NCBI GenBank assembly: GCA_015231955.1
Contig: JADGAN010000001.1
Span: 186,001 to 250,000, forward strand
Length of the DNA stretch: 64,000 nucleotides
Direction of reading: 5' to 3'
Source of the DNA: Oligoflexia bacterium
GTDB lineage: Bacteria > Bdellovibrionota > Bacteriovoracia > Bacteriovoracales > Bacteriovoracaceae
In this document: positions 1-64,000 of the stretch, piece by piece
Position numbering within the stretch: position 1 is the stretch's first letter
Layout of the letters: every line of letters begins with the position of its first letter
Translations under genes and position numbers: made by a program
Notes under the pieces: model-generated
What the model saw: only the letters and a program-made list of their open reading frames with translations
Told to the model about the DNA's origin: nothing
Databases searched by the model: none

Positions 1-2352
1 AAGCACGGAGAGTGTCTCTTGGTTATAGCGTTTGCCTGCACAAGCGTGGCAAGTAATAAAAACATCGGGCAAAAAGTGCATTTCTATTTTTTTTACTCCA
101 TTGCCTTCGCAACTTTCACAGCGCCCGCCTTTTACATTAAAACTAAAGCGCCCTGGTTTATACCCTCGAACTTTAGACTCTACACTTTCTGCAAAGACAT
201 TGCGGATATGATCAAAAACACCACTATAGGTTGCTGGATTGGATTTGGGTGTGCGTCCGATGGGTGTTTGATCGAGCTCGATAACAGTATCAATGGCATC
301 ATTTCCGTCAATCGAAGAATAAGGGCGGTTGCCGCTCCCTCCATAGTAGTGTCCTTGTTTTAAAATTGCGGGAACTAAAATTTCATGCACAAGTGTGGAT
401 TTACCAGAGCCACTGACACCAGTGATGCAGACAAAGGCGTTTAAGGGAAATTTAATATCGATCCCTAGTAAATTATTTCTTTTAGCGCCATAAAGGTTAA
501 TGAATTTGGAGAAGCTACGTGTGTTTTCTGGAATGGGAATGCTCTCTTTTCCTGATAAAAATTTCCCTGTGGGAGAATTGGGGGTGGAGAGAATTACATG
601 AAGTTCCCCTTGGGCCACTACTTCACCCCCGTGGATACCGGCACCAGGGCCCATATCGATAATGTGATCAGCAGTGCGAATAGTCTCCTCATCGTGTTCG
701 ACTACTAATACTGTATTTCCAAGGTCGCGCAGAGAGATAAGGGTTTGAATAAGGCGAGTGTTATCACGCGGATGTAGACCGATACTAGGTTCATCTAAAA
801 CGTAGATGACTCCACTAAGCGATGAACCAATTTGAGTTGCAAGACGAATCCGTTGCCCCTCACCACCCGCTAGAGTGTTGGCACTACGATTAAGCGTAAG
901 GTAGGAGAGGCCTACGTTTAAAAGAAAACCTAGACGCTCTTTAATCTCTTTTAGAGGTTTAATTGCAATTTGTTGATCTTCACTCGAGAGATGGGGTCCA
1001 AGCTTGGAGATAAATTTAAAGCAATCGGCAACGGAGAGGTCGCAAATCTCCATAATAGAGTGATCTAAAATTTTAGTGGAGAGTGCAAAGGGATTTAAGC
1101 GATGACCTTTGCATGCTTTGCAACTTCGAGTGTTTAAATATTGTTGTAGTTCACTACGTACTTTTTCGGAAGCCGATTCAAAATAACGTTTGCGTAACCA
1201 AGCATGAATGCCTATAAAAGGGCGAGTGAAATTAAAAGTGGAATTGTCAGTGGTGAAAGAGAAAGTATAAATTTTTTTATTTCCATTCAAAATCGTATTC
1301 ATAAATTTTTTAGGAAGGTTTTTGATAGGCATATTGAGGTCGATATCCTCTTGTTCAGCAATACAAGCAATCATCTTATACAGAAAAACGTGGCGTTTGG
1401 TAAGCAGAGGAATGCCACCGTCATCGATAGAGCGTGAAGGATCGGTAATGATTAGATCATCTTGGAAATCTTCAACAAATCCTAGTCCATTGCATATAGA
1501 ACATGCTCCTAGCGGAGAGTTGAAAGAAAAAGAGTTGGGGGATAGTTCAGGAAAACCAATATCACATTTAAGACACATGTGATTTTCATTATAGAGAAAT
1601 TCACTGGCAGCACCTGAATCAGCATCTAGCAAAACCGTCAACATCCCTTTGCCTAGTTTTAATGCTTGTTCAACAGAATCGGTAAGACGTGATTTTACAC
1701 CATCTTTAAGCAAGATGCGATCAATGATCACTTCTAGGGTATGCGCCTTAGTTTTAGAGAGAGTGAAGTCACTATCTAGTGAAATGATTTCGCCATTTAA
1801 GCGTGCGCGAGAGAGGCCCATAGAAAGGAGGTTAGTGATTTCTTCTTTGTGTTCTCCCTTGCGATTACGAATGATAGGGGCAAGTAGCTGGACTTTGGTT
1901 CCTATCGGTTTTTTTAGGATAGAGTTGACTATTTGTTCGGCACTCTGTTTTTCAATAATTTCCCCACACTCTGGACAGTACGATTTTCCAATACGGGTAA
2001 AGAGTATTCTTAGATAATCATAAATTTCGGTAATGGTTCCAACGGTTGAGCGTGGATTTTTATTAACACTTTTTTGATCAATAGCAAGAGTAGGCGAAAG
2101 GCCTGTGATGGAATCAACATCGGCAGCTGCAAATTGTTCTAAAAATTGCCTAGCATAAGAGGAGAGCGATTCAATATAGCGGCGCTGTCCTTCTGCGTAG
2201 ATGGTATCAAATGCCAGTGAGGATTTTCCAGAACCTGAAGGCCCAGTGATAACAGTTAACGTGTTTTTAGGGATGGAGAGCGAGATGGTTTTAAGGTTAT
2301 GAATTTTTGCTCGAGAAATAGTGATTTTATTAAGGGTATTTTTTTGATTCAT
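1..2352 (-). CDS. uvrA: UvrA excinuclease ABC subunit A (partial, C-terminus beyond window)
   Basis: UvrA is the DNA-damage recognition ATPase of nucleotide excision repair and loads UvrB. About 784 residues are visible; the last ~150 lie beyond base 1. The N-terminal Walker A GPSGSGKSS is at residues 37-45 and the second, GVSGSGKST, near residue 640. A CPECG site occurs near residue 130, followed by the CxxC...CxxC zinc finger containing FSFNSPLGAC, and the C-terminal zinc-finger start CHACAGKRYN lies at the window edge. The frame is open from 2352 to base 1. An in-frame ATG at 2361 gives three extra residues. Either start overlaps the 3' end of pdxA, so the gene is the last visible member of the minus-strand operon. 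Identification is secure; only the exact start is uncertain. Confidence 0.97.
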   Translation of the reverse strand, partial: MNQKNTLNKITISRAKIHNLKTISLSIPKNTLTVITGPSGSGKSSLAFDTIYAEGQRRYIESLSSYARQFLEQFAAADVDSITGLSPTLAIDQKSVNKNPRSTVGTITEIYDYLRILFTRIGKSYCPECGEIIEKQSAEQIVNSILKKPIGTKVQLLAPIIRNRKGEHKEEITNLLSMGLSRARLNGEIISLDSDFTLSKTKAHTLEVIIDRILLKDGVKSRLTDSVEQALKLGKGMLTVLLDADSGAASEFLYNENHMCLKCDIGFPELSPNSFSFNSPLGACSICNGLGFVEDFQDDLIITDPSRSIDDGGIPLLTKRHVFLYKMIACIAEQEDIDLNMPIKNLPKKFMNTILNGNKKIYTFSFTTDNSTFNFTRPFIGIHAWLRKRYFESASEKVRSELQQYLNTRSCKACKGHRLNPFALSTKILDHSIMEICDLSVADCFKFISKLGPHLSSEDQQIAIKPLKEIKERLGFLLNVGLSYLTLNRSANTLAGGEGQRIRLATQIGSSLSGVIYVLDEPSIGLHPRDNTRLIQTLISLRDLGNTVLVVEHDEETIRTADHIIDMGPGAGIHGGEVVAQGELHVILSTPNSPTGKFLSGKESIPIPENTRSFSKFINLYGAKRNNLLGIDIKFPLNAFVCITGVSGSGKSTLVHEILVPAILKQGHYYGGSGNRPYSSIDGNDAIDTVIELDQTPIGRTPKSNPATYSGVFDHIRNVFAESVESKVRGYKPGRFSFNVKGGRCESCEGNGVKKIEMHFLPDVFITCHACAGKRYNQETLSVL

Positions 2353-3277
2353 AGGATTCATTTTTAATCTCTAGCGCTGTTTTTAACATGTAGAGCGCAC
2401 TTAAGTAGTTTGCTTGATTCTTACCATATAATTCAAATGCAGTTCCATGATCAACACTTAATCTTAAAAAAGGTAAGCCAAGAGTAATATTAAGGCCGAT
2501 AATTCCATAGAGCGACTTAAAAATCGATAACGCTTGATCGTGATACATGTAGACAAATAGTTGTTTATTATTGGACTTTTTATGGAAAAAAAGAGTATCA
2601 CCAGAAACTGGTCCTATAAAGGATACTTTTGGAAATAATTTTTTTAATTTAGAGATGGCATTGATAATATTTTTTTCTTCATTATTCCCGAGGAGACCAT
2701 TTTCTCCTGCATGAGGATTGATACCAGAGAGAACAACTTCCTCAATTGGTGAGAAATATTGGGGGAAATTTTCCAAGGTGATTTTTATTTTCTCAAAGAT
2801 TAACTCTTCCGAAAGCTTTACGACTTCAACCAAGGGAATGTGATCAGTGATTAAAAGCACATTGGTGTAGGGGCCTTTGAAAACCATCGGGAGATTAGGG
2901 TTATGATAGTAAGTGCGAAAAAATTCAGTATATCCCTTTAGTAATTTTCCATTAAGAATCAATTGGTCTTTAGATGTTGGAAGTGTGAGTAGAATGGATT
3001 TTTTTTTGCTTTTACTAGCTTTGATCAGACGGAGACATTCCAGTAGTGATTGTGTTGTCTGTGGTAGAAGCGAATCATTTTCCTTAATAAATTTAGCAGG
3101 AATATGCTTTTTATTTTTTTCTCCAAGCTTAATGGTGGCAAAAACATCTGCAAGTGAGGAGTGAAAAGTTATGAGGCAAAACTTTTTTATCTCTTCTGGA
3201 GAGAGGCAAGAGAGCGACTTTAAAAGGATCTCTAGTCCAATTGATTTTTCATGTCCTTGAGCTATGTAGATGGTCAT
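2330..3277 (-). CDS. pdxA: 4-hydroxythreonine-4-phosphate dehydrogenase PdxA
   Basis: PdxA oxidises 4-phosphohydroxy-L-threonine in the DXP-dependent pyridoxal phosphate pathway. The 315-residue protein has the family blocks SGINPHAGENGLLG, GPVSGDTLFF, YHDQALSIFK and SVDHGTAFE. The three metal-ligand histidines are visible: one in the TDHIPL block, one in NPHAGE and one in VDHGTA. The N-terminal nucleotide block, usually ITxGDPxGIGPE, is diverged to IYIAQGHEKSIGLEIL. The ATG at 3277 overlaps the stop of the upstream SurA-like gene as ATGA, which fixes the start and argues for translational coupling; an in-frame start at 3337 would extend 60 bases into that gene. The 3' end overlaps the uvrA start. 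Confidence 0.93.
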   Translation of the reverse strand: MTIYIAQGHEKSIGLEILLKSLSCLSPEEIKKFCLITFHSSLADVFATIKLGEKNKKHIPAKFIKENDSLLPQTTQSLLECLRLIKASKSKKKSILLTLPTSKDQLILNGKLLKGYTEFFRTYYHNPNLPMVFKGPYTNVLLITDHIPLVEVVKLSEELIFEKIKITLENFPQYFSPIEEVVLSGINPHAGENGLLGNNEEKNIINAISKLKKLFPKVSFIGPVSGDTLFFHKKSNNKQLFVYMYHDQALSIFKSLYGIIGLNITLGLPFLRLSVDHGTAFELYGKNQANYLSALYMLKTALEIKNESYESKKYP

Positions 3278-4242
3278 TTGGAAAGGGTTTCGAAAAAATA
3301 TTCGATGAAATGTTTCTGTTTTTCTCTCTCTAGCCATGCGATTAAAACTTGCTGTGCTTCTTTCTCAAAGAGTTCCCGCTCAATCCGTTCTTTGTTTTTT
3401 AAATAGATATCTGATTCTACCAGATTTTTACTCTTGATAAAGAAGAGTTGGTATTGCCCGTGGACGACAATAGGATCACTAATAGACCCCTCATCACTGT
3501 TTTTTAATAAAGCAACCATCTCTGGAGTCAGTCCATCTTCACTGATATTTCCTAAGTCGGTAACGGAGAGGTCTCGTAACTCTTCTGGAAGGAGACCGTT
3601 TTTTTGATATTGAGAGACGGCATCTTTTAAATTGTTAGCTTGATTAGAATTTAATTTGCTTTTTTCTATGGAGTAAGCAATCAGATCGTAACGAAAAGAG
3701 AGGGTCTGTTTAGAGGAGTATTGCTTGTAGAAGGTGTTTTTTATGTTTTGTTCGGTAATGGAGATAAGTGGCGTGAGAATGATAGATTTAAAAGCATCAT
3801 ACTCGATTGCGGCCCTGGTGATTTCAAAATACTCTTCAAATGAGGTATTGCTATTGTGTAAAAGTGTGAGTAATGATTCACGATCTAGTTGCAAGCGCTT
3901 TTCGGTGGACTTGATTTCACTTTCAACGTGGTTGTCGGAGATGATGATGCCGGAATCACCTAGAGCTCCTCTGATTAATAGCGTTTGTGTTATAGAGGCG
4001 ACTACCTCTTGAGGGGAAAAATCGTTAAAATAATAGATTTGTGGAGCAATCTGCTTTCGGATAGTCGCATTGCTCTTAATTTGATTCACTTCTGAAAGAG
4101 TGATAATTTTATCATCAAAGACGGCCATGATTTTATCAAGCAACTTTGCTTCGGCCTTTGGTATGCTTATTAAATAGCTTAAGCATGAAAGTAAGAGAGC
4201 TAATGCGATAAAGGTAGAGCAGGGAAGATTTGAACGTTTCAT
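3274..4242 (-). CDS. SurA-like periplasmic peptidyl-prolyl isomerase/chaperone
   Basis: A secreted folding factor of the SurA/parvulin group (about 322 residues). A signal peptide (MKRSN, hydrophobic stretch, then IPKAEA) precedes a SurA-N-like block (LDKIMAVFDDKIITLSEVNQ) and a long helical middle. A weak parvulin-like segment follows (LGNISEDGLTPEMVALLKN ... GSISDPIVVHGQYQLFFI). The isomerase domain is degenerate, so a chaperone role for outer-membrane proteins is more likely than catalysis; that is inference. Start chosen at 4242 because AAGGA lies about 8 bases upstream; an in-frame ATG at 4266 has no such site. It sits between a PpiC-like gene and pdxA and shares ATGA with pdxA. Confidence 0.8.
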   Translation of the reverse strand: MKRSNLPCSTFIALALLLSCLSYLISIPKAEAKLLDKIMAVFDDKIITLSEVNQIKSNATIRKQIAPQIYYFNDFSPQEVVASITQTLLIRGALGDSGIIISDNHVESEIKSTEKRLQLDRESLLTLLHNSNTSFEEYFEITRAAIEYDAFKSIILTPLISITEQNIKNTFYKQYSSKQTLSFRYDLIAYSIEKSKLNSNQANNLKDAVSQYQKNGLLPEELRDLSVTDLGNISEDGLTPEMVALLKNSDEGSISDPIVVHGQYQLFFIKSKNLVESDIYLKNKERIERELFEKEAQQVLIAWLEREKQKHFIEYFFETLSK

Positions 4243-4323
4243 GGAGGGTTCCTTAAAGTTGCACAAGACTAATAAGTAGTAATAAGAATTTATCGGTATT
4301 TTATCAAGGAGGATTTGAGTAAT

Positions 4324-5187
4324 TTAGAGGTTTTCTTTCATCACTTTTACATTGGCCTTACTTCTGGCATCTGCAAAGTAGTTGGCGATGATTTTGTCTC
4401 GCTTTGTGTCGTAGATGATTTTCTTATAAAGATCTTGATTGATTTGATCAAAAGTTTTTACCCCGAGAACTTTAACGATATGGACACCAAAGGCGCTTCT
4501 AAAAGGAGCTGTAATAAAGTCTGGTTGCTTGCCTTTAATTGCTTCAAAATACGGAGGGGCCAGACGAGGAGGAGGTTGAAAACCCATGTCCCCACCAGTA
4601 GGTGCAGTCGAAGCTTGGGAGTATTTATTGGCCATCTCTGCAAATTTGTCAGGATCTTTTTTAACGATCTCATACACATCTAGTGCTTGTTTCAGCGCTG
4701 CTGAGAATTCGGCCTCACTTGGGTTAGTGTGCACACGGAAAAGAATTTGCGCTGTACGATATTCTTTGTTTTCTTCGTAATATTTTTTTACTTCATCATC
4801 AGAAACGGTGATCGTCTTGAGCTTGTCTTCCAAATCTTTGGAAACTTGAGCATGAAAGAGCACATCTTCGAGTTTACTTAAAACTAGGTTATCTTTATCC
4901 AATTTGTTTTTGTATGCTCTAGCGATTCCAATGCGTCTGTTGATAAGGTCGTTTAATATTTTTTCTCGAGTCACTTTTTCAGCTGATAGAAAAAGCTGGG
5001 CCTGCTGGTAGGCCTGATCAAACTCTTCTTTGGTAATTTTCACTCCATCAACGGTTGCGACAATGGTATCGCCCTTTTTCTCTTTTGCAGGGGCCGCTAT
5101 GGTAGTTTCCATCAAAAGTGCGAAAAGAACCAGAAAACAAATGACCGGGACATAACTAAATAAATTTAGAAATCTTTTTGTCATCAT
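4324..5187 (-). CDS. PpiC-type parvulin peptidyl-prolyl isomerase, exported
   Basis: A 287-residue parvulin likely to act in the periplasm or at the outer face of the inner membrane. A hydrophobic N-terminal segment (residues 10-31) is followed by the SurA_N-like block IVATVDGVKITKEEFDQAYQ. The rotamase core then reads YRTAQILFRVH ... FAEMANKYSQASTAPTGGDMGF ... FRSAFGVHIVKVLG, which retains the conserved GGD-GF and FGVHIVKV motifs. AAGGG lies 8 bases before the first of two adjacent ATG codons. It lies 66 bases downstream of mfd and 81 bases upstream of the second, more degenerate SurA-like gene, so two folding factors are paired. Confidence 0.88.
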   Translation of the reverse strand: MMTKRFLNLFSYVPVICFLVLFALLMETTIAAPAKEKKGDTIVATVDGVKITKEEFDQAYQQAQLFLSAEKVTREKILNDLINRRIGIARAYKNKLDKDNLVLSKLEDVLFHAQVSKDLEDKLKTITVSDDEVKKYYEENKEYRTAQILFRVHTNPSEAEFSAALKQALDVYEIVKKDPDKFAEMANKYSQASTAPTGGDMGFQPPPRLAPPYFEAIKGKQPDFITAPFRSAFGVHIVKVLGVKTFDQINQDLYKKIIYDTKRDKIIANYFADARSKANVKVMKENL

Positions 5188-5253
5188 TTTAAAAACCCTT
5201 ATCCTTGTTATTTTTTACTAGGTTTAAAGATATTGTATTTTTACAATTGAAAT

Positions 5254-8200
5254 TTAGCAAGGAACGATTTGCTCAGAAATAAGTTTTGCAAAATTTCTAA
5301 ATGCATTCTCACTGATAATTCCATCTTTGTGTTTGTAGGTGAGGGAGTAATCGGGGTGGATCTGATAGCTTTTAGGTGTGGTAAGTGCCAAGGAAATTAC
5401 CTTATCACGAAGAGAGGGTTCACTCTCCAAAACATTTTTGTCAAATTTAAGCAGAATTGTAGTTTTTTGCACAGAAATGGAGCTGACAGCACATTTTTGA
5501 AGGTGTAGTCGCACTTCGAGTGTAATAAAAAGATTGTAAAGATCGTTAGGTAGCTCGCCAAAGATATCATTCATTTCATTTTGTAACTCACTTAATTGCG
5601 ACAGTTCAGAGCAGTTGGACATCTTTTTGTAGTATTTAAGTCTTAGAGAGGAATCTTGAATATAATAGGAGGGAATAGAGGCCGCAAAGGGTGTTTGGAT
5701 TTCAATATCTTTACTGCGTTTAAGCGTAGAACGTTCCCCTTTGATTTCTAAGATCGCCTCTTGTAGAAGCTCCATGTAAAGTTCTAACCCAATATTTTCA
5801 ATGTGCCCCGATTGTTCTGCTCCTAAAATATCTCCGGCCCCTCGGATCTCTAGATCACAAGAGGCCAAAGCAAATCCTGCTCCTAGATCAGCATAGGTTT
5901 GAATCGCCTTCAAGCGTTTGCTGGCAATTTCCGAGAGATCGCGTTGCTCAGGAATAATAAAATAAGCATAGGCCTTGCGATCAGAACGGCCAATTCTTCC
6001 ACGGAGTTGATGGAGTTGCGAGAGCCCATAGGTGTCCGCACGATCGATAATCATGGTATTTGCCGAGGGAATATCGATCCCTGATTCAATGATAGTGGTA
6101 GAGAGTAAGACGTTAAAGCGCTTTGAATAGAAGGAGCGCATTCTTTTTTCGAGTTCTCTTCCTGGGAGCTGCCCATGAGCAATAATAATATTAGCAGAAG
6201 GTACAAGTTGCTTAAGCTGTTGGTAAACTTCATCGATATCATGAATGCGATTATGCACATAAAAAACTTGCCCTCCTCGTGAAAGCTCCTTTTCAATGGC
6301 CATGCGAATGGTCTCCTCATCCCTCTTAATCACATAAGTTTTGATTGATTGGCGTTTAAGCGGAGGTGTTTGGATTAAGGAGAGGTCACGAATTCCTAGA
6401 AAAGAGAGTTGCAAGGTGCGAGGGATTGGTGTTGCCGACAAGGTTAGTGTGTCCACAGACGTTTTTACAAGGCGAAGTTTTTCTTTCTGTGCCACTCCAA
6501 AACGTTGTTCTTCATCGATAATGATCAGTCCGAGATCTTTAAATCCAATCTCTTTGTTTAAAAGACTATGTGTTCCAATAATAATATCGATAGTGCCAAT
6601 TCGTAGGCGATGGTAAATCTCTTTGATTTCAGCGGCAGTTTTCAGGCGAGAGATAAATTCAATGGTGATTGGAAAATCTTTAAAACGTTCAGAGAAAGAG
6701 TTAAAGTGTTGGAGTGCTAAAACAGTTGTTGGAACTAACAGCGCAACCTGTTTTTTATCGAGGACAGCAAGGAAACAGGCGCGCATGGCCACCTCAGTTT
6801 TTCCATGTCCTACATCCCCACAAACCAGACGATCCATGGGATGATTTTTTTGCATATCCTGGAGTACATCTTCGATCGCCTTGTGCTGATCGATGGTTTC
6901 CTCAAAAGGGAAAGAGAGCTCAAATTCATTATAGAGATGATTTGGGGAAGAGTAGGCAAAGGCCGGAGAAGAGAGACGATCGGCCTGAAGTTTAATCAGG
7001 TCAAAGGCCAGCTTTTTCACAGCACCTTTGGCCCGCTCTTTTGCTTTTTCAAATTTATTGGTGCGCAAATTGGCCAAAGGGGTTTTGCTATCCGATTCAG
7101 CATATTTTTGAATCAAGTTCATCTTATAGACAGGAAGATAAATTTTATCGCCGCAATCATAGTGAATCAGCAGGAAATCTACATCGTTTGCTGTTCCTTG
7201 GTTGATAGAAACAAGCCCTTTATATTGTCCAATTCCATATTGACTGTGGATAACGTAATCATCGGGTTTTAAAGTTGCCAATTGTTCTGCAAAGACATCA
7301 ATTTTTCTGCTACTGCTTTTTTTATGAGGAGTGCGCTTAAAGGAAAAAAAGTCATTATCTGAGATATATACAGTATTGGGATCAAAATGATAAAAACCTT
7401 CTTTTAAGACCCCCTGAATATAGGAAATTTTTTTCTTAACTTCGCTAGAAATTTCTTGGTCAGAAAAGAGGTATTCAATTTCAGAGCGAGTATGCTCGCT
7501 CTTATAGACGATGACGACGTTGCTAACAAAGAGCGTTTGCTCTTTGATATTTTGAAAAAGTTGTCGGATAAAATCAAATTTATGAGGAACGAAGGAAGAT
7601 TTGTTTTGTTGGAGATCTATCCATTGCAAATTTTTAGTAATATACGACTTCAATTCCTCAGTTTGTAGGGAGAGGGAAAACGAGGGATCCTTAAAAATAT
7701 TTGGAGCACTGGACTCAGATATAGTGACGGAGCGCGATTTATTATCTAGAGAAGAGAGCTTACTGTAAAGTAGTTTCCAGTTATCAAAATAGAGCTCTGA
7801 GGGATGATTGGTTAGTAAGGATTCACTTTCACTGTTTCCAAGGATGCCATCATAATCATTAAAAAGTTCTTCGAAGAAGCTTAGAGCATTCTCTTCATAG
7901 GCCAGAGGATTAACGTGAAATACCAAGGAGTTTTCGTTATTAAAATAGTCGAAAAGAGAGGCGTGTTCTTCTAAAAAAAGCGGAAGATATTTAGGATAAT
8001 CCTCAAAGAGGTGTCCAGCAGAAAGTTCAGAAAAAACTTGAGCTCGTTTAGCGTACCTTTGCTTGCAATTTGCAGGAGGCATGGGGATCTTTGATTTTAA
8101 ATTTTTGGAAAAACCATTTCCACTAAGCAAGAGAGGTGTTGGGGCAATAGAGACTTGATTTAAAGTGATCTCCCTGCAAGTTTTTTGAGAGGTAACATCG

Positions 8201-8814
8201 ATTAGATAGATCTCTTCAATTAAATCATCAAAATAGTGAAGGCGTACTGGGGAGTGAGATATGGGAAAAATATCAAAAATTTCTCCGCGTTTGCAAAAAC
8301 TTCCTGGCTCTTCTGTCGTAGGGGTCGAGATATATCCGATGGAGACTAGCTTTGCTGCTAATTCATTTGGAGGAAGAATATCATCTTTTTGAATTACAAA
8401 TGAACTATCGATAAAGAGCGCAGGTGTTGGCAGTTTTTCAAAGAGTGAGCGAAGAGAGGTAATAATAACGATGTCATTTTTTTGTTGATGAACAAGCAGG
8501 TCTAAAAGATGAAATTTGATAAAAAGGTCGTTTTCAGAGGAGATAGATGAAGAGTAGGGAGAGAGCTCAGAGAGAGGAAAAAGATAGGTTTCAAATTGGG
8601 TATTATGCTTTAAAATAGAATAAATAGTCTCTGCTTCAAAGGTAGTCGCCGTATTTATTAAAAAATGGGAAATTTGATTAGGCGGCCTTTTTTCAAGGTG
8701 CTTTATAAAAAGGAAAGTCCAAGTGGAGACATTAACTCCAGTAAGATGGAGTGTGTGGTGAGATGGGGAACTCTCTTCTAAAAATGAGACGTAACTATCA
8801 ATAATGTTTTTCAT
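5254..8814 (-). CDS. mfd: Transcription-repair coupling factor Mfd
   Basis: Mfd dislodges stalled RNA polymerase and recruits UvrA to lesions. The ~1186-residue protein has a diverged UvrB-like N-terminus and a CarD-like RNA-polymerase-interaction block (KPDDYVIHSQYGIGQYKGL near residue 515). Helicase motifs follow: GDVGHGKTEVAMRA near 665, IDEEQRFGV near 765, TLSATPIPRTL, and the SRGGQVFYVHNR and LRGRIGRS blocks. A C-terminal TRCF domain is present. Start taken at the ATG at 8814, since the longer frame to 8931 lies inside the J-like gene; the overlap with that gene is then 17 bases. Placement in one operon with uvrA fits shared repair function. Confidence 0.96.
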   Translation of the reverse strand: MKNIIDSYVSFLEESSPSHHTLHLTGVNVSTWTFLFIKHLEKRPPNQISHFLINTATTFEAETIYSILKHNTQFETYLFPLSELSPYSSSISSENDLFIKFHLLDLLVHQQKNDIVIITSLRSLFEKLPTPALFIDSSFVIQKDDILPPNELAAKLVSIGYISTPTTEEPGSFCKRGEIFDIFPISHSPVRLHYFDDLIEEIYLIDVTSQKTCREITLNQVSIAPTPLLLSGNGFSKNLKSKIPMPPANCKQRYAKRAQVFSELSAGHLFEDYPKYLPLFLEEHASLFDYFNNENSLVFHVNPLAYEENALSFFEELFNDYDGILGNSESESLLTNHPSELYFDNWKLLYSKLSSLDNKSRSVTISESSAPNIFKDPSFSLSLQTEELKSYITKNLQWIDLQQNKSSFVPHKFDFIRQLFQNIKEQTLFVSNVVIVYKSEHTRSEIEYLFSDQEISSEVKKKISYIQGVLKEGFYHFDPNTVYISDNDFFSFKRTPHKKSSSRKIDVFAEQLATLKPDDYVIHSQYGIGQYKGLVSINQGTANDVDFLLIHYDCGDKIYLPVYKMNLIQKYAESDSKTPLANLRTNKFEKAKERAKGAVKKLAFDLIKLQADRLSSPAFAYSSPNHLYNEFELSFPFEETIDQHKAIEDVLQDMQKNHPMDRLVCGDVGHGKTEVAMRACFLAVLDKKQVALLVPTTVLALQHFNSFSERFKDFPITIEFISRLKTAAEIKEIYHRLRIGTIDIIIGTHSLLNKEIGFKDLGLIIIDEEQRFGVAQKEKLRLVKTSVDTLTLSATPIPRTLQLSFLGIRDLSLIQTPPLKRQSIKTYVIKRDEETIRMAIEKELSRGGQVFYVHNRIHDIDEVYQQLKQLVPSANIIIAHGQLPGRELEKRMRSFYSKRFNVLLSTTIIESGIDIPSANTMIIDRADTYGLSQLHQLRGRIGRSDRKAYAYFIIPEQRDLSEIASKRLKAIQTYADLGAGFALASCDLEIRGAGDILGAEQSGHIENIGLELYMELLQEAILEIKGERSTLKRSKDIEIQTPFAASIPSYYIQDSSLRLKYYKKMSNCSELSQLSELQNEMNDIFGELPNDLYNLFITLEVRLHLQKCAVSSISVQKTTILLKFDKNVLESEPSLRDKVISLALTTPKSYQIHPDYSLTYKHKDGIISENAFRNFAKLISEQIVPC

Positions 8815-9055
8815 CTTGTGATCTTTGTGCTGATGAGTAGAGGAAAGAGAGATCAAGATGCTCTGATTCGAGTAGTTCTTTCCAGAAATCATCATTTGCA
8901 ATAAGCAGGTTATATGCTTTACGAATTTCAATAAACTTCTCTGGAAAAAATTCTGGAGGATATCGCTTTACCATTTTTTGGTAAGCTTGCTCTATGTCTG
9001 CATCTGAGTTATGACATTCGCAACGAAGAATTTTTAAAGCATTATCGAAAAGCAT
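8798..9055 (-). CDS. Small J-domain-like protein with degenerate HPD motif
   Basis: A protein of about 85 residues reading MLFDNALKILRCE, then AYQKMVKRYPPEFFPEKF and IEIRKAYNLL. This matches the helix II - loop - helix III pattern of a J domain, but the Hsp70-activating His-Pro-Asp is replaced by Pro-Pro-Glu. AAGGAAA lies 9 bases before the ATG at 9055, which is preferred over the in-frame start at 9094 inside the previous gene. It lies two genes downstream of an Hsp70-like gene. It could be a regulatory or non-canonical partner of that Hsp70; a conventional stimulatory J protein is unlikely without HPD. Confidence 0.65.
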   Translation of the reverse strand: MLFDNALKILRCECHNSDADIEQAYQKMVKRYPPEFFPEKFIEIRKAYNLLIANDDFWKELLESEHLDLSFLYSSAQRSQDEKHY

Positions 9056-9074
9056 GGGAAATATTTCCTTTAGA

Positions 9075-10463
9075 TTAGAGGAGAGTATTATCATCGTTCA
9101 TTAGGTTGATCAAATTGCTTTTAAAAGAGGAGCTTTTTTGCACAGAAGACGCAATGCGCCCTAAGTGCTTTTGCAAAGAGAGGTCGTATTTAATAGAGCT
9201 TAGAAGATTAGCATCTAAACGTTTTAACTCCTTAAAAATATCATTCGATAATTCCCAAGTAGCATGGTCTTGATGGCCACTTTTTAGGAAAAGTTTTTTA
9301 GTCTTTTCTAGGAAGTTAAAGGAGAGTGCAATTTTTTTATAGGAATCACTGTCTAGTCCTTTGAGTATAGATAACCAGGAATGGAGATTATCAATGCTTT
9401 GAAATAACAAAGATAAAAAGTAGAGAAGAAATTTTTTGGAGATATCATGGGTACACTTGTGAAAAAGAGGTGTGAAGTATAAGAGAATGGAGTGGTATTC
9501 ATTGCTGCTGATCGCCGCGGTGCTCTTGCAATTTAGAATGAGATGAAAATTGTAAATAGCAGTAGTGGAATAGTGAAACGAGCACTCGTCCTTCGAAAAT
9601 GTGAAGAATTTTAAAAATAAGGTCATCTGCGATTTGAATTGCAAGAAGTCTTTTAAATGAAGATCCCGTTCAAATGAGGTGAGACTATATTGAGGAGATG
9701 CGGTTTTTAATTTATTAGGAAAGAAGATCTGCAGCGCCTTTTCAAAAAAAATTTGTTTTTGAGATAAGTTGAGTATTTTATAAAATTTATCGGATAGATG
9801 AGCAATGTATTTAGGATTATCAAGATTGGATAGTGCAAAGATCACTAAAAAATCTAAGTCGATGTTGATAAATTCATCCTTTATTTTCTTTTTCTTAGAA
9901 GACGATTCTAATAGAAAATCTATAATAATAGAAAATCTATAATCATGTGCATGAGGAGGATAAATTTCTTGAAAAAAAGCACAGTTAGAATCATTTATAA
10001 TGTTTTTTAGTGGAAGAGAAGAGAGAAGAATTTTGTGTACAATGTAAAAAATCTCGAACACTCTTCTTTGCAGGGGAGCAAATTTGGGATTGGACGTTTG
10101 ATTATAAATAGCAATGAATTCATCAAAAAATATTCTTAAAACTTGCTCTATGATCTCTTTGTGAGGGTTGGCCGGGTTGTTATTTAAGGATGAAAAAAAG
10201 AAGAGGCATGCCTTGAGTTTACTTATGCTAAAAATAAGAGAGTATTTTTTTGAAACGCCAGGAATCAGACGCAGAAAAAAGATGGCGTTTATGCGGATTA
10301 GTGGAAAATTAAGAAAAATATTAAGTTCATCTTTGGAAAAGAGGGCACTGGGGTCAATTGTCTCATTTTCAAACCCTGTAATCAGGTTCCATAAGGAAGT
10401 GGGAGAGGATGATAATTTATCGGTGATATTTTTTAGCAGCGTTGAAGTGTTTTGTGCATTCAC
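9075..10463 (-). CDS. Unknown 462-residue protein linked to Hsp70-like gene
   Basis: I do not recognise this protein. It is alpha-helical in character, rich in Leu, Ile, Phe, Lys and Ser, without a signal peptide or clear membrane segments. The start is a GTG that overlaps the stop of the Hsp70-like gene as GTGA, with AAGGTGAG a few bases upstream, so the two are almost certainly translated together. The next gene downstream encodes a J-like protein. Repeated blocks of hydrophobic helices suggest an alpha-solenoid, possibly a client or cofactor adaptor for the Hsp70-like protein; that is inference from context only. Confidence 0.7.
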   Translation of the reverse strand: MNAQNTSTLLKNITDKLSSSPTSLWNLITGFENETIDPSALFSKDELNIFLNFPLIRINAIFFLRLIPGVSKKYSLIFSISKLKACLFFFSSLNNNPANPHKEIIEQVLRIFFDEFIAIYNQTSNPKFAPLQRRVFEIFYIVHKILLSSLPLKNIINDSNCAFFQEIYPPHAHDYRFSIIIDFLLESSSKKKKIKDEFINIDLDFLVIFALSNLDNPKYIAHLSDKFYKILNLSQKQIFFEKALQIFFPNKLKTASPQYSLTSFERDLHLKDFLQFKSQMTLFLKFFTFSKDECSFHYSTTAIYNFHLILNCKSTAAISSNEYHSILLYFTPLFHKCTHDISKKFLLYFLSLLFQSIDNLHSWLSILKGLDSDSYKKIALSFNFLEKTKKLFLKSGHQDHATWELSNDIFKELKRLDANLLSSIKYDLSLQKHLGRIASSVQKSSSFKSNLINLMNDDNTLL

Positions 10464-12304
10464 TGATGCTCACCTTGTTCGTGATCTTTTATAAAATTAT
10501 GAATGGTTATTTCGAGAGAGTCTAATCTGTCGTCGTCTGCGCATTTTAAGGCAGACAAGTAATCGTTTAAGAGTGCGTGTCCTTGCTCCATGATTCCATG
10601 AGAGCAGAGAGGACTATTTTTTTGTAAAAAGAGGAGCAATTGTCTAGAGGCTTCATTGGTTTCAGCAAAAGGGGAATTGTTTAAAGTGAATGGTTCACAC
10701 ACAGTTGCTGAGGAGGGAGCATTTAAATTAAAATGATAATGGTAAATATTATTATCACAGGTATTTTGCGCAATATTGATTTTCACAATGCCATTCAAAT
10801 CGTACTCCATTCTAATGTGAATAGGTGTTCCCGCAGATGATGGCAGCAAATTAACTGAGAAAGATCCAATAAAAAGATTTTCTAGAGTAGATTTGGATTC
10901 TCCTTGATAGATGGCCACCTCGACATGCTCCTGATTATCAAAGCTAGTGTAAAATGTTTTGATATTTCTTGCAGGCAGCCTAGTGCCTCTTAAAATAACT
11001 GGAACAAATGTTTTCGGGTGGCGATTACCAGGGTGATCATTGGTTGTGTTTGCATGTTGTTGTGACTCCGCAAGGATGGCTTCCTTTACTTTTGCGTGTG
11101 CTGTAGATTCAACAAGGGAATCTATTTCACCCATGGCCGCAACTCCCAGTGTGTGCGAAGAGACATCAATGATGATGCTATCTACCTTGAGTCCTGCGCA
11201 AATGGCCGCTTGAATGCTTGCCCCTAAAGCCACAGAAATATCTGGATCAAAATAGTTGCTAATTGTTTTTCCAAAATGGGTGCAAAGCTTTTCCTTTAAC
11301 AGCGGGATACGTGTAGATCCACCGACCAGCAAAAATTTGGAGATTTCATCACAAGTGCAATTTGCCTCTCGAAGTGCTTCGTTGGTTTTCTCAATAGTCG
11401 ATTCGACGTAGGGTGTGATCATAGCTTCAAATTGAGATCTTGTAATCCTGAGTTTTAACTTAATTTCTTTATTTCCAATCTGTATGATTTCATCGATATC
11501 GACTTCAGTTAAATCGGAGAGTTTGATTTTTATATTTTCTGCTAATATTTTTAATTTTGTAATTTGCAGAGAATTGTCAATGGCAATCCCATGATTAATC
11601 TTAATGAAATCGCATAGGAAATGGGCAATTTTAAGATCGAAATCATCGCCTCCTAAGTAATTATTTCCTGTGGAGGCAAGCACTTCATATTGGCCCTGCT
11701 TCACCAGTAAAACCGTTACGTCAAAAGTTCCGCCCCCAAGATCAAAGACGATAATTTTCTCTGCATGCAAGGGAGATAATGGAGGAGATAGCAGGGAATG
11801 TGTTGGCCATGTAGAGGAGAGCGCAAAGTTATAGAGCAAAGAAGCAGCGGTTGGTTCATTAATAATGCGTAAAACATTTAGGCCAACTTCAATGCCAGCT
11901 TGCAAGGTTGCTCTACGTTGAGAATCATTAAAGTAAGCGGGAACGGTTATTACAACATTACTTAATTCGAGATTATGATCTCTTTTTATACACTCTTTAA
12001 GATAGGATAAAATTTTTGAAGAGATTGCAGTGGGATCTAATCTCTCTTCATTTATTGTTATCGAGTAATTGGGATTACCCATCTGCCTTTTAATAGAGAA
12101 GATAGCGTTTGCTGGATTTTTAGAAGTAATATTTTTTGCGTGCTTGCCTATCATCCACTTGCCATTGTCATAGGCCACAATAGAAGGAACTGTTTGTTCT
12201 CCCTCTATAGGAAGTATTTCCGGATGGTAATCACGAAAATAAGATACACAGGTATTGGTAGTGCCAAGATCAATGCCAAAGACGATGCATATAGAATCTT
12301 TCAT
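10460..12304 (-). CDS. DnaK/Hsp70-family chaperone with atypical C-terminus
   Basis: An Hsp70-family ATPase of about 614 residues. The actin-like ATPase domain is intact: FGIDLGTTNTCVSYF at the N-terminus, NVVITVPAYFNDSQRRATL, INEPTAASLLYNFA, IIVFDLGGGTFDVTVL and FLLVGGSTRIPLL. An unusual Ser/Pro/Leu-rich insertion (ALSSTWPTHSLLSPPLSPL) lies between the INEPTAA block and phosphate-2. The substrate-binding domain is recognisable (ILRGTRLPA ... GESKSTLENLFIGSF) but the helical lid is short, so this is not the housekeeping DnaK. It heads the minus-strand operon and is followed by an unknown gene and a degenerate J-like gene. Start at 12304 (MKDSIC) is preferred; ATGs at 12310 and 12319 are in frame. 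Confidence 0.9.
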   Translation of the reverse strand: MKDSICIVFGIDLGTTNTCVSYFRDYHPEILPIEGEQTVPSIVAYDNGKWMIGKHAKNITSKNPANAIFSIKRQMGNPNYSITINEERLDPTAISSKILSYLKECIKRDHNLELSNVVITVPAYFNDSQRRATLQAGIEVGLNVLRIINEPTAASLLYNFALSSTWPTHSLLSPPLSPLHAEKIIVFDLGGGTFDVTVLLVKQGQYEVLASTGNNYLGGDDFDLKIAHFLCDFIKINHGIAIDNSLQITKLKILAENIKIKLSDLTEVDIDEIIQIGNKEIKLKLRITRSQFEAMITPYVESTIEKTNEALREANCTCDEISKFLLVGGSTRIPLLKEKLCTHFGKTISNYFDPDISVALGASIQAAICAGLKVDSIIIDVSSHTLGVAAMGEIDSLVESTAHAKVKEAILAESQQHANTTNDHPGNRHPKTFVPVILRGTRLPARNIKTFYTSFDNQEHVEVAIYQGESKSTLENLFIGSFSVNLLPSSAGTPIHIRMEYDLNGIVKINIAQNTCDNNIYHYHFNLNAPSSATVCEPFTLNNSPFAETNEASRQLLLFLQKNSPLCSHGIMEQGHALLNDYLSALKCADDDRLDSLEITIHNFIKDHEQGEHQ

Positions 12305-12473
12305 AGACATCACTTTCATCCAAAAAAAAAAATTTGCTTGTGGCCCGAACTCTATATATAGAAGTAAAATTGAAAAACTTAACTAAATGGACACTTATAC
12401 CTTTTTTTAAATAGAAAAAGTAGATAAAATAGATCTTAAATAAGAATTTGGCTGGTTATAGGAGATAAATTAC

Positions 12474-13553
12474 ATGACAGAATTACTCTTCATCTTAGAA
12501 AAATACCAGACAACTCATTGGGCACCTTGGATTACTTCACTGCTCATTTTTTTGTTTTTTACATGCATTCTTTTTTTTGTACACAAAGGTATTTGGAAAC
12601 AGCTTTACAGGATAGCACAAAAGACTGACGCTGAATGGGATGATGAGTTATTAACAGAGACCAGAACACCTGGACGTATTATTTTTATTATTTTGGCCTT
12701 GATTATTGCTTTTCATCTCTCTTCAATAGAAGTGCAAAAATTTGTAATGTTGCAAGTTTTGGCCAAAAACATATTAATTTTATCAGTATTATGGCTTGCT
12801 CATCGCTTTCTCTCTGTCTTTATTAAACACTCTCGTTTTTTCAACTCTTTTGATGGAAACAGCAAAACCTATCTCCTTACAACATTGAATGTGTTCGCAA
12901 CATTTATTGGGGTATTAATTATTTTGGATGCAATTGGAATATCCATTACTCCTATTTTGGCATCTCTTGGAGTTGGTTCACTGGCCATTGCTTTGGCATT
13001 ACAAGATACACTAAGTAATTTTTTTAGTGGTGTTTATACACTGATTGATAAGCCTGTAAGGCAAGGAGATTTTATTAAGATTGAGGGTTCTGTTGAGGGC
13101 ACAGTACTTAAAATTGGCTGGAGAAGCACGCGGATATTACTAACTTCAGGCAATGAAGTTATTGTGCCTAATTCAAAATTGGCACAAGCGATTGTTACCA
13201 ATTATGCTTTTCCTTGCCAAAAGAGTACAACGCTTGTTGCTGTTTGTGTCGCATACGATCAAGATTTGAAAAAAATTGAAGAGACTACCTTGAGTGTTGC
13301 AATGAAGGTGCAAAAAGAGATTGAAGGAGCAGATAAAGATTTTGAACCAGTCATACGCTATGGCCAATTAGGGGAAAATGGCATTGGGTTTAATGTAGTC
13401 TTGCAGGTGAATAAAATAAATGACCAATATCTAGTAAAACATGAATTCATTAAACGGCTTGTGCTTAAGTACCAGGGAGAGGATATTAAATTTGCGCTTC
13501 CTCCAAGGAATGTATACTTGCAAAAATCTCAGATAAATTTGGAACGGCAATAG
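12474..13553 (+). CDS. MscS-family mechanosensitive ion channel
   Basis: A 359-residue small-conductance mechanosensitive channel homologue that would gate on membrane tension. Hydrophobic segments occur near residues 17-37, 62-80, 85-110 and 135-160. The pore helix and beta domain follow in the MscS pattern: ASLGVGSLAIALALQDTLSN, FFSGVYTLIDKPVRQGDFI, GSVEGTVLKIGWRSTRI and NEVIVPNSKLAQA. AGGAG lies about 10 bases before the ATG. It is divergent from the Hsp70-like gene across a 169-base AT-rich spacer and is followed by a membrane-protein series starting 7 bases downstream, so it may lead that transcript. Confidence 0.93.
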   Translation: MTELLFILEKYQTTHWAPWITSLLIFLFFTCILFFVHKGIWKQLYRIAQKTDAEWDDELLTETRTPGRIIFIILALIIAFHLSSIEVQKFVMLQVLAKNILILSVLWLAHRFLSVFIKHSRFFNSFDGNSKTYLLTTLNVFATFIGVLIILDAIGISITPILASLGVGSLAIALALQDTLSNFFSGVYTLIDKPVRQGDFIKIEGSVEGTVLKIGWRSTRILLTSGNEVIVPNSKLAQAIVTNYAFPCQKSTTLVAVCVAYDQDLKKIEETTLSVAMKVQKEIEGADKDFEPVIRYGQLGENGIGFNVVLQVNKINDQYLVKHEFIKRLVLKYQGEDIKFALPPRNVYLQKSQINLERQ

Positions 13554-13560
13554 AGAGAGT

Positions 13561-13824
13561 ATGTTGATTAAAAAGAAAAAAAACTTAAAATACGTTGTGG
13601 GTATTTGTTCTCAGCGAAAAAATAAAACACCAAATTGTATTGTTTTCTATGTATTCTTTTTTCCCGCAGTGACTATCATTTCTACAATTGTTTTGAATCA
13701 GCAATTTTTTTTGGTAAGCAAAAACATAGCGGATAAGGATAGTTTTTTTATATTAGGGGTCATCTCTAGTTGTGTGATTTTTTTTATTTCACTATTTGTA
13801 ATAAAGAGAAAAGGAATTAAATAA
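13561..13824 (+). CDS. Small membrane protein of unknown function
   Basis: An 87-residue protein with a basic N-terminus (MLIKKKKNLK) and two or three hydrophobic segments, near residues 30-50 and 58-80. It starts 7 bases after the MscS gene, with AGAGAG just upstream of the ATG, and ends 6 bases before the complex I subunit H-like gene. In complete complex I operons small subunits such as NuoA occur in such clusters, but the sequence shows no motif that would support that identity. Confidence 0.55.
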   Translation: MLIKKKKNLKYVVGICSQRKNKTPNCIVFYVFFFPAVTIISTIVLNQQFFLVSKNIADKDSFFILGVISSCVIFFISLFVIKRKGIK

Positions 13825-13830
13825 AAGGCC

Positions 13831-14796
13831 ATGGAGTATTTTAATTGGATATTTTATAAAATTTTAATCACAATTTTTATTTTATTTATTTGTGACACTA
13901 CGATGCTTACTATAGAGCACTTGTTGGTTCATCAGAAAACTTCTGGATTATGGGCACTTGTCAGGAATAATTTTTTATATAGGAATTATAAAAATTTAAG
14001 TATTCTGAAAAAAAATAAACGTTATGAAATGATAATCATGTTCGTAGTTGTTTTATTGATGATTCTTAGCTCTTCTTTGATGCTGCCGGTGGAAGGGAGT
14101 TTTATATTTGATTTTGCAAATGAAAAAAAATATGCTCTGGATAATGTTAGCATTATTGTGTTTGCAGCAGTGGTGATTGCTTTTTTTAAAGTTATCATGG
14201 AACTGGCCACACATAGAAATCCCAAAGGGCAAAAGCGTTTAGTCTTTTTAACTTTGTCTGCTACTATCATACAAATTCTTGTTTTAGGGATAGTAACCAA
14301 CTATTATAGCAACACAAGTTGGGATAAAATTTTAAATTATCAATCAAATCCTATGCAATGGGGTGTGTGGTATACTCCGATCGGTTTTTTATTGTTTGTG
14401 TTTTCTGGAATAATGATGATTTCTTTTGGGCATAAAAATTATTACGAGAGATATTTCTGGAATAAAGATTATTTTTTTAATGTTAATCTATTTTTAGAAA
14501 TTAACAGATTAATGGGTTTCTATCATTTATTGATCGCTACTTTTTTGTTTTTAGGCGGATCGAAAGAAGCTGTTTATTTGAGTAATATTATTCAAGTTGA
14601 GTCCCAACAACTTACATATTTGCTGATAGCAATATTTGTTGTTTGTGCTAAAGTCGCGGCCATGGTGATTGTGTTGTCGTTATTAAAGCAGTCACTGTTT
14701 CCAGTAAATTTCTATCACATAGAGCGATTAAATTACTATGTAATGTTCCCATTGGCATCGATAATGCTTGTAATGGCGATATTGAAAATTCATTAA
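13831..14796 (+). CDS. NuoH-like (complex I subunit 1-type) membrane protein, divergent
   Basis: A 321-residue polytopic membrane protein with about eight hydrophobic segments, the usual length of NuoH/HyfC-type proteins. The N-terminal pattern (first membrane helix, then TIEHLLVHQKTSGLWALVRN) resembles the ExR-LALFQxRxGPNRxGPxG loop of NuoH but lacks its invariant Gly/Pro/Arg residues. A middle block HRNPKGQKRLVFLTLSATI occupies the position of the quinone-site region. It is the first of six genes arranged in complex I order. I infer homology from order, length and topology; the pairwise similarity alone is weak. Confidence 0.5.
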   Translation: MEYFNWIFYKILITIFILFICDTTMLTIEHLLVHQKTSGLWALVRNNFLYRNYKNLSILKKNKRYEMIIMFVVVLLMILSSSLMLPVEGSFIFDFANEKKYALDNVSIIVFAAVVIAFFKVIMELATHRNPKGQKRLVFLTLSATIIQILVLGIVTNYYSNTSWDKILNYQSNPMQWGVWYTPIGFLLFVFSGIMMISFGHKNYYERYFWNKDYFFNVNLFLEINRLMGFYHLLIATFLFLGGSKEAVYLSNIIQVESQQLTYLLIAIFVVCAKVAAMVIVLSLLKQSLFPVNFYHIERLNYYVMFPLASIMLVMAILKIH

Positions 14797-14812
14797 ATTA
14801 CAGGATATTAGC

Positions 14813-15325
14813 ATGAGCTTGATTTTGTTTATGATATTTTTATTAGCATTTTATGTATTGATTAAAATTCATCGAAAAAAAGAGATACCAATGTTTTGTA
14901 TCCCCTTGTTGATTTGTGTCTCTAGTTTTTGTTTTATTACAACGATTCCTCCTGTTCTTTTTGCTCTTCATACATTGCTTACTATATTTATGGTGATAGT
15001 GCTAATGCTAACTACTAAACGTGAGTACATCTTTATTAACAAAAAAATACAATCATTTAAAGGGGCAAGAAATTATTGGTGGGAAATTTGTAAATACCTG
15101 ATTGCTATTGTTTTTTCCTCGATAATAGTGGCTCCATGGGCGATTGATTCGACTACTAAAGGGAGAAATATTGCTCAATTTTTGAGACCTATAGAAATTG
15201 ATGATAATTCTATTCCTTTTACGGTAGAAGAATATTTTTATGCCATGATTGCGCTTCTTGTGATTTTTTGGTTTTTGTTTAATGTTTTTTTAATGAAAGA
15301 TAGAGAGATGGCCAATGATGTATAA
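14813..15325 (+). CDS. NuoJ-like (subunit 6-type) membrane protein, divergent
   Basis: A 170-residue protein with about five hydrophobic segments, similar in size to NuoJ. Its third segment (PPVLFALHTLLTIFMVIVLM) sits where NuoJ has the conserved VLVYVGAIMVLFLF helix, but the Gly that forms the pi-bulge is not preserved. The gene starts 16 bases after the H-like gene and overlaps the K-like gene by 11 bases, the J-K arrangement of complex I operons. The assignment rests on position and topology. Confidence 0.45.
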   Translation: MSLILFMIFLLAFYVLIKIHRKKEIPMFCIPLLICVSSFCFITTIPPVLFALHTLLTIFMVIVLMLTTKREYIFINKKIQSFKGARNYWWEICKYLIAIVFSSIIVAPWAIDSTTKGRNIAQFLRPIEIDDNSIPFTVEEYFYAMIALLVIFWFLFNVFLMKDREMANDV

Positions 15326-15563
15326 TGTATTTATTGCTGCTATATTGATTGTTGTTGGTATCAGTATCATATTCACTCGGAAAAATTTCGCTTATGTTTT
15401 TTTAGGCAATTTATTGTTTGTGCAAGCGATGTTTATTCTTATTAGCTCTTTGAGGCACATTAATAATTCCGGACGACATTTCGCATTGATGATTGCGGTG
15501 GACTTGATCATGATTATGTATTTAATTGTATATACTTTGCTGAATCGACAAGCGAAGTATTAA
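15315..15563 (+). CDS. NuoK-like (subunit 4L-type) membrane protein lacking the key glutamate
   Basis: An 82-residue, three-helix protein. The block ILIVVGISIIFTRKNFAYVF followed by LGNLLFVQAM aligns well with NuoK (ILFVLGLxGxxxRRNxxxMLIGLEIMLNA). The essential first-helix-pair glutamate in GLEI is Asn here (GNLL), and the second glutamate position is occupied by Asp in MIAVDLIMIM. Proton translocation by the normal K-subunit route therefore looks lost or altered. It overlaps the J-like gene, and a 106-base palindromic element lies between it and the L-like gene. Confidence 0.6.
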   Translation: MMYNVFIAAILIVVGISIIFTRKNFAYVFLGNLLFVQAMFILISSLRHINNSGRHFALMIAVDLIMIMYLIVYTLLNRQAKY

Positions 15564-15569
15564 AACAAA

Positions 15570-15675
15570 GTAACTGCTCACACCCTTCAGCCATCTACCC
15601 TCTACCGGATGCTGAAAGTTGCTTAGCTAACAGCATTTGGTTGAGAGGTGAAGGTTGAGGGGTGTGAGCAGTTAC
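15570..15675. repeat. 106-base intergenic palindromic element (REP/MITE-like)
   Basis: Perfect 16-base inverted arms, GTAACTGCTCACACCC at 15570-15585 and its complement at 15660-15675, bound a segment that continues as an imperfect palindrome (CTACC.../...CAACC, ATGCTG/CAGCAT) around the central TTAGCTAA. It is much richer in G+C than the flanking membrane genes and fills most of the gap between the K-like and L-like genes. No T-tract follows, so it is not a standard intrinsic terminator. A mobile repetitive palindrome or an RNA-processing hairpin are both possible. No second copy was seen in this window. Confidence 0.75.
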
Positions 15676-15700
15676 AAAACAAAAATAATAACGGGACAGT

Positions 15701-17470
15701 GTGGTCGTTATGGAGAATAACTTGTTTAATTGTTTGATGCTAATTGCTTTATTACTTGTATTAGCATTAGTCTTGTTTAACAGTTGGTTTTGTGACAACA
15801 GTATTAAGATAAAACGATATTCACTGGGTTTGCTTGGGGTTTCGCTGTTGTGTATTGTGGTGGCGTTTTTTCTTGTCAGTATAAATGCTGCTGATTTGGA
15901 TCCATTTGTGCTTAACTGCCAAAGACAAAAAGCTTGGTGTAATTATTTTTTTATTGGATTAGTTGTAAACCAGGAAACACTTCGTTCGCTGATCTTACTA
16001 ATGGCATTTTTCTTGCTGCATATTTATCAAAAACATAATGATGAAAAAAATCTAAATAAAGATATTAATTTTTTTATAACAATGATGGCACTATCCTTTG
16101 TAATTGTAGCAACTTCAAATATAATCCTTGCTACGGTTTGTATATTTTGCTTAGGATATTGCCCAAACGGACGAATTATTTCAGAGCATGGTATTGGGGG
16201 CATTGAAATATTATCTTGGAAAAATATTTTTGACTTGAATGGACTATTTTTCAGCATGTTGCTGTGTTGCTACTTTCAAACCGCAGATTTTTCAATAATT
16301 AATCAAGGATTTACTGCTTTCCATGAAAATCAAAATTTTTTCAGGATAATTGTTTTCATAATCTATGTGAGCGTTATTGGGAAACTATTAGTTCTTGTTT
16401 TGAGCAAAGAAAAAGAATCGCTCGATCACATTGTTTTTTATATACTTCCCGTAATGTATTTTTTAGGAAAATTTAATTTCGAATTAAATTTTTTACAAAA
16501 TTTTAATTTTATAATGTTAAAAATTTTAGCGTTAATCATTATTATACCTATGGTGGTGCGAGTTTTTAAGCACAAGGAGATGGATTGTGGCTTTGTAAAA
16601 ATCATGTTGCTGGCGAATATTTGTTTTGCGCTTTCTTGTTTTGTGCTTTCAGCATTTACCATGGGAAAATTATATCTTGAATGTGCAATAATGGTTGTTC
16701 TTGTCATGATGTTTTTTGAATCCTGGAAGCGTAAAAACGCAGTGCAAATAGAAAGTTTACGAATTATACCGGTGTTGTTGTTCTTTATCCCTATAATTCC
16801 GCTGGCACCAATGTATATAATGCAATTAAAAATAGAATCGATCTTTTTAGCGCAAAAAGAGTATTTATTGTTTGCGCTATCGTATGTTTGGACTGTTTTG
16901 GCAATAGCTACAGTCATTAATTTGCCCGCAATAATGATAGAAACAAAAGAAAAATGGTCTCTGGAAATTTTAATTAGCAAAGTTGTAAAGGCGAGTGCAG
17001 AAAGTAAAAAGATAAAAATAAATATAGAATCCATACTCTTATTAGGAGCAATGATTTTATTGGCGGTGATTGCCGGGTATTGGACTTTTGATACTTTTCC
17101 TACTAGCGAAGGATATACATTATGGGCATTTTTTTTAAAAGCTCCATTGTTTATAACTATGAGCGCAGTTTGTATCTATGGATTAGATAGGTCAGTGGGA
17201 AGAGAATGGGGGAGAATGGTATTAGTTAAAGCAAGTGATTTGATGGAGAAAATTAGAGAGGTTTATTTAAAAATTTGGGCCGGAATATCAAGCGCTATGG
17301 GCAAGCAATATATATTGACAAGCGCAATGGAGCAAGTATGGAACAAGAGTATGCTACTTTTTCCCAAGATGGATATCTTGATTTCTAGTGTAGATCGCAT
17401 GGTTTTTCTTTTGGCCGTCAGTATATCCATGATGGTCGTAATAGTAATTATCAGTTACTTTGTATCCTGA
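15701..17470 (+). CDS. NuoL-like (subunit 5/antiporter-type) membrane protein, divergent
   Basis: A 589-residue protein with about 13 hydrophobic segments plus a long C-terminal amphipathic stretch (SDLMEKIREVYLKIWAGISS) ahead of a final membrane helix. That length and tail are typical of NuoL. The TM5 glutamate region (usually WExVGLxSY) reads CIFCLGYCPN here, with no Glu. A lysine is kept in the TM7-like helix (YVSVIGKLLVLVLSKEKESL). GTG at 15701 and ATG at 15710 are both possible starts, with GGGAC upstream. Ends 12 bases before the M-like gene. Homology is inferred from order, size and topology. Confidence 0.5.
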   Translation: MVVMENNLFNCLMLIALLLVLALVLFNSWFCDNSIKIKRYSLGLLGVSLLCIVVAFFLVSINAADLDPFVLNCQRQKAWCNYFFIGLVVNQETLRSLILLMAFFLLHIYQKHNDEKNLNKDINFFITMMALSFVIVATSNIILATVCIFCLGYCPNGRIISEHGIGGIEILSWKNIFDLNGLFFSMLLCCYFQTADFSIINQGFTAFHENQNFFRIIVFIIYVSVIGKLLVLVLSKEKESLDHIVFYILPVMYFLGKFNFELNFLQNFNFIMLKILALIIIIPMVVRVFKHKEMDCGFVKIMLLANICFALSCFVLSAFTMGKLYLECAIMVVLVMMFFESWKRKNAVQIESLRIIPVLLFFIPIIPLAPMYIMQLKIESIFLAQKEYLLFALSYVWTVLAIATVINLPAIMIETKEKWSLEILISKVVKASAESKKIKINIESILLLGAMILLAVIAGYWTFDTFPTSEGYTLWAFFLKAPLFITMSAVCIYGLDRSVGREWGRMVLVKASDLMEKIREVYLKIWAGISSAMGKQYILTSAMEQVWNKSMLLFPKMDILISSVDRMVFLLAVSISMMVVIVIISYFVS

Positions 17471-17482
17471 AAGTTTGTAAAT

Positions 17483-18985
17483 ATGATTGATACATTATTT
17501 GTTAATTTTTTTGTGCTCCATTTTTTGTTTTGCGTTTTAGTGTTGCTGTTTTCAAATAAACAAAATACTGAGAAAAAAATAATTTTGATTTATCACGCAA
17601 TAGAGACAATTATTTGCATAGCAATCGTAGTATTGTTAGGCATGATTTTTGCTACAAATGAATCTGCTAGTGCTCCAATTAGTGTGAAATTCTTTTCATC
17701 AACATGGGTGTTGAATTTAAATCATTCAAATGTTTTTATTTCTGCCCTTGTGTATATCTTATACATAATAATTAAGTTAGTTACTCCTACTAAGGATTTG
17801 CAGCTGTCTTCTTTATTAGGGATGGCAATGGGGCTTTTTTTCTTGCAGATCTCTTCACAGAATTTATTGATATTTATTTTTTTATCAGATCTGGTTTTTT
17901 TGTTGATTTTTTTGATTATTAAAAATAACCGGAGAGAAAAAGATGAATGCAGTGATTATATAGATTACATCACGTATGGGATCATGACTATTTTATCTGC
18001 ATTGACTTTTGTGTTTGTGATCTTTATTGGTATAGAGTTATCTGCGACAAAGGGGCATCTTTTTTATAGAACCATGAAATTTGTCATCAATGTATTTGAT
18101 TTTTCCCAATTAGAAAGCTTGAACAGTGAACTCAGTAAAACTTGCTTTGCTGCATTTGTAATTGCCCTTGTAATAAAAGGTCCAGTGGTCTCATATCTAC
18201 GCTTATTGCATGGTAAAAAAAACAATTTCTATATTTGCATTGAAGATGCTACCTATTTAATTATTTCTTGTGCATCTTGCTTTTATTTATTATTTGCTTT
18301 AGTTCCAAAATCAGGCAGCAATACGGAAATAATGCAATTTATGCCAATGCCATACATTGGACTGCTTTTGTTTTTCTTATCTATTATAGATCTATTTTTC
18401 AAAATCAGAGAAGAAGGTAGTCAGAAAGGATTGATAAATGTTTTTTTTGTTTACCTTTTCTTGTTGATCTACTTAATCCTAGAAAGTGGATCATTATTGG
18501 TGGAAATTTTAATTGCAAAATCAATACTTACTGTAATTATTTTTACTGGTATCTATTTTTATTTTATGTTCGCAAAAAAAATACTGAGATTTGATGGAAA
18601 ACTGGAAAAAAAATGTGAACAAATTTCTCACCTAGGGCATTTTGTATTTTCGTTGACCAAGTTTAGTTCGTTTGCATGGGTGATCTTTTTTTCAATGTCA
18701 CTGTGGATCATGGACGTTATTGCCGTTAGTTATTTGATTAAAGAAAGTAATGTCACAGGATATTTGGTTTTAATAATACTGGCGTTTTGCTTTTTTTATG
18801 TAATGAAGAAAATAGTTATTGTATTTGCCGGAGTATCAAAAAATATTCATATCGTTTCAAATTCAAAATTATTGATTCATGGATATGCTCTGATTGTTGC
18901 TAACATATCACTTTCATATGGAATATATTTGATATTAATTAATCTAGAAAAATTCAGTCAAAATTTGTACAGAATATGGCAGTAA
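17483..18985 (+). CDS. NuoM-like (subunit 4/antiporter-type) membrane protein, divergent
   Basis: A 500-residue polytopic protein, the usual length of NuoM. The block FAAFVIALVIKGPVVSYLRL followed by LHGKKN aligns with the TM7 signature ALAVKVPLFPFHTWLPDAH, including the lysine and the following Pro. The TM5 glutamate block (FFxFWExxLIPMY) is LLIFIFLSDLVFLLIF, with Glu replaced by Ser-Asp. It lies 12 bases after the L-like gene and 3 bases before the N-like gene. The retained Lys but missing Glu suggest a relic or repurposed antiporter-like subunit. Confidence 0.58.
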   Translation: MIDTLFVNFFVLHFLFCVLVLLFSNKQNTEKKIILIYHAIETIICIAIVVLLGMIFATNESASAPISVKFFSSTWVLNLNHSNVFISALVYILYIIIKLVTPTKDLQLSSLLGMAMGLFFLQISSQNLLIFIFLSDLVFLLIFLIIKNNRREKDECSDYIDYITYGIMTILSALTFVFVIFIGIELSATKGHLFYRTMKFVINVFDFSQLESLNSELSKTCFAAFVIALVIKGPVVSYLRLLHGKKNNFYICIEDATYLIISCASCFYLLFALVPKSGSNTEIMQFMPMPYIGLLLFFLSIIDLFFKIREEGSQKGLINVFFVYLFLLIYLILESGSLLVEILIAKSILTVIIFTGIYFYFMFAKKILRFDGKLEKKCEQISHLGHFVFSLTKFSSFAWVIFFSMSLWIMDVIAVSYLIKESNVTGYLVLIILAFCFFYVMKKIVIVFAGVSKNIHIVSNSKLLIHGYALIVANISLSYGIYLILINLEKFSQNLYRIWQ

Positions 18986-18988
18986 ATA

Positions 18989-20407
18989 ATGAAAACAGAA
19001 ATTTTAAACTTATGCAATTCTTTCTCAATCGAAATATTCCTAGGGGGGCCACTGCTGTTTTTGTTTCTATTCGGAATATCAAAATTATTATTGGATAAAT
19101 ATTTATCGAAATGTTTTGATAAAATGATATTGATATTGATCAATGTTTCTTTTTTTTTATTTTTATATCTAAATACTGATCTTAAAATAATGAATTATTT
19201 TGTTGTTACTGAGCATGCAAGATATCTGCTAATGTTTATTTTTTTATTGTTACTGATGATTTTTATAATAGAGATGCTCTTGTTTAAGAGACAGAGTCAT
19301 TTTTATATAGAATTCATAATGGCATTGCTATTACCAATATCGCTGTTTTTAGTGGGAGCACCAGATCTTCTTATCCTGTGGTTGTTTTTAGAGTTTTTGT
19401 CTCTTTGTGAAATTATAGCTTATTCGAATAAATCAAATCATTCAAGGACATTGCTGATTCAAAATTATAATTTTAATTTGCATATCATAACTTCTTCAAT
19501 TTTCTTATTGGGCATGATCCTTTTCTATGGTGCTACCGGAGGATTTAAGTTATCAGAATATGAGGTGTTTGATTATAAAATGTTTTCTTTTGCAACAGGT
19601 ATATTCATGCTTGCCTTTTTAATGAGAGGTGGTTTTTTGCCATGGTTTAATATTGCTATCGATAAAACTTCTTTGAAAAATATTGATTTAGGATTGCTGT
19701 TACGGCCATTAGTGGGATTTAGGTCTATTATTTTCTATATATCCTTCGTATGTCTGCAGAATTTTATTGTAAAATTGTCACAGATTAGTGATAATTTTTA
19801 TGCATTATTCTCCTGGATTATTTTTTTATCAGCATCATTCATTTTGTGTTATATATGTTTATCTACTAGAAATTATCACAAAATATTAATCGCCTCACTT
19901 TTTTCTGTGCAAGCTTTTTACTTTACAAATATTTCACTACTAGAAAAAATTGACGAAGGGCAGTTGGTCTTTTTTATATGTCAGGTCTCATTGCTGTTCA
20001 CAGGAATATTGTTCTCTTTATATTCAAGGCAAATGATAAGTGTTGGCCACAGACGGCTAAAAGGATTCGCAAATATTATCATTGTTTTGTTTGCATTAGT
20101 GTTATTATCCCCAATGCCCAGTGGTGTTTTTTTTAGCAAATATCTGCTTTTGAGAAATTATATTGAGATGGGAAATTTTCTTTTTGTTGGAGGATGGATT
20201 ATATTTTTCATTATGAGCATGCTTGCTTTTAAAAAACTTGTTTTACTTGTTTTTGATGAATGGAAGAAAGATATGCTCATTTCCTGCTCTTCAAATGAAA
20301 CGACATGCATGCAATCGAATCTTGATGTTTGCAGAATCGGATTTTCTTTGTTTCTTTTGATTTTGAATGTTTTATCTGGATTTATTAATCCCATGGATGG
20401 GTTTTGA
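18989..20407 (+). CDS. NuoN-like (subunit 2/antiporter-type) membrane protein, divergent
   Basis: A 472-residue polytopic membrane protein. LILWLFLEFLSLCEIIAYSN matches the NuoN LYLGLELMSLxxYALxA block and retains the Glu. AFLMRGGFLPWFNIAIDKT matches GLAFKLSxVPFHxWxPDVY with Arg for Lys. LSPMPSGVFFSKYLL matches the discontinuous-helix block LxGIPxTxGFxGKF. This gives the best motif support among the cluster. The TPR gene begins one base after its stop codon, so the two are co-translated. Confidence 0.62.
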   Translation: MKTEILNLCNSFSIEIFLGGPLLFLFLFGISKLLLDKYLSKCFDKMILILINVSFFLFLYLNTDLKIMNYFVVTEHARYLLMFIFLLLLMIFIIEMLLFKRQSHFYIEFIMALLLPISLFLVGAPDLLILWLFLEFLSLCEIIAYSNKSNHSRTLLIQNYNFNLHIITSSIFLLGMILFYGATGGFKLSEYEVFDYKMFSFATGIFMLAFLMRGGFLPWFNIAIDKTSLKNIDLGLLLRPLVGFRSIIFYISFVCLQNFIVKLSQISDNFYALFSWIIFLSASFILCYICLSTRNYHKILIASLFSVQAFYFTNISLLEKIDEGQLVFFICQVSLLFTGILFSLYSRQMISVGHRRLKGFANIIIVLFALVLLSPMPSGVFFSKYLLLRNYIEMGNFLFVGGWIIFFIMSMLAFKKLVLLVFDEWKKDMLISCSSNETTCMQSNLDVCRIGFSLFLLILNVLSGFINPMDGF

Positions 20408-20408
20408 T

Positions 20409-23400
20409 ATGAATGATAAAAAAGACAAAAATAAAGAGGATACCAATATTTTATTAGAGATAAGTAAATTTAAAAACGATGATAACTGTAGTGGTAATCA
20501 ATCCACACTTACTTCTGTGCAGGGAGAAGCAAAGGAAAAAGAGAATGATTTTACTCAAGAAAATAAAGAAACAGATGCTACTGAAAACAGCGAAATGCAC
20601 GATGAAATTTTGAATGAAATTGAAAAAACCGTTGTAATAAGAAAAGCCGAGCAAGGCAATGTTTTTCAAATAGAAAAAACATTGATTAATGCCAATGCTG
20701 CAAAAGAATTGAAAAAAGAAAATACTTTAAAAGATGGGATAGGAAGTGAAATCAGCAAACAAGAGACACCTTTGAGCGAGATTGCTATAAAAGAAAATTA
20801 CAACGGCGAAACAAGGTTAATCTCTTCTGAAGAAATAATTTCATTAAATGAGATAAGTGAAATTGAAAAAAAATTATTGTTAGAGCAAGAGAAGATAACT
20901 AAGGAAAAAGGAGATGAAAAAAATCAAGCAGAAGTTGTATCCAATGAAACTTTAGAACAGAATGTTGATAAATTAAAAAAAAACAAAAAAGGCATAAAGC
21001 CAATTGTACTAATTGCAGTACTTGTTGGAATTTATTTTGCTTTTCCTCAATCTAGTGAAAAAGCTAAAATTGATCCAATAAATGCAACATTTGATTATCC
21101 ACAGGAAATCGATAAACCCAATGATAAATTAAGTAAGCAGTATTTTGAGCAAGGAGCAGAAATTTATGAAAAGCATACATATATATCAAGAATCAATGCT
21201 TCTAATAAATTCATGCAATCAATGCAACAAAAGCGAAATAGTAAAGCACTGGCGGCTTTGGTTTTGGTTTATGCGGAGCTTTTTTCACATATAGTACAAA
21301 TAAAATTTGCTCCTAAAAATGACAATCAAAAAAAAGAATTGGATATGGCCGCTGAAAATGCTGCTAAAAATTCGCTGCTATTTAACAATCTTAAAGGAAA
21401 AGCTAGTGATACTATTTTCACTCTTATCAAAGAAGGACAAGTAAAATCTTTGAGCGAGATTAATTTAGCCATAGGCACTGCTATTTTCTATGCCAATCTA
21501 GGAAAATATTCTGCGGCCATAAATGCCTTGTATCGATTTGGGGTAAGCGGCGCTAATAAACTTAATTTAAAATATTATGTTACCTATCTCGAAATTGCGT
21601 TGAAAGCTGAAAAATTTGAACTTGCTAAAATTTTAGCAGAATTTATTAGTAATGTCCCAGGCAAATCTATAGATGCATATGTTGCCCTTATTAATTATGA
21701 AATTGCCAATATGAATTATGATCAGGCAAAAAAACTTGTTCTTGATGCCACTGAAAAAAAATCGAAAAAATCAGTAGTGCTTCTTCTTGCTTACGCCAAG
21801 GTGTCTTTGTATTTAGATGATTACGAAAAAGCAAAAAATATTTTGCAACTGATACGAGAATTGGGAGCAGAAAAATCAGGAGTCTATTATGCAAGATATT
21901 TAGAATACTCAGGTATGCTGGCCTTGCATTATAAAAAGAATGATGAGGCATTAGGGCTATTCAAAGCAGCAATTACTCTAAATGACACAGTTGAGTTGCG
22001 CTCAAAAATTGCATTACTGGGTAATGAGCAGGGAAAAACTTTTGCAAACCCTTTAGTGCTTGAAAGTAAAATTTTTGATATTATAAAAAAAGCAAAAGAG
22101 GCCCAAAAATCATTGGATTGGAATACTGCCTTTAATTATGCAATATCCGCAGTGGATACTTCAGAGTCAAGTGTTACTGCAAAATTATATTTAGCACAGA
22201 TACAGACGGATCGAGGCTATTGTTCTGAAGCGATTAAAACATTAAATGAGCTTCGTACTACTCATACTAATTCAAGGGAAATTGATGCAATTTTAATTAA
22301 AACTTACATTGATACTTATAAATTTGAAGATGCAAAGATAATATTAGGCAATCTTGCACAAACAGAGTTTCGAGACACACAGCAATACAGTTCATTGATG
22401 GGATTAATGTACTTCCGCTCAGGAAAACTCGCGGAGTCATTAAAATGGTATCTTACAGCAGTGAGAATAGATCCCTTAAACGATAATGACTACTATATGA
22501 TAGCGCAAATATTTTTTCGATTGAAGAAATTTGATAAATCGAAAGAAGCAACAATGAAGGCCACTGAATTAGATCCCACTAATGTTGATTATAGTATTTT
22601 ATATGCAAATATTATCTATGAAATGGATGGGGCCACTTCTGCCATTGGATACTTGGAGAGTATTTTACAAGACAATGAAAAAATTGAAAAACAAAGCAAT
22701 GAAATCGAGCAAGATGAATCATCCGCAACTATTGGAAAACTTTTTACTAAACTAGGGGCATCAGGACAGGCCAAACTAATTGAATTAGAGAAATCCAAAC
22801 TTCTTTCCGAGATTGCAATATATTATCATAAAAATGGTCAATCCAAACAATTTGGAATTTATAAAGAAAAAATTGAAAAATTAAGCAGTATTGATAAAAC
22901 GCTCTACATTTTTCTTAAGAGAGTCTCAAAACTCGAAGATAAAAGTGAAGACTATATCAATTATTCGAGAAAATTATCAGAGATTAATCCAGGTGATATT
23001 CAAAGCAAGATGGATCTTGGCATAGTGCTTTTTGAGGCAGGAAAGACAGATGATGCCTTAATCGAATTCAAAGAGGTCTTGCAAAAGTTAGATACCTTTC
23101 CTAAAGTAAACTACTTTATCAGCCGAGTTTATCTTCAAAAAAATGAGATGGCTTTGGCCAAAAAATTTGCTGAAGCAGAGATTAAGGCAAACCCAGAGAT
23201 GGAGTTTGGATATCTTCTAAAAGCAGAAATTTTGCAAAAAGAGGAGGAGTTTGTCGAGGCCATTGCTCAATATAAAAAAGCACAATTCATCAACCAAAAC
23301 TCTCCGGAGGTGTTAATGGGCCTTGCCTCCATAAATTTCAAAAGAAACAACATCGAATCAGCACTTGACCTCTATAATAAGGCGGCCAAAATTGAACCTA

Positions 23401-23552
23401 ATAACCCTCTTATTCGCAAAGAGCTTGGTAATATTTATAGGGCGATGGGACAAAATATGCTGGCCGTAGAATCTTTCAAGATGTACCTCGAACTTTCTCC
23501 TGATGCAAAAGACAAAAATGAAATCCAAAGCATCATTCGCTCCTTAGAATAA
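20409..23552 (+). CDS. Large membrane-anchored TPR-repeat protein
   Basis: A 1047-residue protein. Residues 1-190 are highly charged and low-complexity, a single membrane helix follows at about 196-213 (IKPIVLIAVLVGIYFAF), and the rest is helical repeats. Clear tetratricopeptide repeats are YSSLMGLMYFRSGKLAESLK, YYMIAQIFFRLKKFDKSKE, and the C-terminal set around EVLMGLASINFKRNNIESAL and PLIRKELGNIYRAMGQ. Thr-centred motifs recur in the N-terminal tail (EKTVVIRK, EKTLINAN, GETRLISS). Predicted topology is a cytoplasmic tail and a large periplasmic scaffold. It starts right after the N-like gene, so it probably serves the same complex. The ATG at 20409 follows the upstream stop directly. Confidence 0.85.
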   Translation: MNDKKDKNKEDTNILLEISKFKNDDNCSGNQSTLTSVQGEAKEKENDFTQENKETDATENSEMHDEILNEIEKTVVIRKAEQGNVFQIEKTLINANAAKELKKENTLKDGIGSEISKQETPLSEIAIKENYNGETRLISSEEIISLNEISEIEKKLLLEQEKITKEKGDEKNQAEVVSNETLEQNVDKLKKNKKGIKPIVLIAVLVGIYFAFPQSSEKAKIDPINATFDYPQEIDKPNDKLSKQYFEQGAEIYEKHTYISRINASNKFMQSMQQKRNSKALAALVLVYAELFSHIVQIKFAPKNDNQKKELDMAAENAAKNSLLFNNLKGKASDTIFTLIKEGQVKSLSEINLAIGTAIFYANLGKYSAAINALYRFGVSGANKLNLKYYVTYLEIALKAEKFELAKILAEFISNVPGKSIDAYVALINYEIANMNYDQAKKLVLDATEKKSKKSVVLLLAYAKVSLYLDDYEKAKNILQLIRELGAEKSGVYYARYLEYSGMLALHYKKNDEALGLFKAAITLNDTVELRSKIALLGNEQGKTFANPLVLESKIFDIIKKAKEAQKSLDWNTAFNYAISAVDTSESSVTAKLYLAQIQTDRGYCSEAIKTLNELRTTHTNSREIDAILIKTYIDTYKFEDAKIILGNLAQTEFRDTQQYSSLMGLMYFRSGKLAESLKWYLTAVRIDPLNDNDYYMIAQIFFRLKKFDKSKEATMKATELDPTNVDYSILYANIIYEMDGATSAIGYLESILQDNEKIEKQSNEIEQDESSATIGKLFTKLGASGQAKLIELEKSKLLSEIAIYYHKNGQSKQFGIYKEKIEKLSSIDKTLYIFLKRVSKLEDKSEDYINYSRKLSEINPGDIQSKMDLGIVLFEAGKTDDALIEFKEVLQKLDTFPKVNYFISRVYLQKNEMALAKKFAEAEIKANPEMEFGYLLKAEILQKEEEFVEAIAQYKKAQFINQNSPEVLMGLASINFKRNNIESALDLYNKAAKIEPNNPLIRKELGNIYRAMGQNMLAVESFKMYLELSPDAKDKNEIQSIIRSLE

Positions 23553-23631
23553 CTTTTTTGCCTCTGACCTATACATTTTCATTGTCAACTCGCCCCTTAA
23601 AATTTATCCTTTCTTGGTTATTTTAAATTAT

Positions 23632-23722
23632 GGAGGATTGGCCGAGTGGTTTAAGGCAGCAGTCTTGAAAACTGCCGTAGGGGTTTCTCCTACCGAAGGT
23701 TCGAATCCTTTGTCCTCCGCCA
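23632..23722 (+). tRNA. tRNA-Ser (anticodon UGA)
   Basis: A 91-nt class II tRNA. Acceptor GGAGGAT pairs with GTCCTCC before discriminator G and an encoded CCA. The D-arm starts TGGCCGAGTGG; the anticodon loop reads CTTGAAA within CAGTC/GACTG-type pairing; a long variable arm follows (TAGGGGTTTCTCCTA), then the T-arm GGTTCGAATCC. The long variable arm and UGA anticodon identify serine. Confidence 0.97.
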
Positions 23723-23777
23723 TTTTAAAATTGCTTTTTGCATTCTTTCTGCTATTTTGTAGTATAGGTTCACAAAC

Positions 23778-23868
23778 GGAGACGTGGGTGAGTTGGCTTA
23801 AACCAGGCCCTTGCTAAGGGTCCGTACCCTAACAGGTACCCAGCGTTCGAATCGCTGCGTCTCCGCCA
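23778..23868 (+). tRNA. tRNA-Ser (anticodon GCU)
   Basis: A second 91-nt class II tRNA, 55 bases after the first. Acceptor GGAGACG pairs with CGTCTCC, followed by G and CCA. The anticodon stem GGCCC/GGGTC holds loop TTGCTAA, giving anticodon GCU. The long variable arm pairs GTACCCT with AGGTAC, and the T-loop is GTTCGAATC. Serine, reading AGC/AGU codons. Confidence 0.97.
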
Positions 23869-24236
23869 CTTTTTTATCTTGCCCGTACTCAGATCAAAGT
23901 CCTATCTATGTTGGCACAAAGTAGATCTATTTTGTGAATACAATGCTTTTGGCAGTCAATTGAATTATAAAATACAAGTTCCCGGGTGGATAACAAATAC
24001 TCTCACTTGAGAAATCACTTTCCCAATACCAAATTTATACTCTCAATAAATTCCTAACGTTACAGATCTAATTTTAGCTTTGAACACCTGGTATCAGATT
24101 TGCAGCAAGTAATGCAAATGGAAGTCAAATCTAACAGTAAGATTAACATTAAATATGTAAATTACTGTGTCGTGGAAATGAAAGCATGTATGGGTGTTTT
24201 ATTAGCAATATTACTGTAATTATCAAGGAGTTAAAC
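23869..24236. other. Intergenic region upstream of the peptide cluster
   Basis: A 368-base gap between tRNA-Ser(GCU) and the precursor gene. It contains a sigma-54-like promoter at 24089-24104, and no coding region that I can support. An in-frame start at 24186 upstream of the precursor lacks a ribosome site. AAGGAG immediately precedes the precursor ATG at 24237. No clear terminator for the tRNA transcript was seen. Confidence 0.5.
24089..24104 (+). promoter_or_regulatory. Candidate sigma-54 (-24/-12) promoter
   Basis: TGGTAT-N5-TTGCA, with exactly 10 bases between the invariant GG and GC, matches the sigma-54 consensus TGGCAC-N5-TTGCW at the key positions. Transcription would begin near 24115, leaving about 120 bases of leader before the precursor start. 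A sigma-54-type activator gene exists at 41859, but no link between them can be shown from sequence. Confidence 0.35.
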
Positions 24237-24419
24237 ATGAACTATGAGTGCGCTTTAGATTCTAACATTGCATCAATAAGAGAAGACTTACAGGCAATGT
24301 CTGATTCATTACTTTCTACTTTTTCAATTTTTGACATTTCAGAAGACAATGCTGCGTTTGATTGTGGTAAATGCGGAAAATGCGGCAAAGCTTGTTGTGA
24401 TTACAGCGGCGGACGTTAA
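24237..24419 (+). CDS. Candidate RiPP precursor peptide with CGK-repeat core
   Basis: A 60-residue peptide. Residues 1-42 form a hydrophobic and acidic leader-like segment (IREDLQAMSDSLLSTFSIFD ISEDN region). Residues 43-60 are CGKCGKCGKACCDYSGGR, with five cysteines at 43, 46, 49, 53 and 54. The CGK unit is repeated three times and is also visible as a tandem 9-base pattern in the DNA. AAGGAG is 8 bases upstream of the ATG. It ends 17 bases before a cyclic-peptide-type ABC exporter and just upstream of four radical SAM enzymes, so a ribosomally made, post-translationally modified peptide is the natural reading. A small metal-binding protein is the alternative. The cluster class (thioether, other Cys crosslink) cannot be told from sequence. 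Confidence 0.75.
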   Translation: MNYECALDSNIASIREDLQAMSDSLLSTFSIFDISEDNAAFDCGKCGKCGKACCDYSGGR

Positions 24420-24436
24420 GAAGTAACCATTATAGT

Positions 24437-26554
24437 ATGAAAGCACTTATAAAACATCCATACGCAATCCCACGCTTTAAAGTAGGGAGAATATTGGGAT
24501 ACACTATTCTCCCTATCTTTTTTTTAATAATGTTACAATTTACAGATCTACCTCGGGCCACAGAAGGAATTAATGAATATGCAAATAAGATAAAACTATT
24601 TTTTATTTCAACGTCAGTGTTCTTTAAATATGCCTTCGTTATTTCTACTACACTATATGTGTCGCTGGTTTTGTCTAAAACGCTATTGCTTCTTACTCGT
24701 TTAAGAAAAATAAAAATGCTTCCCGGCTTGAATTCGATTTCAGTATCGTTGAATTTAATCCAAATCATCGTGTTTCACTTCCTTGTGGCCATGATTCTGT
24801 ATTCATTCGTCAATCCCATTATCTTTGATTTAACAAATAAAAATTTAAATTTATTTTCTCATGCTCTTCTGCCTCTAGTTATCCTTTCGTTTATTGTTGA
24901 ATGCCTCAATTTGATATTAAAAAGAGAAAGCGAGTCATCGTTGCATCCGTTGGAATATTTCAACTTAATAGCAATGGGTCTGCTTTCGGGAATATTTAAC
25001 TCACTTATAATTTTTTTCATAACGAATATATTACTGAGTAATCAATCTAATTATTTTGCACTTATTTGCTTTGGGTCTGTTTTTGTGGCGTATATCTATT
25101 TAAGGAAAAAAATTGAATCCCAATTAGTGAAGATTGCCCACAACACTTCTTTTGAAGTAAGAAATAAAATCATCCAAAAGATACTGGCATCAAAATACTA
25201 CTATTTTGAAAAAACAAAAAAAGAGACGATCCATACGACTCTCAATAACGATGCCGAAGTGATTGGTACATCGGCAAATACAGCAATTGTTATATTTACA
25301 AATATTGTGTCAGTGCTTTTTATTTTTGCATATTTATCAACGATTTCATTTGTTGCGACCATGATAATCCTAATAACAATCATATTAATTTCTTTGATCT
25401 ACTATGGAGTCAATCAAATTGCCAGAAATCACTGGGAAAATGCAAGAGATAGCCAAAACGTATTCATAAGACTGGTCGATGGGTTAATTTATGGGATCAA
25501 AGATATTATACTTCATTCTAATAAAAAAATGGAATATCAAAAAGATATCTACAGTGCGTGCCAGAGATATAAAAATGAAAAAATTGGAGCCTCTCTCAAA
25601 TTTGTCAATACTTATATTGTCGGCGAATCATTGATATTGATAGTACTCGGTCTTATAATATCGATACTACCGTTATACTTCAGTGAATTCACTGGAAAAA
25701 ATTTAATTAGTTTCGTTGTGATTTTCCTATATCTAACAGGACCTATTGGCACTGTTTTGTATAACATTCCTGAGATTACTCAAATACGAATATCATGGAG
25801 AAGGATCAGAAAATTAATATCTGATCTGAATAATATAAATCAGCACTGCGCAATAGTGACATTAGAAAAACATGATACTACCGCAGAAATAGTTGGCGTA
25901 AAAAAAATAGATAGGCTTGATGTTAATAATTTGTGTTTCAAATATGAAAACGACGAATCTCCCTTTGGAATAGGTCCGATAAATTTTAATTTGCATGCAG
26001 GTGAAGCGCTCTTTATTACAGGGGGAAATGGTAGCGGGAAAACTACTTTACTGAAAACAATACTAGGTTTATATCCGATCATCACAGGTGAGGTGAAGAT
26101 AAATGGCAGTGCTGTTACCGATGGAAGTTTGGGCGAATATTTCTCTGGTGTTTTCAGTGACTTTCATTTGTTTCACAAGTTATACGCTGGCCCTTCTAAT
26201 GATGACGAAGCGGCTGACATATTAAAAAAATTAGAGTTGGATCATAAAGTCAGCATGAGTGACAACCGTTACAGCACCCTTGGTCTGTCGAGGGGCGAAA
26301 GCAAACGTTTGGCACTTTTTCAGTGCCTACTAAGTGATCGGTCAGTTTATTTTTTTGATGAATGGGCGGCCGACCAAGATCCAAGATTTAAAAAGATTTT
26401 TTACCATCAGATTATTCCGATGATCAAAAAAAAGGGAAAGATAATTTTGGTTATCACTCATGATGATAACTATTTCCACACGGCAGACAAAATCATCAAA
26501 CTAGTCCAAGGAAAGATTCACTACAAAGAAGAGGCGAGCAATGAAGCATTTTAA
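24437..26554 (+). CDS. Cyclic-peptide-export ABC transporter (SyrD/PvdE/YojI type)
   Basis: A 705-residue fused permease-ATPase. The first ~470 residues hold multiple membrane segments, more than the usual six, with an N-terminal extension. The ATPase has Walker A GGNGSGKTTL near residue 532, signature LSRGESKRLALF and Walker B SVYFFDEWAADQDPRFKKIF. The FDEWAADQDP-F-FY block, and the later THDDNYFHTADKIIKL, are characteristic of the SyrD/PvdE/YojI cyclic-peptide exporter family. No C39 peptidase domain is present, so leader removal must be done elsewhere. It overlaps the first radical SAM gene by 14 bases. Likely role: export of the mature peptide across the inner membrane. Confidence 0.88.
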   Translation: MKALIKHPYAIPRFKVGRILGYTILPIFFLIMLQFTDLPRATEGINEYANKIKLFFISTSVFFKYAFVISTTLYVSLVLSKTLLLLTRLRKIKMLPGLNSISVSLNLIQIIVFHFLVAMILYSFVNPIIFDLTNKNLNLFSHALLPLVILSFIVECLNLILKRESESSLHPLEYFNLIAMGLLSGIFNSLIIFFITNILLSNQSNYFALICFGSVFVAYIYLRKKIESQLVKIAHNTSFEVRNKIIQKILASKYYYFEKTKKETIHTTLNNDAEVIGTSANTAIVIFTNIVSVLFIFAYLSTISFVATMIILITIILISLIYYGVNQIARNHWENARDSQNVFIRLVDGLIYGIKDIILHSNKKMEYQKDIYSACQRYKNEKIGASLKFVNTYIVGESLILIVLGLIISILPLYFSEFTGKNLISFVVIFLYLTGPIGTVLYNIPEITQIRISWRRIRKLISDLNNINQHCAIVTLEKHDTTAEIVGVKKIDRLDVNNLCFKYENDESPFGIGPINFNLHAGEALFITGGNGSGKTTLLKTILGLYPIITGEVKINGSAVTDGSLGEYFSGVFSDFHLFHKLYAGPSNDDEAADILKKLELDHKVSMSDNRYSTLGLSRGESKRLALFQCLLSDRSVYFFDEWAADQDPRFKKIFYHQIIPMIKKKGKIILVITHDDNYFHTADKIIKLVQGKIHYKEEASNEAF

Positions 26555-27737
26555 TTTTTGGCTGTATATTTCTAGAGCATGTAATCTTCGATGCACTTAT
26601 TGTTATCAAAGGCATCAGCGGGATATGATGACCTTGCATACAGCAAAAATAACAATCGAATGGATTATAAAAAATGCAGCAGAGTTCAATGTCAACACCA
26701 TATCTCTTGATTATTATGGTGGGGAACCACTTTTGAATTTTGATGTTTTCAAATACCTTCTGGAATATTCAACACAACTATCAAAACAAAATGGCATCAC
26801 AGTAGATCATTGCCTGTTTACTAATGGCATGTTGATGGACAGTAAGACCATTGAATTGATAAAGCAATTTGGTGTTACAACTCAAATGAGCATAGATGGA
26901 CCGCCTGAAGTACATGATGCAAATAGGATCAATGTAAATGGCGATGGAAGTTATAAGAAAATTATTGATAACATGAGAAAGAATAGGGCCATAGAGGAGT
27001 TAAGCCCCATTGCTAGTATGGTTGTAACTCCTGAAAACATCAAATCTTTTTACGATAATATAATTTATCTTAGAGATCTGGGTTTCAAGAGGATAATCTA
27101 TCACTTGGCATTAGACAAAGATGTTCAGTGGGGAAAGGAAGAAGCAATACAACTACTGGAAGCGATTGTCAAAATCATCAATGTCATTAACCTGAAATTC
27201 TCCAACGGAGGTATGACTTCAGATCTAATGGTTCAGCCACTAATGGATTTTTCATATTCTTATTATCGTGAATTGCTAAGACAAGAGGATGGTAAAAAAA
27301 ATATCAGCGAAAACAGCACAATTAAATGCGGTGCTGGAAGGAATAACTTTTCTATAAATTATAATGGAGACATCTATCCCTGCTCTAGGATTGTTGATGA
27401 TATTAATATTGATGAAGTTAAAAACAACTACCGCATAGGTAATGTACATTTAGGAATATGGAATAAAGAAAATTTGGAGAAATTTAAGTCGTGGATGCCA
27501 CGCATGTCAAGATCGAGTAAATGTTCCGAGTGTAATCACAGATACTGTTGTTCATACCAATGTTTTGCTTTATCTGAAAACAACCCTGATCACTTAGGTA
27601 ATTCTACCTCCAAAGAATCAATTATCGCATGCACTGTCACAGAGACAATAGCAAACGAAATAAAAACTCGAGTGCCAAAAATACCTATTGTTCCTACTGC
27701 GCCGACCATGGATACAAAGGAGACGCTGGATGCGTAG
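26541..27737 (+). CDS. Radical SAM/SPASM peptide maturase A
   Basis: A 398-residue enzyme. The SAM-binding 4Fe-4S motif is C14-x3-C18-x2-C21 (SRACNLRCTYCYQ), followed by the YYGGEPLLN block, the TNGMLM strand and SIDGPPEVHD. The C-terminal SPASM region has the expected auxiliary cluster cysteines: KCGAGRNNFSINYNGDIYPC, then CSECNHRYCCSYQC, and a late Cys in IIACTVTET. SPASM enzymes of this kind form thioether or carbon-carbon crosslinks, or oxidise residues, in ribosomal peptides. It overlaps the exporter gene upstream and maturase B downstream (8 bases), consistent with one transcript. Confidence 0.92.
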   Translation: MKHFNFWLYISRACNLRCTYCYQRHQRDMMTLHTAKITIEWIIKNAAEFNVNTISLDYYGGEPLLNFDVFKYLLEYSTQLSKQNGITVDHCLFTNGMLMDSKTIELIKQFGVTTQMSIDGPPEVHDANRINVNGDGSYKKIIDNMRKNRAIEELSPIASMVVTPENIKSFYDNIIYLRDLGFKRIIYHLALDKDVQWGKEEAIQLLEAIVKIINVINLKFSNGGMTSDLMVQPLMDFSYSYYRELLRQEDGKKNISENSTIKCGAGRNNFSINYNGDIYPCSRIVDDINIDEVKNNYRIGNVHLGIWNKENLEKFKSWMPRMSRSSKCSECNHRYCCSYQCFALSENNPDHLGNSTSKESIIACTVTETIANEIKTRVPKIPIVPTAPTMDTKETLDA

Positions 27738-28860
27738 AACACTGACTATTATTACTACAAACAAGTGCAATCTTTCGTGTGAATATTGCTTCGTAAAAGA
27801 TAAAAAAGAGCTAGCGTCTATAGATGAGGTTACGCTTAAAAATGGAATCGAATGGTTTATCAATCAATCACTGTTGTCAAAAAATAAATCAGATAGTTTG
27901 AGATTTGTTTTTTTTGGTGGTGAACCACTGATTGAATTTAGCAAGATAATATATTCAGTGAATTTAGCAAAAAGCATTTGCAAAGAGGCCAATATCCAGT
28001 GTGGTTTTCAGATTATCACCAATGGAACACTCTTCAATAAAAACATTGAAAGATTTTGTATAGAAAACGACATTGATATTCAAGTAAGTATTGACGGTGC
28101 CAATGAAGGACACAGAAAACCAAGCACGGAAAAAAACAAAACAACAAAGCATGACCACATCATAAACAACACGAGAAATCTTCTTGAGACGAATTTAAAC
28201 ATTACTGTGAATATGGTTTATTCTGCAAGTAAAGTAGACGATATTTTTAGCAACTTTTCGTTCTTGATAAATCTTGGAATAAAAAACATAAGACTAAGAC
28301 CTTCCATTGGATTCGATGACAAGTGGGACTTAAAAAAACTAAAAGATGAAATGAAAAAAGTTCTGGATGTGGCAATTAATAACTCTCAATTAAACATACA
28401 TCCCTTTAAGTATCTTCTGAATGAGTCTAGACGGATTGAAGATGTTCTTTCTAATGATCCAAGATATAACCTAGATAATGAAGTATATTGTGAGGTTGGA
28501 AAAAACAATCTGTGCTTAAACACGAATGGAGATGTTTATCCTTGTCATCGATTTGTTTTTGACAATGATAGCAATTTGTTTTTATTTGGAAATGTGAATA
28601 GCAATATGTTCTCAGTTGATAAGATAAGAAGCTTTTTATCTTATCGACCACGGCGTGATGGTGGATGCAAAAATTGTGAATATAAATATCTTTGCGATAA
28701 TCAGTGCCTATACGCTTTTTATGAAAAGAATAGAAACCTGAACGATGCTGACACTTGCCTGTGTACTGTAACCAAGGCAGTGCTAAGTCTCATGGTAGAA
28801 GAAGGATTGATTAAAACCAAAAAACAGTTTAACCACACTGCAGAAGGTGCTTGCTTATGA
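27730..28860 (+). CDS. Radical SAM/SPASM peptide maturase B
   Basis: A 376-residue enzyme starting at MRRTLTIITTNKCNLSCEYC with C13-x3-C17-x2-C20. The FFGGEPLIEF and SIDGANEGHR blocks follow. The SPASM segment includes YCEVGKNNLCLNTNGDVYPC and CKNCEYKYLCDNQC, with a final pair in DTCLCTVT. AAGGAG lies about 7 bases before the ATG at 27730; the longer frame to 27688 lies inside maturase A. It is similar in length and layout to A and C, which suggests serial duplication. Shares ATGA with maturase C. Confidence 0.92.
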   Translation: MRRTLTIITTNKCNLSCEYCFVKDKKELASIDEVTLKNGIEWFINQSLLSKNKSDSLRFVFFGGEPLIEFSKIIYSVNLAKSICKEANIQCGFQIITNGTLFNKNIERFCIENDIDIQVSIDGANEGHRKPSTEKNKTTKHDHIINNTRNLLETNLNITVNMVYSASKVDDIFSNFSFLINLGIKNIRLRPSIGFDDKWDLKKLKDEMKKVLDVAINNSQLNIHPFKYLLNESRRIEDVLSNDPRYNLDNEVYCEVGKNNLCLNTNGDVYPCHRFVFDNDSNLFLFGNVNSNMFSVDKIRSFLSYRPRRDGGCKNCEYKYLCDNQCLYAFYEKNRNLNDADTCLCTVTKAVLSLMVEEGLIKTKKQFNHTAEGACL

Positions 28861-29954
28861 ACGATACACTAGGTTTGAACGCACAGTTTTTTATAACAAA
28901 AAACTGCAATTTGAAATGCAGTTATTGTTTTGAATCAACCTCACCTTGTTCGAGAGATACTTTAAATAAAACCGATATGTCCATTGAAACATTCTCGAAG
29001 GCGATAACCTTTATCGCTAGTAAATTCAATAGATCTAGGTTTGACTATATTAATGTTTTTTTCTTGGGAGGTGAAGTTTTACTAAAAGTGAACAACCTCA
29101 TTGAAATGGCCACAATCGTGGATGAAGTTGCTTCGAAATTTAAGATCAAGATGATTAAAACTATCACGACCAATGGAACTCTTCTTAGTAGAAATACTTT
29201 TGACAAATTATGTGAAAGAGAAATTAAGTTTGCAATAAGTTTAGATGGGGAAAAAGAAGAGCATGACTATAACAGAAAGTTGCCAAGTGGAGCAGGTTCT
29301 TATGACCTCATTTGGAGAAACGGCGATGTTCTCAAGGATGCCATTGATAAGAAAATATGCACTTGTGTCCTTATGACAATAAATAAAAAAACGTTGAATA
29401 ATATCTATAAAAACATTGTTCACCTGATAGATAGTGGTTTCACGAATATTAAACTTAATTTTGCAACAGAAGAGATGTCCCCATTGTTGCTAGATGATAA
29501 CTGGAACCATATCTCTAGTTCGCTCAGAGATGCTTTTTGTTATGCAAAGAAGAATAATGTTCATATTTACCCTCTGGATTTAGTCTCTAATTCAATTAAA
29601 AACAAAACAACCTTTAATCAAACAGAGCTTAGGTGTGGAGTTGGAAGTAGTATTATTACAGTGGATAGTGACGGCACTATAGCACCTTGTGCAAAATTTT
29701 TCGACAACAACATTGAACTATTCACAATGGGTAATGCTCTTACTGGAGAATTGAAAAATGAAGTATTTAATTTCTTTACGACACTTCCAAAAAATAAAAA
29801 ATTAAAATGTAACTCATGCGAAGATCAAGGAAACTGTGTAACGTATTGCCCCTCACTTGCTTTGAAAAATAGCAATTTGTTCTGCCCCCCAGAAACTATG
29901 TGTAAAATAAATAAAATAATACACCAATCACTCAATACCATATCTGAGGTTTAA
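28857..29954 (+). CDS. Radical SAM/SPASM peptide maturase C
   Basis: A 365-residue enzyme with C17-x3-C21-x2-C24 (KNCNLKCSYCFES). The family block is FFLGGEVLLKV, so the usual GGEP proline is Val here. SISLDGEKEEHD-type and TTNGTLLS blocks follow. SPASM cysteines lie in RCGVGSSIITVDSDGTIAPC, CNSCEDQGNCVTYC and the end (FCPPETMC). The ATG at 28857 overlaps the maturase B stop as ATGA. It is the third SPASM enzyme in a row, so either each acts on a different residue of the precursor or they act in sequence. Confidence 0.9.
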   Translation: MNDTLGLNAQFFITKNCNLKCSYCFESTSPCSRDTLNKTDMSIETFSKAITFIASKFNRSRFDYINVFFLGGEVLLKVNNLIEMATIVDEVASKFKIKMIKTITTNGTLLSRNTFDKLCEREIKFAISLDGEKEEHDYNRKLPSGAGSYDLIWRNGDVLKDAIDKKICTCVLMTINKKTLNNIYKNIVHLIDSGFTNIKLNFATEEMSPLLLDDNWNHISSSLRDAFCYAKKNNVHIYPLDLVSNSIKNKTTFNQTELRCGVGSSIITVDSDGTIAPCAKFFDNNIELFTMGNALTGELKNEVFNFFTTLPKNKKLKCNSCEDQGNCVTYCPSLALKNSNLFCPPETMCKINKIIHQSLNTISEV

Positions 29955-29955
29955 T

Positions 29956-30171
29956 ATGAAAGATATAACAAAGAAAGATCTTATGGATAGTGCAGAAATT
30001 TTCCTCGAAGATATTATACTGAAGTTGCAACATAGTGAAAACTATGAACAAAATATTATGCTAGCAAAAATCCTTATTGATTATATGGAATTGGCAAAAT
30101 TTAGAAACAATTTTTCTCAAGTCCAAGGCAAGATGAATGCCTTGCTAGATAAAATTTCTAATAGGAAGTAG
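29956..30171 (+). CDS. Small helical protein in the peptide cluster
   Basis: A 71-residue protein without cysteine, predicted all-helical (DLMDSAEIFLEDIILKLQH; YEQNIMLAKILIDYMEL; VQGKMNALLDKI). It begins two bases after maturase C and ends two bases before the B12-type radical SAM gene, so it is firmly in the operon. It lacks the beta-sheet pattern of a PqqD-like recognition element. It may be a subunit or scaffold of the maturases; function unknown. Confidence 0.65.
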   Translation: MKDITKKDLMDSAEIFLEDIILKLQHSENYEQNIMLAKILIDYMELAKFRNNFSQVQGKMNALLDKISNRK

Positions 30172-30173
30172 CC

Positions 30174-31520
30174 ATGAATGTGTTAGCGGCGACACTGCCA
30201 TCATTGGCAGACAAAGCACTTGTACTTCAAAACTTAAACTATATCTGCAATTACAGCAATGGAAGTGGCATAGATATTGTCGATTATCCCCAGCACGACC
30301 TAGTACAAGTGGCCGCAGTACTAAAAAAAATAAACATTTCAAACCTAATCGTTAAAGATTATGAAAATAAACCATTATGGATACTAGAAAAAGACATATT
30401 AAGTAATAATGTAGATTGTTTTGTGTTCGATTCTACAAGTTTCCAGATAATTGATCATGTAAATGTTGTGCTTAAAACCTATGAAAAGATAAAAAGCATT
30501 AACCCAAAGACAGTAACCATTTTATCAGGTCGTGATCCGAGCTTTTTTGCAAAAGAGATGATTAAAATTACTGATTCTATAGATATCATAATCAAAGGTG
30601 AGATCGAAGAAACACTGAAAGAATTGATTCTTTTTATAAACAAAGACAGTGACCTAAGTTCCATAAAAGAAAGAGATGAATTGAAAAAGATAAATGGAAT
30701 TGTTTTTAAAAAAAACAACGGCGAAGTGGTAGAGACTGGCCCCAGAGAACTTATCGAAAACCTAGACTCGATACCTTTTCCTGCGTATGAATATTTGAAT
30801 TTGAAAAGTAATTCAACTGTTTCTATTTTTAGTGCCAGAGGATGTCCATTTTCTTGCAATTTTTGTTATAAAATGTTTAGAAAGGTTAGAGCACACAGTC
30901 CTCAGTATGTCATAGATTCAATGAGTCACCTCTATAATAAGTTTGGAGTAACTAGTTTTACATTTGATGATGAAATTACAGGAACAAATATTTCATGGCT
31001 GAAAGAGTTCTTTGAACTGTCCACTAAATTAGCATGGAAACCAACATACCGTTGTTATGCCAGAGCTGATTTGATCAATGAAGAGAGAGTTGAGTTGCTA
31101 AAGAAGTCTGGGTGCATACAGATCAGGATGGGAGTTGAGTCTGGTTCTCCCACGATTTTAAAAGAGATGAATAAAAAATTAAATTTAAACAAGGTCGAAG
31201 CAGCGTTTGAATGCATCAAAACACATGGGATCGATACGGTGGCTTTTATTCTATTGGGTTATCCTCCGGAAGATCATCAGACTATCAATGAGACCATAGC
31301 GTTTTTAAAAAAAATAAAACCATCCGTTGTATCTGCAAAAATACTTCAAGTACTTCCAGGAACCAAACTATATTTTGATTTAAAAGGGAAAAACTATCTG
31401 GATGATACATACTATTTTTTCAACAGGGGAAAAGTTATTCCTTCGTCAACGCTTACTTATTTAGAGTTAAATAATTATATGAATCAAATAAACAGGATGT
31501 TCAACAGTAATGGCAATTAG
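30174..31520 (+). CDS. B12-binding-type radical SAM protein
   Basis: A 448-residue enzyme. The N-terminal ~170 residues have the Rossmann-like layout of a cobalamin-binding domain (VAAVLKKINISNLIVKDYEN, DCFVFDSTSFQ, ILSGRDPS, DIIIKGEIEETLKELI) but no DxHxxG, so any cobalamin would bind base-off without His ligation. The radical SAM core has SARGCPFSCNFCYK near residue 222. FDDEITGTN, RCYARADLINEERVELLKKS and MGVESGSPTILKEMNK follow, as in the Elp3/MiaB-like B12 subgroup. Such enzymes often methylate unactivated carbons. AGGAAG precedes the ATG; it overlaps the next gene by 11 bases. Confidence 0.85.
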   Translation: MNVLAATLPSLADKALVLQNLNYICNYSNGSGIDIVDYPQHDLVQVAAVLKKINISNLIVKDYENKPLWILEKDILSNNVDCFVFDSTSFQIIDHVNVVLKTYEKIKSINPKTVTILSGRDPSFFAKEMIKITDSIDIIIKGEIEETLKELILFINKDSDLSSIKERDELKKINGIVFKKNNGEVVETGPRELIENLDSIPFPAYEYLNLKSNSTVSIFSARGCPFSCNFCYKMFRKVRAHSPQYVIDSMSHLYNKFGVTSFTFDDEITGTNISWLKEFFELSTKLAWKPTYRCYARADLINEERVELLKKSGCIQIRMGVESGSPTILKEMNKKLNLNKVEAAFECIKTHGIDTVAFILLGYPPEDHQTINETIAFLKKIKPSVVSAKILQVLPGTKLYFDLKGKNYLDDTYYFFNRGKVIPSSTLTYLELNNYMNQINRMFNSNGN

Positions 31521-33978
31521 TATCAAAGAGTACATTCCTGAATATGTTGAAGATTATATTATTTTTTGGAATAAAGCAGAAAACATTTGTCCAGGAGGGT
31601 ACATCCCGAGTGGTGCTTACTCTAAAGAAGAATATTTTCACAATGACACACATCGGATGCTATTTTGTAGATTTGTAGCATTTGACGATGATCTAATGAT
31701 TGGAAGCGTGGATTTCTTTTTTATAGACGAAAATATTTTAAGCGCTCACTATTTCCATGTACTCCCAGATTATCAAAGACAGCATGTTGGCGTAGAGTTA
31801 TTGTATCATTCATTTCAAAAAATTTTAGATTACAATAAAGAAGGCGGTGCGATTTGGTACTTCAAAACTGATTCATGGGAGTCTAATTTTGCAGCAAGAA
31901 ATATCTTAACCCAAATATTCAAAGGGATTGAATCTACTGTAGGTGAGTATGTCTTGGTCTGGCCCGCAATTTCTGCATTTGAAGGAGGTAGGCGATTTAT
32001 TGATAAGCATAATCTTTGGGGGATCAAGGATCAAATAAATAGTTTGACGCTAGATTGTTATGATGAAGATGTTTATCAATATACCATGAAAAAACAAGAG
32101 GAAAGCCTCTCCATGGAGATAGATCTTTTCCAATCTCCAAAACACTTAGCATTAAAAAATTCTGTGTTAAAACAAGAGATAATCTTAGAAGGGAGTAAAC
32201 AAAAAACTGAAATAAAAAACCATCCTAATGAAAACATTGTATGTGGAAATTTAGAAGTAAAGTTTTGTGCTGAAGACAGGAAGTATGTTTTGTTTTTCAA
32301 AAAAAAACCAATGGTGGTTCAGTATTATGATCAATTAGGGGATAAATTTCTTGATTTTTCCGAGGCCAACTCTAATTTAGAAATAGAAATAGAAATTGAT
32401 TGTGAAAAAATCATAAATAGAATCACCGTTAGCATCTATTATAAAAATATAAATATATACATTACGAAAGAATATCTATTCGATCCTATTGATAATACTT
32501 TCAAGGTCATGTCTTATATTCACGGGAAACATCCATTTCCCCTTTCAATATCAAGAGGGACTTACTGCCTTCTTAAGCAACCAAAGATTGTCATTAATCA
32601 CAAAACTGGCATCTTTGCCCAAGACGTATTCTTCAATCAGTTTCCTGGTGATAGATATTTTGATTTAAGTCCTGATCCATGTGATTATTCTAGAATTTGG
32701 ACTGGTTTTGTTGAAGGTGATGTTCTTGTTCGTTACTCATGCGAAAGTGATTTTGCTGAGAGAATCAAATATGGGCAAACATCTATGCCATCTGTTTATT
32801 TTAAGATGCAAGAAGTGCCTTCCATTAAAAAATTATTTTCGACTGAATTATTTCACATAAGAGATAATTTTAACCCCAATTATCTTTGCACATATTTCAA
32901 TTATCATTCAATAGATAAGCAACTACCCATTTTCAATGGGACAACAGGATATCGCTTTGTAAATCTAGATAATGATTGCTGCTTTAATAATCGACTTAAA
33001 TTTGAAATTTGGTCTATTCGAAAGAAGAAGGAATTATGTGAAGTAAATATCAGAATTGCTGGTGTTAGTTACAGTGAATGTATTTGGATTGAAAATAGAG
33101 AGAAGAGGGTAATATGCATAGATACCAGCAGTCTTCATAGCGGAATACACTGTGCGATAATCGAAATAAAAAACTCTATAGGAATTACAAAAGATCAAAT
33201 AGTACTAGCAAAACCCTACCCAATTATAAATCAATCTAAATCTCAAATCTCATACTCTGTGGAAAATGATAAGTCAGGAGGGTTATCTTCCCTCTTCGTT
33301 AACGGAACCAATGTCTTGAGCGTAGCAAAGCAGAGGCATAATATTTTAAATTACGTAACACCACTCTCTTGGTCTTTGTTAAAAAACAGGTTGTCTGATC
33401 ACCCACACAACAATATTGGTTCTGGTTTATATGAGCAGGAAAACTTTTACGAAAATAGCAAATGTACAAAAAAAAGCCTACCTGTAAAGCAAGAATCAGT
33501 AATGGAAAACAATTTCTCCATACTGAAATATTACTCAATCTCATCTTTGAATCTTTTTGCTTCAATATTTGAAACGAAAGATACTGTTGGTTTTAAATCA
33601 GCAGTATTTAGCACTTTTTTAAACAAAGACTATGTCGATTACTTGGTCATTGTTGGCGATGATGGCAATGATGTTATATTGCCTAAGAGTAATTTCTCCT
33701 ACTTTAAATATTTCAAAGAAGTAGTGAAAATCAAAAATCCAAACAGCACCTCACTTGATCACATCTATTTTCAAGGAGACTGTTCTGAAGTTTTTGTAAG
33801 TTTCTATCCAGAAGAAGGATTTCAAGTTATTATGTATTTGAATAACATTAATATTAAAAAACCAACAAAAGCTGGCGTTATGTTTTTGTTTGACATTCCA
33901 AACGATATAAAAAAAGTACAAAAAGATTTGATTAACAATTTGTTATTCAACGTAACCATGAGTAACTTCAAGGAATAA
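31510..33978 (+). CDS. GNAT acetyltransferase fused to large domain of unknown function
   Basis: An 822-residue protein. Residues 1-155 have a GNAT fold pattern (IKEYIPEYVEDYIIFWNKAE, a central strand MIGSVDFFFID, and YFHVLPDYQRQHVGVELLYH, which resembles the acetyl-CoA loop with its third Gly replaced). The remaining ~600 residues are rich in beta strands and aromatic residues, with no signal peptide or membrane segment and no motif that I recognise. It could acylate the peptide, or the large domain could be a substrate-binding or cyclodehydratase-like module; nothing visible decides this. It overlaps the B12-type radical SAM gene upstream. Confidence 0.7.
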   Translation: MAISIKEYIPEYVEDYIIFWNKAENICPGGYIPSGAYSKEEYFHNDTHRMLFCRFVAFDDDLMIGSVDFFFIDENILSAHYFHVLPDYQRQHVGVELLYHSFQKILDYNKEGGAIWYFKTDSWESNFAARNILTQIFKGIESTVGEYVLVWPAISAFEGGRRFIDKHNLWGIKDQINSLTLDCYDEDVYQYTMKKQEESLSMEIDLFQSPKHLALKNSVLKQEIILEGSKQKTEIKNHPNENIVCGNLEVKFCAEDRKYVLFFKKKPMVVQYYDQLGDKFLDFSEANSNLEIEIEIDCEKIINRITVSIYYKNINIYITKEYLFDPIDNTFKVMSYIHGKHPFPLSISRGTYCLLKQPKIVINHKTGIFAQDVFFNQFPGDRYFDLSPDPCDYSRIWTGFVEGDVLVRYSCESDFAERIKYGQTSMPSVYFKMQEVPSIKKLFSTELFHIRDNFNPNYLCTYFNYHSIDKQLPIFNGTTGYRFVNLDNDCCFNNRLKFEIWSIRKKKELCEVNIRIAGVSYSECIWIENREKRVICIDTSSLHSGIHCAIIEIKNSIGITKDQIVLAKPYPIINQSKSQISYSVENDKSGGLSSLFVNGTNVLSVAKQRHNILNYVTPLSWSLLKNRLSDHPHNNIGSGLYEQENFYENSKCTKKSLPVKQESVMENNFSILKYYSISSLNLFASIFETKDTVGFKSAVFSTFLNKDYVDYLVIVGDDGNDVILPKSNFSYFKYFKEVVKIKNPNSTSLDHIYFQGDCSEVFVSFYPEEGFQVIMYLNNINIKKPTKAGVMFLFDIPNDIKKVQKDLINNLLFNVTMSNFKE

Positions 33979-33984
33979 TTGGAC

Positions 33985-34782
33985 ATGGATATTGTTATAA
34001 AAAAACTTAGACCATTTAAAATTGACCCAGATATTGTCAGATGGACTGTTACTCTTCATGCACTGGAATGTCTTTTTAAGCGCCTCCCCTCCATGCCTAT
34101 GAACGTTCACGGGGGTACATCAATTCTTGATCAATGTTCCAGCATAGATATACATAATGTAACATCATTTAATAAAATTATTAATTCAATATTTACTCAA
34201 ATACAAGGTAATATCCCACAAGATATTATTCTGAATTATTTTGAATTGATTCATTTGTATCCTTTGTTAGAAAGGCAATTTTTTTACTCACCAAAATTTT
34301 TTGATAAAATATTCAGAACTACCCTTTTTGATTTTTCAATTACCAACGAGGTGTTAAGGAGGCACAAAAAGTTTAACCTCAATCAAATAATATTTTTTAT
34401 AACAAGCGGTGACGATGTTCAGTCAATTGATATCCCTGTTTTGAAAAATCACGTGGTAAATTCTGAATTTAGAGTTTTTATCTCCTCAACCATCGACCGC
34501 CATCTTTTCTCTCAATTGTGCGATCTCAATATTGATCTATTGGTGGATATAAATTTCTTTTTAGAAAATATTGATTATTACTCAAGTAACAACAATAAAG
34601 GAATTAGATCTATTGAGTTAATTGGAGACCTTACTGGCAAAAATCAAGATTTGGTTGATAGCATCTTAAATTCCGAACAATACCAGTTGATATTCAGAAA
34701 AATAACGAAAATAAGCGATGAAGATTGTAGTAATAAAACTTATATGCATAATTTTTTCACAAAACTAAAGGGGAAAACATGA
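33985..34782 (+). CDS. Unknown protein in the peptide cluster
   Basis: A 265-residue soluble protein that I do not recognise. It has alternating helix and strand character (VRWTVTLHALECLFKRLP; FELIHLYPLLERQFF; FRVFISSTIDRHLFSQLCD). AAGGA sits 10 bases before the ATG at 33985, which is preferred to the TTG at 33979. It shares ATGA with the following protease gene, so it is translationally coupled to it. Its position after the modifying enzymes leaves tailoring, carrier or immunity roles open. Confidence 0.65.
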   Translation: MDIVIKKLRPFKIDPDIVRWTVTLHALECLFKRLPSMPMNVHGGTSILDQCSSIDIHNVTSFNKIINSIFTQIQGNIPQDIILNYFELIHLYPLLERQFFYSPKFFDKIFRTTLFDFSITNEVLRRHKKFNLNQIIFFITSGDDVQSIDIPVLKNHVVNSEFRVFISSTIDRHLFSQLCDLNIDLLVDINFFLENIDYYSSNNNKGIRSIELIGDLTGKNQDLVDSILNSEQYQLIFRKITKISDEDCSNKTYMHNFFTKLKGKT

Positions 34783-35534
34783 TGATATCCTTGCTGGCTG
34801 CACTGATCACCATAGGGACTTTCTTGCCGACAAGAAGTTTTATCCATTTGGGAATAATTGCTTTGGTAAATTTTTTATTTATTGTTCTTACACTAAAAAA
34901 GCCATCGCTTTCAAAAGTGAGAACATTACTTTTTTTTAACGTGCTGTTTTTGATTATTAAAACTACATTCCTGTTCCTTGATTATGACTATTTTTCAACA
35001 ATTCTTCCTTCGTTGATTTTGCTGATTATATTTTACAAGGCTTTGACAAAGGAAAAGATCTCTTCATTCTTTAAATTTAGCAATCCACTGTCTTTTACTT
35101 TCATCCTTTACACTGTTGTTTCAGCAGCAGGGTTAATATTTTGGTATAAGATTGCAAATCCTACGCTTCCTATGGAAATGGATTTAAAAAGTGCTAGCAT
35201 TTTAAAAATAATTACAATCGGAGCAATGTTTTCATTAATTAATTCATTCTATGAAGAAATAATTTTCCGTGGAATTTATTTGAAGTTTTTAAGCAATGCT
35301 ACTAGTAGCACATTTATTGCAATAACGGTTCAAGCGATTATCTTTGGTTTAATTCACTTCTTGAACGGAGTGCCCTCTGGTTTTATCGGAGTTCTGCTTA
35401 CATTTTTTTATGCACTAATGATGGGGCATCTATATTTAAAAACCAAGAGTCTGGTTCCATGCATAATAGCACATCTACTTTGCGATGGAGTGGTTTACGG
35501 GCTAATCGTCTTCAATAATTTGGGGAAAATATAA
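34779..35534 (+). CDS. CPBP-family intramembrane protease (Abi/CAAX-like)
   Basis: A 251-residue membrane protein with about seven hydrophobic segments. All CPBP active-site motifs are present: FYEEIIFRG (EExxxR) near residue 157, FGLIHF (FxxxH) and AHLLCDG (HxxxD-type). Members are glutamic intramembrane proteases; in bacteriocin clusters they act in leader processing or self-immunity. The exporter here lacks its own peptidase domain, so this is the best visible candidate for leader cleavage. That role is inference. Coupled to the preceding gene by ATGA. Confidence 0.85.
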   Translation: MMISLLAALITIGTFLPTRSFIHLGIIALVNFLFIVLTLKKPSLSKVRTLLFFNVLFLIIKTTFLFLDYDYFSTILPSLILLIIFYKALTKEKISSFFKFSNPLSFTFILYTVVSAAGLIFWYKIANPTLPMEMDLKSASILKIITIGAMFSLINSFYEEIIFRGIYLKFLSNATSSTFIAITVQAIIFGLIHFLNGVPSGFIGVLLTFFYALMMGHLYLKTKSLVPCIIAHLLCDGVVYGLIVFNNLGKI

Positions 35535-35550
35535 AAAGGAAGGAATTTAG

Positions 35551-36195
35551 ATGATAAATAGTAGTGTAAAATATCATGATCAAAATTCAGCAAATTACGA
35601 TAAATCCTATAAAAATCCATACTGGAAGATATATAAGGAAATAACTTGGAATTATATAAAAGACTATCTTCCTCCCACCAAAAAAAGATCATTAATTCTA
35701 GATGCTGGTGGAGGAACAGGTGAATGGGCAATAAGACTTGCAAAACTTGGGTACAATGTTGTTCTTGCAGATGTATCTGAAGGTATGCTTGATGTAGCAG
35801 TAACTAAAATTAAAAAACTTAAATTAGGGAATAAAATTACAGTTATGAATCTTGATATATGCAAAATGCATCTTCTAGATTCAAAGCAATTCAATCTTAG
35901 TCTTGCCGAAGGTGATCCCGTTTCCTATTGTAGCAACCCCAATAAAGCAATTTCTGAACTATCTCGGGTTACCAAGATTGGTGGTTATGTAACCGTCTCA
36001 GTCGATAATAAACTCAGATGGGTTTCGGGGCTAATTAAAAATGGCCACCTAAAAGAAGCTCAGATTTCCTTAAAAAGCGGTATTGGGTATATGCGAGCAG
36101 GACATGATGATCAATTTCCTGCTCATATGTTTACAATCGAAGAACTGTCGGTTCTGTCGCACGATCCTCCATTGATTTTATTTAACATCGATTAA
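35551..36195 (+). pseudogene. Class I SAM-dependent methyltransferase, 3' end cut by IS
   Basis: AAGGAAGGA precedes the ATG. The N-terminal part is a standard Rossmann methyltransferase: ILDAGGGTGEWAIRLAKLGY (motif I), NVVLADVSEGMLDVA (motif II), LSLAEGDPVSYCSN, and the late helix ISELSRVTKIGGYVTVSVDN. The IS left end at 36150 falls after residue 199 in HMFTIEELSV, a block that normally continues for a further 30-60 residues. The last ~15 codons are IS-derived and end at 36195. The catalytic fold may be incomplete. In an intact ancestor it would have been the last gene of the peptide cluster and a candidate tailoring enzyme. Confidence 0.75.
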
Positions 36196-36979
36196 TGCCG
36201 ATGAAGATAAAGCGAAATTGTTTTTGTAATTTCAGGGATGGCTTGATGGCTCATATGAATCGATCACCTTTCTCCAATGATATTATTTTGCTTGCGATAC
36301 ACTGGTATCTTCGATATGCACTCAGCTATCGCGACCTAGAGGAAATTTTAGAAGAGCGCGGAATTGAGGTGGATCACTCCACCATCAATCGGTGGGTAAA
36401 AAGATACACTCCTGATATCGAGAAAAATTTCAGAAAAAGAAAAAGACCCACTGGCGGATCATGGCGAATGGATGAAACCTATGTCAAAGTTAAAGGCGTT
36501 TGGAAATATCTTTATCGAGCTGTAGACAAGGAAGGCAACACCATTGATTTCCTTTTGACAAGCAAGAGAGATACTGCTGCTGCTCATAGATTTTTCAAGA
36601 AGGCTATCAATAACAACGGCGTCCCAGATAAAATTAACATTGACAAGAGTGGTGCCAATAAGGCCGGCATACAAACCTATAATGAAAGGAATGGGTTCAA
36701 TATTGAAATAAGAGAGTGCAAATACCTCAATAACATTGTCGAGCAAGATCATCGATTCATAAAAAAAATTATACGGCCTATGCTTGGTTTCAAAAATTTC
36801 AATTATGCACGAATAACCTTGGCCGGAATTGAAATAGTAAGGATGATAAAGAAGGGACAGCTGTGCCTGGAAAACAGTGCAAATCTTACTGTTGCTGAGC
36901 AATTTTATTCATTGGCTTTTTAACACGGAACTGCCCCTATGGGGGAATCTGATCAAAATTTCAAGGATGCGACAGTACC
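36150..36979 (+). mobile_element. IS6-family insertion sequence, 830 bases
   Basis: The ends carry inverted repeats GGTTCTGTCGCA (36150-36161) and GGTACTGTCGCA (complement of 36968-36979), one mismatch in 12. Size and single transposase match the IS6 family. The flanking 8-mers, GAACTGTC on the left and TCATACAG on the right, are not identical, so no target duplication is seen. Together with truncated genes on both sides this points to an IS-mediated deletion or rearrangement. Confidence 0.88.
36195..36923 (+). CDS. IS6-family DDE transposase
   Basis: A 242-residue transposase with the family layout: SNDIILLAIHWYLRYALSYR DLEEIL, the HTH block VDHSTINRWVKRYTP, and the DDE residues in RMDETYVKVKG, NIDKSGAN and IVEQDHRFIKK. 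IIRPMLGFKNF and the terminal IEIVRMIKKGQ block complete the match. It appears full length, so the element may be active. The start is uncertain: ATGs at 36195, 36246 and 36255 are in frame, and family members usually begin close to the NRSPFSNDIIL block. Confidence 0.93.
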   Translation: MPMKIKRNCFCNFRDGLMAHMNRSPFSNDIILLAIHWYLRYALSYRDLEEILEERGIEVDHSTINRWVKRYTPDIEKNFRKRKRPTGGSWRMDETYVKVKGVWKYLYRAVDKEGNTIDFLLTSKRDTAAAHRFFKKAINNNGVPDKINIDKSGANKAGIQTYNERNGFNIEIRECKYLNNIVEQDHRFIKKIIRPMLGFKNFNYARITLAGIEIVRMIKKGQLCLENSANLTVAEQFYSLAF

Positions 36980-37444
36980 TCATACAGTGCTGTTTGTAAA
37001 TTGCTTGTAGACAGAAATTTGAATATACCATTATCGGAATTATTTAAGGGTGAGGTATTTTATCAAAACAGATTTGATTCCAGGTATGATTTACAGGCAG
37101 CATCTTTTGTGGAATTTATATTAACAAAGTATGGTAAGAATAGCTTGAGGAAGGCATTTGCTCAATATGAACCACCTAGCGATGCGAACCCTATTTGTGA
37201 TATGAATATTTTTCTAAGATCTACTTTTGGTGAGACACTTCTTTGCTTAGAAGACGGGTGGAAGCAATATTTAAATGCTTTTGATGCAAAAAGTGAAGAG
37301 TTAATGAAGGTCAGGCCGATTTTGATACCGCTGGTGATCCCTAAATCTAAAAGATGTGCCTTTTGTTATTCTCCTATTCGAGAGGAAAGGGATGACTGTA
37401 ATTTCTGCAACAACAAACTAGTGTCTGTGAAATATCTTTTTTAG
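36980..37444 (+). pseudogene. 5'-truncated gene fragment, peptidase-MA-like C-terminal region
   Basis: The frame is open from the IS right end (YSAVCKLLVDRNLNIPLSEL) to the stop at 37444, about 154 codons. No ribosome site supports the TTG at 37001, so the gene has lost its 5' part. The block DLQAASFVEFILTKYGKNSL RKAF resembles the helix after the active site in gluzincin (peptidase-MA-like) proteins; the zinc motif itself would be in the lost part. The C-terminus has a CAFCYSPI...CNFCNNK zinc-ribbon-like pair. Probably non-functional. Confidence 0.6.
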
Positions 37445-37480
37445 GTCAACATACTTGCAACTGCCCCTTATACGATGTGC

Positions 37481-37717
37481 TTAATTTTTTGTTTTTATTC
37501 TGTGCAAAACCACTTCAAAAATTCCAGTATTAATCTCATTTTGGTAATCAGCAATAAACTTGCTACTCCTATTCTCTAGACCATAATAAATATAATCAAG
37601 AGAAACGTTGAAGTAGATGGCCATCTTGCTAACGTGATTGACGCTTCTCGGTTCACTGCCGCTCAACCATCCATGAAGAGTTTGTAGAGGGATTTTGGTT
37701 GCTTGTATGCTCACCAT
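37481..37717 (-). CDS. Small XRE-type helix-turn-helix regulator
   Basis: A 78-residue protein. IPLQTLHGWLSGSEPRSVNH VSKMAIYFNVSLDYIYYGLE matches the recognition and support helices of XRE/Cro-type DNA-binding domains. The usual first helix is short or missing, because an in-frame stop lies just upstream of the ATG at 37717. Either this is a minimal regulator or a worn copy. Two palindromes at 37840 and 37890 lie 120-190 bases upstream of its start and are plausible binding sites. Confidence 0.6.
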   Translation of the reverse strand: MVSIQATKIPLQTLHGWLSGSEPRSVNHVSKMAIYFNVSLDYIYYGLENRSSKFIADYQNEINTGIFEVVLHRIKTKN

Positions 37718-38255
37718 CTTGGAGTGAAGGGTTTATTTTTTAGATCAAGCTTGTTACTTAGGGTGTTAATATGGATTCATCCACCGACAGAGGAAATATC
37801 TTTTGAAGTGGAAGAAATTGTGATAGTGCTTTCAAGCGTACAAAGGCTTTTGTTGATTGTTATTTTTTCGTAAAAAAATTCAAAATCAAACAAAGGCCTT
37901 TGTCATTTCGTGAGGCCTAGATGCTTGGCCGCAATTTTCAATGATAGGTGAACTTTTTAAAACAGTTTGGACTGTCGATTATATCGGCATTTTAAACATT
38001 TCAAAGGGTGCTTAAGGAAGGATTTAGGCCAAAACAAGTGATGTTGACTATGAATACGACATTGCTCAGGGTTGGAAGATGAAGGTTGTGGAGAGGATAT
38101 TATTCGAACAACGGCCATTCCTGGGTTGGGACAAATTTTATAAAATTATTTCTTTATTTTGATCTTTTAGGATTTCTCAATAAAAGTAATGATTTTCACT
38201 AGAGTGTAAAGTAAGCAGTAATAATAATTAATAAAGAAGAAAGGAGAACAAATCT
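37718..38255. other. 538-base intergenic region with operator-like palindromes
   Basis: This gap separates the XRE-like gene (reading left) from the secreted-protein series (reading right). It holds two 14-base palindromes (37840-37853 and 37890-37903), AT-rich sequence before the first secreted gene, and the ribosome site AGGAG at about 38243. No coding region with recognisable similarity was found in it. Confidence 0.5.
37840..37903. promoter_or_regulatory. Paired 14-base palindromes, 50-base spacing
   Basis: ACAAAGGCTTTTGT (37840-37853, one mismatch from perfect symmetry) and ACAAAGGCCTTTGT (37890-37903, perfectly symmetric) have centres exactly 50 bases apart, close to five helical turns. 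They lie between a small HTH gene and a divergent operon, the usual place for dimer operator sites bound on one face of the DNA. Confidence 0.55.
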
Positions 38256-38969
38256 ATGTCTAGAATTAATGTTCAGAGTGTAACAAAAAAAATCATCGTG
38301 ATGATTTTTTTATTTATGTTTTGTATGATAAGTTTAGTATCAACTCTCTTTGCCACTGAAGATCTCGCTTGCTCTTCTCCTAATATGTCACTTAAATCGT
38401 GCTTACTTGTTCTTCAGAGGGAACTCGCTGATAGTAAACGGAAAATTTTAGAACTAGAACAATCTCGGGCCGCTCAACAAGAGCTCTCCGCCTTGAAAAC
38501 TTTTACAATTGGAGGCGACTCTCAATACTATTACCCTGTATGGTTTGCTGATAACTGTTGGCATGAGGGGGAAACAAAGTTAGTCATCTCTAGGGCCAGT
38601 ATCCACACCAATGGAGAATGGGCCGGAAGTGTGAATATCCGCTTTGTTTATCACTCTTTTGCTTGTGGTCACGGCTCATCCTTTTTAGATGCTGCTATTG
38701 AATATACCAATGCTGGTACTAGTGCTAATCGTGGTCCCTTTATTGCTAACTTTGATTCTACCAATGGTTGCAGTGCAGGCGGAATTGTTGTGTGGTTAAG
38801 AGGAGGTGGGTTGACCTATAATTATAAATCAAGTTGTACTGTGTCTCCAGTTTTTTCTACGACTGAACCGATTACCATCCCTGGAAGCAATGTCCTCAGG
38901 GAGAAAACCGATAAAATAGATGCAAAAGTAACAAGTATTATGGGAATGGGTTTACAACACATACATTAA
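38256..38969 (+). CDS. Secreted coiled-coil fibre-like protein 1
   Basis: A 237-residue exported protein. A signal peptide (basic start, hydrophobic core to about residue 32) is followed by the module LACSSPNMSLKSCLLVLQRE, with Cys-x9-Cys, running into a heptad-like coiled coil (LADSKRKILELEQSRAAQQE). The C-terminal domain begins FTIGGDSQYYYPVWF and is beta-rich with paired cysteines. It ends with GLQHIH. AGGAG precedes the ATG. The same N-terminal module occurs in the next three genes with different C-terminal domains, which suggests oligomeric fibres with interchangeable tips. Function is inferred from architecture. Confidence 0.7.
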   Translation: MSRINVQSVTKKIIVMIFLFMFCMISLVSTLFATEDLACSSPNMSLKSCLLVLQRELADSKRKILELEQSRAAQQELSALKTFTIGGDSQYYYPVWFADNCWHEGETKLVISRASIHTNGEWAGSVNIRFVYHSFACGHGSSFLDAAIEYTNAGTSANRGPFIANFDSTNGCSAGGIVVWLRGGGLTYNYKSSCTVSPVFSTTEPITIPGSNVLREKTDKIDAKVTSIMGMGLQHIH

Positions 38970-38986
38970 AAAAAAATGGAGTTTCA

Positions 38987-39895
38987 ATGAATCTTTCACG
39001 GACACAAGCAAAAACAAAAATAATGTTAATAGGGCCTTCACTCCTCTTGATAGCAACATTAATGATCCCTTTCTTGTTCTCGTTCTCGGCCAAGGCCGTT
39101 GATCCTGTCTCTTGCGATCAACCAGGAATGAGTTTGAAACAATGTTTAGCTTCTCTACAAAGAACGATCAATGCTTTAGTTGTCGAGAACACCGCCTTAA
39201 CTAATCGTCTTAACGATAAGGTCCCCTCTCTCCCCAATATTTGGAAAAATAGTAAGTTTTTAGTATTAGCTGATCCCACTGGAACCCCATCAACAACGAA
39301 TAATCTCAAAGATTGGGTTCCTCATACTCATGGAGGGGCCATTGTCACTTATGAACCTGTATCAAAATATACAAGTGGTTTCGTGGGTATCTATGCTGAA
39401 AAAACAAGTCCCTCCTATTACGATAGAGCGAATGGTTTTCAATCGGCAACAGAAAAAAACCCTTTCTGGTATGGCGCTTGGGATACAGGTCCAAGAATTT
39501 CAAGAGAAGGGTGGAACAACTCCAGTTTTGATATCCTAAAACTTCACGTCTCTGCCGGTTTAAATGCTGGAAGAATCAATCAATCTCAATCAAAGACGAT
39601 TCACTCTCCAACAAGCAAATATGTTTTCAGTATGTATGTTAAGTTTTTACAAGGCAGTTCCTTTGGTGTCAGCCAAGATGTTTTGAATACTGCTGCTATT
39701 ATTTCTCGAACCGAATGTGACAAAAGTCCTCAAGGGTGGTGTCTCTTTAAAGGGGAGTTTTATGGATATTCCACTGATAATCCTTACCTCGGTTTTGGAA
39801 AACCTTTAGGAGATACCAGTGAGCTTGAAGTTTTAGTGGCCCTTCCTTACATCTATTCTAATGAAGCTCTTTGGGCCGCTCATCCTGGTGAGTAA
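38987..39895 (+). CDS. Secreted coiled-coil fibre-like protein 2
   Basis: A 302-residue exported protein. The signal peptide ends near FSAKAVD. The shared module VSCDQPGMSLKQCLASLQRT (Cys-x9-Cys) leads into INALVVENTALTNRLNDK, a short coiled coil. The C-terminal ~230 residues are unrelated to protein 1 and rich in aromatic residues and Gly (NPFWYGAWDTGPRISREGW), as in carbohydrate-binding beta-sandwich folds; no specific family is recognised. GGAG lies 8 bases before the ATG. It follows protein 1 after 17 bases. Confidence 0.7.
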   Translation: MNLSRTQAKTKIMLIGPSLLLIATLMIPFLFSFSAKAVDPVSCDQPGMSLKQCLASLQRTINALVVENTALTNRLNDKVPSLPNIWKNSKFLVLADPTGTPSTTNNLKDWVPHTHGGAIVTYEPVSKYTSGFVGIYAEKTSPSYYDRANGFQSATEKNPFWYGAWDTGPRISREGWNNSSFDILKLHVSAGLNAGRINQSQSKTIHSPTSKYVFSMYVKFLQGSSFGVSQDVLNTAAIISRTECDKSPQGWCLFKGEFYGYSTDNPYLGFGKPLGDTSELEVLVALPYIYSNEALWAAHPGE

Positions 39896-39959
39896 GCACA
39901 AAAAGAAGAGGTCAAAGTAATAGCAATAGTAACAGTATTCTTATCTCTAGGATAAAAAA

Positions 39960-40628
39960 ATGACACGTTTAGCATTGATTGTTGGCTTGATTTTAATGGT
40001 GGTGGCACCTTCTTTATCTTTTAGTTCTGAAACCGATGATCTTTGTCCCATCGGTGCTCCTATTAGTGTCTGTGTAAAACAGTTAAGGGCCAAAATTGTA
40101 GAGCTTGATCAGGCCGTTAAAGAAATCAAAAAACCGACGACGCCTGTGGTGGTTGCCGATCCCAATGCTCTTGTCTATCGACGCCTTAGTGTTTTTAGCT
40201 TTATCCATCCTGCTGAAGGTTATCCTGCAGGATCGGAATGGAAAACAGCTTGGTACCATCTTTTTACTCCCGTTAAAAATAAGGGCCAAGAGATGTTCCG
40301 TTATGATTTGCATGGTTATTCTTACGCCGAAGGGATGCCTTTAGATTTGACCTGGGTGGGTTACTACTATTTCCATTATGACGATTTTAATCAGCAACAT
40401 GCTTTAGATCGCAGTAATATGATCTCTAAACAACCCGATTTTAAAGTATCCATGTATACGACAAAGAAGGGGTTTTTAGTTTTAAAGTTTGGCCCTATCA
40501 GCAGGTACCATAATAGCTTTACTTTGGATTACCAATCAGGTTCGAATGGCCCTCGGGAGACCGATCATTCAGCTCAAAACTATCGGGCCGTGATTACGGA
40601 TGGGGATGTTGAACTTAAAGACGAATAG
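39960..40628 (+). CDS. Secreted coiled-coil fibre-like protein 3
   Basis: A 222-residue exported protein with signal peptide (residues 1-22). A shorter version of the shared module, DLCPIGAPISVCVKQLRAKI (Cys-x8-Cys), continues into VELDQAVKEIKK. The C-terminal domain (LSVFSFIHPAEG, YYYFHYDDF, GFLVLKFGPISRYHN) has a beta-strand pattern with many aromatics, like the receptor-binding ends of fibre proteins; this resemblance is only by composition. AGGA precedes the ATG by eight bases. Confidence 0.68.
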   Translation: MTRLALIVGLILMVVAPSLSFSSETDDLCPIGAPISVCVKQLRAKIVELDQAVKEIKKPTTPVVVADPNALVYRRLSVFSFIHPAEGYPAGSEWKTAWYHLFTPVKNKGQEMFRYDLHGYSYAEGMPLDLTWVGYYYFHYDDFNQQHALDRSNMISKQPDFKVSMYTTKKGFLVLKFGPISRYHNSFTLDYQSGSNGPRETDHSAQNYRAVITDGDVELKDE

Positions 40629-40674
40629 TTCCTGAAATTTAATTGAGTCAATCATGACGGAGGATTTATTTCAT

Positions 40675-41580
40675 ATGCATTATCAACAAAGAAGACTCTT
40701 ATTCATAAGTCTGTTTTTATTAACTCTTTTTATCAACTTTCTTTCTTTTCCACTGCAAGTGCAAGCGGGTGAACTCTCTTGTAGGGGGTTGCCACTTGTC
40801 GATTGTATTAACAGATTAATCGATCAGGTCAATCAGCAAGATCATTTATTACGAGTGGCCACTCAAAGTGATCTGATGGAACAAGGACTGCTCTATTTTC
40901 CTTTTGATAACAATCTTAACGATGCTGGGCGATTTCACTTTTTAGCAAGAAAAACTTCTGAAACGATGAAAGAGACTTTTACAAACGATCGCAAGGGGCA
41001 GACCTACAAAGCACTTCTTTTCTCATCGGCAGAACAGAGTTGTTTGGAATTAACCTCAACAGAGAAAAGTAATGCCAATCTTCATGGATCGTTTACGCTC
41101 GGGGCCTGGGTGAAGGTTTCTCCTGATGCCGATTTTTCATCAGGCGGAAGCATGATTGTGGCCAAACACTATACTTGTGGGCAACGATCTTTTGATTTAT
41201 CGTTTGCTCATGGATATAAGACCAAAGTAAGGTTTACTCTTTATAATGCTTCCGATTCGGCACCTCCACCCTCTTATGTCAGTGGTGAACATTATATTCA
41301 TTTTGATTTTCCCGCCGATGGAGGATGGCATCTTGTTATTGGCAGTTATGACTATCTTTCTGGTAAAATGATGCTCTTCCTTGATGGAGAACTGAAGCAG
41401 GATGCCTCTATCGGAGCAGTTGAAATCAAGCAAACAGAGCAAACGATCACCATCGGCTGTTACCATAATTCTTCTAGCTCTGTTAGCTTTAGAGGGTATT
41501 TTAATGGAGGCATTGATGATGTTTTTGTTTTAGATCGTGCAGTCTCTGAAAGTTGGGCCAAAGTGATGTCTCTTCTCTGA
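40675..41580 (+). CDS. Secreted LamG-like (concanavalin-fold) protein 4
   Basis: A 301-residue exported protein. After the signal peptide (ends near VQAGE) comes a module LSCRGLPLVDCINRLIDQV (Cys-x7-Cys) and short coiled coil. Residues from about 85 form a LamG/concanavalin-like domain: GLLYFPFDNNLNDAG, GSFTLGAWVKVSPDADF, GGWHLVIGSYDYLSGKMMLF and YFNGGIDDVFVLDRAVSE are typical strand blocks. Such domains bind glycans or proteins. Start at 40675 is preferred because GGAGG is 11 bases upstream; an ATG at 40654 precedes that site. Last of the four-gene series. Confidence 0.78.
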   Translation: MHYQQRRLLFISLFLLTLFINFLSFPLQVQAGELSCRGLPLVDCINRLIDQVNQQDHLLRVATQSDLMEQGLLYFPFDNNLNDAGRFHFLARKTSETMKETFTNDRKGQTYKALLFSSAEQSCLELTSTEKSNANLHGSFTLGAWVKVSPDADFSSGGSMIVAKHYTCGQRSFDLSFAHGYKTKVRFTLYNASDSAPPPSYVSGEHYIHFDFPADGGWHLVIGSYDYLSGKMMLFLDGELKQDASIGAVEIKQTEQTITIGCYHNSSSSVSFRGYFNGGIDDVFVLDRAVSESWAKVMSLL

Positions 41581-41858
41581 AAGATTAGTTCGTTTTGTCA
41601 CTATTTTGCATGTATCGGCCTAAATAGCAAAATGTGGTAAGGATGGATAAATTTTGTCAAAAAAAGCAAACTCACGATAAATCAATAATTTTTCCGATTA
41701 GTTTTTAGACGAAAATAAACTATAACTTGCTGAATTCATTATCTAGACGGCATTTTGATGATTTTTTTAAAAAAAATCAAGTTTGACGTGTTGTTATCTA
41801 AAAGATAAAAGCGTTGATCAAATAGAGTGCCAATGAGGGGTCATGGAGTAAAAAAATT

Positions 41859-43277
41859 GTGTCCATAGTAACCAAACAGATAGCGATGAATGCAAAAGAG
41901 AATCATAGAATTTTAATTATTGAAGATGAAGATTATTTCAGACGATTCCTAGTTAAGTTGCTCTCTCCTTATGCAAAAGTAATTGAGGCCAATTCTAAAG
42001 AGCAGGCCACTAAAGAACTAAAGAAAGATTCTTTTGATGCCGTGATTATCGATATTGATTTGCAAGGAAAGCCGTCTGGTTTCGATATCTTGAAAATGGC
42101 AAAATCTTTAGATATCTACTCTATAATGCTTACTGATAATGATAGTGATGAATATATTAGAAAAGCATACTCTCTAGGTTGTGATCAATATCTAAGTAAA
42201 AATCAATCTGAGCATGTTTTAGATCTTCTCATTCGTGAGCGGCTTTCAGTTGCAAATCAGATATTATCAAAATATTTTTTCACAAGCGAATATATTACAT
42301 ATGATCAATCCTTGATTTCAGAGATCACTTCTTTGAAATCAAGATTATCTTCAGATCGATCTCTTTTGTTGCTTGGGCCTACTGGTGTTGGCAAGACAAA
42401 GCTTGCTGAACATATTCATAAAATGATGGGTGGTAAGAAAGATAATTTTATTTCGCTTAATATCGCGGCCCTTCCTTCTGATCTGATTGAGCGTGAACTT
42501 TTTGGTTACCAGAGGGGTGCATTTATAGGTGCCCGAAGCGATAAGAAGGGTCTTATGGAGATGGCACAAGAGGGGACGCTTTTTTTAGATGAGATCACGT
42601 CTCTGCCCCAAGCTTTGCAAAAGAAATTATTAAAATGCTTGGAAGAAAAGATATTTTATCCTCTTGGGGCGGCTAAACCTAAGCAAATCCAATTTAGATT
42701 GATTACTTCCACTGGTGAAGATATCTATGGGTTAATTGAGTCTAGAGAATTCAGGGCCGATCTTTTTTTTAGAATAGCTGGAATTATTGTTAATATTCCG
42801 GCGCTTTCTAAGCGTAAAGGAGACATTGTTCCGCTAATCAAGCATTTTATTAATCAAGGTGTTTGTCAAATTACAATAAGTGAAAAGGCCATGGAGCTTC
42901 TTGTAAATTACTCGTGGCCAGGAAATGTTCGTGAATTGCAATCAGTCATTCAGGATCTTGTTTCAACAGTAAAGTGTGAAGCTACTCCCAGAGATCTTCC
43001 TCATCATATTCGTTTAAATTCTCCCCCTATCTCTAAAATAGAAGGAGAAAAATTTGTCAGTCAAGTTCATTTGAAATTTATAGGGGATTATGGATATCCA
43101 AAATTTATAAGAAAGTTTGAGGCCGAAGTGGGGGTTGCACTTGCTAAAAAATTTTCTGGGCGATCGGCCGAAGGTGCTGAATATTGTAAGATTAGCAAAA
43201 ACTATTACTACAAAATTATCAATTGGGGAAAAGATATGGATAGACATATTTTTAGTAAAAATAAATTGGAGGTGTGA
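41859..43277 (+). CDS. NtrC-family sigma-54-dependent response regulator
   Basis: A 472-residue regulator. The receiver domain has ILIIEDED, the phospho-acceptor in VIIDIDLQGK, the LTDND strand and the LSKN lysine. The AAA+ domain has Walker A GPTGVGKTKLAEHI, Walker B GTLFLDEI, the FRADLFFRI arginine-finger block and SWPGNVRELQ. The sigma-54 contact loop reads GAFIGA instead of GAFTGA. The C-terminal domain is longer than a simple Fis-type HTH. Start is a GTG with GGAG about 11 bases upstream; an ATG at 41886 lacks a site. First gene of a five-gene operon that ends in a hybrid kinase, its likely partner. Confidence 0.9.
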   Translation: MSIVTKQIAMNAKENHRILIIEDEDYFRRFLVKLLSPYAKVIEANSKEQATKELKKDSFDAVIIDIDLQGKPSGFDILKMAKSLDIYSIMLTDNDSDEYIRKAYSLGCDQYLSKNQSEHVLDLLIRERLSVANQILSKYFFTSEYITYDQSLISEITSLKSRLSSDRSLLLLGPTGVGKTKLAEHIHKMMGGKKDNFISLNIAALPSDLIERELFGYQRGAFIGARSDKKGLMEMAQEGTLFLDEITSLPQALQKKLLKCLEEKIFYPLGAAKPKQIQFRLITSTGEDIYGLIESREFRADLFFRIAGIIVNIPALSKRKGDIVPLIKHFINQGVCQITISEKAMELLVNYSWPGNVRELQSVIQDLVSTVKCEATPRDLPHHIRLNSPPISKIEGEKFVSQVHLKFIGDYGYPKFIRKFEAEVGVALAKKFSGRSAEGAEYCKISKNYYYKIINWGKDMDRHIFSKNKLEV

Positions 43278-43279
43278 TT

Positions 43280-43879
43280 ATGAGCGATGCAAATGAGTTG
43301 ATGGAGAGGAGATCTACAAGGAAAAGAATATGTGTGTTTTGCAGTGCCAGTGAAAATATTTCGCAAGATTTTATCATGTTAAGTGCAAAGGTTGGAACCA
43401 TAATATGCAAACAATCTCTTGATTTAATTTACGGTGGAGATTCAAAGGGTATGATGGGTGAATTGGCAAAATCTGTTATGCATCAGCAAGGATATGTACT
43501 TGGCATCTTTCCTCAATTGATAGAGGGGAATGAAATTAAAAATCGTGATATTTCAAAGCTTATTGTTGTGAATGATCTTTTTGAAAGAAAAAAAAATATG
43601 CTTGCATTATCCGATCTGTTCCTTGCCTTGCCAGGAGGCATAGGGACAATAGATGAGATTACAGAAGTTCTGGTGCATATTAATCTTGGCATTATAAAAA
43701 AAACATTAATTATTTTTAATTTTAATAATTTCTATGTTGATTTCATTAAGCATCTAGAAAAAATGCAATCAATAGGCATGGTGAGTGAAAAAATTTTCAA
43801 ACAAATTTATATTGTAAATAGCATTGAAGAATTAGATCAAGTTTTCAATACTTTAAAAGGAAAAGAGATTCTGCTATGA
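43280..43879 (+). CDS. LOG-family nucleotide phosphoribohydrolase
   Basis: A 199-residue protein of the Lonely Guy (lysine-decarboxylase-like) family, which releases the base from nucleoside 5'-monophosphates. CVFCSASENIS opens the Rossmann fold, and YGGDSKGMMGELAKSV and LPGGIGTIDEITEVL match the conserved YGGGxxGLMG and PGGxGTxxE motifs. GGAGG is 7 bases before the ATG at 43280, so the GTG at 43274 is unlikely. It overlaps the PfkB-type kinase gene by ATGA. Enzymes of this family make cytokinins in some species; the substrate here is unknown. Confidence 0.88.
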   Translation: MSDANELMERRSTRKRICVFCSASENISQDFIMLSAKVGTIICKQSLDLIYGGDSKGMMGELAKSVMHQQGYVLGIFPQLIEGNEIKNRDISKLIVVNDLFERKKNMLALSDLFLALPGGIGTIDEITEVLVHINLGIIKKTLIIFNFNNFYVDFIKHLEKMQSIGMVSEKIFKQIYIVNSIEELDQVFNTLKGKEILL

Positions 43880-44877
43880 AAAATGTTAAAGTGCTAGGCC
43901 TAGGGCATTTGGTTGTTGATAAGTGTGTTAATGTGACAACATCGGAGTTAGCTACATGGGGTTTGCAATCAGAGGCAAGAACTAAAATCGATTCTGAATA
44001 CGCACAATACATTAAAACGGTGTTTCCTGAAAGAATCACTAAAACAGTTGGTGGCAGCATTGGCAATACCATAAGATTATTGGCCGCTTTAGATATTTCT
44101 ACAAGTTTGATTAGCGCAATAGGGGACGACAATGACTCTATTTGGTTGCGAGAAAAAATTAACGAACTTTCCATTGATGATCATTTAAATGGCCATGCTG
44201 GAGCTACTGGTGAGTGCTTTGTTTTTGCTCTCGAGAATGGGGAAAAGACAATGCTTTTTAATCCTGGGGTTTCACATAAACTTTCAAAGGAAAGCATCCA
44301 AGCTGATTTTTTTAATCATTGCAAATATTTTTATTCAACGGCTTACATGCTGCAAACAGACAGTCAGCAAGAGGCGTTGATGCAATCAATAGAAATGGCA
44401 AGAACAAATAAATCTATAATTGGATTAGACCTGGCCGATAAAGACGTTGCTTATAAATATCAAGATCAAATCAAAGCGTTACTTTACTCTGGAAAGATAA
44501 ATCACTTGTTTGCGAATAGATTGGAAGTCGTGGCATTATTGGGAAATTCATATGAAAGTCAAGTCTTTGATTTATTAAAAAAGAATTCTATAGATTATTT
44601 TTTAATCAAGGATGGTGCCAATGGGTCGACTATTTATTCTCGAGAAGCTCATCTCAAAATAGAATCAAAAATAGTGAAAGTTGTTGATGGAACTGGTGCT
44701 GGAGATGCCTATGCCGCCGGTTTTATTCTTGCATTTTTGGCAGGAAAATCGACAGATTTAATAGGAAAAATTGCAACCGAATGTGCTGGTTGTGTTATTC
44801 AGAGTCATGGTGTTTGTTTTACAAAGGAGGATGTTTCTATGGTTAAAAATTATTTGAGAGAGGATTGTGATTTATGA
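43876..44877 (+). CDS. PfkB-family sugar/nucleoside kinase
   Basis: A 333-residue kinase of the ribokinase/adenosine kinase family. GGSIGNTIRLLAALDISTSL and ISAIGDDNDS form the N-terminal glycine motif; NRLEVVALLGN is the NxxE-type block; VVDGTGAGDAYAAGFILAFL carries the catalytic base and anion hole. Length and motifs fit adenosine-kinase-like members best, but substrate cannot be assigned. It shares ATGA with the LOG gene before and the binding-protein gene after, so LOG and the kinase may act on linked purine metabolites. Confidence 0.9.
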   Translation: MKNVKVLGLGHLVVDKCVNVTTSELATWGLQSEARTKIDSEYAQYIKTVFPERITKTVGGSIGNTIRLLAALDISTSLISAIGDDNDSIWLREKINELSIDDHLNGHAGATGECFVFALENGEKTMLFNPGVSHKLSKESIQADFFNHCKYFYSTAYMLQTDSQQEALMQSIEMARTNKSIIGLDLADKDVAYKYQDQIKALLYSGKINHLFANRLEVVALLGNSYESQVFDLLKKNSIDYFLIKDGANGSTIYSREAHLKIESKIVKVVDGTGAGDAYAAGFILAFLAGKSTDLIGKIATECAGCVIQSHGVCFTKEDVSMVKNYLREDCDL

Positions 44878-45965
44878 GATTAATGGTGAAAATTGTTGTG
44901 TTTTTTTTATCTTTTCAAATATTTTCGTTGATAGCCGCCAATTTTCAAGGTGAAATCAAGGTTTTATTCTTGCATAGTTATCCTCCTTCAGAGTGGCCAG
45001 AAATGATTACCAAAGGAACCATTGATAATTTAGAAAAAAATTTTAGACACAAAATTAGTTATGAGGAATTTTATTTAGGCAATGAACTTTTAGATAAAGT
45101 TTTCGCGAACTACCAAGAAAAAAAATTAATAATTTATAAAGATCTGATTAATCAATTCCGGGTGAATTTTCAAGAGAAGGTTGCTGCGTACAAGCCAGAT
45201 TATGTTATTGTATCAGACGATGAAGCGGTTTTTCTAGTTCAAGATATTCTTCCTAAAATATCGGGAAAGATATACTTTACAGGGATAAACTCACTACCAG
45301 AGTCGTCTTTGTTCTTGGATAGGAGAATCCTTGAAAAATATAATTATATCAACGAAACAATTCCAATTGAAAACACTGTATCTATTCTTAAAAAGTATTC
45401 AGAGATTGAAAATATTTTGGTGTTAACATCGGAAGGTTTTTCTTCCAAGATCATTGCCGAAAATCTTAGGGGTAAAAAAGATATTTATTTAGACAAACAT
45501 AAGATTAAGAAAATGGATTTTATTATTTCATCTCAGTTTAAAGATTGGGAGAAGTGTGTGAAAAATGCTCATAAAAACTACGATTTGTTAATAGTTCTTG
45601 TCCCATATCATGTCGTAGATAACAATAAAAAGGAAGTTGGTCTTATGAAAATAGGAGATCTTCTTGATAACAATCTAAAGATCCCATCACTAGGTATTTC
45701 TCCAATTCATATAAAGATGGGAATGTTGATGGGAGTATGTCCATCTCCTTATTATTTAGGAAAACAAGTTTCAGAATTGGTTATATCAGAAATAAATAAC
45801 GTTCTTAAGAGGAGTGGCCCCGTTTATAACATTTACAATGAGTTGCAAGTGAACCAAGGCGTCCTTAAAAAGTTTCCAATTTTCAATAGACCAGAATTAA
45901 CAGAAATTATTAATCTCCAAGGTAAATTATCAATTAAAGAAAAAAACAAGGAGTATTCCAAATGA
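44874..45965 (+). CDS. Periplasmic ABC-type substrate-binding-like sensor protein
   Basis: A 363-residue exported protein. Signal peptide at residues 1-22 (FFLSFQIFSLIAANF). The rest fits the ABC_sub_bind-type periplasmic fold: VLFLHSYPPSEWPEMITKG, YKPDYVIVSDDEAVFLVQD, ISGKIYFTGINSLPESS, ILVLTSEGFSSKIIAENL and GLMKIGDLLDNNLKIPSLGI. No permease or ATPase is nearby; instead a histidine kinase gene overlaps its 3' end by ATGA. Binding proteins coupled to kinases usually deliver ligand signals to the kinase's periplasmic domain. Confidence 0.82.
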   Translation: MRLMVKIVVFFLSFQIFSLIAANFQGEIKVLFLHSYPPSEWPEMITKGTIDNLEKNFRHKISYEEFYLGNELLDKVFANYQEKKLIIYKDLINQFRVNFQEKVAAYKPDYVIVSDDEAVFLVQDILPKISGKIYFTGINSLPESSLFLDRRILEKYNYINETIPIENTVSILKKYSEIENILVLTSEGFSSKIIAENLRGKKDIYLDKHKIKKMDFIISSQFKDWEKCVKNAHKNYDLLIVLVPYHVVDNNKKEVGLMKIGDLLDNNLKIPSLGISPIHIKMGMLMGVCPSPYYLGKQVSELVISEINNVLKRSGPVYNIYNELQVNQGVLKKFPIFNRPELTEIINLQGKLSIKEKNKEYSK

Positions 45966-48178
45966 AGCGTCCTTGGATGTTGTCTAAAAACAATGTAAAA
46001 TTTTATTCTACGATAGCGCTGATCTATGCTGTGGTGGTTGTTTTTATATTTATGTCTTGGGCGTATATAGATTTTCAGCAACAGCAGGAGGAAATTGTTT
46101 CGACAATAAAGCAATCTATTGATTTTGCAAAACAAGACAATAGTTATCTTAAAGAGCAAAAGGCAATTATTTCTAGTTTGCTGGTGGAGTCAAATTTGTC
46201 TGCAGAAGAAATTCTAGGTAGATGGTTATTTAATCGACCTATACCGCATGCACTTATTTTGGTCGATAAAAAAAATAATTTTTTTGCTTCAGAATACACT
46301 ACTCCAGTATCAATGCAATTAAAGTTAAATTTAATGAATAATCAATCTACTATTTTAAAGATAAATGATGTTCTTGAAAAAATTTCTAATGAGCGAGAGA
46401 TAGTATTAAAGGATGAAATTTTTTATGGAGCAGAAACAATCGGTCAGATTATTTCATTTATTGATATTGATCGTCTGAAATTTAATGATGCTATCCCGAT
46501 ATCTATGAGAAAACTTTTTTCAACAGATGTGTCAAGTTGTATGAAGACCATAATAGTATTGGGAAATGGAATAAATCTTTGTAATAAAAATAGCTTTTCG
46601 ATGTATGCTATCTATTTTTTGTTGCATAAAATAGTTTACATTATTGTTTTTTTATTTCTAGGCCTTATGGGGTTGTATTACATCTTAAAATTTCAAGATG
46701 AAAGATCTAAGATGTATATCATTCAGTCAATTGGGCAACAGGTTTCTCATGATATTCGATCCCCGCTTACGGCCCTTATCTCTTCTGCGCGAACCTGGAT
46801 TCACTTGTTGCCAGAAGAGGAGCGCATCACTGTTCGCTCTCAAATACAGCGAATCCAAGACATAGCGAATGATCTGCTAAAAAGACGTAAGGAAATCCAA
46901 AGCGGAAAGACTTCTCTTGATGCAATTTCAATATCTCCTCAGATGCTTTCAAGTTGTATTGAAGAAATTGTTACTGAAAAGCGTATGAACTTTCGTCAAT
47001 TTTTAGATCTGCATATAGAGGCGATTACCGATCAAACATATGGTATTTTTGCAAATATAAATCTGACTGAGTTTAAGAGACTACTATCCAATTTAATTAA
47101 TAATGCAACCGAATCTTATGACGATAAAAAAGGCAGAGTAGAAATTTCCTTATCCCAGGATGATTTAAATGCAGTTATTACCGTGAAAGATTTTGGAAAA
47201 GGGATTCCTATTGAAATTTTGGCCAAGCTTGGTGTGGTTGGTGTTACTCATGGAAAGGATGGAAGTAAAAATTCAGGCAATGGCCTTGGTGTTGCTCATG
47301 CAAAAAAGACAGTTGAAAGCTGGGGTGGCCAATTTAAGATCGATTCCGTCATTGGTATGGGCACAAGTGTTCAACTAATTATTCCGAAAGCAACCGCGCC
47401 TCACTGGTTTGTTTCTAAAATTTCGATTGAGGAGTACTCTGCTATTGTTATTTTAGATGATGATCAGGGGATTCATCAGACCTGGGACAAACGTTTGAGT
47501 TTGCTTGGTGATAAAGATAAATTTACGGTTGTTCATGTGTCAACGCCTGATGCTTTCAGTGCTTGGATTGCTGAATACTCTCTGAAATATGTAAAAATTT
47601 TATATCTATGTGATTATGAGTTACTTGGGCATGAGTTTACTGGCCTGAAATTAATTGAACAGCATAATTTAAAGATGGCCTATCTTGTAACTAGTCACTA
47701 CGAAGAGAATAAGATTCGGGCCAAATGCCAAGAGCTGGGCATAAAATTAATTCCTAAAATGCTTGCAGGTCTTATCCCAATTGAATTTAATGCTGCTAAA
47801 ATTACGGGAGCGATCCAATCCGAGGCAGCTGATTTAAAAAATGTTCAGGCCGTTTATGTTGATGATGAGTTCTATAACCGTAAGGATTGGATCAAGCACG
47901 CTAAAAAAAGAGGTGTTCATCTGCTTGCACTTGAAACATCCGCCGAACTAATAGATATCTACGATCAACTTGATAAAGATAATTGTGAAATTTTTCTTGA
48001 TCGTGAATTAGGTATTGGACTTCCAAAAGGGGAAGAGGTAGCAACTCAACTACACAAGAAAGGATTCAAAAAAATTGCCCTTGCAACTGGATACGATCCA
48101 GATGTGTTCACTCATATTCCTTGGTTAAAAGTTCTTGGCAAAGATTGTCCCTGGTCGGATGAGAAGGATGCGTGGTAA
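45962..48178 (+). CDS. Hybrid sensor histidine kinase with two receiver-like domains
   Basis: A 738-residue membrane kinase. TM1 is at 15-36 and TM2 near 217-243, flanking a ~180-residue periplasmic sensor. The H-box SHDIRSPLTAL is near residue 262, the N-box NLINNATES near 378, and the G-boxes are DFGKGIP and NSGNGLGVAHA. Two receiver-like domains follow. The first has ILDDD, acceptor Asp in YLCDYELLG, VTSHYE and IPK. The second has AVYVDDE and acceptor Asp in IFLDRELG with a diverged end. It is coupled to the periplasmic binding protein and is the probable partner of the sigma-54 regulator. Confidence 0.88.
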   Translation: MKRPWMLSKNNVKFYSTIALIYAVVVVFIFMSWAYIDFQQQQEEIVSTIKQSIDFAKQDNSYLKEQKAIISSLLVESNLSAEEILGRWLFNRPIPHALILVDKKNNFFASEYTTPVSMQLKLNLMNNQSTILKINDVLEKISNEREIVLKDEIFYGAETIGQIISFIDIDRLKFNDAIPISMRKLFSTDVSSCMKTIIVLGNGINLCNKNSFSMYAIYFLLHKIVYIIVFLFLGLMGLYYILKFQDERSKMYIIQSIGQQVSHDIRSPLTALISSARTWIHLLPEEERITVRSQIQRIQDIANDLLKRRKEIQSGKTSLDAISISPQMLSSCIEEIVTEKRMNFRQFLDLHIEAITDQTYGIFANINLTEFKRLLSNLINNATESYDDKKGRVEISLSQDDLNAVITVKDFGKGIPIEILAKLGVVGVTHGKDGSKNSGNGLGVAHAKKTVESWGGQFKIDSVIGMGTSVQLIIPKATAPHWFVSKISIEEYSAIVILDDDQGIHQTWDKRLSLLGDKDKFTVVHVSTPDAFSAWIAEYSLKYVKILYLCDYELLGHEFTGLKLIEQHNLKMAYLVTSHYEENKIRAKCQELGIKLIPKMLAGLIPIEFNAAKITGAIQSEAADLKNVQAVYVDDEFYNRKDWIKHAKKRGVHLLALETSAELIDIYDQLDKDNCEIFLDRELGIGLPKGEEVATQLHKKGFKKIALATGYDPDVFTHIPWLKVLGKDCPWSDEKDAW

Positions 48179-48202
48179 GATTGTTTAAAAAAGGAGGATG
48201 AG

Positions 48203-49384
48203 GTGATAAATGCGTCGCCGTTTATAGTGGATCTTACGTTGATATTGGTGGTTGCGGCCCTGGTGATGTTTGTCTGTAGATTATTGAAGCAACCACTGGT
48301 GCTAGGCTATCTTTTGGCAGGGTTTTTGGTTGGCCCGCACTTTCCGTTTATTCCAACAGTGACGGAGATGAAGTCGGTGGAAACTTGGGCCGAAATTGGG
48401 GTGATCTTTTTGTTGTTTACCCTTGGCTTTAATTTTACATTTAAAAAGCTTTTGAGCGTGGGATCTTCGGCCACCATTATTGCACTTATAAAAAATTTAG
48501 TGATGTTTTCTTGTGGGCCCGTCGTAGGGTATTTTTTCAATTGGCCGCTAATCGTTGGTTTTTATATTGGAGCAATTTTAAGTATAACCTCAACTATTGT
48601 AGTGGCCCGCTGCCTGGAAGAGACCGATCAAAACCATGAGGCATTTGCCTCAGTGATTATGGGTGTGATGGTGGTGGAAGATGTTTTAATTTTGTTGATG
48701 GTATTTTTAATCAGCTCGCTTTCTAGTTCTGAAATTGCCTCAGGAGTTGCACTATCAATCTCTCTTATGAAAAAATTTGGCTTTGTTCTATTGGTGGTAT
48801 TGCTTTCTTTATTTTTATCGAAGATGGTTAATAAAATACGTGCTCTGCTTACACCAGAGACCACTTTGATTTTTTCTTTGGCACTCTGTCTTTTGGTGGC
48901 CATTGCATCTTCTCATGCAGGATTATCTCCTGCTCTCGGTGCATTTATTGCCGGAATGTTGCTGGCGGAAACAGCAGAATCGAGGGCGATTAAAGTTTTA
49001 CTGGTGCCAATTAGGGATCTATTTATTGCTATCTTTTTTGTTTCTGTAGGGATGATGCTTGATCCGCAGGTAATCAGCGAACAGTGGTTGCCTATAGTGA
49101 TTCTTGCTTTGGTTATGATTATAATGAAATTTTTTAGTGCAACAGTTGCCGCACTCATAACCAAAATAGATTTTAAAAATGCAACTGCACTTGGAATTGT
49201 TGCTATTCCCATTGGAGAATTTTCTTTTGTAATTGCTACACTGGGGATTTCATTAAAAGCAATAGATCAGAGCTTTTATTCAATTACGGTTGCACTTTCG
49301 GCGGTCTCTATTTTAGCGACCACCTATTTGATGAAGCTAAGATCAAAGGTTTTTTTTGAAGCGATAAATGGCCGTAGAAAATAA
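48203..49384 (+). CDS. CPA2-family cation/proton antiporter
   Basis: A 393-residue KefB/NapA-type monovalent cation:proton antiporter with about 12 membrane helices. VCRLLKQPLVLGYLLAGFLV is the N-terminal signature, WAEIGVIFLLFTLGF follows, and STIVVARCLEET and GVMVVEDVLILLMVF carry the transport-site acids. ALGAFIAGMLLAET is the later family block. No TrkA-N or other regulatory domain is attached. Start is GTG with AGGAGG 5 bases upstream. Its 3' end overlaps by 42 bases the 3' end of the convergent exporter gene. Confidence 0.9.
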   Translation: MINASPFIVDLTLILVVAALVMFVCRLLKQPLVLGYLLAGFLVGPHFPFIPTVTEMKSVETWAEIGVIFLLFTLGFNFTFKKLLSVGSSATIIALIKNLVMFSCGPVVGYFFNWPLIVGFYIGAILSITSTIVVARCLEETDQNHEAFASVIMGVMVVEDVLILLMVFLISSLSSSEIASGVALSISLMKKFGFVLLVVLLSLFLSKMVNKIRALLTPETTLIFSLALCLLVAIASSHAGLSPALGAFIAGMLLAETAESRAIKVLLVPIRDLFIAIFFVSVGMMLDPQVISEQWLPIVILALVMIIMKFFSATVAALITKIDFKNATALGIVAIPIGEFSFVIATLGISLKAIDQSFYSITVALSAVSILATTYLMKLRSKVFFEAINGRRK

Positions 49385-50413
49385 GAAAATTGCTAAAAGC
49401 AGGAGACTTCCAAAGTGTTTCCAGAAGAGGAGAGGACTCCCTCCTTTGAGTAAAATATTTCGGGACAGAGTTACGAAATGCATCAAGGGATTTAAGTGGG
49501 CAAGCGCTTGCAAAAATTCTGGCATATTACAAATAGGTGTCATGATTCCAGAAAGCAGCATTGCTGGGAAGAGAAAAATAAAACCTCCCATCATTGCTTG
49601 CTGTTGATTTTGAGCAAGGGTTGAAATTAAAATTCCTACTCCAAGGGTTGCGACTAAGAAGACTGAAGCTCCTAGGAGGTACATGAGAAAGGGGCCTCTG
49701 AAAGGAACATCGAAAATGATCATGCCGACGGAGATGATCAGAGAGATGTTGACCAATCCTATTAAGAAGTAGGGAATACTTTTTCCCGCGATAATTTGAT
49801 AGGGGCGGATGGGAGAGACGAGTAACATCTCTAAGGTTCCTCGCTCTTTTTCTTTGGTGATCGACATACTGGTGAGAATGATGGTGAAGATACAGACAAT
49901 CATGCAAACGACACCGGGAACCATTTGAAAAGCGCTGGTCAGTGAGGGATTGTAGAGTGTTTTAACATCGATGTTTCCGCTGGTAGAGGGAGCGGCGATA
50001 ATAGAGAGGAGATAGTGTTCTGCACCCCTTGCTCTTAAGAGGTCGGTAGCATCGAGTAGTAGTTGTGCCTTGGCCTCGCCTCGTCCTTCATAGTAAGAGA
50101 GACCGCGAGAGGGCGGAATGAAAAGTGCCTCTACATCACCACGACTTAAACTTTGATAAGCTTCGCTTGCAATAATACCAACCTTACTTACAATAAACTG
50201 ACCGGAGGCTTTGGCATGACTAGCGATCTCTCGAGTGTAGGCATCGTCGGGATTTTGTACAAAACCAATTTTAATGTTTTTAACCTCATTGGAGATGGCA
50301 TATCCAAAAATCATGAGTTGGATAATAGGCACTCCAAACAAGAGGACTGCCATGCGAGGATCACGCAACGTTTGTAGTGTCTCTTTTATAATAAATCCCC
50401 ACAAGCAGTTCAT
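49343..50413 (-). CDS. ABC-2-type transporter permease (YbhR-like)
   Basis: A 356-residue inner-membrane permease with one N-terminal helix, a large extracytoplasmic loop (residues ~50-165) and five C-terminal helices. The ABC-2 core blocks are present: KEKERGTLEMLLVSPIRPYQ IIAGK, MYLLGASVFLVATLGVGILI and LSGIMTPICNMPEFLQ. Last gene of the six-gene exporter operon; starts 5 bases after the related permease. It resembles YbhR/YhhJ of tripartite drug or LPS-linked exporters. Confidence 0.9.
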   Translation of the reverse strand: MNCLWGFIIKETLQTLRDPRMAVLLFGVPIIQLMIFGYAISNEVKNIKIGFVQNPDDAYTREIASHAKASGQFIVSKVGIIASEAYQSLSRGDVEALFIPPSRGLSYYEGRGEAKAQLLLDATDLLRARGAEHYLLSIIAAPSTSGNIDVKTLYNPSLTSAFQMVPGVVCMIVCIFTIILTSMSITKEKERGTLEMLLVSPIRPYQIIAGKSIPYFLIGLVNISLIISVGMIIFDVPFRGPFLMYLLGASVFLVATLGVGILISTLAQNQQQAMMGGFIFLFPAMLLSGIMTPICNMPEFLQALAHLNPLMHFVTLSRNILLKGGSPLLFWKHFGSLLLLAIFLFSTAIYRFKKNL

Positions 50414-50418
50414 TGTTC

Positions 50419-51525
50419 TTACTCCAGTGTTCTTTTGAATTTTTTTCTAGCGACATTCACAAGAACAAGATTAATCAAGAGGAGTGCCAGGAGTGGAGAC
50501 CAAATCTCCATAAAACCGGCCTCTTTTAAGAAGAGCGTTCGCACTATTTGCAGGAACCAGCGCGCAGGAAGGATCATGGTGAAGTATTGAAAGAAGGGAG
50601 GCATGCTGGAGATGGAAAAGATAAATCCTGAAAGTAGCATTGTCGGTAAAAAGCCAGAGACCATCGCCATCTGCATGGCCACTGCTTGAGAGCGGGCAAC
50701 AATAGAGATTACTGTTCCTTGAGCAAGATAGGCGGTCAAGAAAAGAAAGCATGCAAGTAAAAAGAAGAGGTGATTGCCGCGAAAGGGAATATCAAAGCCC
50801 AAACGTGCAGTAAGATAGACTAAGAGCACGGCCAGCATTCCAATGATAGAGTAGGGAAGAATTTTTCCTAAGATTAGCTCCAAGGGGTTGGTAGGAGTGG
50901 AGAGCAAGAGCTCCATAGAACCATTTTCCCATTCACGAGAAATAGTGAGTGCCGTAAGCAGGATGGAGACAATGGCCAAGACCACACTCATTAATCCCGG
51001 GACAATAAAGTAAGAGCTTTTAAGCTCTCCATTGTATAGGTAGCGAGTTTCAATTTTTACTTTTGGTTGAAAACTAGTTTCAATAAGCTGTTGTCGCATC
51101 TGCAGTTGGATTCCGTAAAGGTAACTGAGAGCAGGCCCTAAGATGGCATTGTCGGAACCATCGGCCACAAATTGTATTAAGGGTGCTTCTCCTTTTTTTA
51201 TTTTTTTTTCAAAATCGTGAGGGATAACAAGGATTGCACTGATATTTTCATCACGAATCTCTCTCTCTGCATCACTCCAATGCCCTTGCTTGGCAATGAT
51301 AAAAGAGCGCGATTCGTGAAAGAGGGAGATCAGGCGCCTAGAGGAGTAACTTTGATCGCGATCATCGATGCCAATTTTGATATTTTTTACATCGAGATCA
51401 AGGGCCAGCCCAAAGAGCACCACCAAAAAGACTGGCATGATGATGGCCATGATCAGGGTGAAAGGATCACGGCGGATGTGAGTTGCCTCTTTAAAAGCAA
51501 TCGCCCTCATTCTTCCTAAGTTCAC
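50419..51525 (-). CDS. ABC-2-type transporter permease (YbhS-like)
   Basis: A 368-residue paralogue of the following permease with the same layout: KEATHIRRDPFTLIMAIIMP then a helix, a periplasmic loop with FVADGSDNAILGPALSYLYG, and SREWENGSMELLLSTPTNPL ELILGK. Two permeases would form a heterodimer. The ATG overlaps the stop of the ATPase gene upstream as ATGA. Confidence 0.9.
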   Translation of the reverse strand: MNLGRMRAIAFKEATHIRRDPFTLIMAIIMPVFLVVLFGLALDLDVKNIKIGIDDRDQSYSSRRLISLFHESRSFIIAKQGHWSDAEREIRDENISAILVIPHDFEKKIKKGEAPLIQFVADGSDNAILGPALSYLYGIQLQMRQQLIETSFQPKVKIETRYLYNGELKSSYFIVPGLMSVVLAIVSILLTALTISREWENGSMELLLSTPTNPLELILGKILPYSIIGMLAVLLVYLTARLGFDIPFRGNHLFFLLACFLFLTAYLAQGTVISIVARSQAVAMQMAMVSGFLPTMLLSGFIFSISSMPPFFQYFTMILPARWFLQIVRTLFLKEAGFMEIWSPLLALLLINLVLVNVARKKFKRTLE

Positions 51526-52439
51526 CTAGACCTCCCTTCCACCAGTTCCAAGAAAACATCTTCAAGTGTTGGAGCAACCAAGGTGGCATTTGCAAGAATA
51601 GGGTGCTGCTTTTTTAAATCCTCCCAGTGGGCGAGATTGTGAGTGACCATGTGGTAGTTAAGTCCACAAGGCCACATGCTTAACGTTTTTTCTTCGCGTA
51701 AGCAGGGAGGGATCTTCTCTTCAGCAAGGCCCCAAATGCCGTGAGGAAATGTTGAGTGCTTTAGTTTTTCCGGGGAATCGAGTGCAATGATCTCTCCTGC
51801 GCGCATGAGTGAAAGTCGCTCACAATTTTCCGCCTCATCCATATAGTGAGTAGTTACAATAATGGTTTTTCCTTCAGACGCTAAAATTTTAATTAAGTTC
51901 CAAAACTGCATACGGGCATAGGGGCTTACCCCAGCGGTCGGTTCATCAAGAAAAATAATATCTGGATTGTGAAAGAGAGCGGCCGCAAGAGCAACTTGTT
52001 GTTTTAAACCACTAGGCAGTTTGCCCACAAGTTGTTTGGTTCTATCTCCAAGCGAGAGCCACTGATTAAGGTAGTCGCATCGTTTTTTATAGATACCATT
52101 GTTCATATTTCGAAGAGAGGCCGCAAATTTCCAATTTTCTTCAACGGTAAGATCGTCGTAGAGGGTGAATTTTTGCGACATATACCCAATGCGAGACTTG
52201 ATCAGCTCGGCACTGTTGTTGTTGTTGCCGTTGTTGTTCTTACCAAAAATAGTATCGCCAATCTGTACTTCACCCTCTGTTGGAATCAATAATCCACACA
52301 TCACGCGAATAGTGGTAGTTTTTCCAGCGCCATTGGCACCGAGCAGACCAAAGATCTCCCCTTTGCTCACCTTAAAAGAGACTTTTTTTACTGCTGCAAA
52401 ATCCCCAAAATAAACAGAGAGCGATCTTACCTCTAGCAT
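51522..52439 (-). CDS. ABC transporter ATPase, second of a split pair (YbhF C-half-like)
   Basis: A 305-residue ATPase with Walker A GANGAGKTTT near residue 34 and Walker B IIFLDEPTAGV. The signature region is LPSGLKQQVALA, where LSGG is degenerate. A KNNNGNNNNS Asn/Gly-rich insertion follows the Walker A region. The C-terminal ~60 residues (LAEEKIPPCL ... TLEDVFLELVEG) match the tail of exporter ATPases. It overlaps the preceding ATPase gene by 7 bases. In E. coli YbhF the two ATPases are fused; here they are separate. Confidence 0.92.
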   Translation of the reverse strand: MLEVRSLSVYFGDFAAVKKVSFKVSKGEIFGLLGANGAGKTTTIRVMCGLLIPTEGEVQIGDTIFGKNNNGNNNNSAELIKSRIGYMSQKFTLYDDLTVEENWKFAASLRNMNNGIYKKRCDYLNQWLSLGDRTKQLVGKLPSGLKQQVALAAALFHNPDIIFLDEPTAGVSPYARMQFWNLIKILASEGKTIIVTTHYMDEAENCERLSLMRAGEIIALDSPEKLKHSTFPHGIWGLAEEKIPPCLREEKTLSMWPCGLNYHMVTHNLAHWEDLKKQHPILANATLVAPTLEDVFLELVEGRSR

Positions 52440-53185
52440 ACTCTTTGCTCCGCTTGTTTGATAAAGAGTTCATTAAAATCTTTGGCCCGATGTTTTACTA
52501 AGAGCTCGGAAGGAATGCCTGAGAAAAGTAGCTTTCCCTCTTGAAAGAGGTGAGCGCGCGAGCAGCGTTCGGCCTCATCCATATAAGCAGTGGAGACAAG
52601 CATGAGAATATTTTCTTGGCGAAGGGAATAAAGAAGTTCCCAAAACTCTCTGCGTGAGATGGGATCAACACCATTAGTAGGTTCATCTAAGAGCAATACT
52701 TTGGGAGAGCGTAAAAGCGCGCAAATAAGTCCTAACTTTTTATACATTCCTCCTGAAAGTTTTCCCGCTGGGCGTTCTAAAAAACCACCTAAGCGAGTGA
52801 TGGAGAGTAAGCGCTCTTGTTTTTCTTTATACTCTGAAGGAGTGAGCTCATAAAGCTTAGAAAAAAAGTCCAAGTGTTCTTTGATAGAAAGGTCTGCGTA
52901 TAAACTTTGTCTCTCTGGCATATAGGCAATCAAGGGACGTACTGTTTCAAATTCGCTGGCCACTACTCCATCTATGCTGTAGGAGATCGTGCCTTTGCTT
53001 GGGGCAAGAAGGCCTGCCAGAAGACGCATAAGTGTGGTTTTACCTGCAGCTTCTGGCCCAATAATCCCATGAAGCATCCCGACCTCAAAATGGAGGGAGA
53101 CCCCTGAGAGTGCCAGCGCTTGCACCTTTGAAAAATTTTTTTCAAGGTTTTGGAGGGTGAGTGAAACATTAGTGTGCGTTTTCAA
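52433..53185 (-). CDS. ABC transporter ATPase, first of a split pair (YbhF N-half-like)
   Basis: A 250-residue ATPase with Walker A GPEAAGKTTLMRLLAG, signature KLSGGMYKKLGL and Walker B LLLDEPTNGVDP. Start is a TTG at 53185 with GGAAG just upstream, overlapping the HlyD-like gene by 17 bases. It pairs with the following ATPase to power the ABC-2 permeases. Confidence 0.9.
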   Translation of the reverse strand: MKTHTNVSLTLQNLEKNFSKVQALALSGVSLHFEVGMLHGIIGPEAAGKTTLMRLLAGLLAPSKGTISYSIDGVVASEFETVRPLIAYMPERQSLYADLSIKEHLDFFSKLYELTPSEYKEKQERLLSITRLGGFLERPAGKLSGGMYKKLGLICALLRSPKVLLLDEPTNGVDPISRREFWELLYSLRQENILMLVSTAYMDEAERCSRAHLFQEGKLLFSGIPSELLVKHRAKDFNELFIKQAEQRVC

Positions 53186-53900
53186 TTTTTACTTCCAAGT
53201 TCATACCAGGGTAAAGGTGGAGATCACTTTTATCCAGTTGCACTTTCACTCCATAAACCAAGCGTTCACGCTCCTCGCTGGTTTGCACATTTTTAGGAGT
53301 GAACTCTGCTTGGGCATTAATGTGGATGACTTTGACTGTAATCGATTGTGCAAATTGTGGTAGGTAGGCGGTTAGCTTTTTTCCTAAGTTTACTAGTTTC
53401 ATTTCCGAAGCGGAGAGGTAGATATAGCACCAAAGATCGTTTAAATCTGCAATTGTAAGGAGCTTTTGTCCAGGCAGCACCAACTCTCCCTTTTCTCGGT
53501 AAGTGGCAAGTACAGTACCTTTGAGGGGAGAGGGGATATCACACCAACTATTCTTTACCTGTAGTTCCTGAAATCTATTTTGAGCATGTTCATAACTCTC
53601 TTGCGAGATTGAGCCTTCTCGCCGTAATTTCTGAGCGCGCTCCCAATCGCGCTTGGCCTGCTCTAAAGAGACTTTTAAATCTTCGCATGCAAGTTTAAAG
53701 AGAGGTGCTCCTTCCTCAACGTTTTGTCCCTCTTTCACCAGCACTTCAGATACGCGGGAACTGACTTGCGCAGAAATGTCGACTAAGGTTGCTTCAATAG
53801 TTCCTGCATAAACTCCACGCTCTAAACGATGCTGATAGAGGCGAAAACTACCACCTAAGAGTAAGAGGATCGCAATGAGGACTAAAATTTTCTTTTTCAC
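53169..53900 (-). CDS. HlyD-family periplasmic adaptor (YbhG-like)
   Basis: A 243-residue membrane-fusion protein with an N-terminal anchor (VKKKILVLIAILLLLGG). The lipoyl halves are GTIEATLVDISAQVSSRVSE VLVKEGQNVEEGAPLFKLAC and DIPSPLKGTVLATYREKGEL, separated by a short alpha hairpin (LEQAKRDWERAQKLRREGS). The GTG start at 53900 has AGGAG 8 bases upstream and overlaps the TolC-like stop as GTGA; the longer frame to 53978 runs into that gene. It would bridge the inner-membrane ABC complex and the TolC-like channel. Confidence 0.92.
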   Translation of the reverse strand: MKKKILVLIAILLLLGGSFRLYQHRLERGVYAGTIEATLVDISAQVSSRVSEVLVKEGQNVEEGAPLFKLACEDLKVSLEQAKRDWERAQKLRREGSISQESYEHAQNRFQELQVKNSWCDIPSPLKGTVLATYREKGELVLPGQKLLTIADLNDLWCYIYLSASEMKLVNLGKKLTAYLPQFAQSITVKVIHINAQAEFTPKNVQTSEERERLVYGVKVQLDKSDLHLYPGMNLEVKIENAH

Positions 53901-55264
53901 CGATGTTCTCCTAAAAATTCCAGCTGTGCTAAGGCCATAGAGCGTGCATAGAGAAGAGAATCCTCTTGCGTTTTCCACTCTAAAACTTTGAGATTGGCAC
54001 TTTGTACCTGGAGATAATTTGTTTTCCCATTGAGATAACTTTGGTAGGTGAGTGTGGCCAACCTCTTTGCATCTTTGGTTCCCTCTTTTGCAACTTGGGC
54101 CTGTTCTTGCAGTTGTAAGAGCAGTTGCTGCATTTTTCGAGAGGTGTCTTGTAATTCTCTTGTTAAATTCTCTTTTTTGGCGGCAAAAGAACGCTCTAAA
54201 GCATAGGTACTTTCCAGTAAATTAGAACGTTTTCCCCCATCCCATAAAGGCATGCTAACAGTGAGGAAGATGCTGTTTTGATGGTAGCTCTCTTTTTTTC
54301 CACCATCAGGATACTCTAATGATGTTCTTGCTCCTAAACTTAAACGAGGAAAATAGCTCCGCTCCATGCTCTCCGCTTTTAATTTTTGAGCAAGTTTTAG
54401 TTGTTCTAATTGTAAAAGAGAAGGGTGCTGAAAATCTGTTAAGCGCATTGATGTGGTTGATGCTGCTAATGTAGGGGAAGAAAAAGTGACCGCTAAAGAT
54501 GGTCTTGATGGTAGCTTTTTTGGTCGTGTCGAAAGCTCTTGGGGTAACGGGGAGCGCAGTTTTTCTACTGCAAGCGTTTCACCAGTAAGTGCCAGCCAAT
54601 CTTGAAGGGTAAAGGAAAACTCTGTTTGTGTTTGCAAAAATTTCAACTTAAAACTTAAAGTATCTTTGGTAGCAGTCGTATAATCAAGAAGGGAAGAGGA
54701 GCCAGAGCGAAAGCGTCTCTCCATATCTCTTTCTTGATCGTGCGCAAGCTCCCAAGCATCGAGAAGCGAGCGTAGTTGGGAGGTTTGAAAGATAAGTTTA
54801 TAATAAACCTTTTTTAACGAAAGCGTTAACTCATCTGCACTAAGACGCTTATTTTCCCTCTCTGCTTCTGCTTCTGCCTTGGCGCTGTCAATGCCTTTGC
54901 TGGTCTGGCCAAAATCGGTGACAAGGTAATGGAGATTAATCCCTGCAGAGTAATTACTATGATTTCCCATCTCGACCGTCTTATTCAGAGGGGCCGGAAG
55001 TGTTACTGAAGGGATGTGATCCACCCAACGGTATTGTCCATCAAGAGAGAACTGTGGAAAATAGTCTGCACGTAAGGAGCGGCCTCTTGCTAGTGCGCTT
55101 TGGTAGCTTTGCTCCTGCGACTCAATCTTTTGCGAGTAAGCGGTGGCCGCTTGCAATCCTTGTTCGAGATCGATTACTTTAGATTCAATCGTAATCGCAA
55201 TAGCAGAAGAAGAAAAAGAAAAAGAACAGAAAAGGAGGAGATTGGCCGAAAATATTTTTTGCAT
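53897..55264 (-). CDS. TolC-family outer-membrane efflux protein
   Basis: A 455-residue outer-membrane channel. The signal peptide ends near SSSAIA. Two repeats of long helices with QxxYxxA-type patterns are visible: GLQAATAYSQKIESQEQSYQ in the first half and SLLQLEQLKLAQKLKAESME then SYFPRLSLGART in the second. The final block AKEGTKDAKRLATLTYQSYL NGKTNYLQVQ is the family's C-terminal signature. First gene of the exporter operon, followed by HlyD, two ATPases and two permeases, so a complete tripartite ABC exporter is encoded. Confidence 0.92.
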   Translation of the reverse strand: MQKIFSANLLLFCSFSFSSSAIAITIESKVIDLEQGLQAATAYSQKIESQEQSYQSALARGRSLRADYFPQFSLDGQYRWVDHIPSVTLPAPLNKTVEMGNHSNYSAGINLHYLVTDFGQTSKGIDSAKAEAEAERENKRLSADELTLSLKKVYYKLIFQTSQLRSLLDAWELAHDQERDMERRFRSGSSSLLDYTTATKDTLSFKLKFLQTQTEFSFTLQDWLALTGETLAVEKLRSPLPQELSTRPKKLPSRPSLAVTFSSPTLAASTTSMRLTDFQHPSLLQLEQLKLAQKLKAESMERSYFPRLSLGARTSLEYPDGGKKESYHQNSIFLTVSMPLWDGGKRSNLLESTYALERSFAAKKENLTRELQDTSRKMQQLLLQLQEQAQVAKEGTKDAKRLATLTYQSYLNGKTNYLQVQSANLKVLEWKTQEDSLLYARSMALAQLEFLGEHR

Positions 55265-55337
55265 TTGATTCTAATCCTATGTTCTTATAGAAATTGCAGA
55301 AATCAGTGAGGGCGGACGAGAGAAGACAAGAGAAAAT

Positions 55338-55892
55338 TTAGATGAAGAGTGTGCTTTTACTGCTTCCAGCATCGGAGAGAAACTTTGCAACTCCGGCCAA
55401 TTTAAGCTCGGGATAGTCAATCATCTCCTCTTTCTTAAATCCCATCAACTCCATGCTCATTTCACAAATATAAATTTTTACACCCGCGTCTGCTGCTTTC
55501 TTTATCAGCTCTTCTAGTGATAACACATTTTTTTCCTTCATTAAATTTTTAATCATCCAGGTGCCCATGCCTCCCATATGCATTTTCGAAAGTTTGAGGG
55601 ATGTACTTCCTTTAGGAAGCATTTTTCCAAACATGGCGGAGATAAAATTTTTAGCAGGAGGATTTTTTTTAGGATCGCGAAGCGCGGGAATGGCCCAGAA
55701 GGTGAAAAACATGCTGACTTGCTCAAACATGGCCGAGCCGCCGCTGGCGATAATGAAGGCGGCAAGCAATTTGTCGAGATCGCCACTCATCACGACCATG
55801 GATAATTTATCGTCGGGGGCACTTGCTCGCAAAGTGTCAACTTGTGCTTCCAGTTCCTTTATTTTTGCTTCTAAAGTTATGAGGTCAGGCAT
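55338..55892 (-). CDS. DsrE/DsrF-like sulfur-relay family protein
   Basis: A 184-residue protein of the DsrE/F/H-like fold. After a coiled N-terminus come KLSMVVMSGDLDKLLAAFII ASGG, MFFTFWAIPALRD and a long helical middle, then IYICEMSMELMGFKKEEM with the conserved Cys near the end, as in the DsrE subgroup associated with TusA. AAGGAG precedes the ATG. It is third in an ArsR-TusA-DsrE operon, so a role in sulfane-sulfur transfer or storage is likely. Confidence 0.85.
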   Translation of the reverse strand: MPDLITLEAKIKELEAQVDTLRASAPDDKLSMVVMSGDLDKLLAAFIIASGGSAMFEQVSMFFTFWAIPALRDPKKNPPAKNFISAMFGKMLPKGSTSLKLSKMHMGGMGTWMIKNLMKEKNVLSLEELIKKAADAGVKIYICEMSMELMGFKKEEMIDYPELKLAGVAKFLSDAGSSKSTLFI

Positions 55893-55902
55893 CGGAGACT
55901 CC

Positions 55903-56154
55903 TTATTTCTTTCTTAAGACAAAGATGCTGTCATATCCGTCGCGTTTGAGGTGGCCTAAGTACTCATTGCCTGTTTTTTTACACCAAGCGGGGAGATCTT
56001 CACGACTTCCTTGGTCGCTGGAAAGGATTTCTAGGACTTCGCCAACGTTCACTGTAATAATGGCCTTCTTCGCTTCCAAGAGTGATCCTGGGCAGGCCAT
56101 CGATCTGGCGTCGACAGTTTTTGTTGCTTTTAAATCGTTCAGATTGTTACTCAT
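55903..56154 (-). CDS. TusA-family sulfurtransferase
   Basis: An 83-residue TusA/SirA-like protein. VDARSMACPGSLLEAKKAI contains the active-site Cys; the usual CPxP is CPGS here. LEILSSDQGSREDLPAWCKK TGNEYL completes the fold. It would accept persulfide on the Cys and pass it to a partner, probably the DsrE-like protein encoded 10 bases downstream. AAGGAG precedes the ATG, which overlaps the ArsR stop as ATGA. Confidence 0.92.
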   Translation of the reverse strand: MSNNLNDLKATKTVDARSMACPGSLLEAKKAIITVNVGEVLEILSSDQGSREDLPAWCKKTGNEYLGHLKRDGYDSIFVLRKK

Positions 56155-56492
56155 AAATTTCTCCTTTTGTGATGGTTCTTGCTTGGGTTTGCAAGTTTGA
56201 AATCGGGACAGTAGAGTTCTTTCATTAATTGAACTAATTTTTTAATCCGTGGATCTTTGATGGCATAGAGGTTGCGATTGCCATTGGAAATGCGCTCAAT
56301 GATCTCTTGATTCAGTAGCGCTGTTAGGTGCTGCGAAATATTTCCTTTGGTTGTTCCCAGAGAATCGGTGATTTCTTGAGCGTAAAGCTCTCCTTCTAGA
56401 AGGTGGCACACAATAAGTAGTCTTATGGGTTGTGCTAGCGTCTTTAAAAGCTTGGACATTTTAAGGGCATTTTCTTTTTGCCTTTCACTCAT
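56151..56492 (-). CDS. ArsR-family winged-helix regulator of the sulfur operon
   Basis: A 113-residue regulator: LKTLAQPIRLLIVCHLLEGE, then ITDSLGTTKGNISQHLTALL as recognition helix, and the wing IIERISNGNRNLYAIKD. No CxC metal site in the recognition helix, so it probably senses sulfur species or another signal, not arsenic. Palindromic sites overlap its own ribosome site and upstream region, which indicates autoregulation of the operon. Confidence 0.92.
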   Translation of the reverse strand: MSERQKENALKMSKLLKTLAQPIRLLIVCHLLEGELYAQEITDSLGTTKGNISQHLTALLNQEIIERISNGNRNLYAIKDPRIKKLVQLMKELYCPDFKLANPSKNHHKRRNL

Positions 56493-56532
56493 GTTTAGTA
56501 TCTCCTAAACATGAGTTTAGTATTTGCTAAAC
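56488..56532. promoter_or_regulatory. Operator palindromes of the ArsR-TusA-DsrE operon
   Basis: Two GTTTAG-N6-CTAAAC palindromes occur at 56493-56510 and 56515-56532. The first extends to 11-base arms (CTCATGTTTAG and complement, 56488-56515) and covers the ribosome-binding AGGAG and the ArsR start codon. Their centres are 22 bases apart, two helical turns. This is strong evidence for binding by the adjacent ArsR-type repressor. Confidence 0.8.
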
Positions 56533-56566
56533 AAGTTGGCAAGCGGAAATTTTTACTAAGATTTAC

Positions 56567-57637
56567 TCAAACCCCTTTGATCGCTTTGAGTATTTTTAGA
56601 GTGACACTCGATAAATTCAAAGCAAGGGGATTAGCAGTGGTTGTTAAAAACTGCGTTGCATGTTGGGAAAAGTGATCATGTAGGCCATGATTTATAAAAT
56701 CTTGCCTAGAAATGGAGTAGATGCGGTTTTGGAATTCATGATGGGTAATGTTACTCTTTAAGCTTAGGATTGGAGGAGATATTAAAAGATGATTTTGTTC
56801 GCTAGAAAACAAAGGGTATTGCTTGGTTAAGGGATGATCTAGGGTGAAGGTTGGAAGTTCCCATTGTCCTGCTAACCACTCTCCTTGCGTTTTTTGATAA
56901 AAGAGCAGTTTCAATTCTTCATGCACCAGAAAACGAATAAGAACGATTTTTTGCTGTATCTTTTTTGCTTCAGCAAGAGGAATGCTCAAAGGATCGGTGT
57001 TGGAGGAGTAGGTCAGGCAGTCAAGTTTAAGAGGACATTCACTGCATTTTGCCCATCGAGCAGCACACACCTCTCTTCCTAGATCCATCAACGATTCATT
57101 AAAAGCACGTGGTGAAAAAGAAAGGAGTGCTGCTGGTGGTGAGAGTGTGAGTTCTCTATGAATGTCGCTTTTTTTGGCCCCTTTTCTTGCAAAAATTCTG
57201 GCAAAAACGCGCTCGATATTGGCATCGATGGCCATAAAAGGAAGATCGCCACCAATAGAGAGAAGAGCATTGGCGGTATAAGAACCGATTCCGGGAATTT
57301 GTAGAAGCTGTTCCAGGTTTAAAGGAAATTTTCCCTCATGGTGCTCACAAATAAAGCGGGCCGCAAGCAGTAGGTTTTTGGCCCTCCGATAATATCCCAG
57401 ACCCTTCCAAGCGATGAGAACTTCCTCTTCGCTTGCACTGGCCAGTGATTCAATAGAGGGGAAGCGCGCGATGAAGTTAGGGTAGCGATTGACGATGGTC
57501 TGGTAGGTGGTCTGTTGAAGCATTACCTCACTAATCCATGTGGAGTAGAGCGAGCGATTTACTCTCCATGGTGTATGGGAAAAGTTAAGGGAAGACCACA
57601 GGATCAGTTGATTAATGGCCGTTTTTGATAAAATCAA
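56567..57637 (-). CDS. mutY: A/G-specific adenine DNA glycosylase MutY
   Basis: A 356-residue base-excision repair enzyme that removes adenine opposite 8-oxoguanine. Catalytic Glu in SEVMLQQTTYQTIV, helix-hairpin-helix LLQIPGIGSYTANALL, AIDANIERVFAR and catalytic Asp in FNESLMDLGREVC. The 4Fe-4S ligands are spaced C-x6-C-x2-C-x5-C (CAARWAKCSECPLKLDC). A diverged NUDIX-like C-terminal domain follows, with GEWLAGQWELPTF. Start is a TTG with GGAG about 10 bases upstream. Confidence 0.95.
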   Translation of the reverse strand: MILSKTAINQLILWSSLNFSHTPWRVNRSLYSTWISEVMLQQTTYQTIVNRYPNFIARFPSIESLASASEEEVLIAWKGLGYYRRAKNLLLAARFICEHHEGKFPLNLEQLLQIPGIGSYTANALLSIGGDLPFMAIDANIERVFARIFARKGAKKSDIHRELTLSPPAALLSFSPRAFNESLMDLGREVCAARWAKCSECPLKLDCLTYSSNTDPLSIPLAEAKKIQQKIVLIRFLVHEELKLLFYQKTQGEWLAGQWELPTFTLDHPLTKQYPLFSSEQNHLLISPPILSLKSNITHHEFQNRIYSISRQDFINHGLHDHFSQHATQFLTTTANPLALNLSSVTLKILKAIKGV

Positions 57638-57705
57638 TGTATAGTTACTCCGTTAAGTTAAATTAAGTTAAATTAAAAATTTTATATAGCATGGGAGGGT
57701 GATCT

Positions 57706-58659
57706 GTGTGCATGCGAACTCCACTAAAAATAATTGCTATTATTATACTCCTGTTGTTGCTTATTGGATTGTGGTTTTTTTATGGTGGAGGCAAGCAGAA
57801 GCTCTTTCCTTTTCAGTGGACTGTAGTCAATGTAGCAGAAGGCATACAAGGAGATGCTCACCTCTTGCGATTTCATGATCGATATTGGTTAATCGATGCA
57901 GGCCATGAGAGTGCAGCAGGTACACTTATTGCTTATCTTAAGCGAAAAAATATTGGAGTTCTTGACGCTGTTATTATCACCCATGCACACACTGATCATT
58001 ACGGAGGACTAATCCCTCTTTTAGCAAGTGGTATTAGGGTGAACGAGGTGTATATCAATTTTCCCGATGAGAAGAAGTGCTTAACGGAACCATGGGGGTG
58101 TTCGCTTCAAGAAATGAATAATGTACAAGCAGCGATAAGAGATCATGGTGCTCGCCAGAAAAGTATAGTTAAAGGGATGAAGCAAGAGTTTGCTAAGGAT
58201 CTAAGGATGGAAGTGATACATGTTTATGGCGATAACAACTCTCCTCTAAACCACCCTCTCGACATCAATGATATGTCGGCACTAGTGATGATTTATCATG
58301 GAGAAAGTCGATACTTTTTGACTGGGGATTTAAACGTGCGACTTGGAGATTGGCTTACTAAAAATGATAGGCCAGGGATCTTGGCCGATCTCTTGAAAGT
58401 TCCTCATCATGGTGCCGATTCACTACCTCATAATGAGTTTTTTCAGGCAGTGGGGGCAAAGGATACCATAGTAACTGCACCAAGATTACTATGGGAGGGA
58501 CAACTTTGTTTACGGATTAAGCAGTTATTGCCAAATAGTTATGTTAGTGGAGTTCATGGACAGATTGATATATACTCATACAAGAGTGGTTATTTAATCT
58601 TATGTGAGAGAGGTTGTTTGCCAAAAATCAGGAATAAAGTAAGTAGGGACAGATTATGA
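57706..58659 (+). CDS. ComEC-like metallo-beta-lactamase-fold hydrolase, membrane-anchored
   Basis: A 317-residue protein with an N-terminal membrane anchor (IIAIIILLLLLIGLWFFYGG). The domain matches the ComEC/Rec2 C-terminal hydrolase: VVNVAEGIQGDAHLLRF, YWLIDAGHE, the metal motif THAHTDHYGG, YFLTGDL and LLKVPHHGADSL. It lacks the ComEC membrane channel, so it is a stand-alone exported or periplasm-facing nuclease- or phosphodiesterase-like enzyme. GTG at 57706 follows GGGAGGG by six bases; an ATG at 57712 is also possible. Confidence 0.85.
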   Translation: MCMRTPLKIIAIIILLLLLIGLWFFYGGGKQKLFPFQWTVVNVAEGIQGDAHLLRFHDRYWLIDAGHESAAGTLIAYLKRKNIGVLDAVIITHAHTDHYGGLIPLLASGIRVNEVYINFPDEKKCLTEPWGCSLQEMNNVQAAIRDHGARQKSIVKGMKQEFAKDLRMEVIHVYGDNNSPLNHPLDINDMSALVMIYHGESRYFLTGDLNVRLGDWLTKNDRPGILADLLKVPHHGADSLPHNEFFQAVGAKDTIVTAPRLLWEGQLCLRIKQLLPNSYVSGVHGQIDIYSYKSGYLILCERGCLPKIRNKVSRDRL

Positions 58660-58893
58660 GTTGTTAAATTGAGAGCTAACAAGAAGTTCATCCCAAAGTG
58701 CTTTTAGGCGATGAAGAGAGTGAGTGAAATCTTGTTGGTCTAAGGAATCGAGTGGCTCCCGATTTTTGATTTGGCCGTCAAGATATTCATAGAGGAGATT
58801 TAATTTTTTTAACTCACTCTTAAAGTTGTGGCGAAGCTTTTCATGGCGAGATACAAAGCAAAGCTCTTTTTGTCCTTCAAATACTTCAAACAT
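58654..58893 (-). CDS. Small hypothetical protein
   Basis: A 79-residue soluble, helical protein (FKSELKKLNLLYEYLDGQIK; DFTHSLHRLKALWDELLVSS). I do not recognise it. Start at 58893 is supported by AAGAGAG about 8 bases upstream; a longer frame to 59082 would overlap the divergent membrane-protein gene and has no site. Its last bases overlap the 3' end of the ComEC-like gene on the other strand by 6 bases. Confidence 0.5.
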   Translation of the reverse strand: MFEVFEGQKELCFVSRHEKLRHNFKSELKKLNLLYEYLDGQIKNREPLDSLDQQDFTHSLHRLKALWDELLVSSQFNNS

Positions 58894-59023
58894 AAAAAAC
58901 TCTCTTAAAAAAGGGTAAAAATAATCTAAGACAACGTTGATAACACATCGTTTGATATTTCTCAAAAACAATTTTGCATGGTTGAAAAATTTACACGCAT
59001 GCGAATGAAAAAAGGAGTTCAGA

Positions 59024-59215
59024 ATGAGAAGGGAGATGATTATTAGGGCGATGGCCGGCAGCTTTGTCACCATTTCCACCATTCTAGGGTACTACCATAC
59101 AGAGTACTGGTACCTACTTACACTTGTAGTAGGGCTAAATCTTCTGCAATCAGCATTTACTTGTTTTTGCCCAGCTGAAATCTTCATGAAAAAATTGGGA
59201 ATAGGGAGGGATTAG
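59024..59215 (+). CDS. DUF2892-type small membrane protein
   Basis: A 63-residue protein with two membrane helices (RAMAGSFVTISTILGYYH; WYLLTLVVGLNLLQSAFTCF) and the family ending CFCPAEIFMKKLGI. This is the YgaP-type membrane segment, often found with rhodanese or sulfur-handling genes. AAAGGAG lies eight bases before the ATG. Four bases separate it from the purine permease. Confidence 0.85.
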   Translation: MRREMIIRAMAGSFVTISTILGYYHTEYWYLLTLVVGLNLLQSAFTCFCPAEIFMKKLGIGRD

Positions 59216-59218
59216 AAG

Positions 59219-60574
59219 ATGAGTACAGCAGCGGTGGTACAGCTGCTTGATCGTTTCTTTAAGATTAAGGATGCGAATAGCAGCGTGAGAACGGAAATTT
59301 TGGGAGGGCTTGCAACCTTTCTAACCATGTCTTATATCATCTTTGTCAATCCCACGATTTTAATCGATGCAGTCCCTGGGATCATCAAGGGGAGTGAGAT
59401 TTATAATGCTTACTTTGGTGGCTTTATGGTGGCAACAATCGTTGGAGCGGCCTCGGCCACACTGGTGATGGGACTTTTTGCCAACTATCCCTTTGCTCTG
59501 GCCCCTGGGATGGGACTTAATGCTTACTTTACCTATACGGTATGCCTGAAGATGGGGATAGATTGGAGGGTGGCGCTGGGTGCAGTGTTCATTGAGAGCA
59601 TTATCTTTGCCATTTTGACCTTGGTTGGTCTGCGGGCCTTTATTGTGGGAGCGCTCCCCTCTTCGGTAAAACTTGGAACGTGTGCGGGTATTGGTCTTTT
59701 CTTAGCATTAATTGGGCTTAAGGGGTCAAAGATTGTGATTGGCGATCCCAATACGCTTGTAGCGCTAGGACATTTAACTTCACCTGAGGCACTAACAACA
59801 ATTGTTGGATTTTTTGTAATGGCTTCACTATTTGCATTGAAGATTCCTGGATCAATTTTGTTAGGAATTTTGGCAGCGGCACTTTTTGGAGTGTTTGCTG
59901 GAGTGACAAAGTTCGTGGGTATTGTAGGTGCGATCCCAGATGTATCCGCTACCTTTATGCAATTGTCGTTACCCTTAAGCTCACTAACAACGATTACTTT
60001 CTGGGTGATTGTCTTTACCTTCTTTTTTGCAGATTTTTTTGATACGGCAGGAACTCTTACAGGAATTAGCAATGCCAATGGTATGGCCGATAAAGATGGA
60101 AATCTGCCACGTGCTAGTAGTGCCTTTATGTCAGATGCTGTGGGGACTTTTTTGGGGGCAATATTTGGAACATCGGCGATCACTGCCTATATAGAGAGTG
60201 GTGCTGGGGTTGCTCAAGGGGCGAGAACAGGATTGGCCGCTGTAGTGGTCGCAATCTTAATGTTGCTTGCGCTCTTCTTTTCTCCGCTTGCGATGTCGAT
60301 TCCTGCATCGGCAACCGCACCAGCACTCATTTTTGTGGGTGGTTTGATGATGCTCACCTTGAAAGAGATCAAGTGGGAAGATGTGACGGAGTCAGTACCA
60401 GCTTTTGTAACGATTGTCTCTATGCCATTTACCTTTTCAATTGCCAATGGCATTGCACTTGGGATGATTACATTTGTTGCTATTAAATTACTTACTGGAA
60501 AAATGCGAGAGATTCACTGGCTTACGGCATTGCTAAGTGCCATCTTTGTCATACATTTTATTTTTATGGAGTAA
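59219..60574 (+). CDS. AzgA-type purine (NCS2) permease
   Basis: A 451-residue inner-membrane permease. SVRTEILGGLATFLTMSYII FVNP is the AzgA/PbuG N-terminal signature. GMGLNAYFTYTVC, ADFFDTAGTLTGISN and YIESGAGVAQGARTGLAAVV are the characteristic substrate-site blocks. These proteins import hypoxanthine, guanine or adenine with protons. GGGAGGG precedes the ATG. Useful to an organism that scavenges nucleobases, as predators do; that ecological link is inference. Confidence 0.95.
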   Translation: MSTAAVVQLLDRFFKIKDANSSVRTEILGGLATFLTMSYIIFVNPTILIDAVPGIIKGSEIYNAYFGGFMVATIVGAASATLVMGLFANYPFALAPGMGLNAYFTYTVCLKMGIDWRVALGAVFIESIIFAILTLVGLRAFIVGALPSSVKLGTCAGIGLFLALIGLKGSKIVIGDPNTLVALGHLTSPEALTTIVGFFVMASLFALKIPGSILLGILAAALFGVFAGVTKFVGIVGAIPDVSATFMQLSLPLSSLTTITFWVIVFTFFFADFFDTAGTLTGISNANGMADKDGNLPRASSAFMSDAVGTFLGAIFGTSAITAYIESGAGVAQGARTGLAAVVVAILMLLALFFSPLAMSIPASATAPALIFVGGLMMLTLKEIKWEDVTESVPAFVTIVSMPFTFSIANGIALGMITFVAIKLLTGKMREIHWLTALLSAIFVIHFIFME

Positions 60575-60705
60575 AAATTTTTTCTTGGAAATAAAATTTT
60601 AGCTAGACATTTAGCGCACATGGGGAGTAATTTTGTCCTCAGTGTATAAAGAACATTTAGAGTGTTATTTATAGTTAACTATCAACGTTTCAATGGAGTT
60701 TTCTT

Positions 60706-61005
60706 ATGAAAAAAATGATCGCACTTGCATTGTTAGTAGGCATGTTCTCTTTCGCAGTTGTTGCAGAAGAAAAAGCTGCAGAAGCAGCTCCAGCAGCTCC
60801 AGAAGTGGCAAAAGAAGCACCAGTAGCTGCAGAAGCACCAGCAGTTTGTTCAGAAAAAAAAGTTGTTGCAAAATGTGCTAAGTTGAAAGAAGGAAAAGCA
60901 AAAAACGCTTATCAAGCAAAGAGAAAATGTACATGTCCCGTAGTTGAAGCAGCGGCAGCACCAGCAGCTCCAGCAGTTGAAGAAAAGAAAGAAGAAAATA
61001 AATAA
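60706..61005 (+). CDS. Secreted Ala/Glu/Lys-rich protein with four cysteines
   Basis: A 99-residue protein with a signal peptide (MKKMIALALLVGMFSFAVVA). Two AAPAAP/VEEK-type low-complexity segments flank a basic central part with four cysteines (VCSEKK, AKCAKL, KCTCPV). It is composition-biased, so homology cannot be judged. GGAG precedes the ATG and a strong terminator follows, so it is a separate, probably highly expressed transcript. Confidence 0.75.
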   Translation: MKKMIALALLVGMFSFAVVAEEKAAEAAPAAPEVAKEAPVAAEAPAVCSEKKVVAKCAKLKEGKAKNAYQAKRKCTCPVVEAAAAPAAPAVEEKKEENK

Positions 61006-61030
61006 GTAAATTAGATTTCTAATTGTGCTT

Positions 61031-61067
61031 AAAAAAAATACCGCCTGAATAGACGGTATTTTTTTTT
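61031..61067. terminator. Bidirectional intrinsic terminator
   Basis: TACCGCC and GACGGTA form a 7-base stem with one mismatch (61039-61058), flanked by eight A on the left and nine or more T on the right. It would stop transcription of the secreted-protein gene and also of the convergent glutaminase-like gene. Confidence 0.88.
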
Positions 61068-61082
61068 GTGCATGTATTTTAT

Positions 61083-62021
61083 TTAGAAGAGACTCCAGCC
61101 AAAATCCCTCTGGGCCATGGAGATCTCACTAGAGATCCAGTTTGTTCTTTTAGCACCACCAGCATCAACTGCTTCGATATCGAGTGGTTGAAAATGATAC
61201 ATTGAAACCTTTCTTAGCATACAAAATTCAGAACTTTTCATATAGCTTTCATACTCTTGATAGCTATCAACTTCGCGACATGGGGCCTTATTCATAATTG
61301 TTAAATTGACCCAATCTTGTTGAGCAAGAGGGGATTCAGCAAAGGTTGGATCTAAAACAATCTCTTCATAGCTGCTACCCTCTTGTACAAGTACCATTGG
61401 TGCAACGTGAAACCACCATTTGTCATCGTATTCTCTCATATATCGCTCAGAGTAGAAAACGAAGATTTTCATACTATTAATACCATGCTTGCTGTGCATG
61501 TCGTATGTCCAGCGGTGTGCTCGTTTAAAGCATTGTGATCTTCTCTTAGAGTTGGTGGGCATCTCTTCAAAGAGTTGGTTTGCGACTGACATTGAAGGAA
61601 TAATTGATGGCCTAAACCCATCGTAATTAACTCTGCCTCCCTCATAGGAAGAGAATCTGCTCATTGGTGCTAGAGAGCTGGAGGGGGCCACGGGAGTTAC
61701 TATTATATCGGTAGGAAGTTGATACTTTTCAGTAAGTTCTACTGATTGAATAAAGGCACTCTCCTCATCCTTGAAGGTTAGTTTTACTTGAAGATCTTCA
61801 TTGATACTTTTTTGGAGATCGTAAGCGAACTCTTTTTGTTCGGGAGAGAGTTTGAACACTTTTCCATTTTCAAGAGCAAGGATCAAATAATCTTGGTTGG
61901 CCTTTTGGGGAGGTACCACTTTAAAGATTTTGGTCTCTACAACATTATCAGCAGCAAAAGCAAGAGTAGAGGTGAGTGCGAAAAGGCTCATCGTGACTGT
62001 TTTCAAAAACTTGGTTTTCAT
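61083..62021 (-). CDS. Secreted protein-glutaminase-like (glutamine deamidase) enzyme
   Basis: A 312-residue exported protein with signal peptide (residues 1-23, ending AFA). The C-terminal half matches the protein-glutaminase fold: SQCFKRAHRWTYDM with the putative nucleophile Cys164, KIFVFYSERY, WWFHVAPMVLV with His205, and EIVLDPTFAESPLAQQDW with Asp224. The Cys-His-Asp order and spacing fit that family. The N-terminal half would serve as a propeptide. Enzymes of this type deamidate Gln in folded proteins. AAGGATG precedes the ATG at 62021. The family call rests on these motifs. Confidence 0.75.
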   Translation of the reverse strand: MKTKFLKTVTMSLFALTSTLAFAADNVVETKIFKVVPPQKANQDYLILALENGKVFKLSPEQKEFAYDLQKSINEDLQVKLTFKDEESAFIQSVELTEKYQLPTDIIVTPVAPSSSLAPMSRFSSYEGGRVNYDGFRPSIIPSMSVANQLFEEMPTNSKRRSQCFKRAHRWTYDMHSKHGINSMKIFVFYSERYMREYDDKWWFHVAPMVLVQEGSSYEEIVLDPTFAESPLAQQDWVNLTIMNKAPCREVDSYQEYESYMKSSEFCMLRKVSMYHFQPLDIEAVDAGGAKRTNWISSEISMAQRDFGWSLF

Positions 62022-62180
62022 CAATTCATCCTTTGAATTAGGTTGGTTGTTATTAATGCCTCAAAAAATTTTTAAGGACAGGGATATATATGAGAGCTGG
62101 AGGCGCATGGCAAGATAATTTTTAATGCAATATGGCTTTATAGTTTTTTTTTATTATTTTTGTGAAAAGATTACACGATC

Positions 62181-63131
62181 CTATTTTCCAAGAAGATAGC
62201 AGTGGTGAATTTTAGGATCACGAAAATCGGGGGCAAGGGTGGCCTTAGAGATATTGGAGGCCTTAACCACTAACCCTGGATCAAGTTTGAAATTGCGCTT
62301 GTTGCAGGAAAAGTAGAGCACCCCAGTTGACGCAAGCAGATTCAAAGCAAGCTCAATGGCCTGACAATGATCACGCTGCACATCCCATACCTCCTCTTGC
62401 CGTTTGGAGTTAGAAAAGGTAGGCGGATCTAAAATAATAAGATCAAAATAATCTTTGAGCGCTTTTTGGTTGCTTGTAAGAAATGCTACTACATCACTCG
62501 TAACAAATTGGTGACCGCCTGATGAGTTGGAAATTTGGTTTAAACTAAAATTTCTTTGGGCCCAAGCTTGGTAGGTCTTTGACCAGTCTACACTCACCAC
62601 AACGCCACCTGCTTTGGCCGCGGCCACGCTTAAGGCCCCTGTATAGGAAAAGAGGTTTAGCACCTTTGCTGCAGGGGCCACCTCTTTTAACACCCGTTTC
62701 CGAAGCGGCCGATGATCCAAAAACAGCCCTGTATCGATGTAATCTGTAAGGTTTACCTCAAAGGTGAGCAATCCCTCATGCACTCGTGTAATGATAGTCC
62801 TAGGCTTTAGTATGGCCTCTGCTGCAGCTTCCTCACCATACTTACTTCCCCCTTTCCCCTCTTCGCGCCTTTTCACCACAACCCGTTCAGCAGGAGCAAG
62901 TAAAAGCTCTTCTATGGCCACGAGAATCTCTTTTTGGTGTTGCTCACGTTTCACCTCATCGGCAGTAGCAATGCCTCGCTCATAGAGCACAACATACTCT
63001 CCATACACATCAACAATATAAGGGTACTCTGGAATATCGCGATCATAGAGGCGATACGCATCTACCCCTTCCTGACGCAAGTAGGGGGCCAACCTCTTTT
63101 GATTTTTCTTAATACGATTAAAGATCATCAT
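62181..63131 (-). CDS. rlmK: 23S rRNA methyltransferase RlmK-type (stand-alone)
   Basis: A 316-residue SAM-dependent methyltransferase matching the C-terminal half of E. coli RlmKL, which makes m7G2069 in 23S rRNA. FNRIKKNQKRLAPYLRQEGV DAYRLYDRDIPEYP is the RlmK N-terminal signature. LNLFSYTGALSVAAAKAG, SVDWSKTYQAWAQRNF, LIILDPPTFSNSKR and WDVQRDHCQ are its catalytic blocks. The RlmL half is absent, so this is a single-domain form. Start at 63131 (AGGTGG upstream); a second ATG at 63128 is adjacent. Confidence 0.93.
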   Translation of the reverse strand: MMIFNRIKKNQKRLAPYLRQEGVDAYRLYDRDIPEYPYIVDVYGEYVVLYERGIATADEVKREQHQKEILVAIEELLLAPAERVVVKRREEGKGGSKYGEEAAAEAILKPRTIITRVHEGLLTFEVNLTDYIDTGLFLDHRPLRKRVLKEVAPAAKVLNLFSYTGALSVAAAKAGGVVVSVDWSKTYQAWAQRNFSLNQISNSSGGHQFVTSDVVAFLTSNQKALKDYFDLIILDPPTFSNSKRQEEVWDVQRDHCQAIELALNLLASTGVLYFSCNKRNFKLDPGLVVKASNISKATLAPDFRDPKIHHCYLLGK

Positions 63132-63247
63132 CCCTACCACCTATCAAAAAGCCCACGACTAGGCGATACAAATTCTATAAAGTCATTGCCATTTATTTTA
63201 ATTCGTTGTAATTAGGATACTTGTTTAGGAATCTTTCGTTCGATCAT

Positions 63248-63324
63248 GCAGGCGTAGCTCAGTTGGATAGAGCATTTGACTACGGATCAAAAGGTCACAG
63301 GTTCGACTCCTGTCGCTTGCGCCA
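63248..63324 (+). tRNA. tRNA-Arg (anticodon ACG)
   Basis: A 77-nt tRNA: acceptor GCAGGCG pairs with CGCTTGC (one G-U), then G and encoded CCA. D-arm GCTCAGTTGGATAGAGC, anticodon stem TTTGA/TCAAA with loop CTACGGA giving anticodon ACG, T-arm ACAGGTTCGACTCCTGT. The A34 would be read as inosine. Confidence 0.97.
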
Positions 63325-63399
63325 CTTAAAAACACAAGTTTTTTGCAAACCTGAAATTTTGAATACATTTTCTCCTCGCAAAGGGCCATAAAGAAGTCA

Positions 63400-64000
63400 T
63401 TATTGTTGCAAGATTTTAATGATAGAGGGGAACATTTTGGAAAGAGTGATAAGATTTCTGTTGCAGGCGCTATGCTGTCCTCCACCTAGGAGAATAGAGT
63501 CAATTCCTTTGGGGACATTGCAAGCTGTGCATCCGTTGTGATTTCCACGAGAGTGGCAATGGCAAGCATTGCTTGGAATAGTAATATTTGTACCCTCTAA
63601 TTTTCTTTCACCAATGATCTTTGCTAGCGTGGTGGCCGTGTCTTTTACACAAAGACAGGTGTTAACACCAACGAGAATAAATTTATTGACCGTGATGCCG
63701 TTTTCATCGAGCGTTTGAAAAATTTCTTCTCCGCCACTGTTACTGTTTTTACCGACAATCATTGTGTGATTTTGATAATCGCTTGTAAGGCCGTATAGAT
63801 TTTTGTTGATGCTGGAGTCAGCATCTTGGGTGTATTTAACAAAAATAATAAGATCGCTATGAGATTTGGCGAGTGCGATTTGCTCTTCAATTTTTTTATT
63901 GATTTCTTGATGGTGTGCTGCTGGAAAATATTGAAGCATATCGATAATAACCAATGCTCTTTCATAGGAAGTTTGTGCTTGCGCAAAGAGAGGAAATAGG
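63400..64000 (-). CDS. Secreted isochorismatase-like cysteine hydrolase (5' end beyond window)
   Basis: The frame is open from 63400 through base 64000, at least 199 codons, so the start lies beyond the right edge. The first visible residues, LFPLFAQAQTSYERALVIID, look like the end of a signal peptide (AQA cleavage). The hydrolase core follows: ALVIIDMLQYF with the catalytic Asp, DLIIFVKY with the Lys, and LVGVNTCLCVKDTATTL with the nucleophile Cys. A His/Cys-rich insertion (NACHCHSRGNHNGCTACN) near the end is unusual. Substrate unknown. A TTG at 63954 is only internal. Confidence 0.82.
   Translation of the reverse strand, partial: LFPLFAQAQTSYERALVIIDMLQYFPAAHHQEINKKIEEQIALAKSHSDLIIFVKYTQDADSSINKNLYGLTSDYQNHTMIVGKNSNSGGEEIFQTLDENGITVNKFILVGVNTCLCVKDTATTLAKIIGERKLEGTNITIPSNACHCHSRGNHNGCTACNVPKGIDSILLGGGQHSACNRNLITLSKMFPSIIKILQQ

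Follow-up and report, generated by a model that had tools for sequence, protein, structure and literature searches.

A probable RiPP operon encoding a cysteine-rich peptide and three short SPASM radical SAM enzymes in an Oligoflexia bacterium

Eleven genes, arranged in tandem on one strand of the 64,000-nucleotide stretch analyzed here (the window), probably constitute a RiPP operon in which a 60-aa precursor is modified by three thioether-forming SPASM radical SAM enzymes, by a B12-type radical step and by acylation, after which its leader is cleaved and the product exported (positions 24237–36195; Table 1). Every gene listed in an earlier note on this DNA was recovered on that strand with the same coordinates. 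The note had also described nearly all the genes as overlapping or as lying within some 20 bases of one another, which is accurate, as the intergenic distances span −14 to +17 bases (in gene order, 17, −14, −8, −4, 1, 2, −11, 6, −4 and 16). Its assignments of the exporter, the three SPASM radical SAM enzymes, the B12-type radical SAM enzyme, the GNAT domain and the CPBP protease are upheld by family scores and motifs. The RiPP reading that it proposed is well supported by a Cys-rich peptide heading a tight operon, by thioether-type SPASM enzymes and by a cyclic-peptide exporter. The feature that marks a RiPP pathway, a short encoded precursor beside modifying enzymes, is present in the form of a 60-aa ORF with a ribosome site, 17 bases before the next gene.

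Table 1. Genes of the operon and the adjoining insertion element (positions in the window)
Feature	Length	Coordinates	Strand	Evidence
Putative precursor peptide	60 aa	24237..24419	+	ORF with AAGGAG ribosome site
Cyclic peptide export ABC transporter (TIGR01194)	705 aa	24437..26554	+	318.9 bits, above the cut-off of 286.2
SPASM radical SAM enzyme 1	398 aa	26541..27737	+	PapB (NF047865) 194 bits; motifs
SPASM radical SAM enzyme 2	376 aa	27730..28860	+	PapB 182.5 bits; motifs
SPASM radical SAM enzyme 3	365 aa	28857..29954	+	PapB 169.8 bits; motifs
Orphan protein	71 aa	29956..30171	+	No significant family, no RRE/PqqD match
B12-binding-type radical SAM enzyme	448 aa	30174..31520	+	Pfam Radical_SAM and weak B12-binding
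GNAT fusion	822 aa	31510..33978	+	N-terminal GNAT, PF00583 24.8 bits, cut-off 20.7
Orphan protein	265 aa	33985..34782	+	No family above cut-off
CPBP/Rce1-like intramembrane protease		34779..35534	+	PF02517 70.7 bits, cut-off 22.4
Class I methyltransferase, truncated		35551..36195	+	PF13649 54.8 bits
IS6-type insertion element	830 bases	36150..36979	+	DDE_Tnp_IS240 144 bits; transposase ORF 36195-36923

The precursor consists of a leader, MNYECALDSNIASIREDLQAMSDSLLSTFSIFDISEDNAAFD, and a Cys-rich C-terminal tail, CGKCGKCGKACCDYSGGR, which would be the core. In this CGKCGKCGKACC tail the cysteines have a freyrasin-like spacing, at every third residue, with hardly any Asp or Glu acceptors: D42 lies just before the core and D55 inside it. 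Y56 is its only aromatic residue (Trp is absent), and its three lysines are regularly spaced. Since at least five cysteines within 12 residues occur in just 6 of 2,501 small ORFs from 345 kb of the same genome, so dense a group of cysteines in the product of the operon's first gene is unlikely to reflect chance. We infer that the peptide is the substrate of the cluster enzymes. The freyrasin family precursor model (NF037957), which gives a Methylocystis peptide 70.8 bits (cut-off 30), did not match the window peptide, and no convincing homologue of the peptide was found in its own genome (next match, E 0.5) or in plasmids. As relatives were not found, conservation of leader and core cannot back the RiPP reading, and we count this against it.

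If the peptide is the substrate, what bonds do the SPASM enzymes form? All three contain CxxxCxxC and the SPASM motif CX2CX5CX3C, with enzyme 3 scoring slightly under the Pfam SPASM cut-off (20.2 against 21.5); the most likely start of enzyme 2 is the ATG at 27730. The top model for each is the NCBIfam PapB ranthipeptide maturase model (NF047865), followed by NlpM, SCIFF and QhpD, and there are weaker matches to other crosslinking maturase models (DynA, YhhB and GrrM). The PapB model has a curated cut-off of 340 bits and separates true members, since a Methylocystis plasmid enzyme encoded beside an annotated freyrasin-family peptide reaches 411.8 bits. Enzymes 1 and 2 also match the RumMC sactipeptide maturase model, at 82.3 and 49.5 bits against a cut-off of 720. 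The best reading is that these short enzymes install thioether crosslinks. However, as none reaches a maturase cut-off (PapB, 170–194 against 340), the bond type is an extrapolation, made at 22–29% identity, and this counts against the reading. That the product is crosslinked at all would likewise follow from family placement of the enzymes.

Only 10–16 residues precede CxxxCxxC in the three window enzymes, which thus lack room for an N-terminal RRE; the corresponding segment is 17 residues in the Methylocystis enzyme and 93–111 in NlpM and QhpD. The alignment of enzyme 1 to a solved radical SAM structure (5wgg) begins at residue 100 of that structure. RREs are common in RiPP pathways, but not universal. 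Family-model searches gave no RRE or PqqD-type match in any cluster protein, although a highly diverged RRE may reside inside an orphan protein. We count both this result and the near-lack of Asp and Glu acceptors in the core against the thioether RiPP reading.

The three SPASM enzymes share 24–27% identity and are therefore not recent duplicates. A tree was built from 26 radical SAM proteins, 12 of them further SPASM proteins from the window's own genome. In it, the three enzymes grouped with PapB, NlpM, QhpD, a short Paraclostridium enzyme and an Anaerococcus enzyme (support 89/91) and were split from those 12 in 98% of bootstraps. Enzyme 3 paired with the short Paraclostridium SPASM enzyme (95/87). 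Because the tree has long branches and several unresolved forks, we use the broad placement alone.

The best model for the B12-type enzyme is ApyD (NF050148; 143.9 bits against a cut-off of 750), followed closely by BchE (137.3 bits). The remaining ∼620 aa of the GNAT fusion matched no known family, and a single-sequence structure model of its C-terminal part was unusable (pLDDT 29). For the 265-aa orphan, a fold search that used a poor single-sequence model (pLDDT 50) gave no match. We considered whether this orphan might be a degenerate radical SAM protein: pairwise shuffles against SPASM enzyme 3 pointed to a weak similarity, with a z of 4.2, but a profile comparison did not surpass shuffles. 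The CPBP protease contains all three family motifs, EExxxR, FxxxH and HxxxD (as EEIIFR, FGLIH and HLLCD), and is a candidate for leader removal. The exporter has Walker A, SRGESKR, DEWA and THD motifs, and an additional ∼170 aa at its N terminus have no Pfam match; no C39 peptidase domain was seen in it. When the top candidates from each of 369 genomes of the phylum were scored, the window's own genome was the only one with a protein above the TIGR01194 cut-off.

At the 3′ end, the operon is damaged. The methyltransferase domain reported by the earlier note is present, but the gene is truncated by an IS element, leaving the region without an intact last gene: native sequence stops at 36149, after Leu199, and the remaining residues are encoded by the element. 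The element has the ends GGTTCTGTCGCA and TGCGACAGTACC, and a second, near-identical copy (100% as rounded) lies on another contig of the genome (C88:7749-8578). No 8-base target duplication was seen flanking it, which makes an adjoining deletion likely, perhaps with loss of further genes. The 3′ end of the cluster was thus probably lost through the IS element, which is not part of the pathway but marks this damage. The right flank of the element opens with an ORF without a match.

Close relatives of the cluster proteins are scarce. No homologue of the GNAT fusion was found in the 290 other genomes of the phylum (291 with the window's own), and among 389 relatives SPASM enzyme 1 had a match at E 1e-30 only in the window's own genome. 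A peptide-pattern scan of 84,980 genomes for enzyme 1, of a kind that detects close relatives only, returned one remote match at 22%. Neither plasmids nor, for the three cluster proteins queried, viral contigs contained a close relative. The two orphan proteins, like the GNAT fusion, yielded no relative that informs on function. The genome itself has 23 SPASM matches, the highest number among the 58 family genomes examined (the runner-up has 15), and no second copy of the system was found at its other SPASM loci. The distribution fits acquisition of the cluster from elsewhere. However, two tRNA-Ser genes lie just upstream, and no att-like repeat for them was found downstream; nor does third-position G+C distinguish the cluster from the genes upstream. 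The earlier note had reported no obvious known match, and this stands for named maturase and precursor families, none of which scored above cut-off, and for SPASM enzyme 1 and the GNAT fusion, which lack close relatives. A class with three SPASM enzymes, a B12 enzyme and a TIGR01194 exporter was not found in the papers searched, and the full set, with the GNAT fusion and the CPBP protease, was absent from the papers and sequence collections searched.

Several steps can be envisioned for this operon. Each short SPASM enzyme would form one or more thioethers from core Cys to carbons of neighboring residues, such as Lys, Gly, Asp and others. RumMC2 forms Cys-Arg and Cys-Lys thioethers (PMC8188230) and PapB tolerates Cys-Xn-Asp with n = 0–6 (PMC9413430), which makes Lys acceptors chemically plausible for the window peptide. 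The B12-type enzyme would add an extra radical step, probably C-methylation, for which the lone core Tyr is one candidate site; ApyD, its best match, produces beta-methyltyrosine (PMC10635010). The GNAT domain may acylate an amine, either the new N terminus or Lys, while cleavage of the leader, at the membrane, could fall to the CPBP protease and export of the product to the TIGR01194 transporter. The methyltransferase would be a former member of the set. The earlier note had expected a further tailored product; with this gene interrupted, a methyltransferase step is doubtful. Modification sites and order of steps may differ from this outline, and the product could serve as a secreted antagonist, a signal or a metal ligand. 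It is also possible, though we hold this only tentatively, that the operon defines a separate RiPP class, in which three differing RRE-less SPASM enzymes act successively on a Cys-Gly-Lys repeat to give a novel crosslink pattern (for example, thioethers from Cys to Lys or to Gly, alternating in topology); C-methylation and N-acylation would come next, with a membrane protease cutting off the leader and a siderophore-type transporter exporting the product.

Other explanations of the operon must be weighed. The SPASM enzymes of a RiPP operon could instead make C-C or C-O bonds, giving cyclophane or Lys-linked rings and leaving the cysteines as thiols, disulfides or metal ligands. The matches to DynA, YhhB and GrrM and the regular spacing of the three core lysines would suit such rings, but those matches are weaker, thioether-type models rank top for all three enzymes in agreement with the tree, and the core offers Y56 as its sole aromatic residue; we consider this version unlikely. 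A secreted metal-binding peptide could explain why the cysteines are dense and evenly spaced: the CGKCGKCGKACC tail would bind the metal, and the peptide, once modified by the radical enzymes and the acyltransferase, would leave the cell through the siderophore-type ABC transporter to act as a metallophore or to buffer metal. One TIGR01194 relative does adjoin siderophore genes on a plasmid. Yet thioether-type enzymes would use up the thiols, and the operon, the region inspected for this, contains neither a metal receptor nor a metal regulator, making a metal-binding role of this kind very unlikely.

Two further possibilities concern whether the operon works and on what. With the IS element inside the methyltransferase gene, no target duplication and an unmatched ORF at the right flank, the operon may be decayed or silent, with the remainder in the course of being lost. 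A sigma-70-like promoter was not found upstream, although scans of this type are weak evidence. Since all genes save the methyltransferase are open, with catalytic motifs intact where such motifs are known, we view decay as quite unlikely. Alternatively, the 60-aa peptide could be incidental and the SPASM enzymes could modify another protein, as does QhpD, which matures an enzyme subunit and is near them in the tree; that no RRE was found would be compatible with such a substrate. This is highly improbable given the position of the peptide at the head of the operon, its ribosome site and Cys-rich tail and the adjoining exporter, and family-model searches of the cluster proteins identified no QhpC-like gene. 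A precursor modified by thioether-forming SPASM enzymes is thus the reading we favor. If its product is made, it would widen PapB-like thioether chemistry to acceptors beyond Asp and Glu, show how a group of SPASM enzymes that lack recognition domains share out the modification of a single short repeat, and connect peptides made by radical SAM chemistry with a family of exporters familiar from cyclic-peptide and siderophore systems.

How does the operon compare with known systems? The ranthipeptide systems of the PapB/freyrasin type (NF047865, NF037957) resemble it in their short SPASM enzyme without an N-terminal RRE, and the tail of the Methylocystis freyrasin-family peptide (CDTCDLCDKCD) has Cys at every third residue, as does the window peptide. 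However, these systems have one enzyme where the window cluster has three, and the window peptide is almost devoid of Asp and Glu acceptors, with the freyrasin model unmatched and PapB scores below cut-off. Aminopyruvatide is linked through ApyD, the best match of the window B12 enzyme, its RiPP context and a Tyr in the core (PMC10635010), but the match is far under the cut-off, BchE scores nearly as well and the window lacks an MNIO or P450. ApyD also has an RRE (PMC10635010), whereas none was found in the window cluster. The clusters for the sactipeptides ruminococcin C and thuricin CD, like that of the window, contain more than one radical SAM enzyme; their peptides and tailoring genes differ, and the RumMC model matches weakly.

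For exporters of the TIGR01194 (SyrD/PvdE) type, the likeness lies in the family score and the DEWA motif, but the two plasmid relatives inspected lie in peptide-synthetase or siderophore loci, whereas the window exporter adjoins SPASM enzymes. The earlier note matched this exact gene set to no described class; the general layout of the cluster has a precedent on a Paraclostridium sordellii plasmid (NZ_CP124282.1), where three radical SAM genes lie with those for an ABC exporter, a protease and a Cys-rich peptide of 52 aa. The short enzyme there is the one that pairs with window SPASM enzyme 3, while the other two are long and belong to a different branch. The peptide also differs, a serine protease takes the place of the CPBP protease, the transporter is a distant ABC relative, and a B12 enzyme, GNAT fusion and methyltransferase are not annotated. 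The kind of pathway is familiar, and the gene combination and the peptide fall outside the described families.

The window's genome is unusually rich in SPASM proteins for its family: at an E value of 0.001 it has 23 matches, the most among the 58 family genomes compared (the runner-up has 15). Several of these proteins adjoin B12-type radical SAM genes (loci L026, L028, L030, L032 and L033). It is possible that locus L039 is another peptide locus besides the cluster under study.

Within the window, the ORF beside the IS element has CxxC pairs close to its end, is without any family match and is possibly the remainder of a larger gene. A motif approximating MSLKxCLxxLQR lies close to the N terminus of all four predicted secreted proteins, of which the two tested had no match in Pfam.

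Loci and window features discussed here
Feature	Location	Description
L039	contig C89, 4687-8166	consecutive 82-aa ORF, SPASM enzyme, ABC transporter, small TPR-like protein
ORF	window 36980-37444	immediately right of IS6-type element; open from junction
Predicted secreted proteins	window 38256-41580	four, consecutive; common N-terminal-region motif
L056	Methylocystis plasmid, 6968-8363	PapB-family enzyme without RRE adjoining freyrasin-family peptide

The freyrasin-family peptide at the Methylocystis locus L056 has the tail CDTCDLCDKCDTLDWC.

Follow-up and report, generated by a model that had tools for sequence, protein, structure and literature searches.

Organization of the operon and its surroundings

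The 64-kb stretch of DNA analyzed here (the window) contains a small ORF encoding a putative 60-aa precursor peptide, whose gene opens a compact same-strand operon of eleven genes extending to position 36195 (Table 1). Gene order and overlaps suggest that these genes form one transcription unit headed by the small ORF, whose stop codon lies 17 bases from the exporter gene. The ORF appears credible based on its start signal and operon position: an AAGGAG ribosome-binding site is present within TAATTATCAAGGAGTTAAAC, 5' of the ATG at 24237, and this codon was therefore taken as the start rather than an earlier ATG (24186) from which the frame is also open.

The precursor gene is preceded by two tRNA-Ser genes and a gap of ~370 bases. 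No tRNA-Ser attachment repeat of at least 15 bases was detected within the window, and integration of an island is thus not supported. A scan for an upstream sigma-70 promoter and for a terminator found neither. A sigma-54-like sequence (TGGTATCAGATTTGCA; window positions 24089-24104), located ~130 bases upstream of the precursor, keeps the GG and GC elements with two mismatches; the window includes 53 sigma-54-like matches versus 29 expected, and a sigma-54 response regulator is encoded at 41859. At the other end of the operon, the methyltransferase abuts the transposase and is probably truncated at its C terminus. Farther downstream, the region 38256-41580 contains four secreted-looking ORFs in tandem. 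Their mature N termini have in common two cysteines spaced approximately 8 to 9 residues from each other and, after these, a short helical stretch, and their C-terminal parts are unrelated; one of the four was searched against Pfam and had no match.

Table 1. Features of the operon and its 3' boundary (window coordinates)
Feature	Position	Strand	Remarks
Precursor ORF, 60 aa	24237..24419	+	ATG 24237; stop 24417-24419
Precursor leader, residues 1-42	24237..24362	+	Net charge -8; RBS AAGGAG upstream
Precursor core, CGKCGKCGKACCDYSGGR and stop	24363..24419	+	Cys pattern C-x2-C-x2-C-x3-C-C-D; net charge +3
Cyclic-peptide export ABC transporter, 705 aa	24437..26554	+	TIGR01194, 318.9 bits (cut-off, 286.2)
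Radical SAM/SPASM enzyme S1, 398 aa	26541..27737	+	CNLRCTYC; SPASM cysteines present
Radical SAM/SPASM enzyme S2, 376 aa from likely ATG	27730..28860	+	CNLSCEYC; TTG 27688 possible start
Radical SAM/SPASM enzyme S3, 365 aa from likely ATG	28857..29954	+	CNLKCSYC; TTG 28851 possible start
Cysteine-free protein, 71 aa	29956..30171	+	No family
B12-type radical SAM enzyme, 448 aa	30174..31520	+	CPFSCNFC; ApyD/BchE-like at superfamily level
822-aa protein (ORF8)	31510..33978	+	N-terminal GNAT acetyltransferase domain; about 650 aa without known family
267-aa protein (ORF9)	33979..34782	+	Family unknown
CPBP/Rce1-like intramembrane protease	34779..35534	+	EExxxR motif present
SAM methyltransferase	35551..36195	+	Catalytic domain present; C terminus abuts transposase
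IS6/IS240-type transposase	36195..36923	+	Marks operon 3' end; outside the pathway

Radical SAM enzymes and accompanying proteins

The CxxxCxxC motif is kept in all four radical SAM proteins of the operon, and the auxiliary-cluster (SPASM) cysteines are retained in S1, S2, and S3. The best NCBIfam match for each of the three SPASM enzymes is NF047865 (E values from 9e-50 to 4e-57), the PapB ranthipeptide maturase model. Their scores (194, 183, and 170 bits) lie below the 340-bit cut-off of this model, and S1 to S3 reach no other maturase cut-off, including that of TIGR03974, among the matches listed. Within their own genome, they are the three best of 18 NF047865 matches. The best solved relative of S1 is 5wgg (E value of 1e-32), CteB, the SCIFF maturase of thermocellin. 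These similarities suggest that S1 to S3 act like enzymes of the PapB/CteB group but do not place them in the PapB family itself.

The mutual identity of S1 to S3 is 24 to 27%, which indicates divergent paralogues rather than copies matched to the repeats of the precursor; the distances among them are about the same as those separating them from enzymes found in a Sedimentisphaerales bacterium and in Anaerococcus. A tree of 16 SPASM proteins paired S1 with S2 (88/89) and left the remaining branches unresolved. The approximately 18 SPASM-type matches in the genome include groups of several on two contigs (C35 and C40; L041 and L043), which are unlike RiPP clusters, and a scan of the other SPASM loci of this genome for small Cys-rich ORFs revealed no further cluster that convincingly resembled this one.

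The ATPase motifs of the exporter are intact, and its Pfam matches include no C39 peptidase domain. For the 448-aa radical SAM enzyme, the B12-binding Pfam match falls below its cut-off. The 71-aa protein is a possible accessory protein, and the CPBP protein is a candidate leader peptidase or immunity protein. No relatives of the 822-aa GNAT-fusion protein (290 other phylum genomes and plasmids) or of the 267-aa protein (368 other phylum genomes and plasmids) were found, and single-sequence structure predictions for these two proteins were unusable (pLDDT of 31 and 47, respectively). Leader-recognition (PqqD/RRE-like) domains, which are common but not universal in RiPP clusters, were not matched in the operon proteins by Pfam or NCBIfam.

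Precursor peptide, cysteine spacing, and search for relatives

The precursor translates as MNYECALDSNIASIREDLQAMSDSLLSTFSIFDISEDNAAFD followed by CGKCGKCGKACCDYSGGR, with the leader/core border probably located after about residue 42. Re-reading of the ORF reproduced the sequence and coordinates of the core given in the original prediction, i.e., 57 bases encoding residues 43 to 60 and the stop codon. The three CGK units described there as near-identical 9-base repeats are encoded by TGTGGTAAA, TGCGGAAAA, and TGCGGCAAA, each pair of which has 7 to 8 of the 9 bases in common and differs solely at silent third positions. The acidity of the leader, which had been proposed to be acidic and helical, was borne out (Table 1). 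Additional features that had not been pointed out previously are the five core cysteines (C43, C46, C49, C53, and C54) together with C5 of the leader, the presence of a single Asp (D55) after a core cysteine, and an exact match to ferredoxin spacing. The tripeptide FDC is found at the leader/core border.

The core spacing is exactly C-x2-C-x2-C-x3-C, which is the [4Fe-4S] spacing of bacterial ferredoxins. This pattern occurs once in the six frames of the window, compared with a mean of 0.017 in Markov-randomized windows, and the triple C-x-y repeat also occurs once, compared with a mean of 0; both patterns are thus unlikely to arise by chance, although they were picked post hoc, after inspection, and the counts reflect rarity rather than function. 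A Pfam search of the precursor at an E value of 0.1 returned no family and no Fer4 match. Neither a metallothionein family match nor a stand-alone conserved precursor gene was found in Pfam, NCBIfam, and 368 other phylum genomes.

The precursor is present as one copy in its own genome. No relatives were found in 57 related genomes, in plasmids, or in viral contigs, and none beyond chance matches were found in 368 other phylum genomes. Homologs outside a radical SAM context, which the original prediction had named as evidence against a RiPP, were likewise not seen, since no homolog was detected in any context. The weak matches that we inspected were rejected as a probable B12-dependent ribonucleotide reductase (identified by eye from its sequence), CxxCxxC iron-sulfur proteins, or interrupted frames. 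A search for CGKCGKCGK in viral contigs yielded 11 short frames, none of which was observed to match the precursor elsewhere. Outside the cluster, relatives of S1, S2, and the 822- and 267-aa proteins were either absent or only 24 to 29% identical. Two radical SAM matches were located on Paraclostridium sordellii plasmids, and a contig scan with S2, which needs exact short peptides and may miss distant relatives, recovered two distant enzymes. With no relative of the precursor, the 822-aa protein, or the 267-aa protein in the searched set, this gene set is an orphan within the genomes, plasmids, and viral contigs searched.

Proposed product and alternative interpretations

The locus combines a short precursor gene encoding a leader and a C-terminal core with adjoining genes for modifying enzymes, the arrangement by which RiPPs are recognized, and the original prediction of a RiPP precursor beside three SPASM enzymes agrees with the three intact SPASM genes of the operon. 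We consider it probable, judging from sequence, that the operon produces a radical-SAM-modified RiPP with a ranthipeptide- or sactipeptide-like cross-linked core, which would then be cleaved and exported.

From the gene order, enzyme motifs, and exporter family, we infer the following pathway. The acidic leader (about residues 1 to 42) would be recognized by the maturation enzymes, and the three divergent PapB/CteB-like SPASM enzymes are predicted to install thioether links between core cysteines and non-cysteine carbons. PapB accepts Cys-Xn-Asp motifs for n of 0 to 6 and does not accept motifs with the two residues transposed (PMC9413430); C54-D55, C53-D55, and C49-D55 are therefore admissible, and one of these three cysteines may be joined to Asp55 by such chemistry. 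As D55 is the only Asp following a core cysteine, PapB-type chemistry could explain at most one cross-link, and the core does not contain the series of Cys-X3-Asp/Glu motifs of ranthipeptides. The other core cysteines may be linked to other carbons, such as those of Gly, Lys, or Ala in a sactipeptide-like manner, or stay free, which leaves room for metal binding. The B12-type radical SAM enzyme would add a further change such as C-methylation, whereas the GNAT protein and the methyltransferase may cap ends or side chains. The leader would be removed by a protease, possibly the CPBP protein, and the TIGR01194 exporter would send out the cyclized peptide, whose role is probably antagonistic or signaling. 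This interpretation is weakened by the absence of homologs, by maturase scores below the cut-offs, and by the lack of a recognizable domain for leader recognition.

The exact ferredoxin spacing fits metal-binding free thiols as well as cross-links, making a metal- or cluster-binding peptide a serious rival, although we regard it as rather unlikely. According to this alternative, the mature peptide would keep its thiols and bind a metal or a [4Fe-4S] cluster via C43, C46, C49, and C53 (or C54), and the radical SAM enzymes would modify other positions or would be served by the peptide as an electron or cluster carrier. The spacing, with its rarity in randomized windows, makes this option stronger than the original prediction had stated. 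Published maquette work states that cluster formation tolerates no change in Cys spacing, whereas every non-ligand position may be Gly (PMC10946529); in the window peptide, these positions are Gly-Lys. However, the cyclic-peptide exporter and the intramembrane protease suggest export, upon which a solvent-exposed cluster would be fragile, and the precursor has no Pro, no second ferredoxin half, and no ferredoxin family match. A combination of the two readings, in which several radical SAM enzymes shape the peptide into an exported ferredoxin-like mini-cofactor, with some cysteines locked in thioethers and the rest holding iron-sulfur or another metal, seems to us quite unlikely.

The original prediction had also proposed that each of the three SPASM enzymes uses one of the repeated cysteines, so that each would cross-link one CGK unit and the repeat number would follow the enzyme number. 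The coincidence of three units and three enzymes fits this idea, which we nevertheless find improbable: the core includes five cysteines, the enzymes are only 24 to 27% identical although the CGK units are identical, a single PapB makes six links (PMC9413430), and TrnC and TrnD work as a joint complex (PMC12093266). It is similarly doubtful that the small ORF is not a substrate or that the operon is decaying and makes no product, an idea in line with the IS6-like transposase adjoining the methyltransferase, the missing sigma-70-like promoter, and the absence of relatives from everything searched, but opposed by the open frames of all genes between and including those of the precursor and the CPBP protein, the motifs conserved wherever the family is known, the good ribosome-binding site, and the repeat units differing only silently.

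Several known systems come closest to this operon and its peptide. As in the freyrasin (PapA-PapB) ranthipeptides, a Cys-rich core accompanies SPASM enzymes that match NF047865 best, and the Cys-Xn-Asp motifs accepted by PapB are represented; however, the operon enzymes are far below the family cut-off and number three rather than one. The SCIFF/CteB system (thermocellin) provides the closest solved relative of S1 and has a Cys-rich precursor, but the window precursor differs in length and Cys pattern and the TIGR03974 cut-off is not reached. Thuricin CD likewise depends on several radical SAM/SPASM enzymes per pathway, with TrnC and TrnD forming a complex (PMC12093266), but it uses two enzymes and two precursors, whereas the operon has a single precursor with three SPASM enzymes plus a B12-type enzyme. 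Ferredoxin [4Fe-4S] loops and maquettes share the CxxCxxC motif, a nearby fourth Cys, and Gly-rich filling, whereas the window peptide has no ferredoxin family match and is encoded alongside genes for peptide maturation and export. For an 18-residue core, a set of three divergent SPASM enzymes plus one B12-type radical SAM enzyme is an unusual enzyme load. Because Asp/Glu acceptors are too scarce in the core for the known chemistry of PapB, it is plausible that the product has new thioether sites or binds a metal. The operon offers a compact system for studying the allocation of the cysteines of a single peptide among several radical SAM enzymes and the question of whether an iron-sulfur cluster can be carried by a RiPP.

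Two Cys-rich ORFs were observed next to related enzymes in other organisms. On a Sedimentisphaerales contig (L019), a SPASM gene and a 324-residue ORF overlap (9911-11086 and 11025-11999); the latter contains about sixteen [FY]-x-C units (FDC, FKC, FEC, and YDC), the first of which is also found in the window precursor, and is likely a repetitive radical SAM substrate. On Anaerococcus prevotii plasmid pAPRE01 (L071:5476-5628), a 50-residue Cys-rich hypothetical ORF (CMWCD...CIFCD) lies just upstream of the gene for a related radical SAM enzyme, in the vicinity of a class III lanthipeptide cluster.
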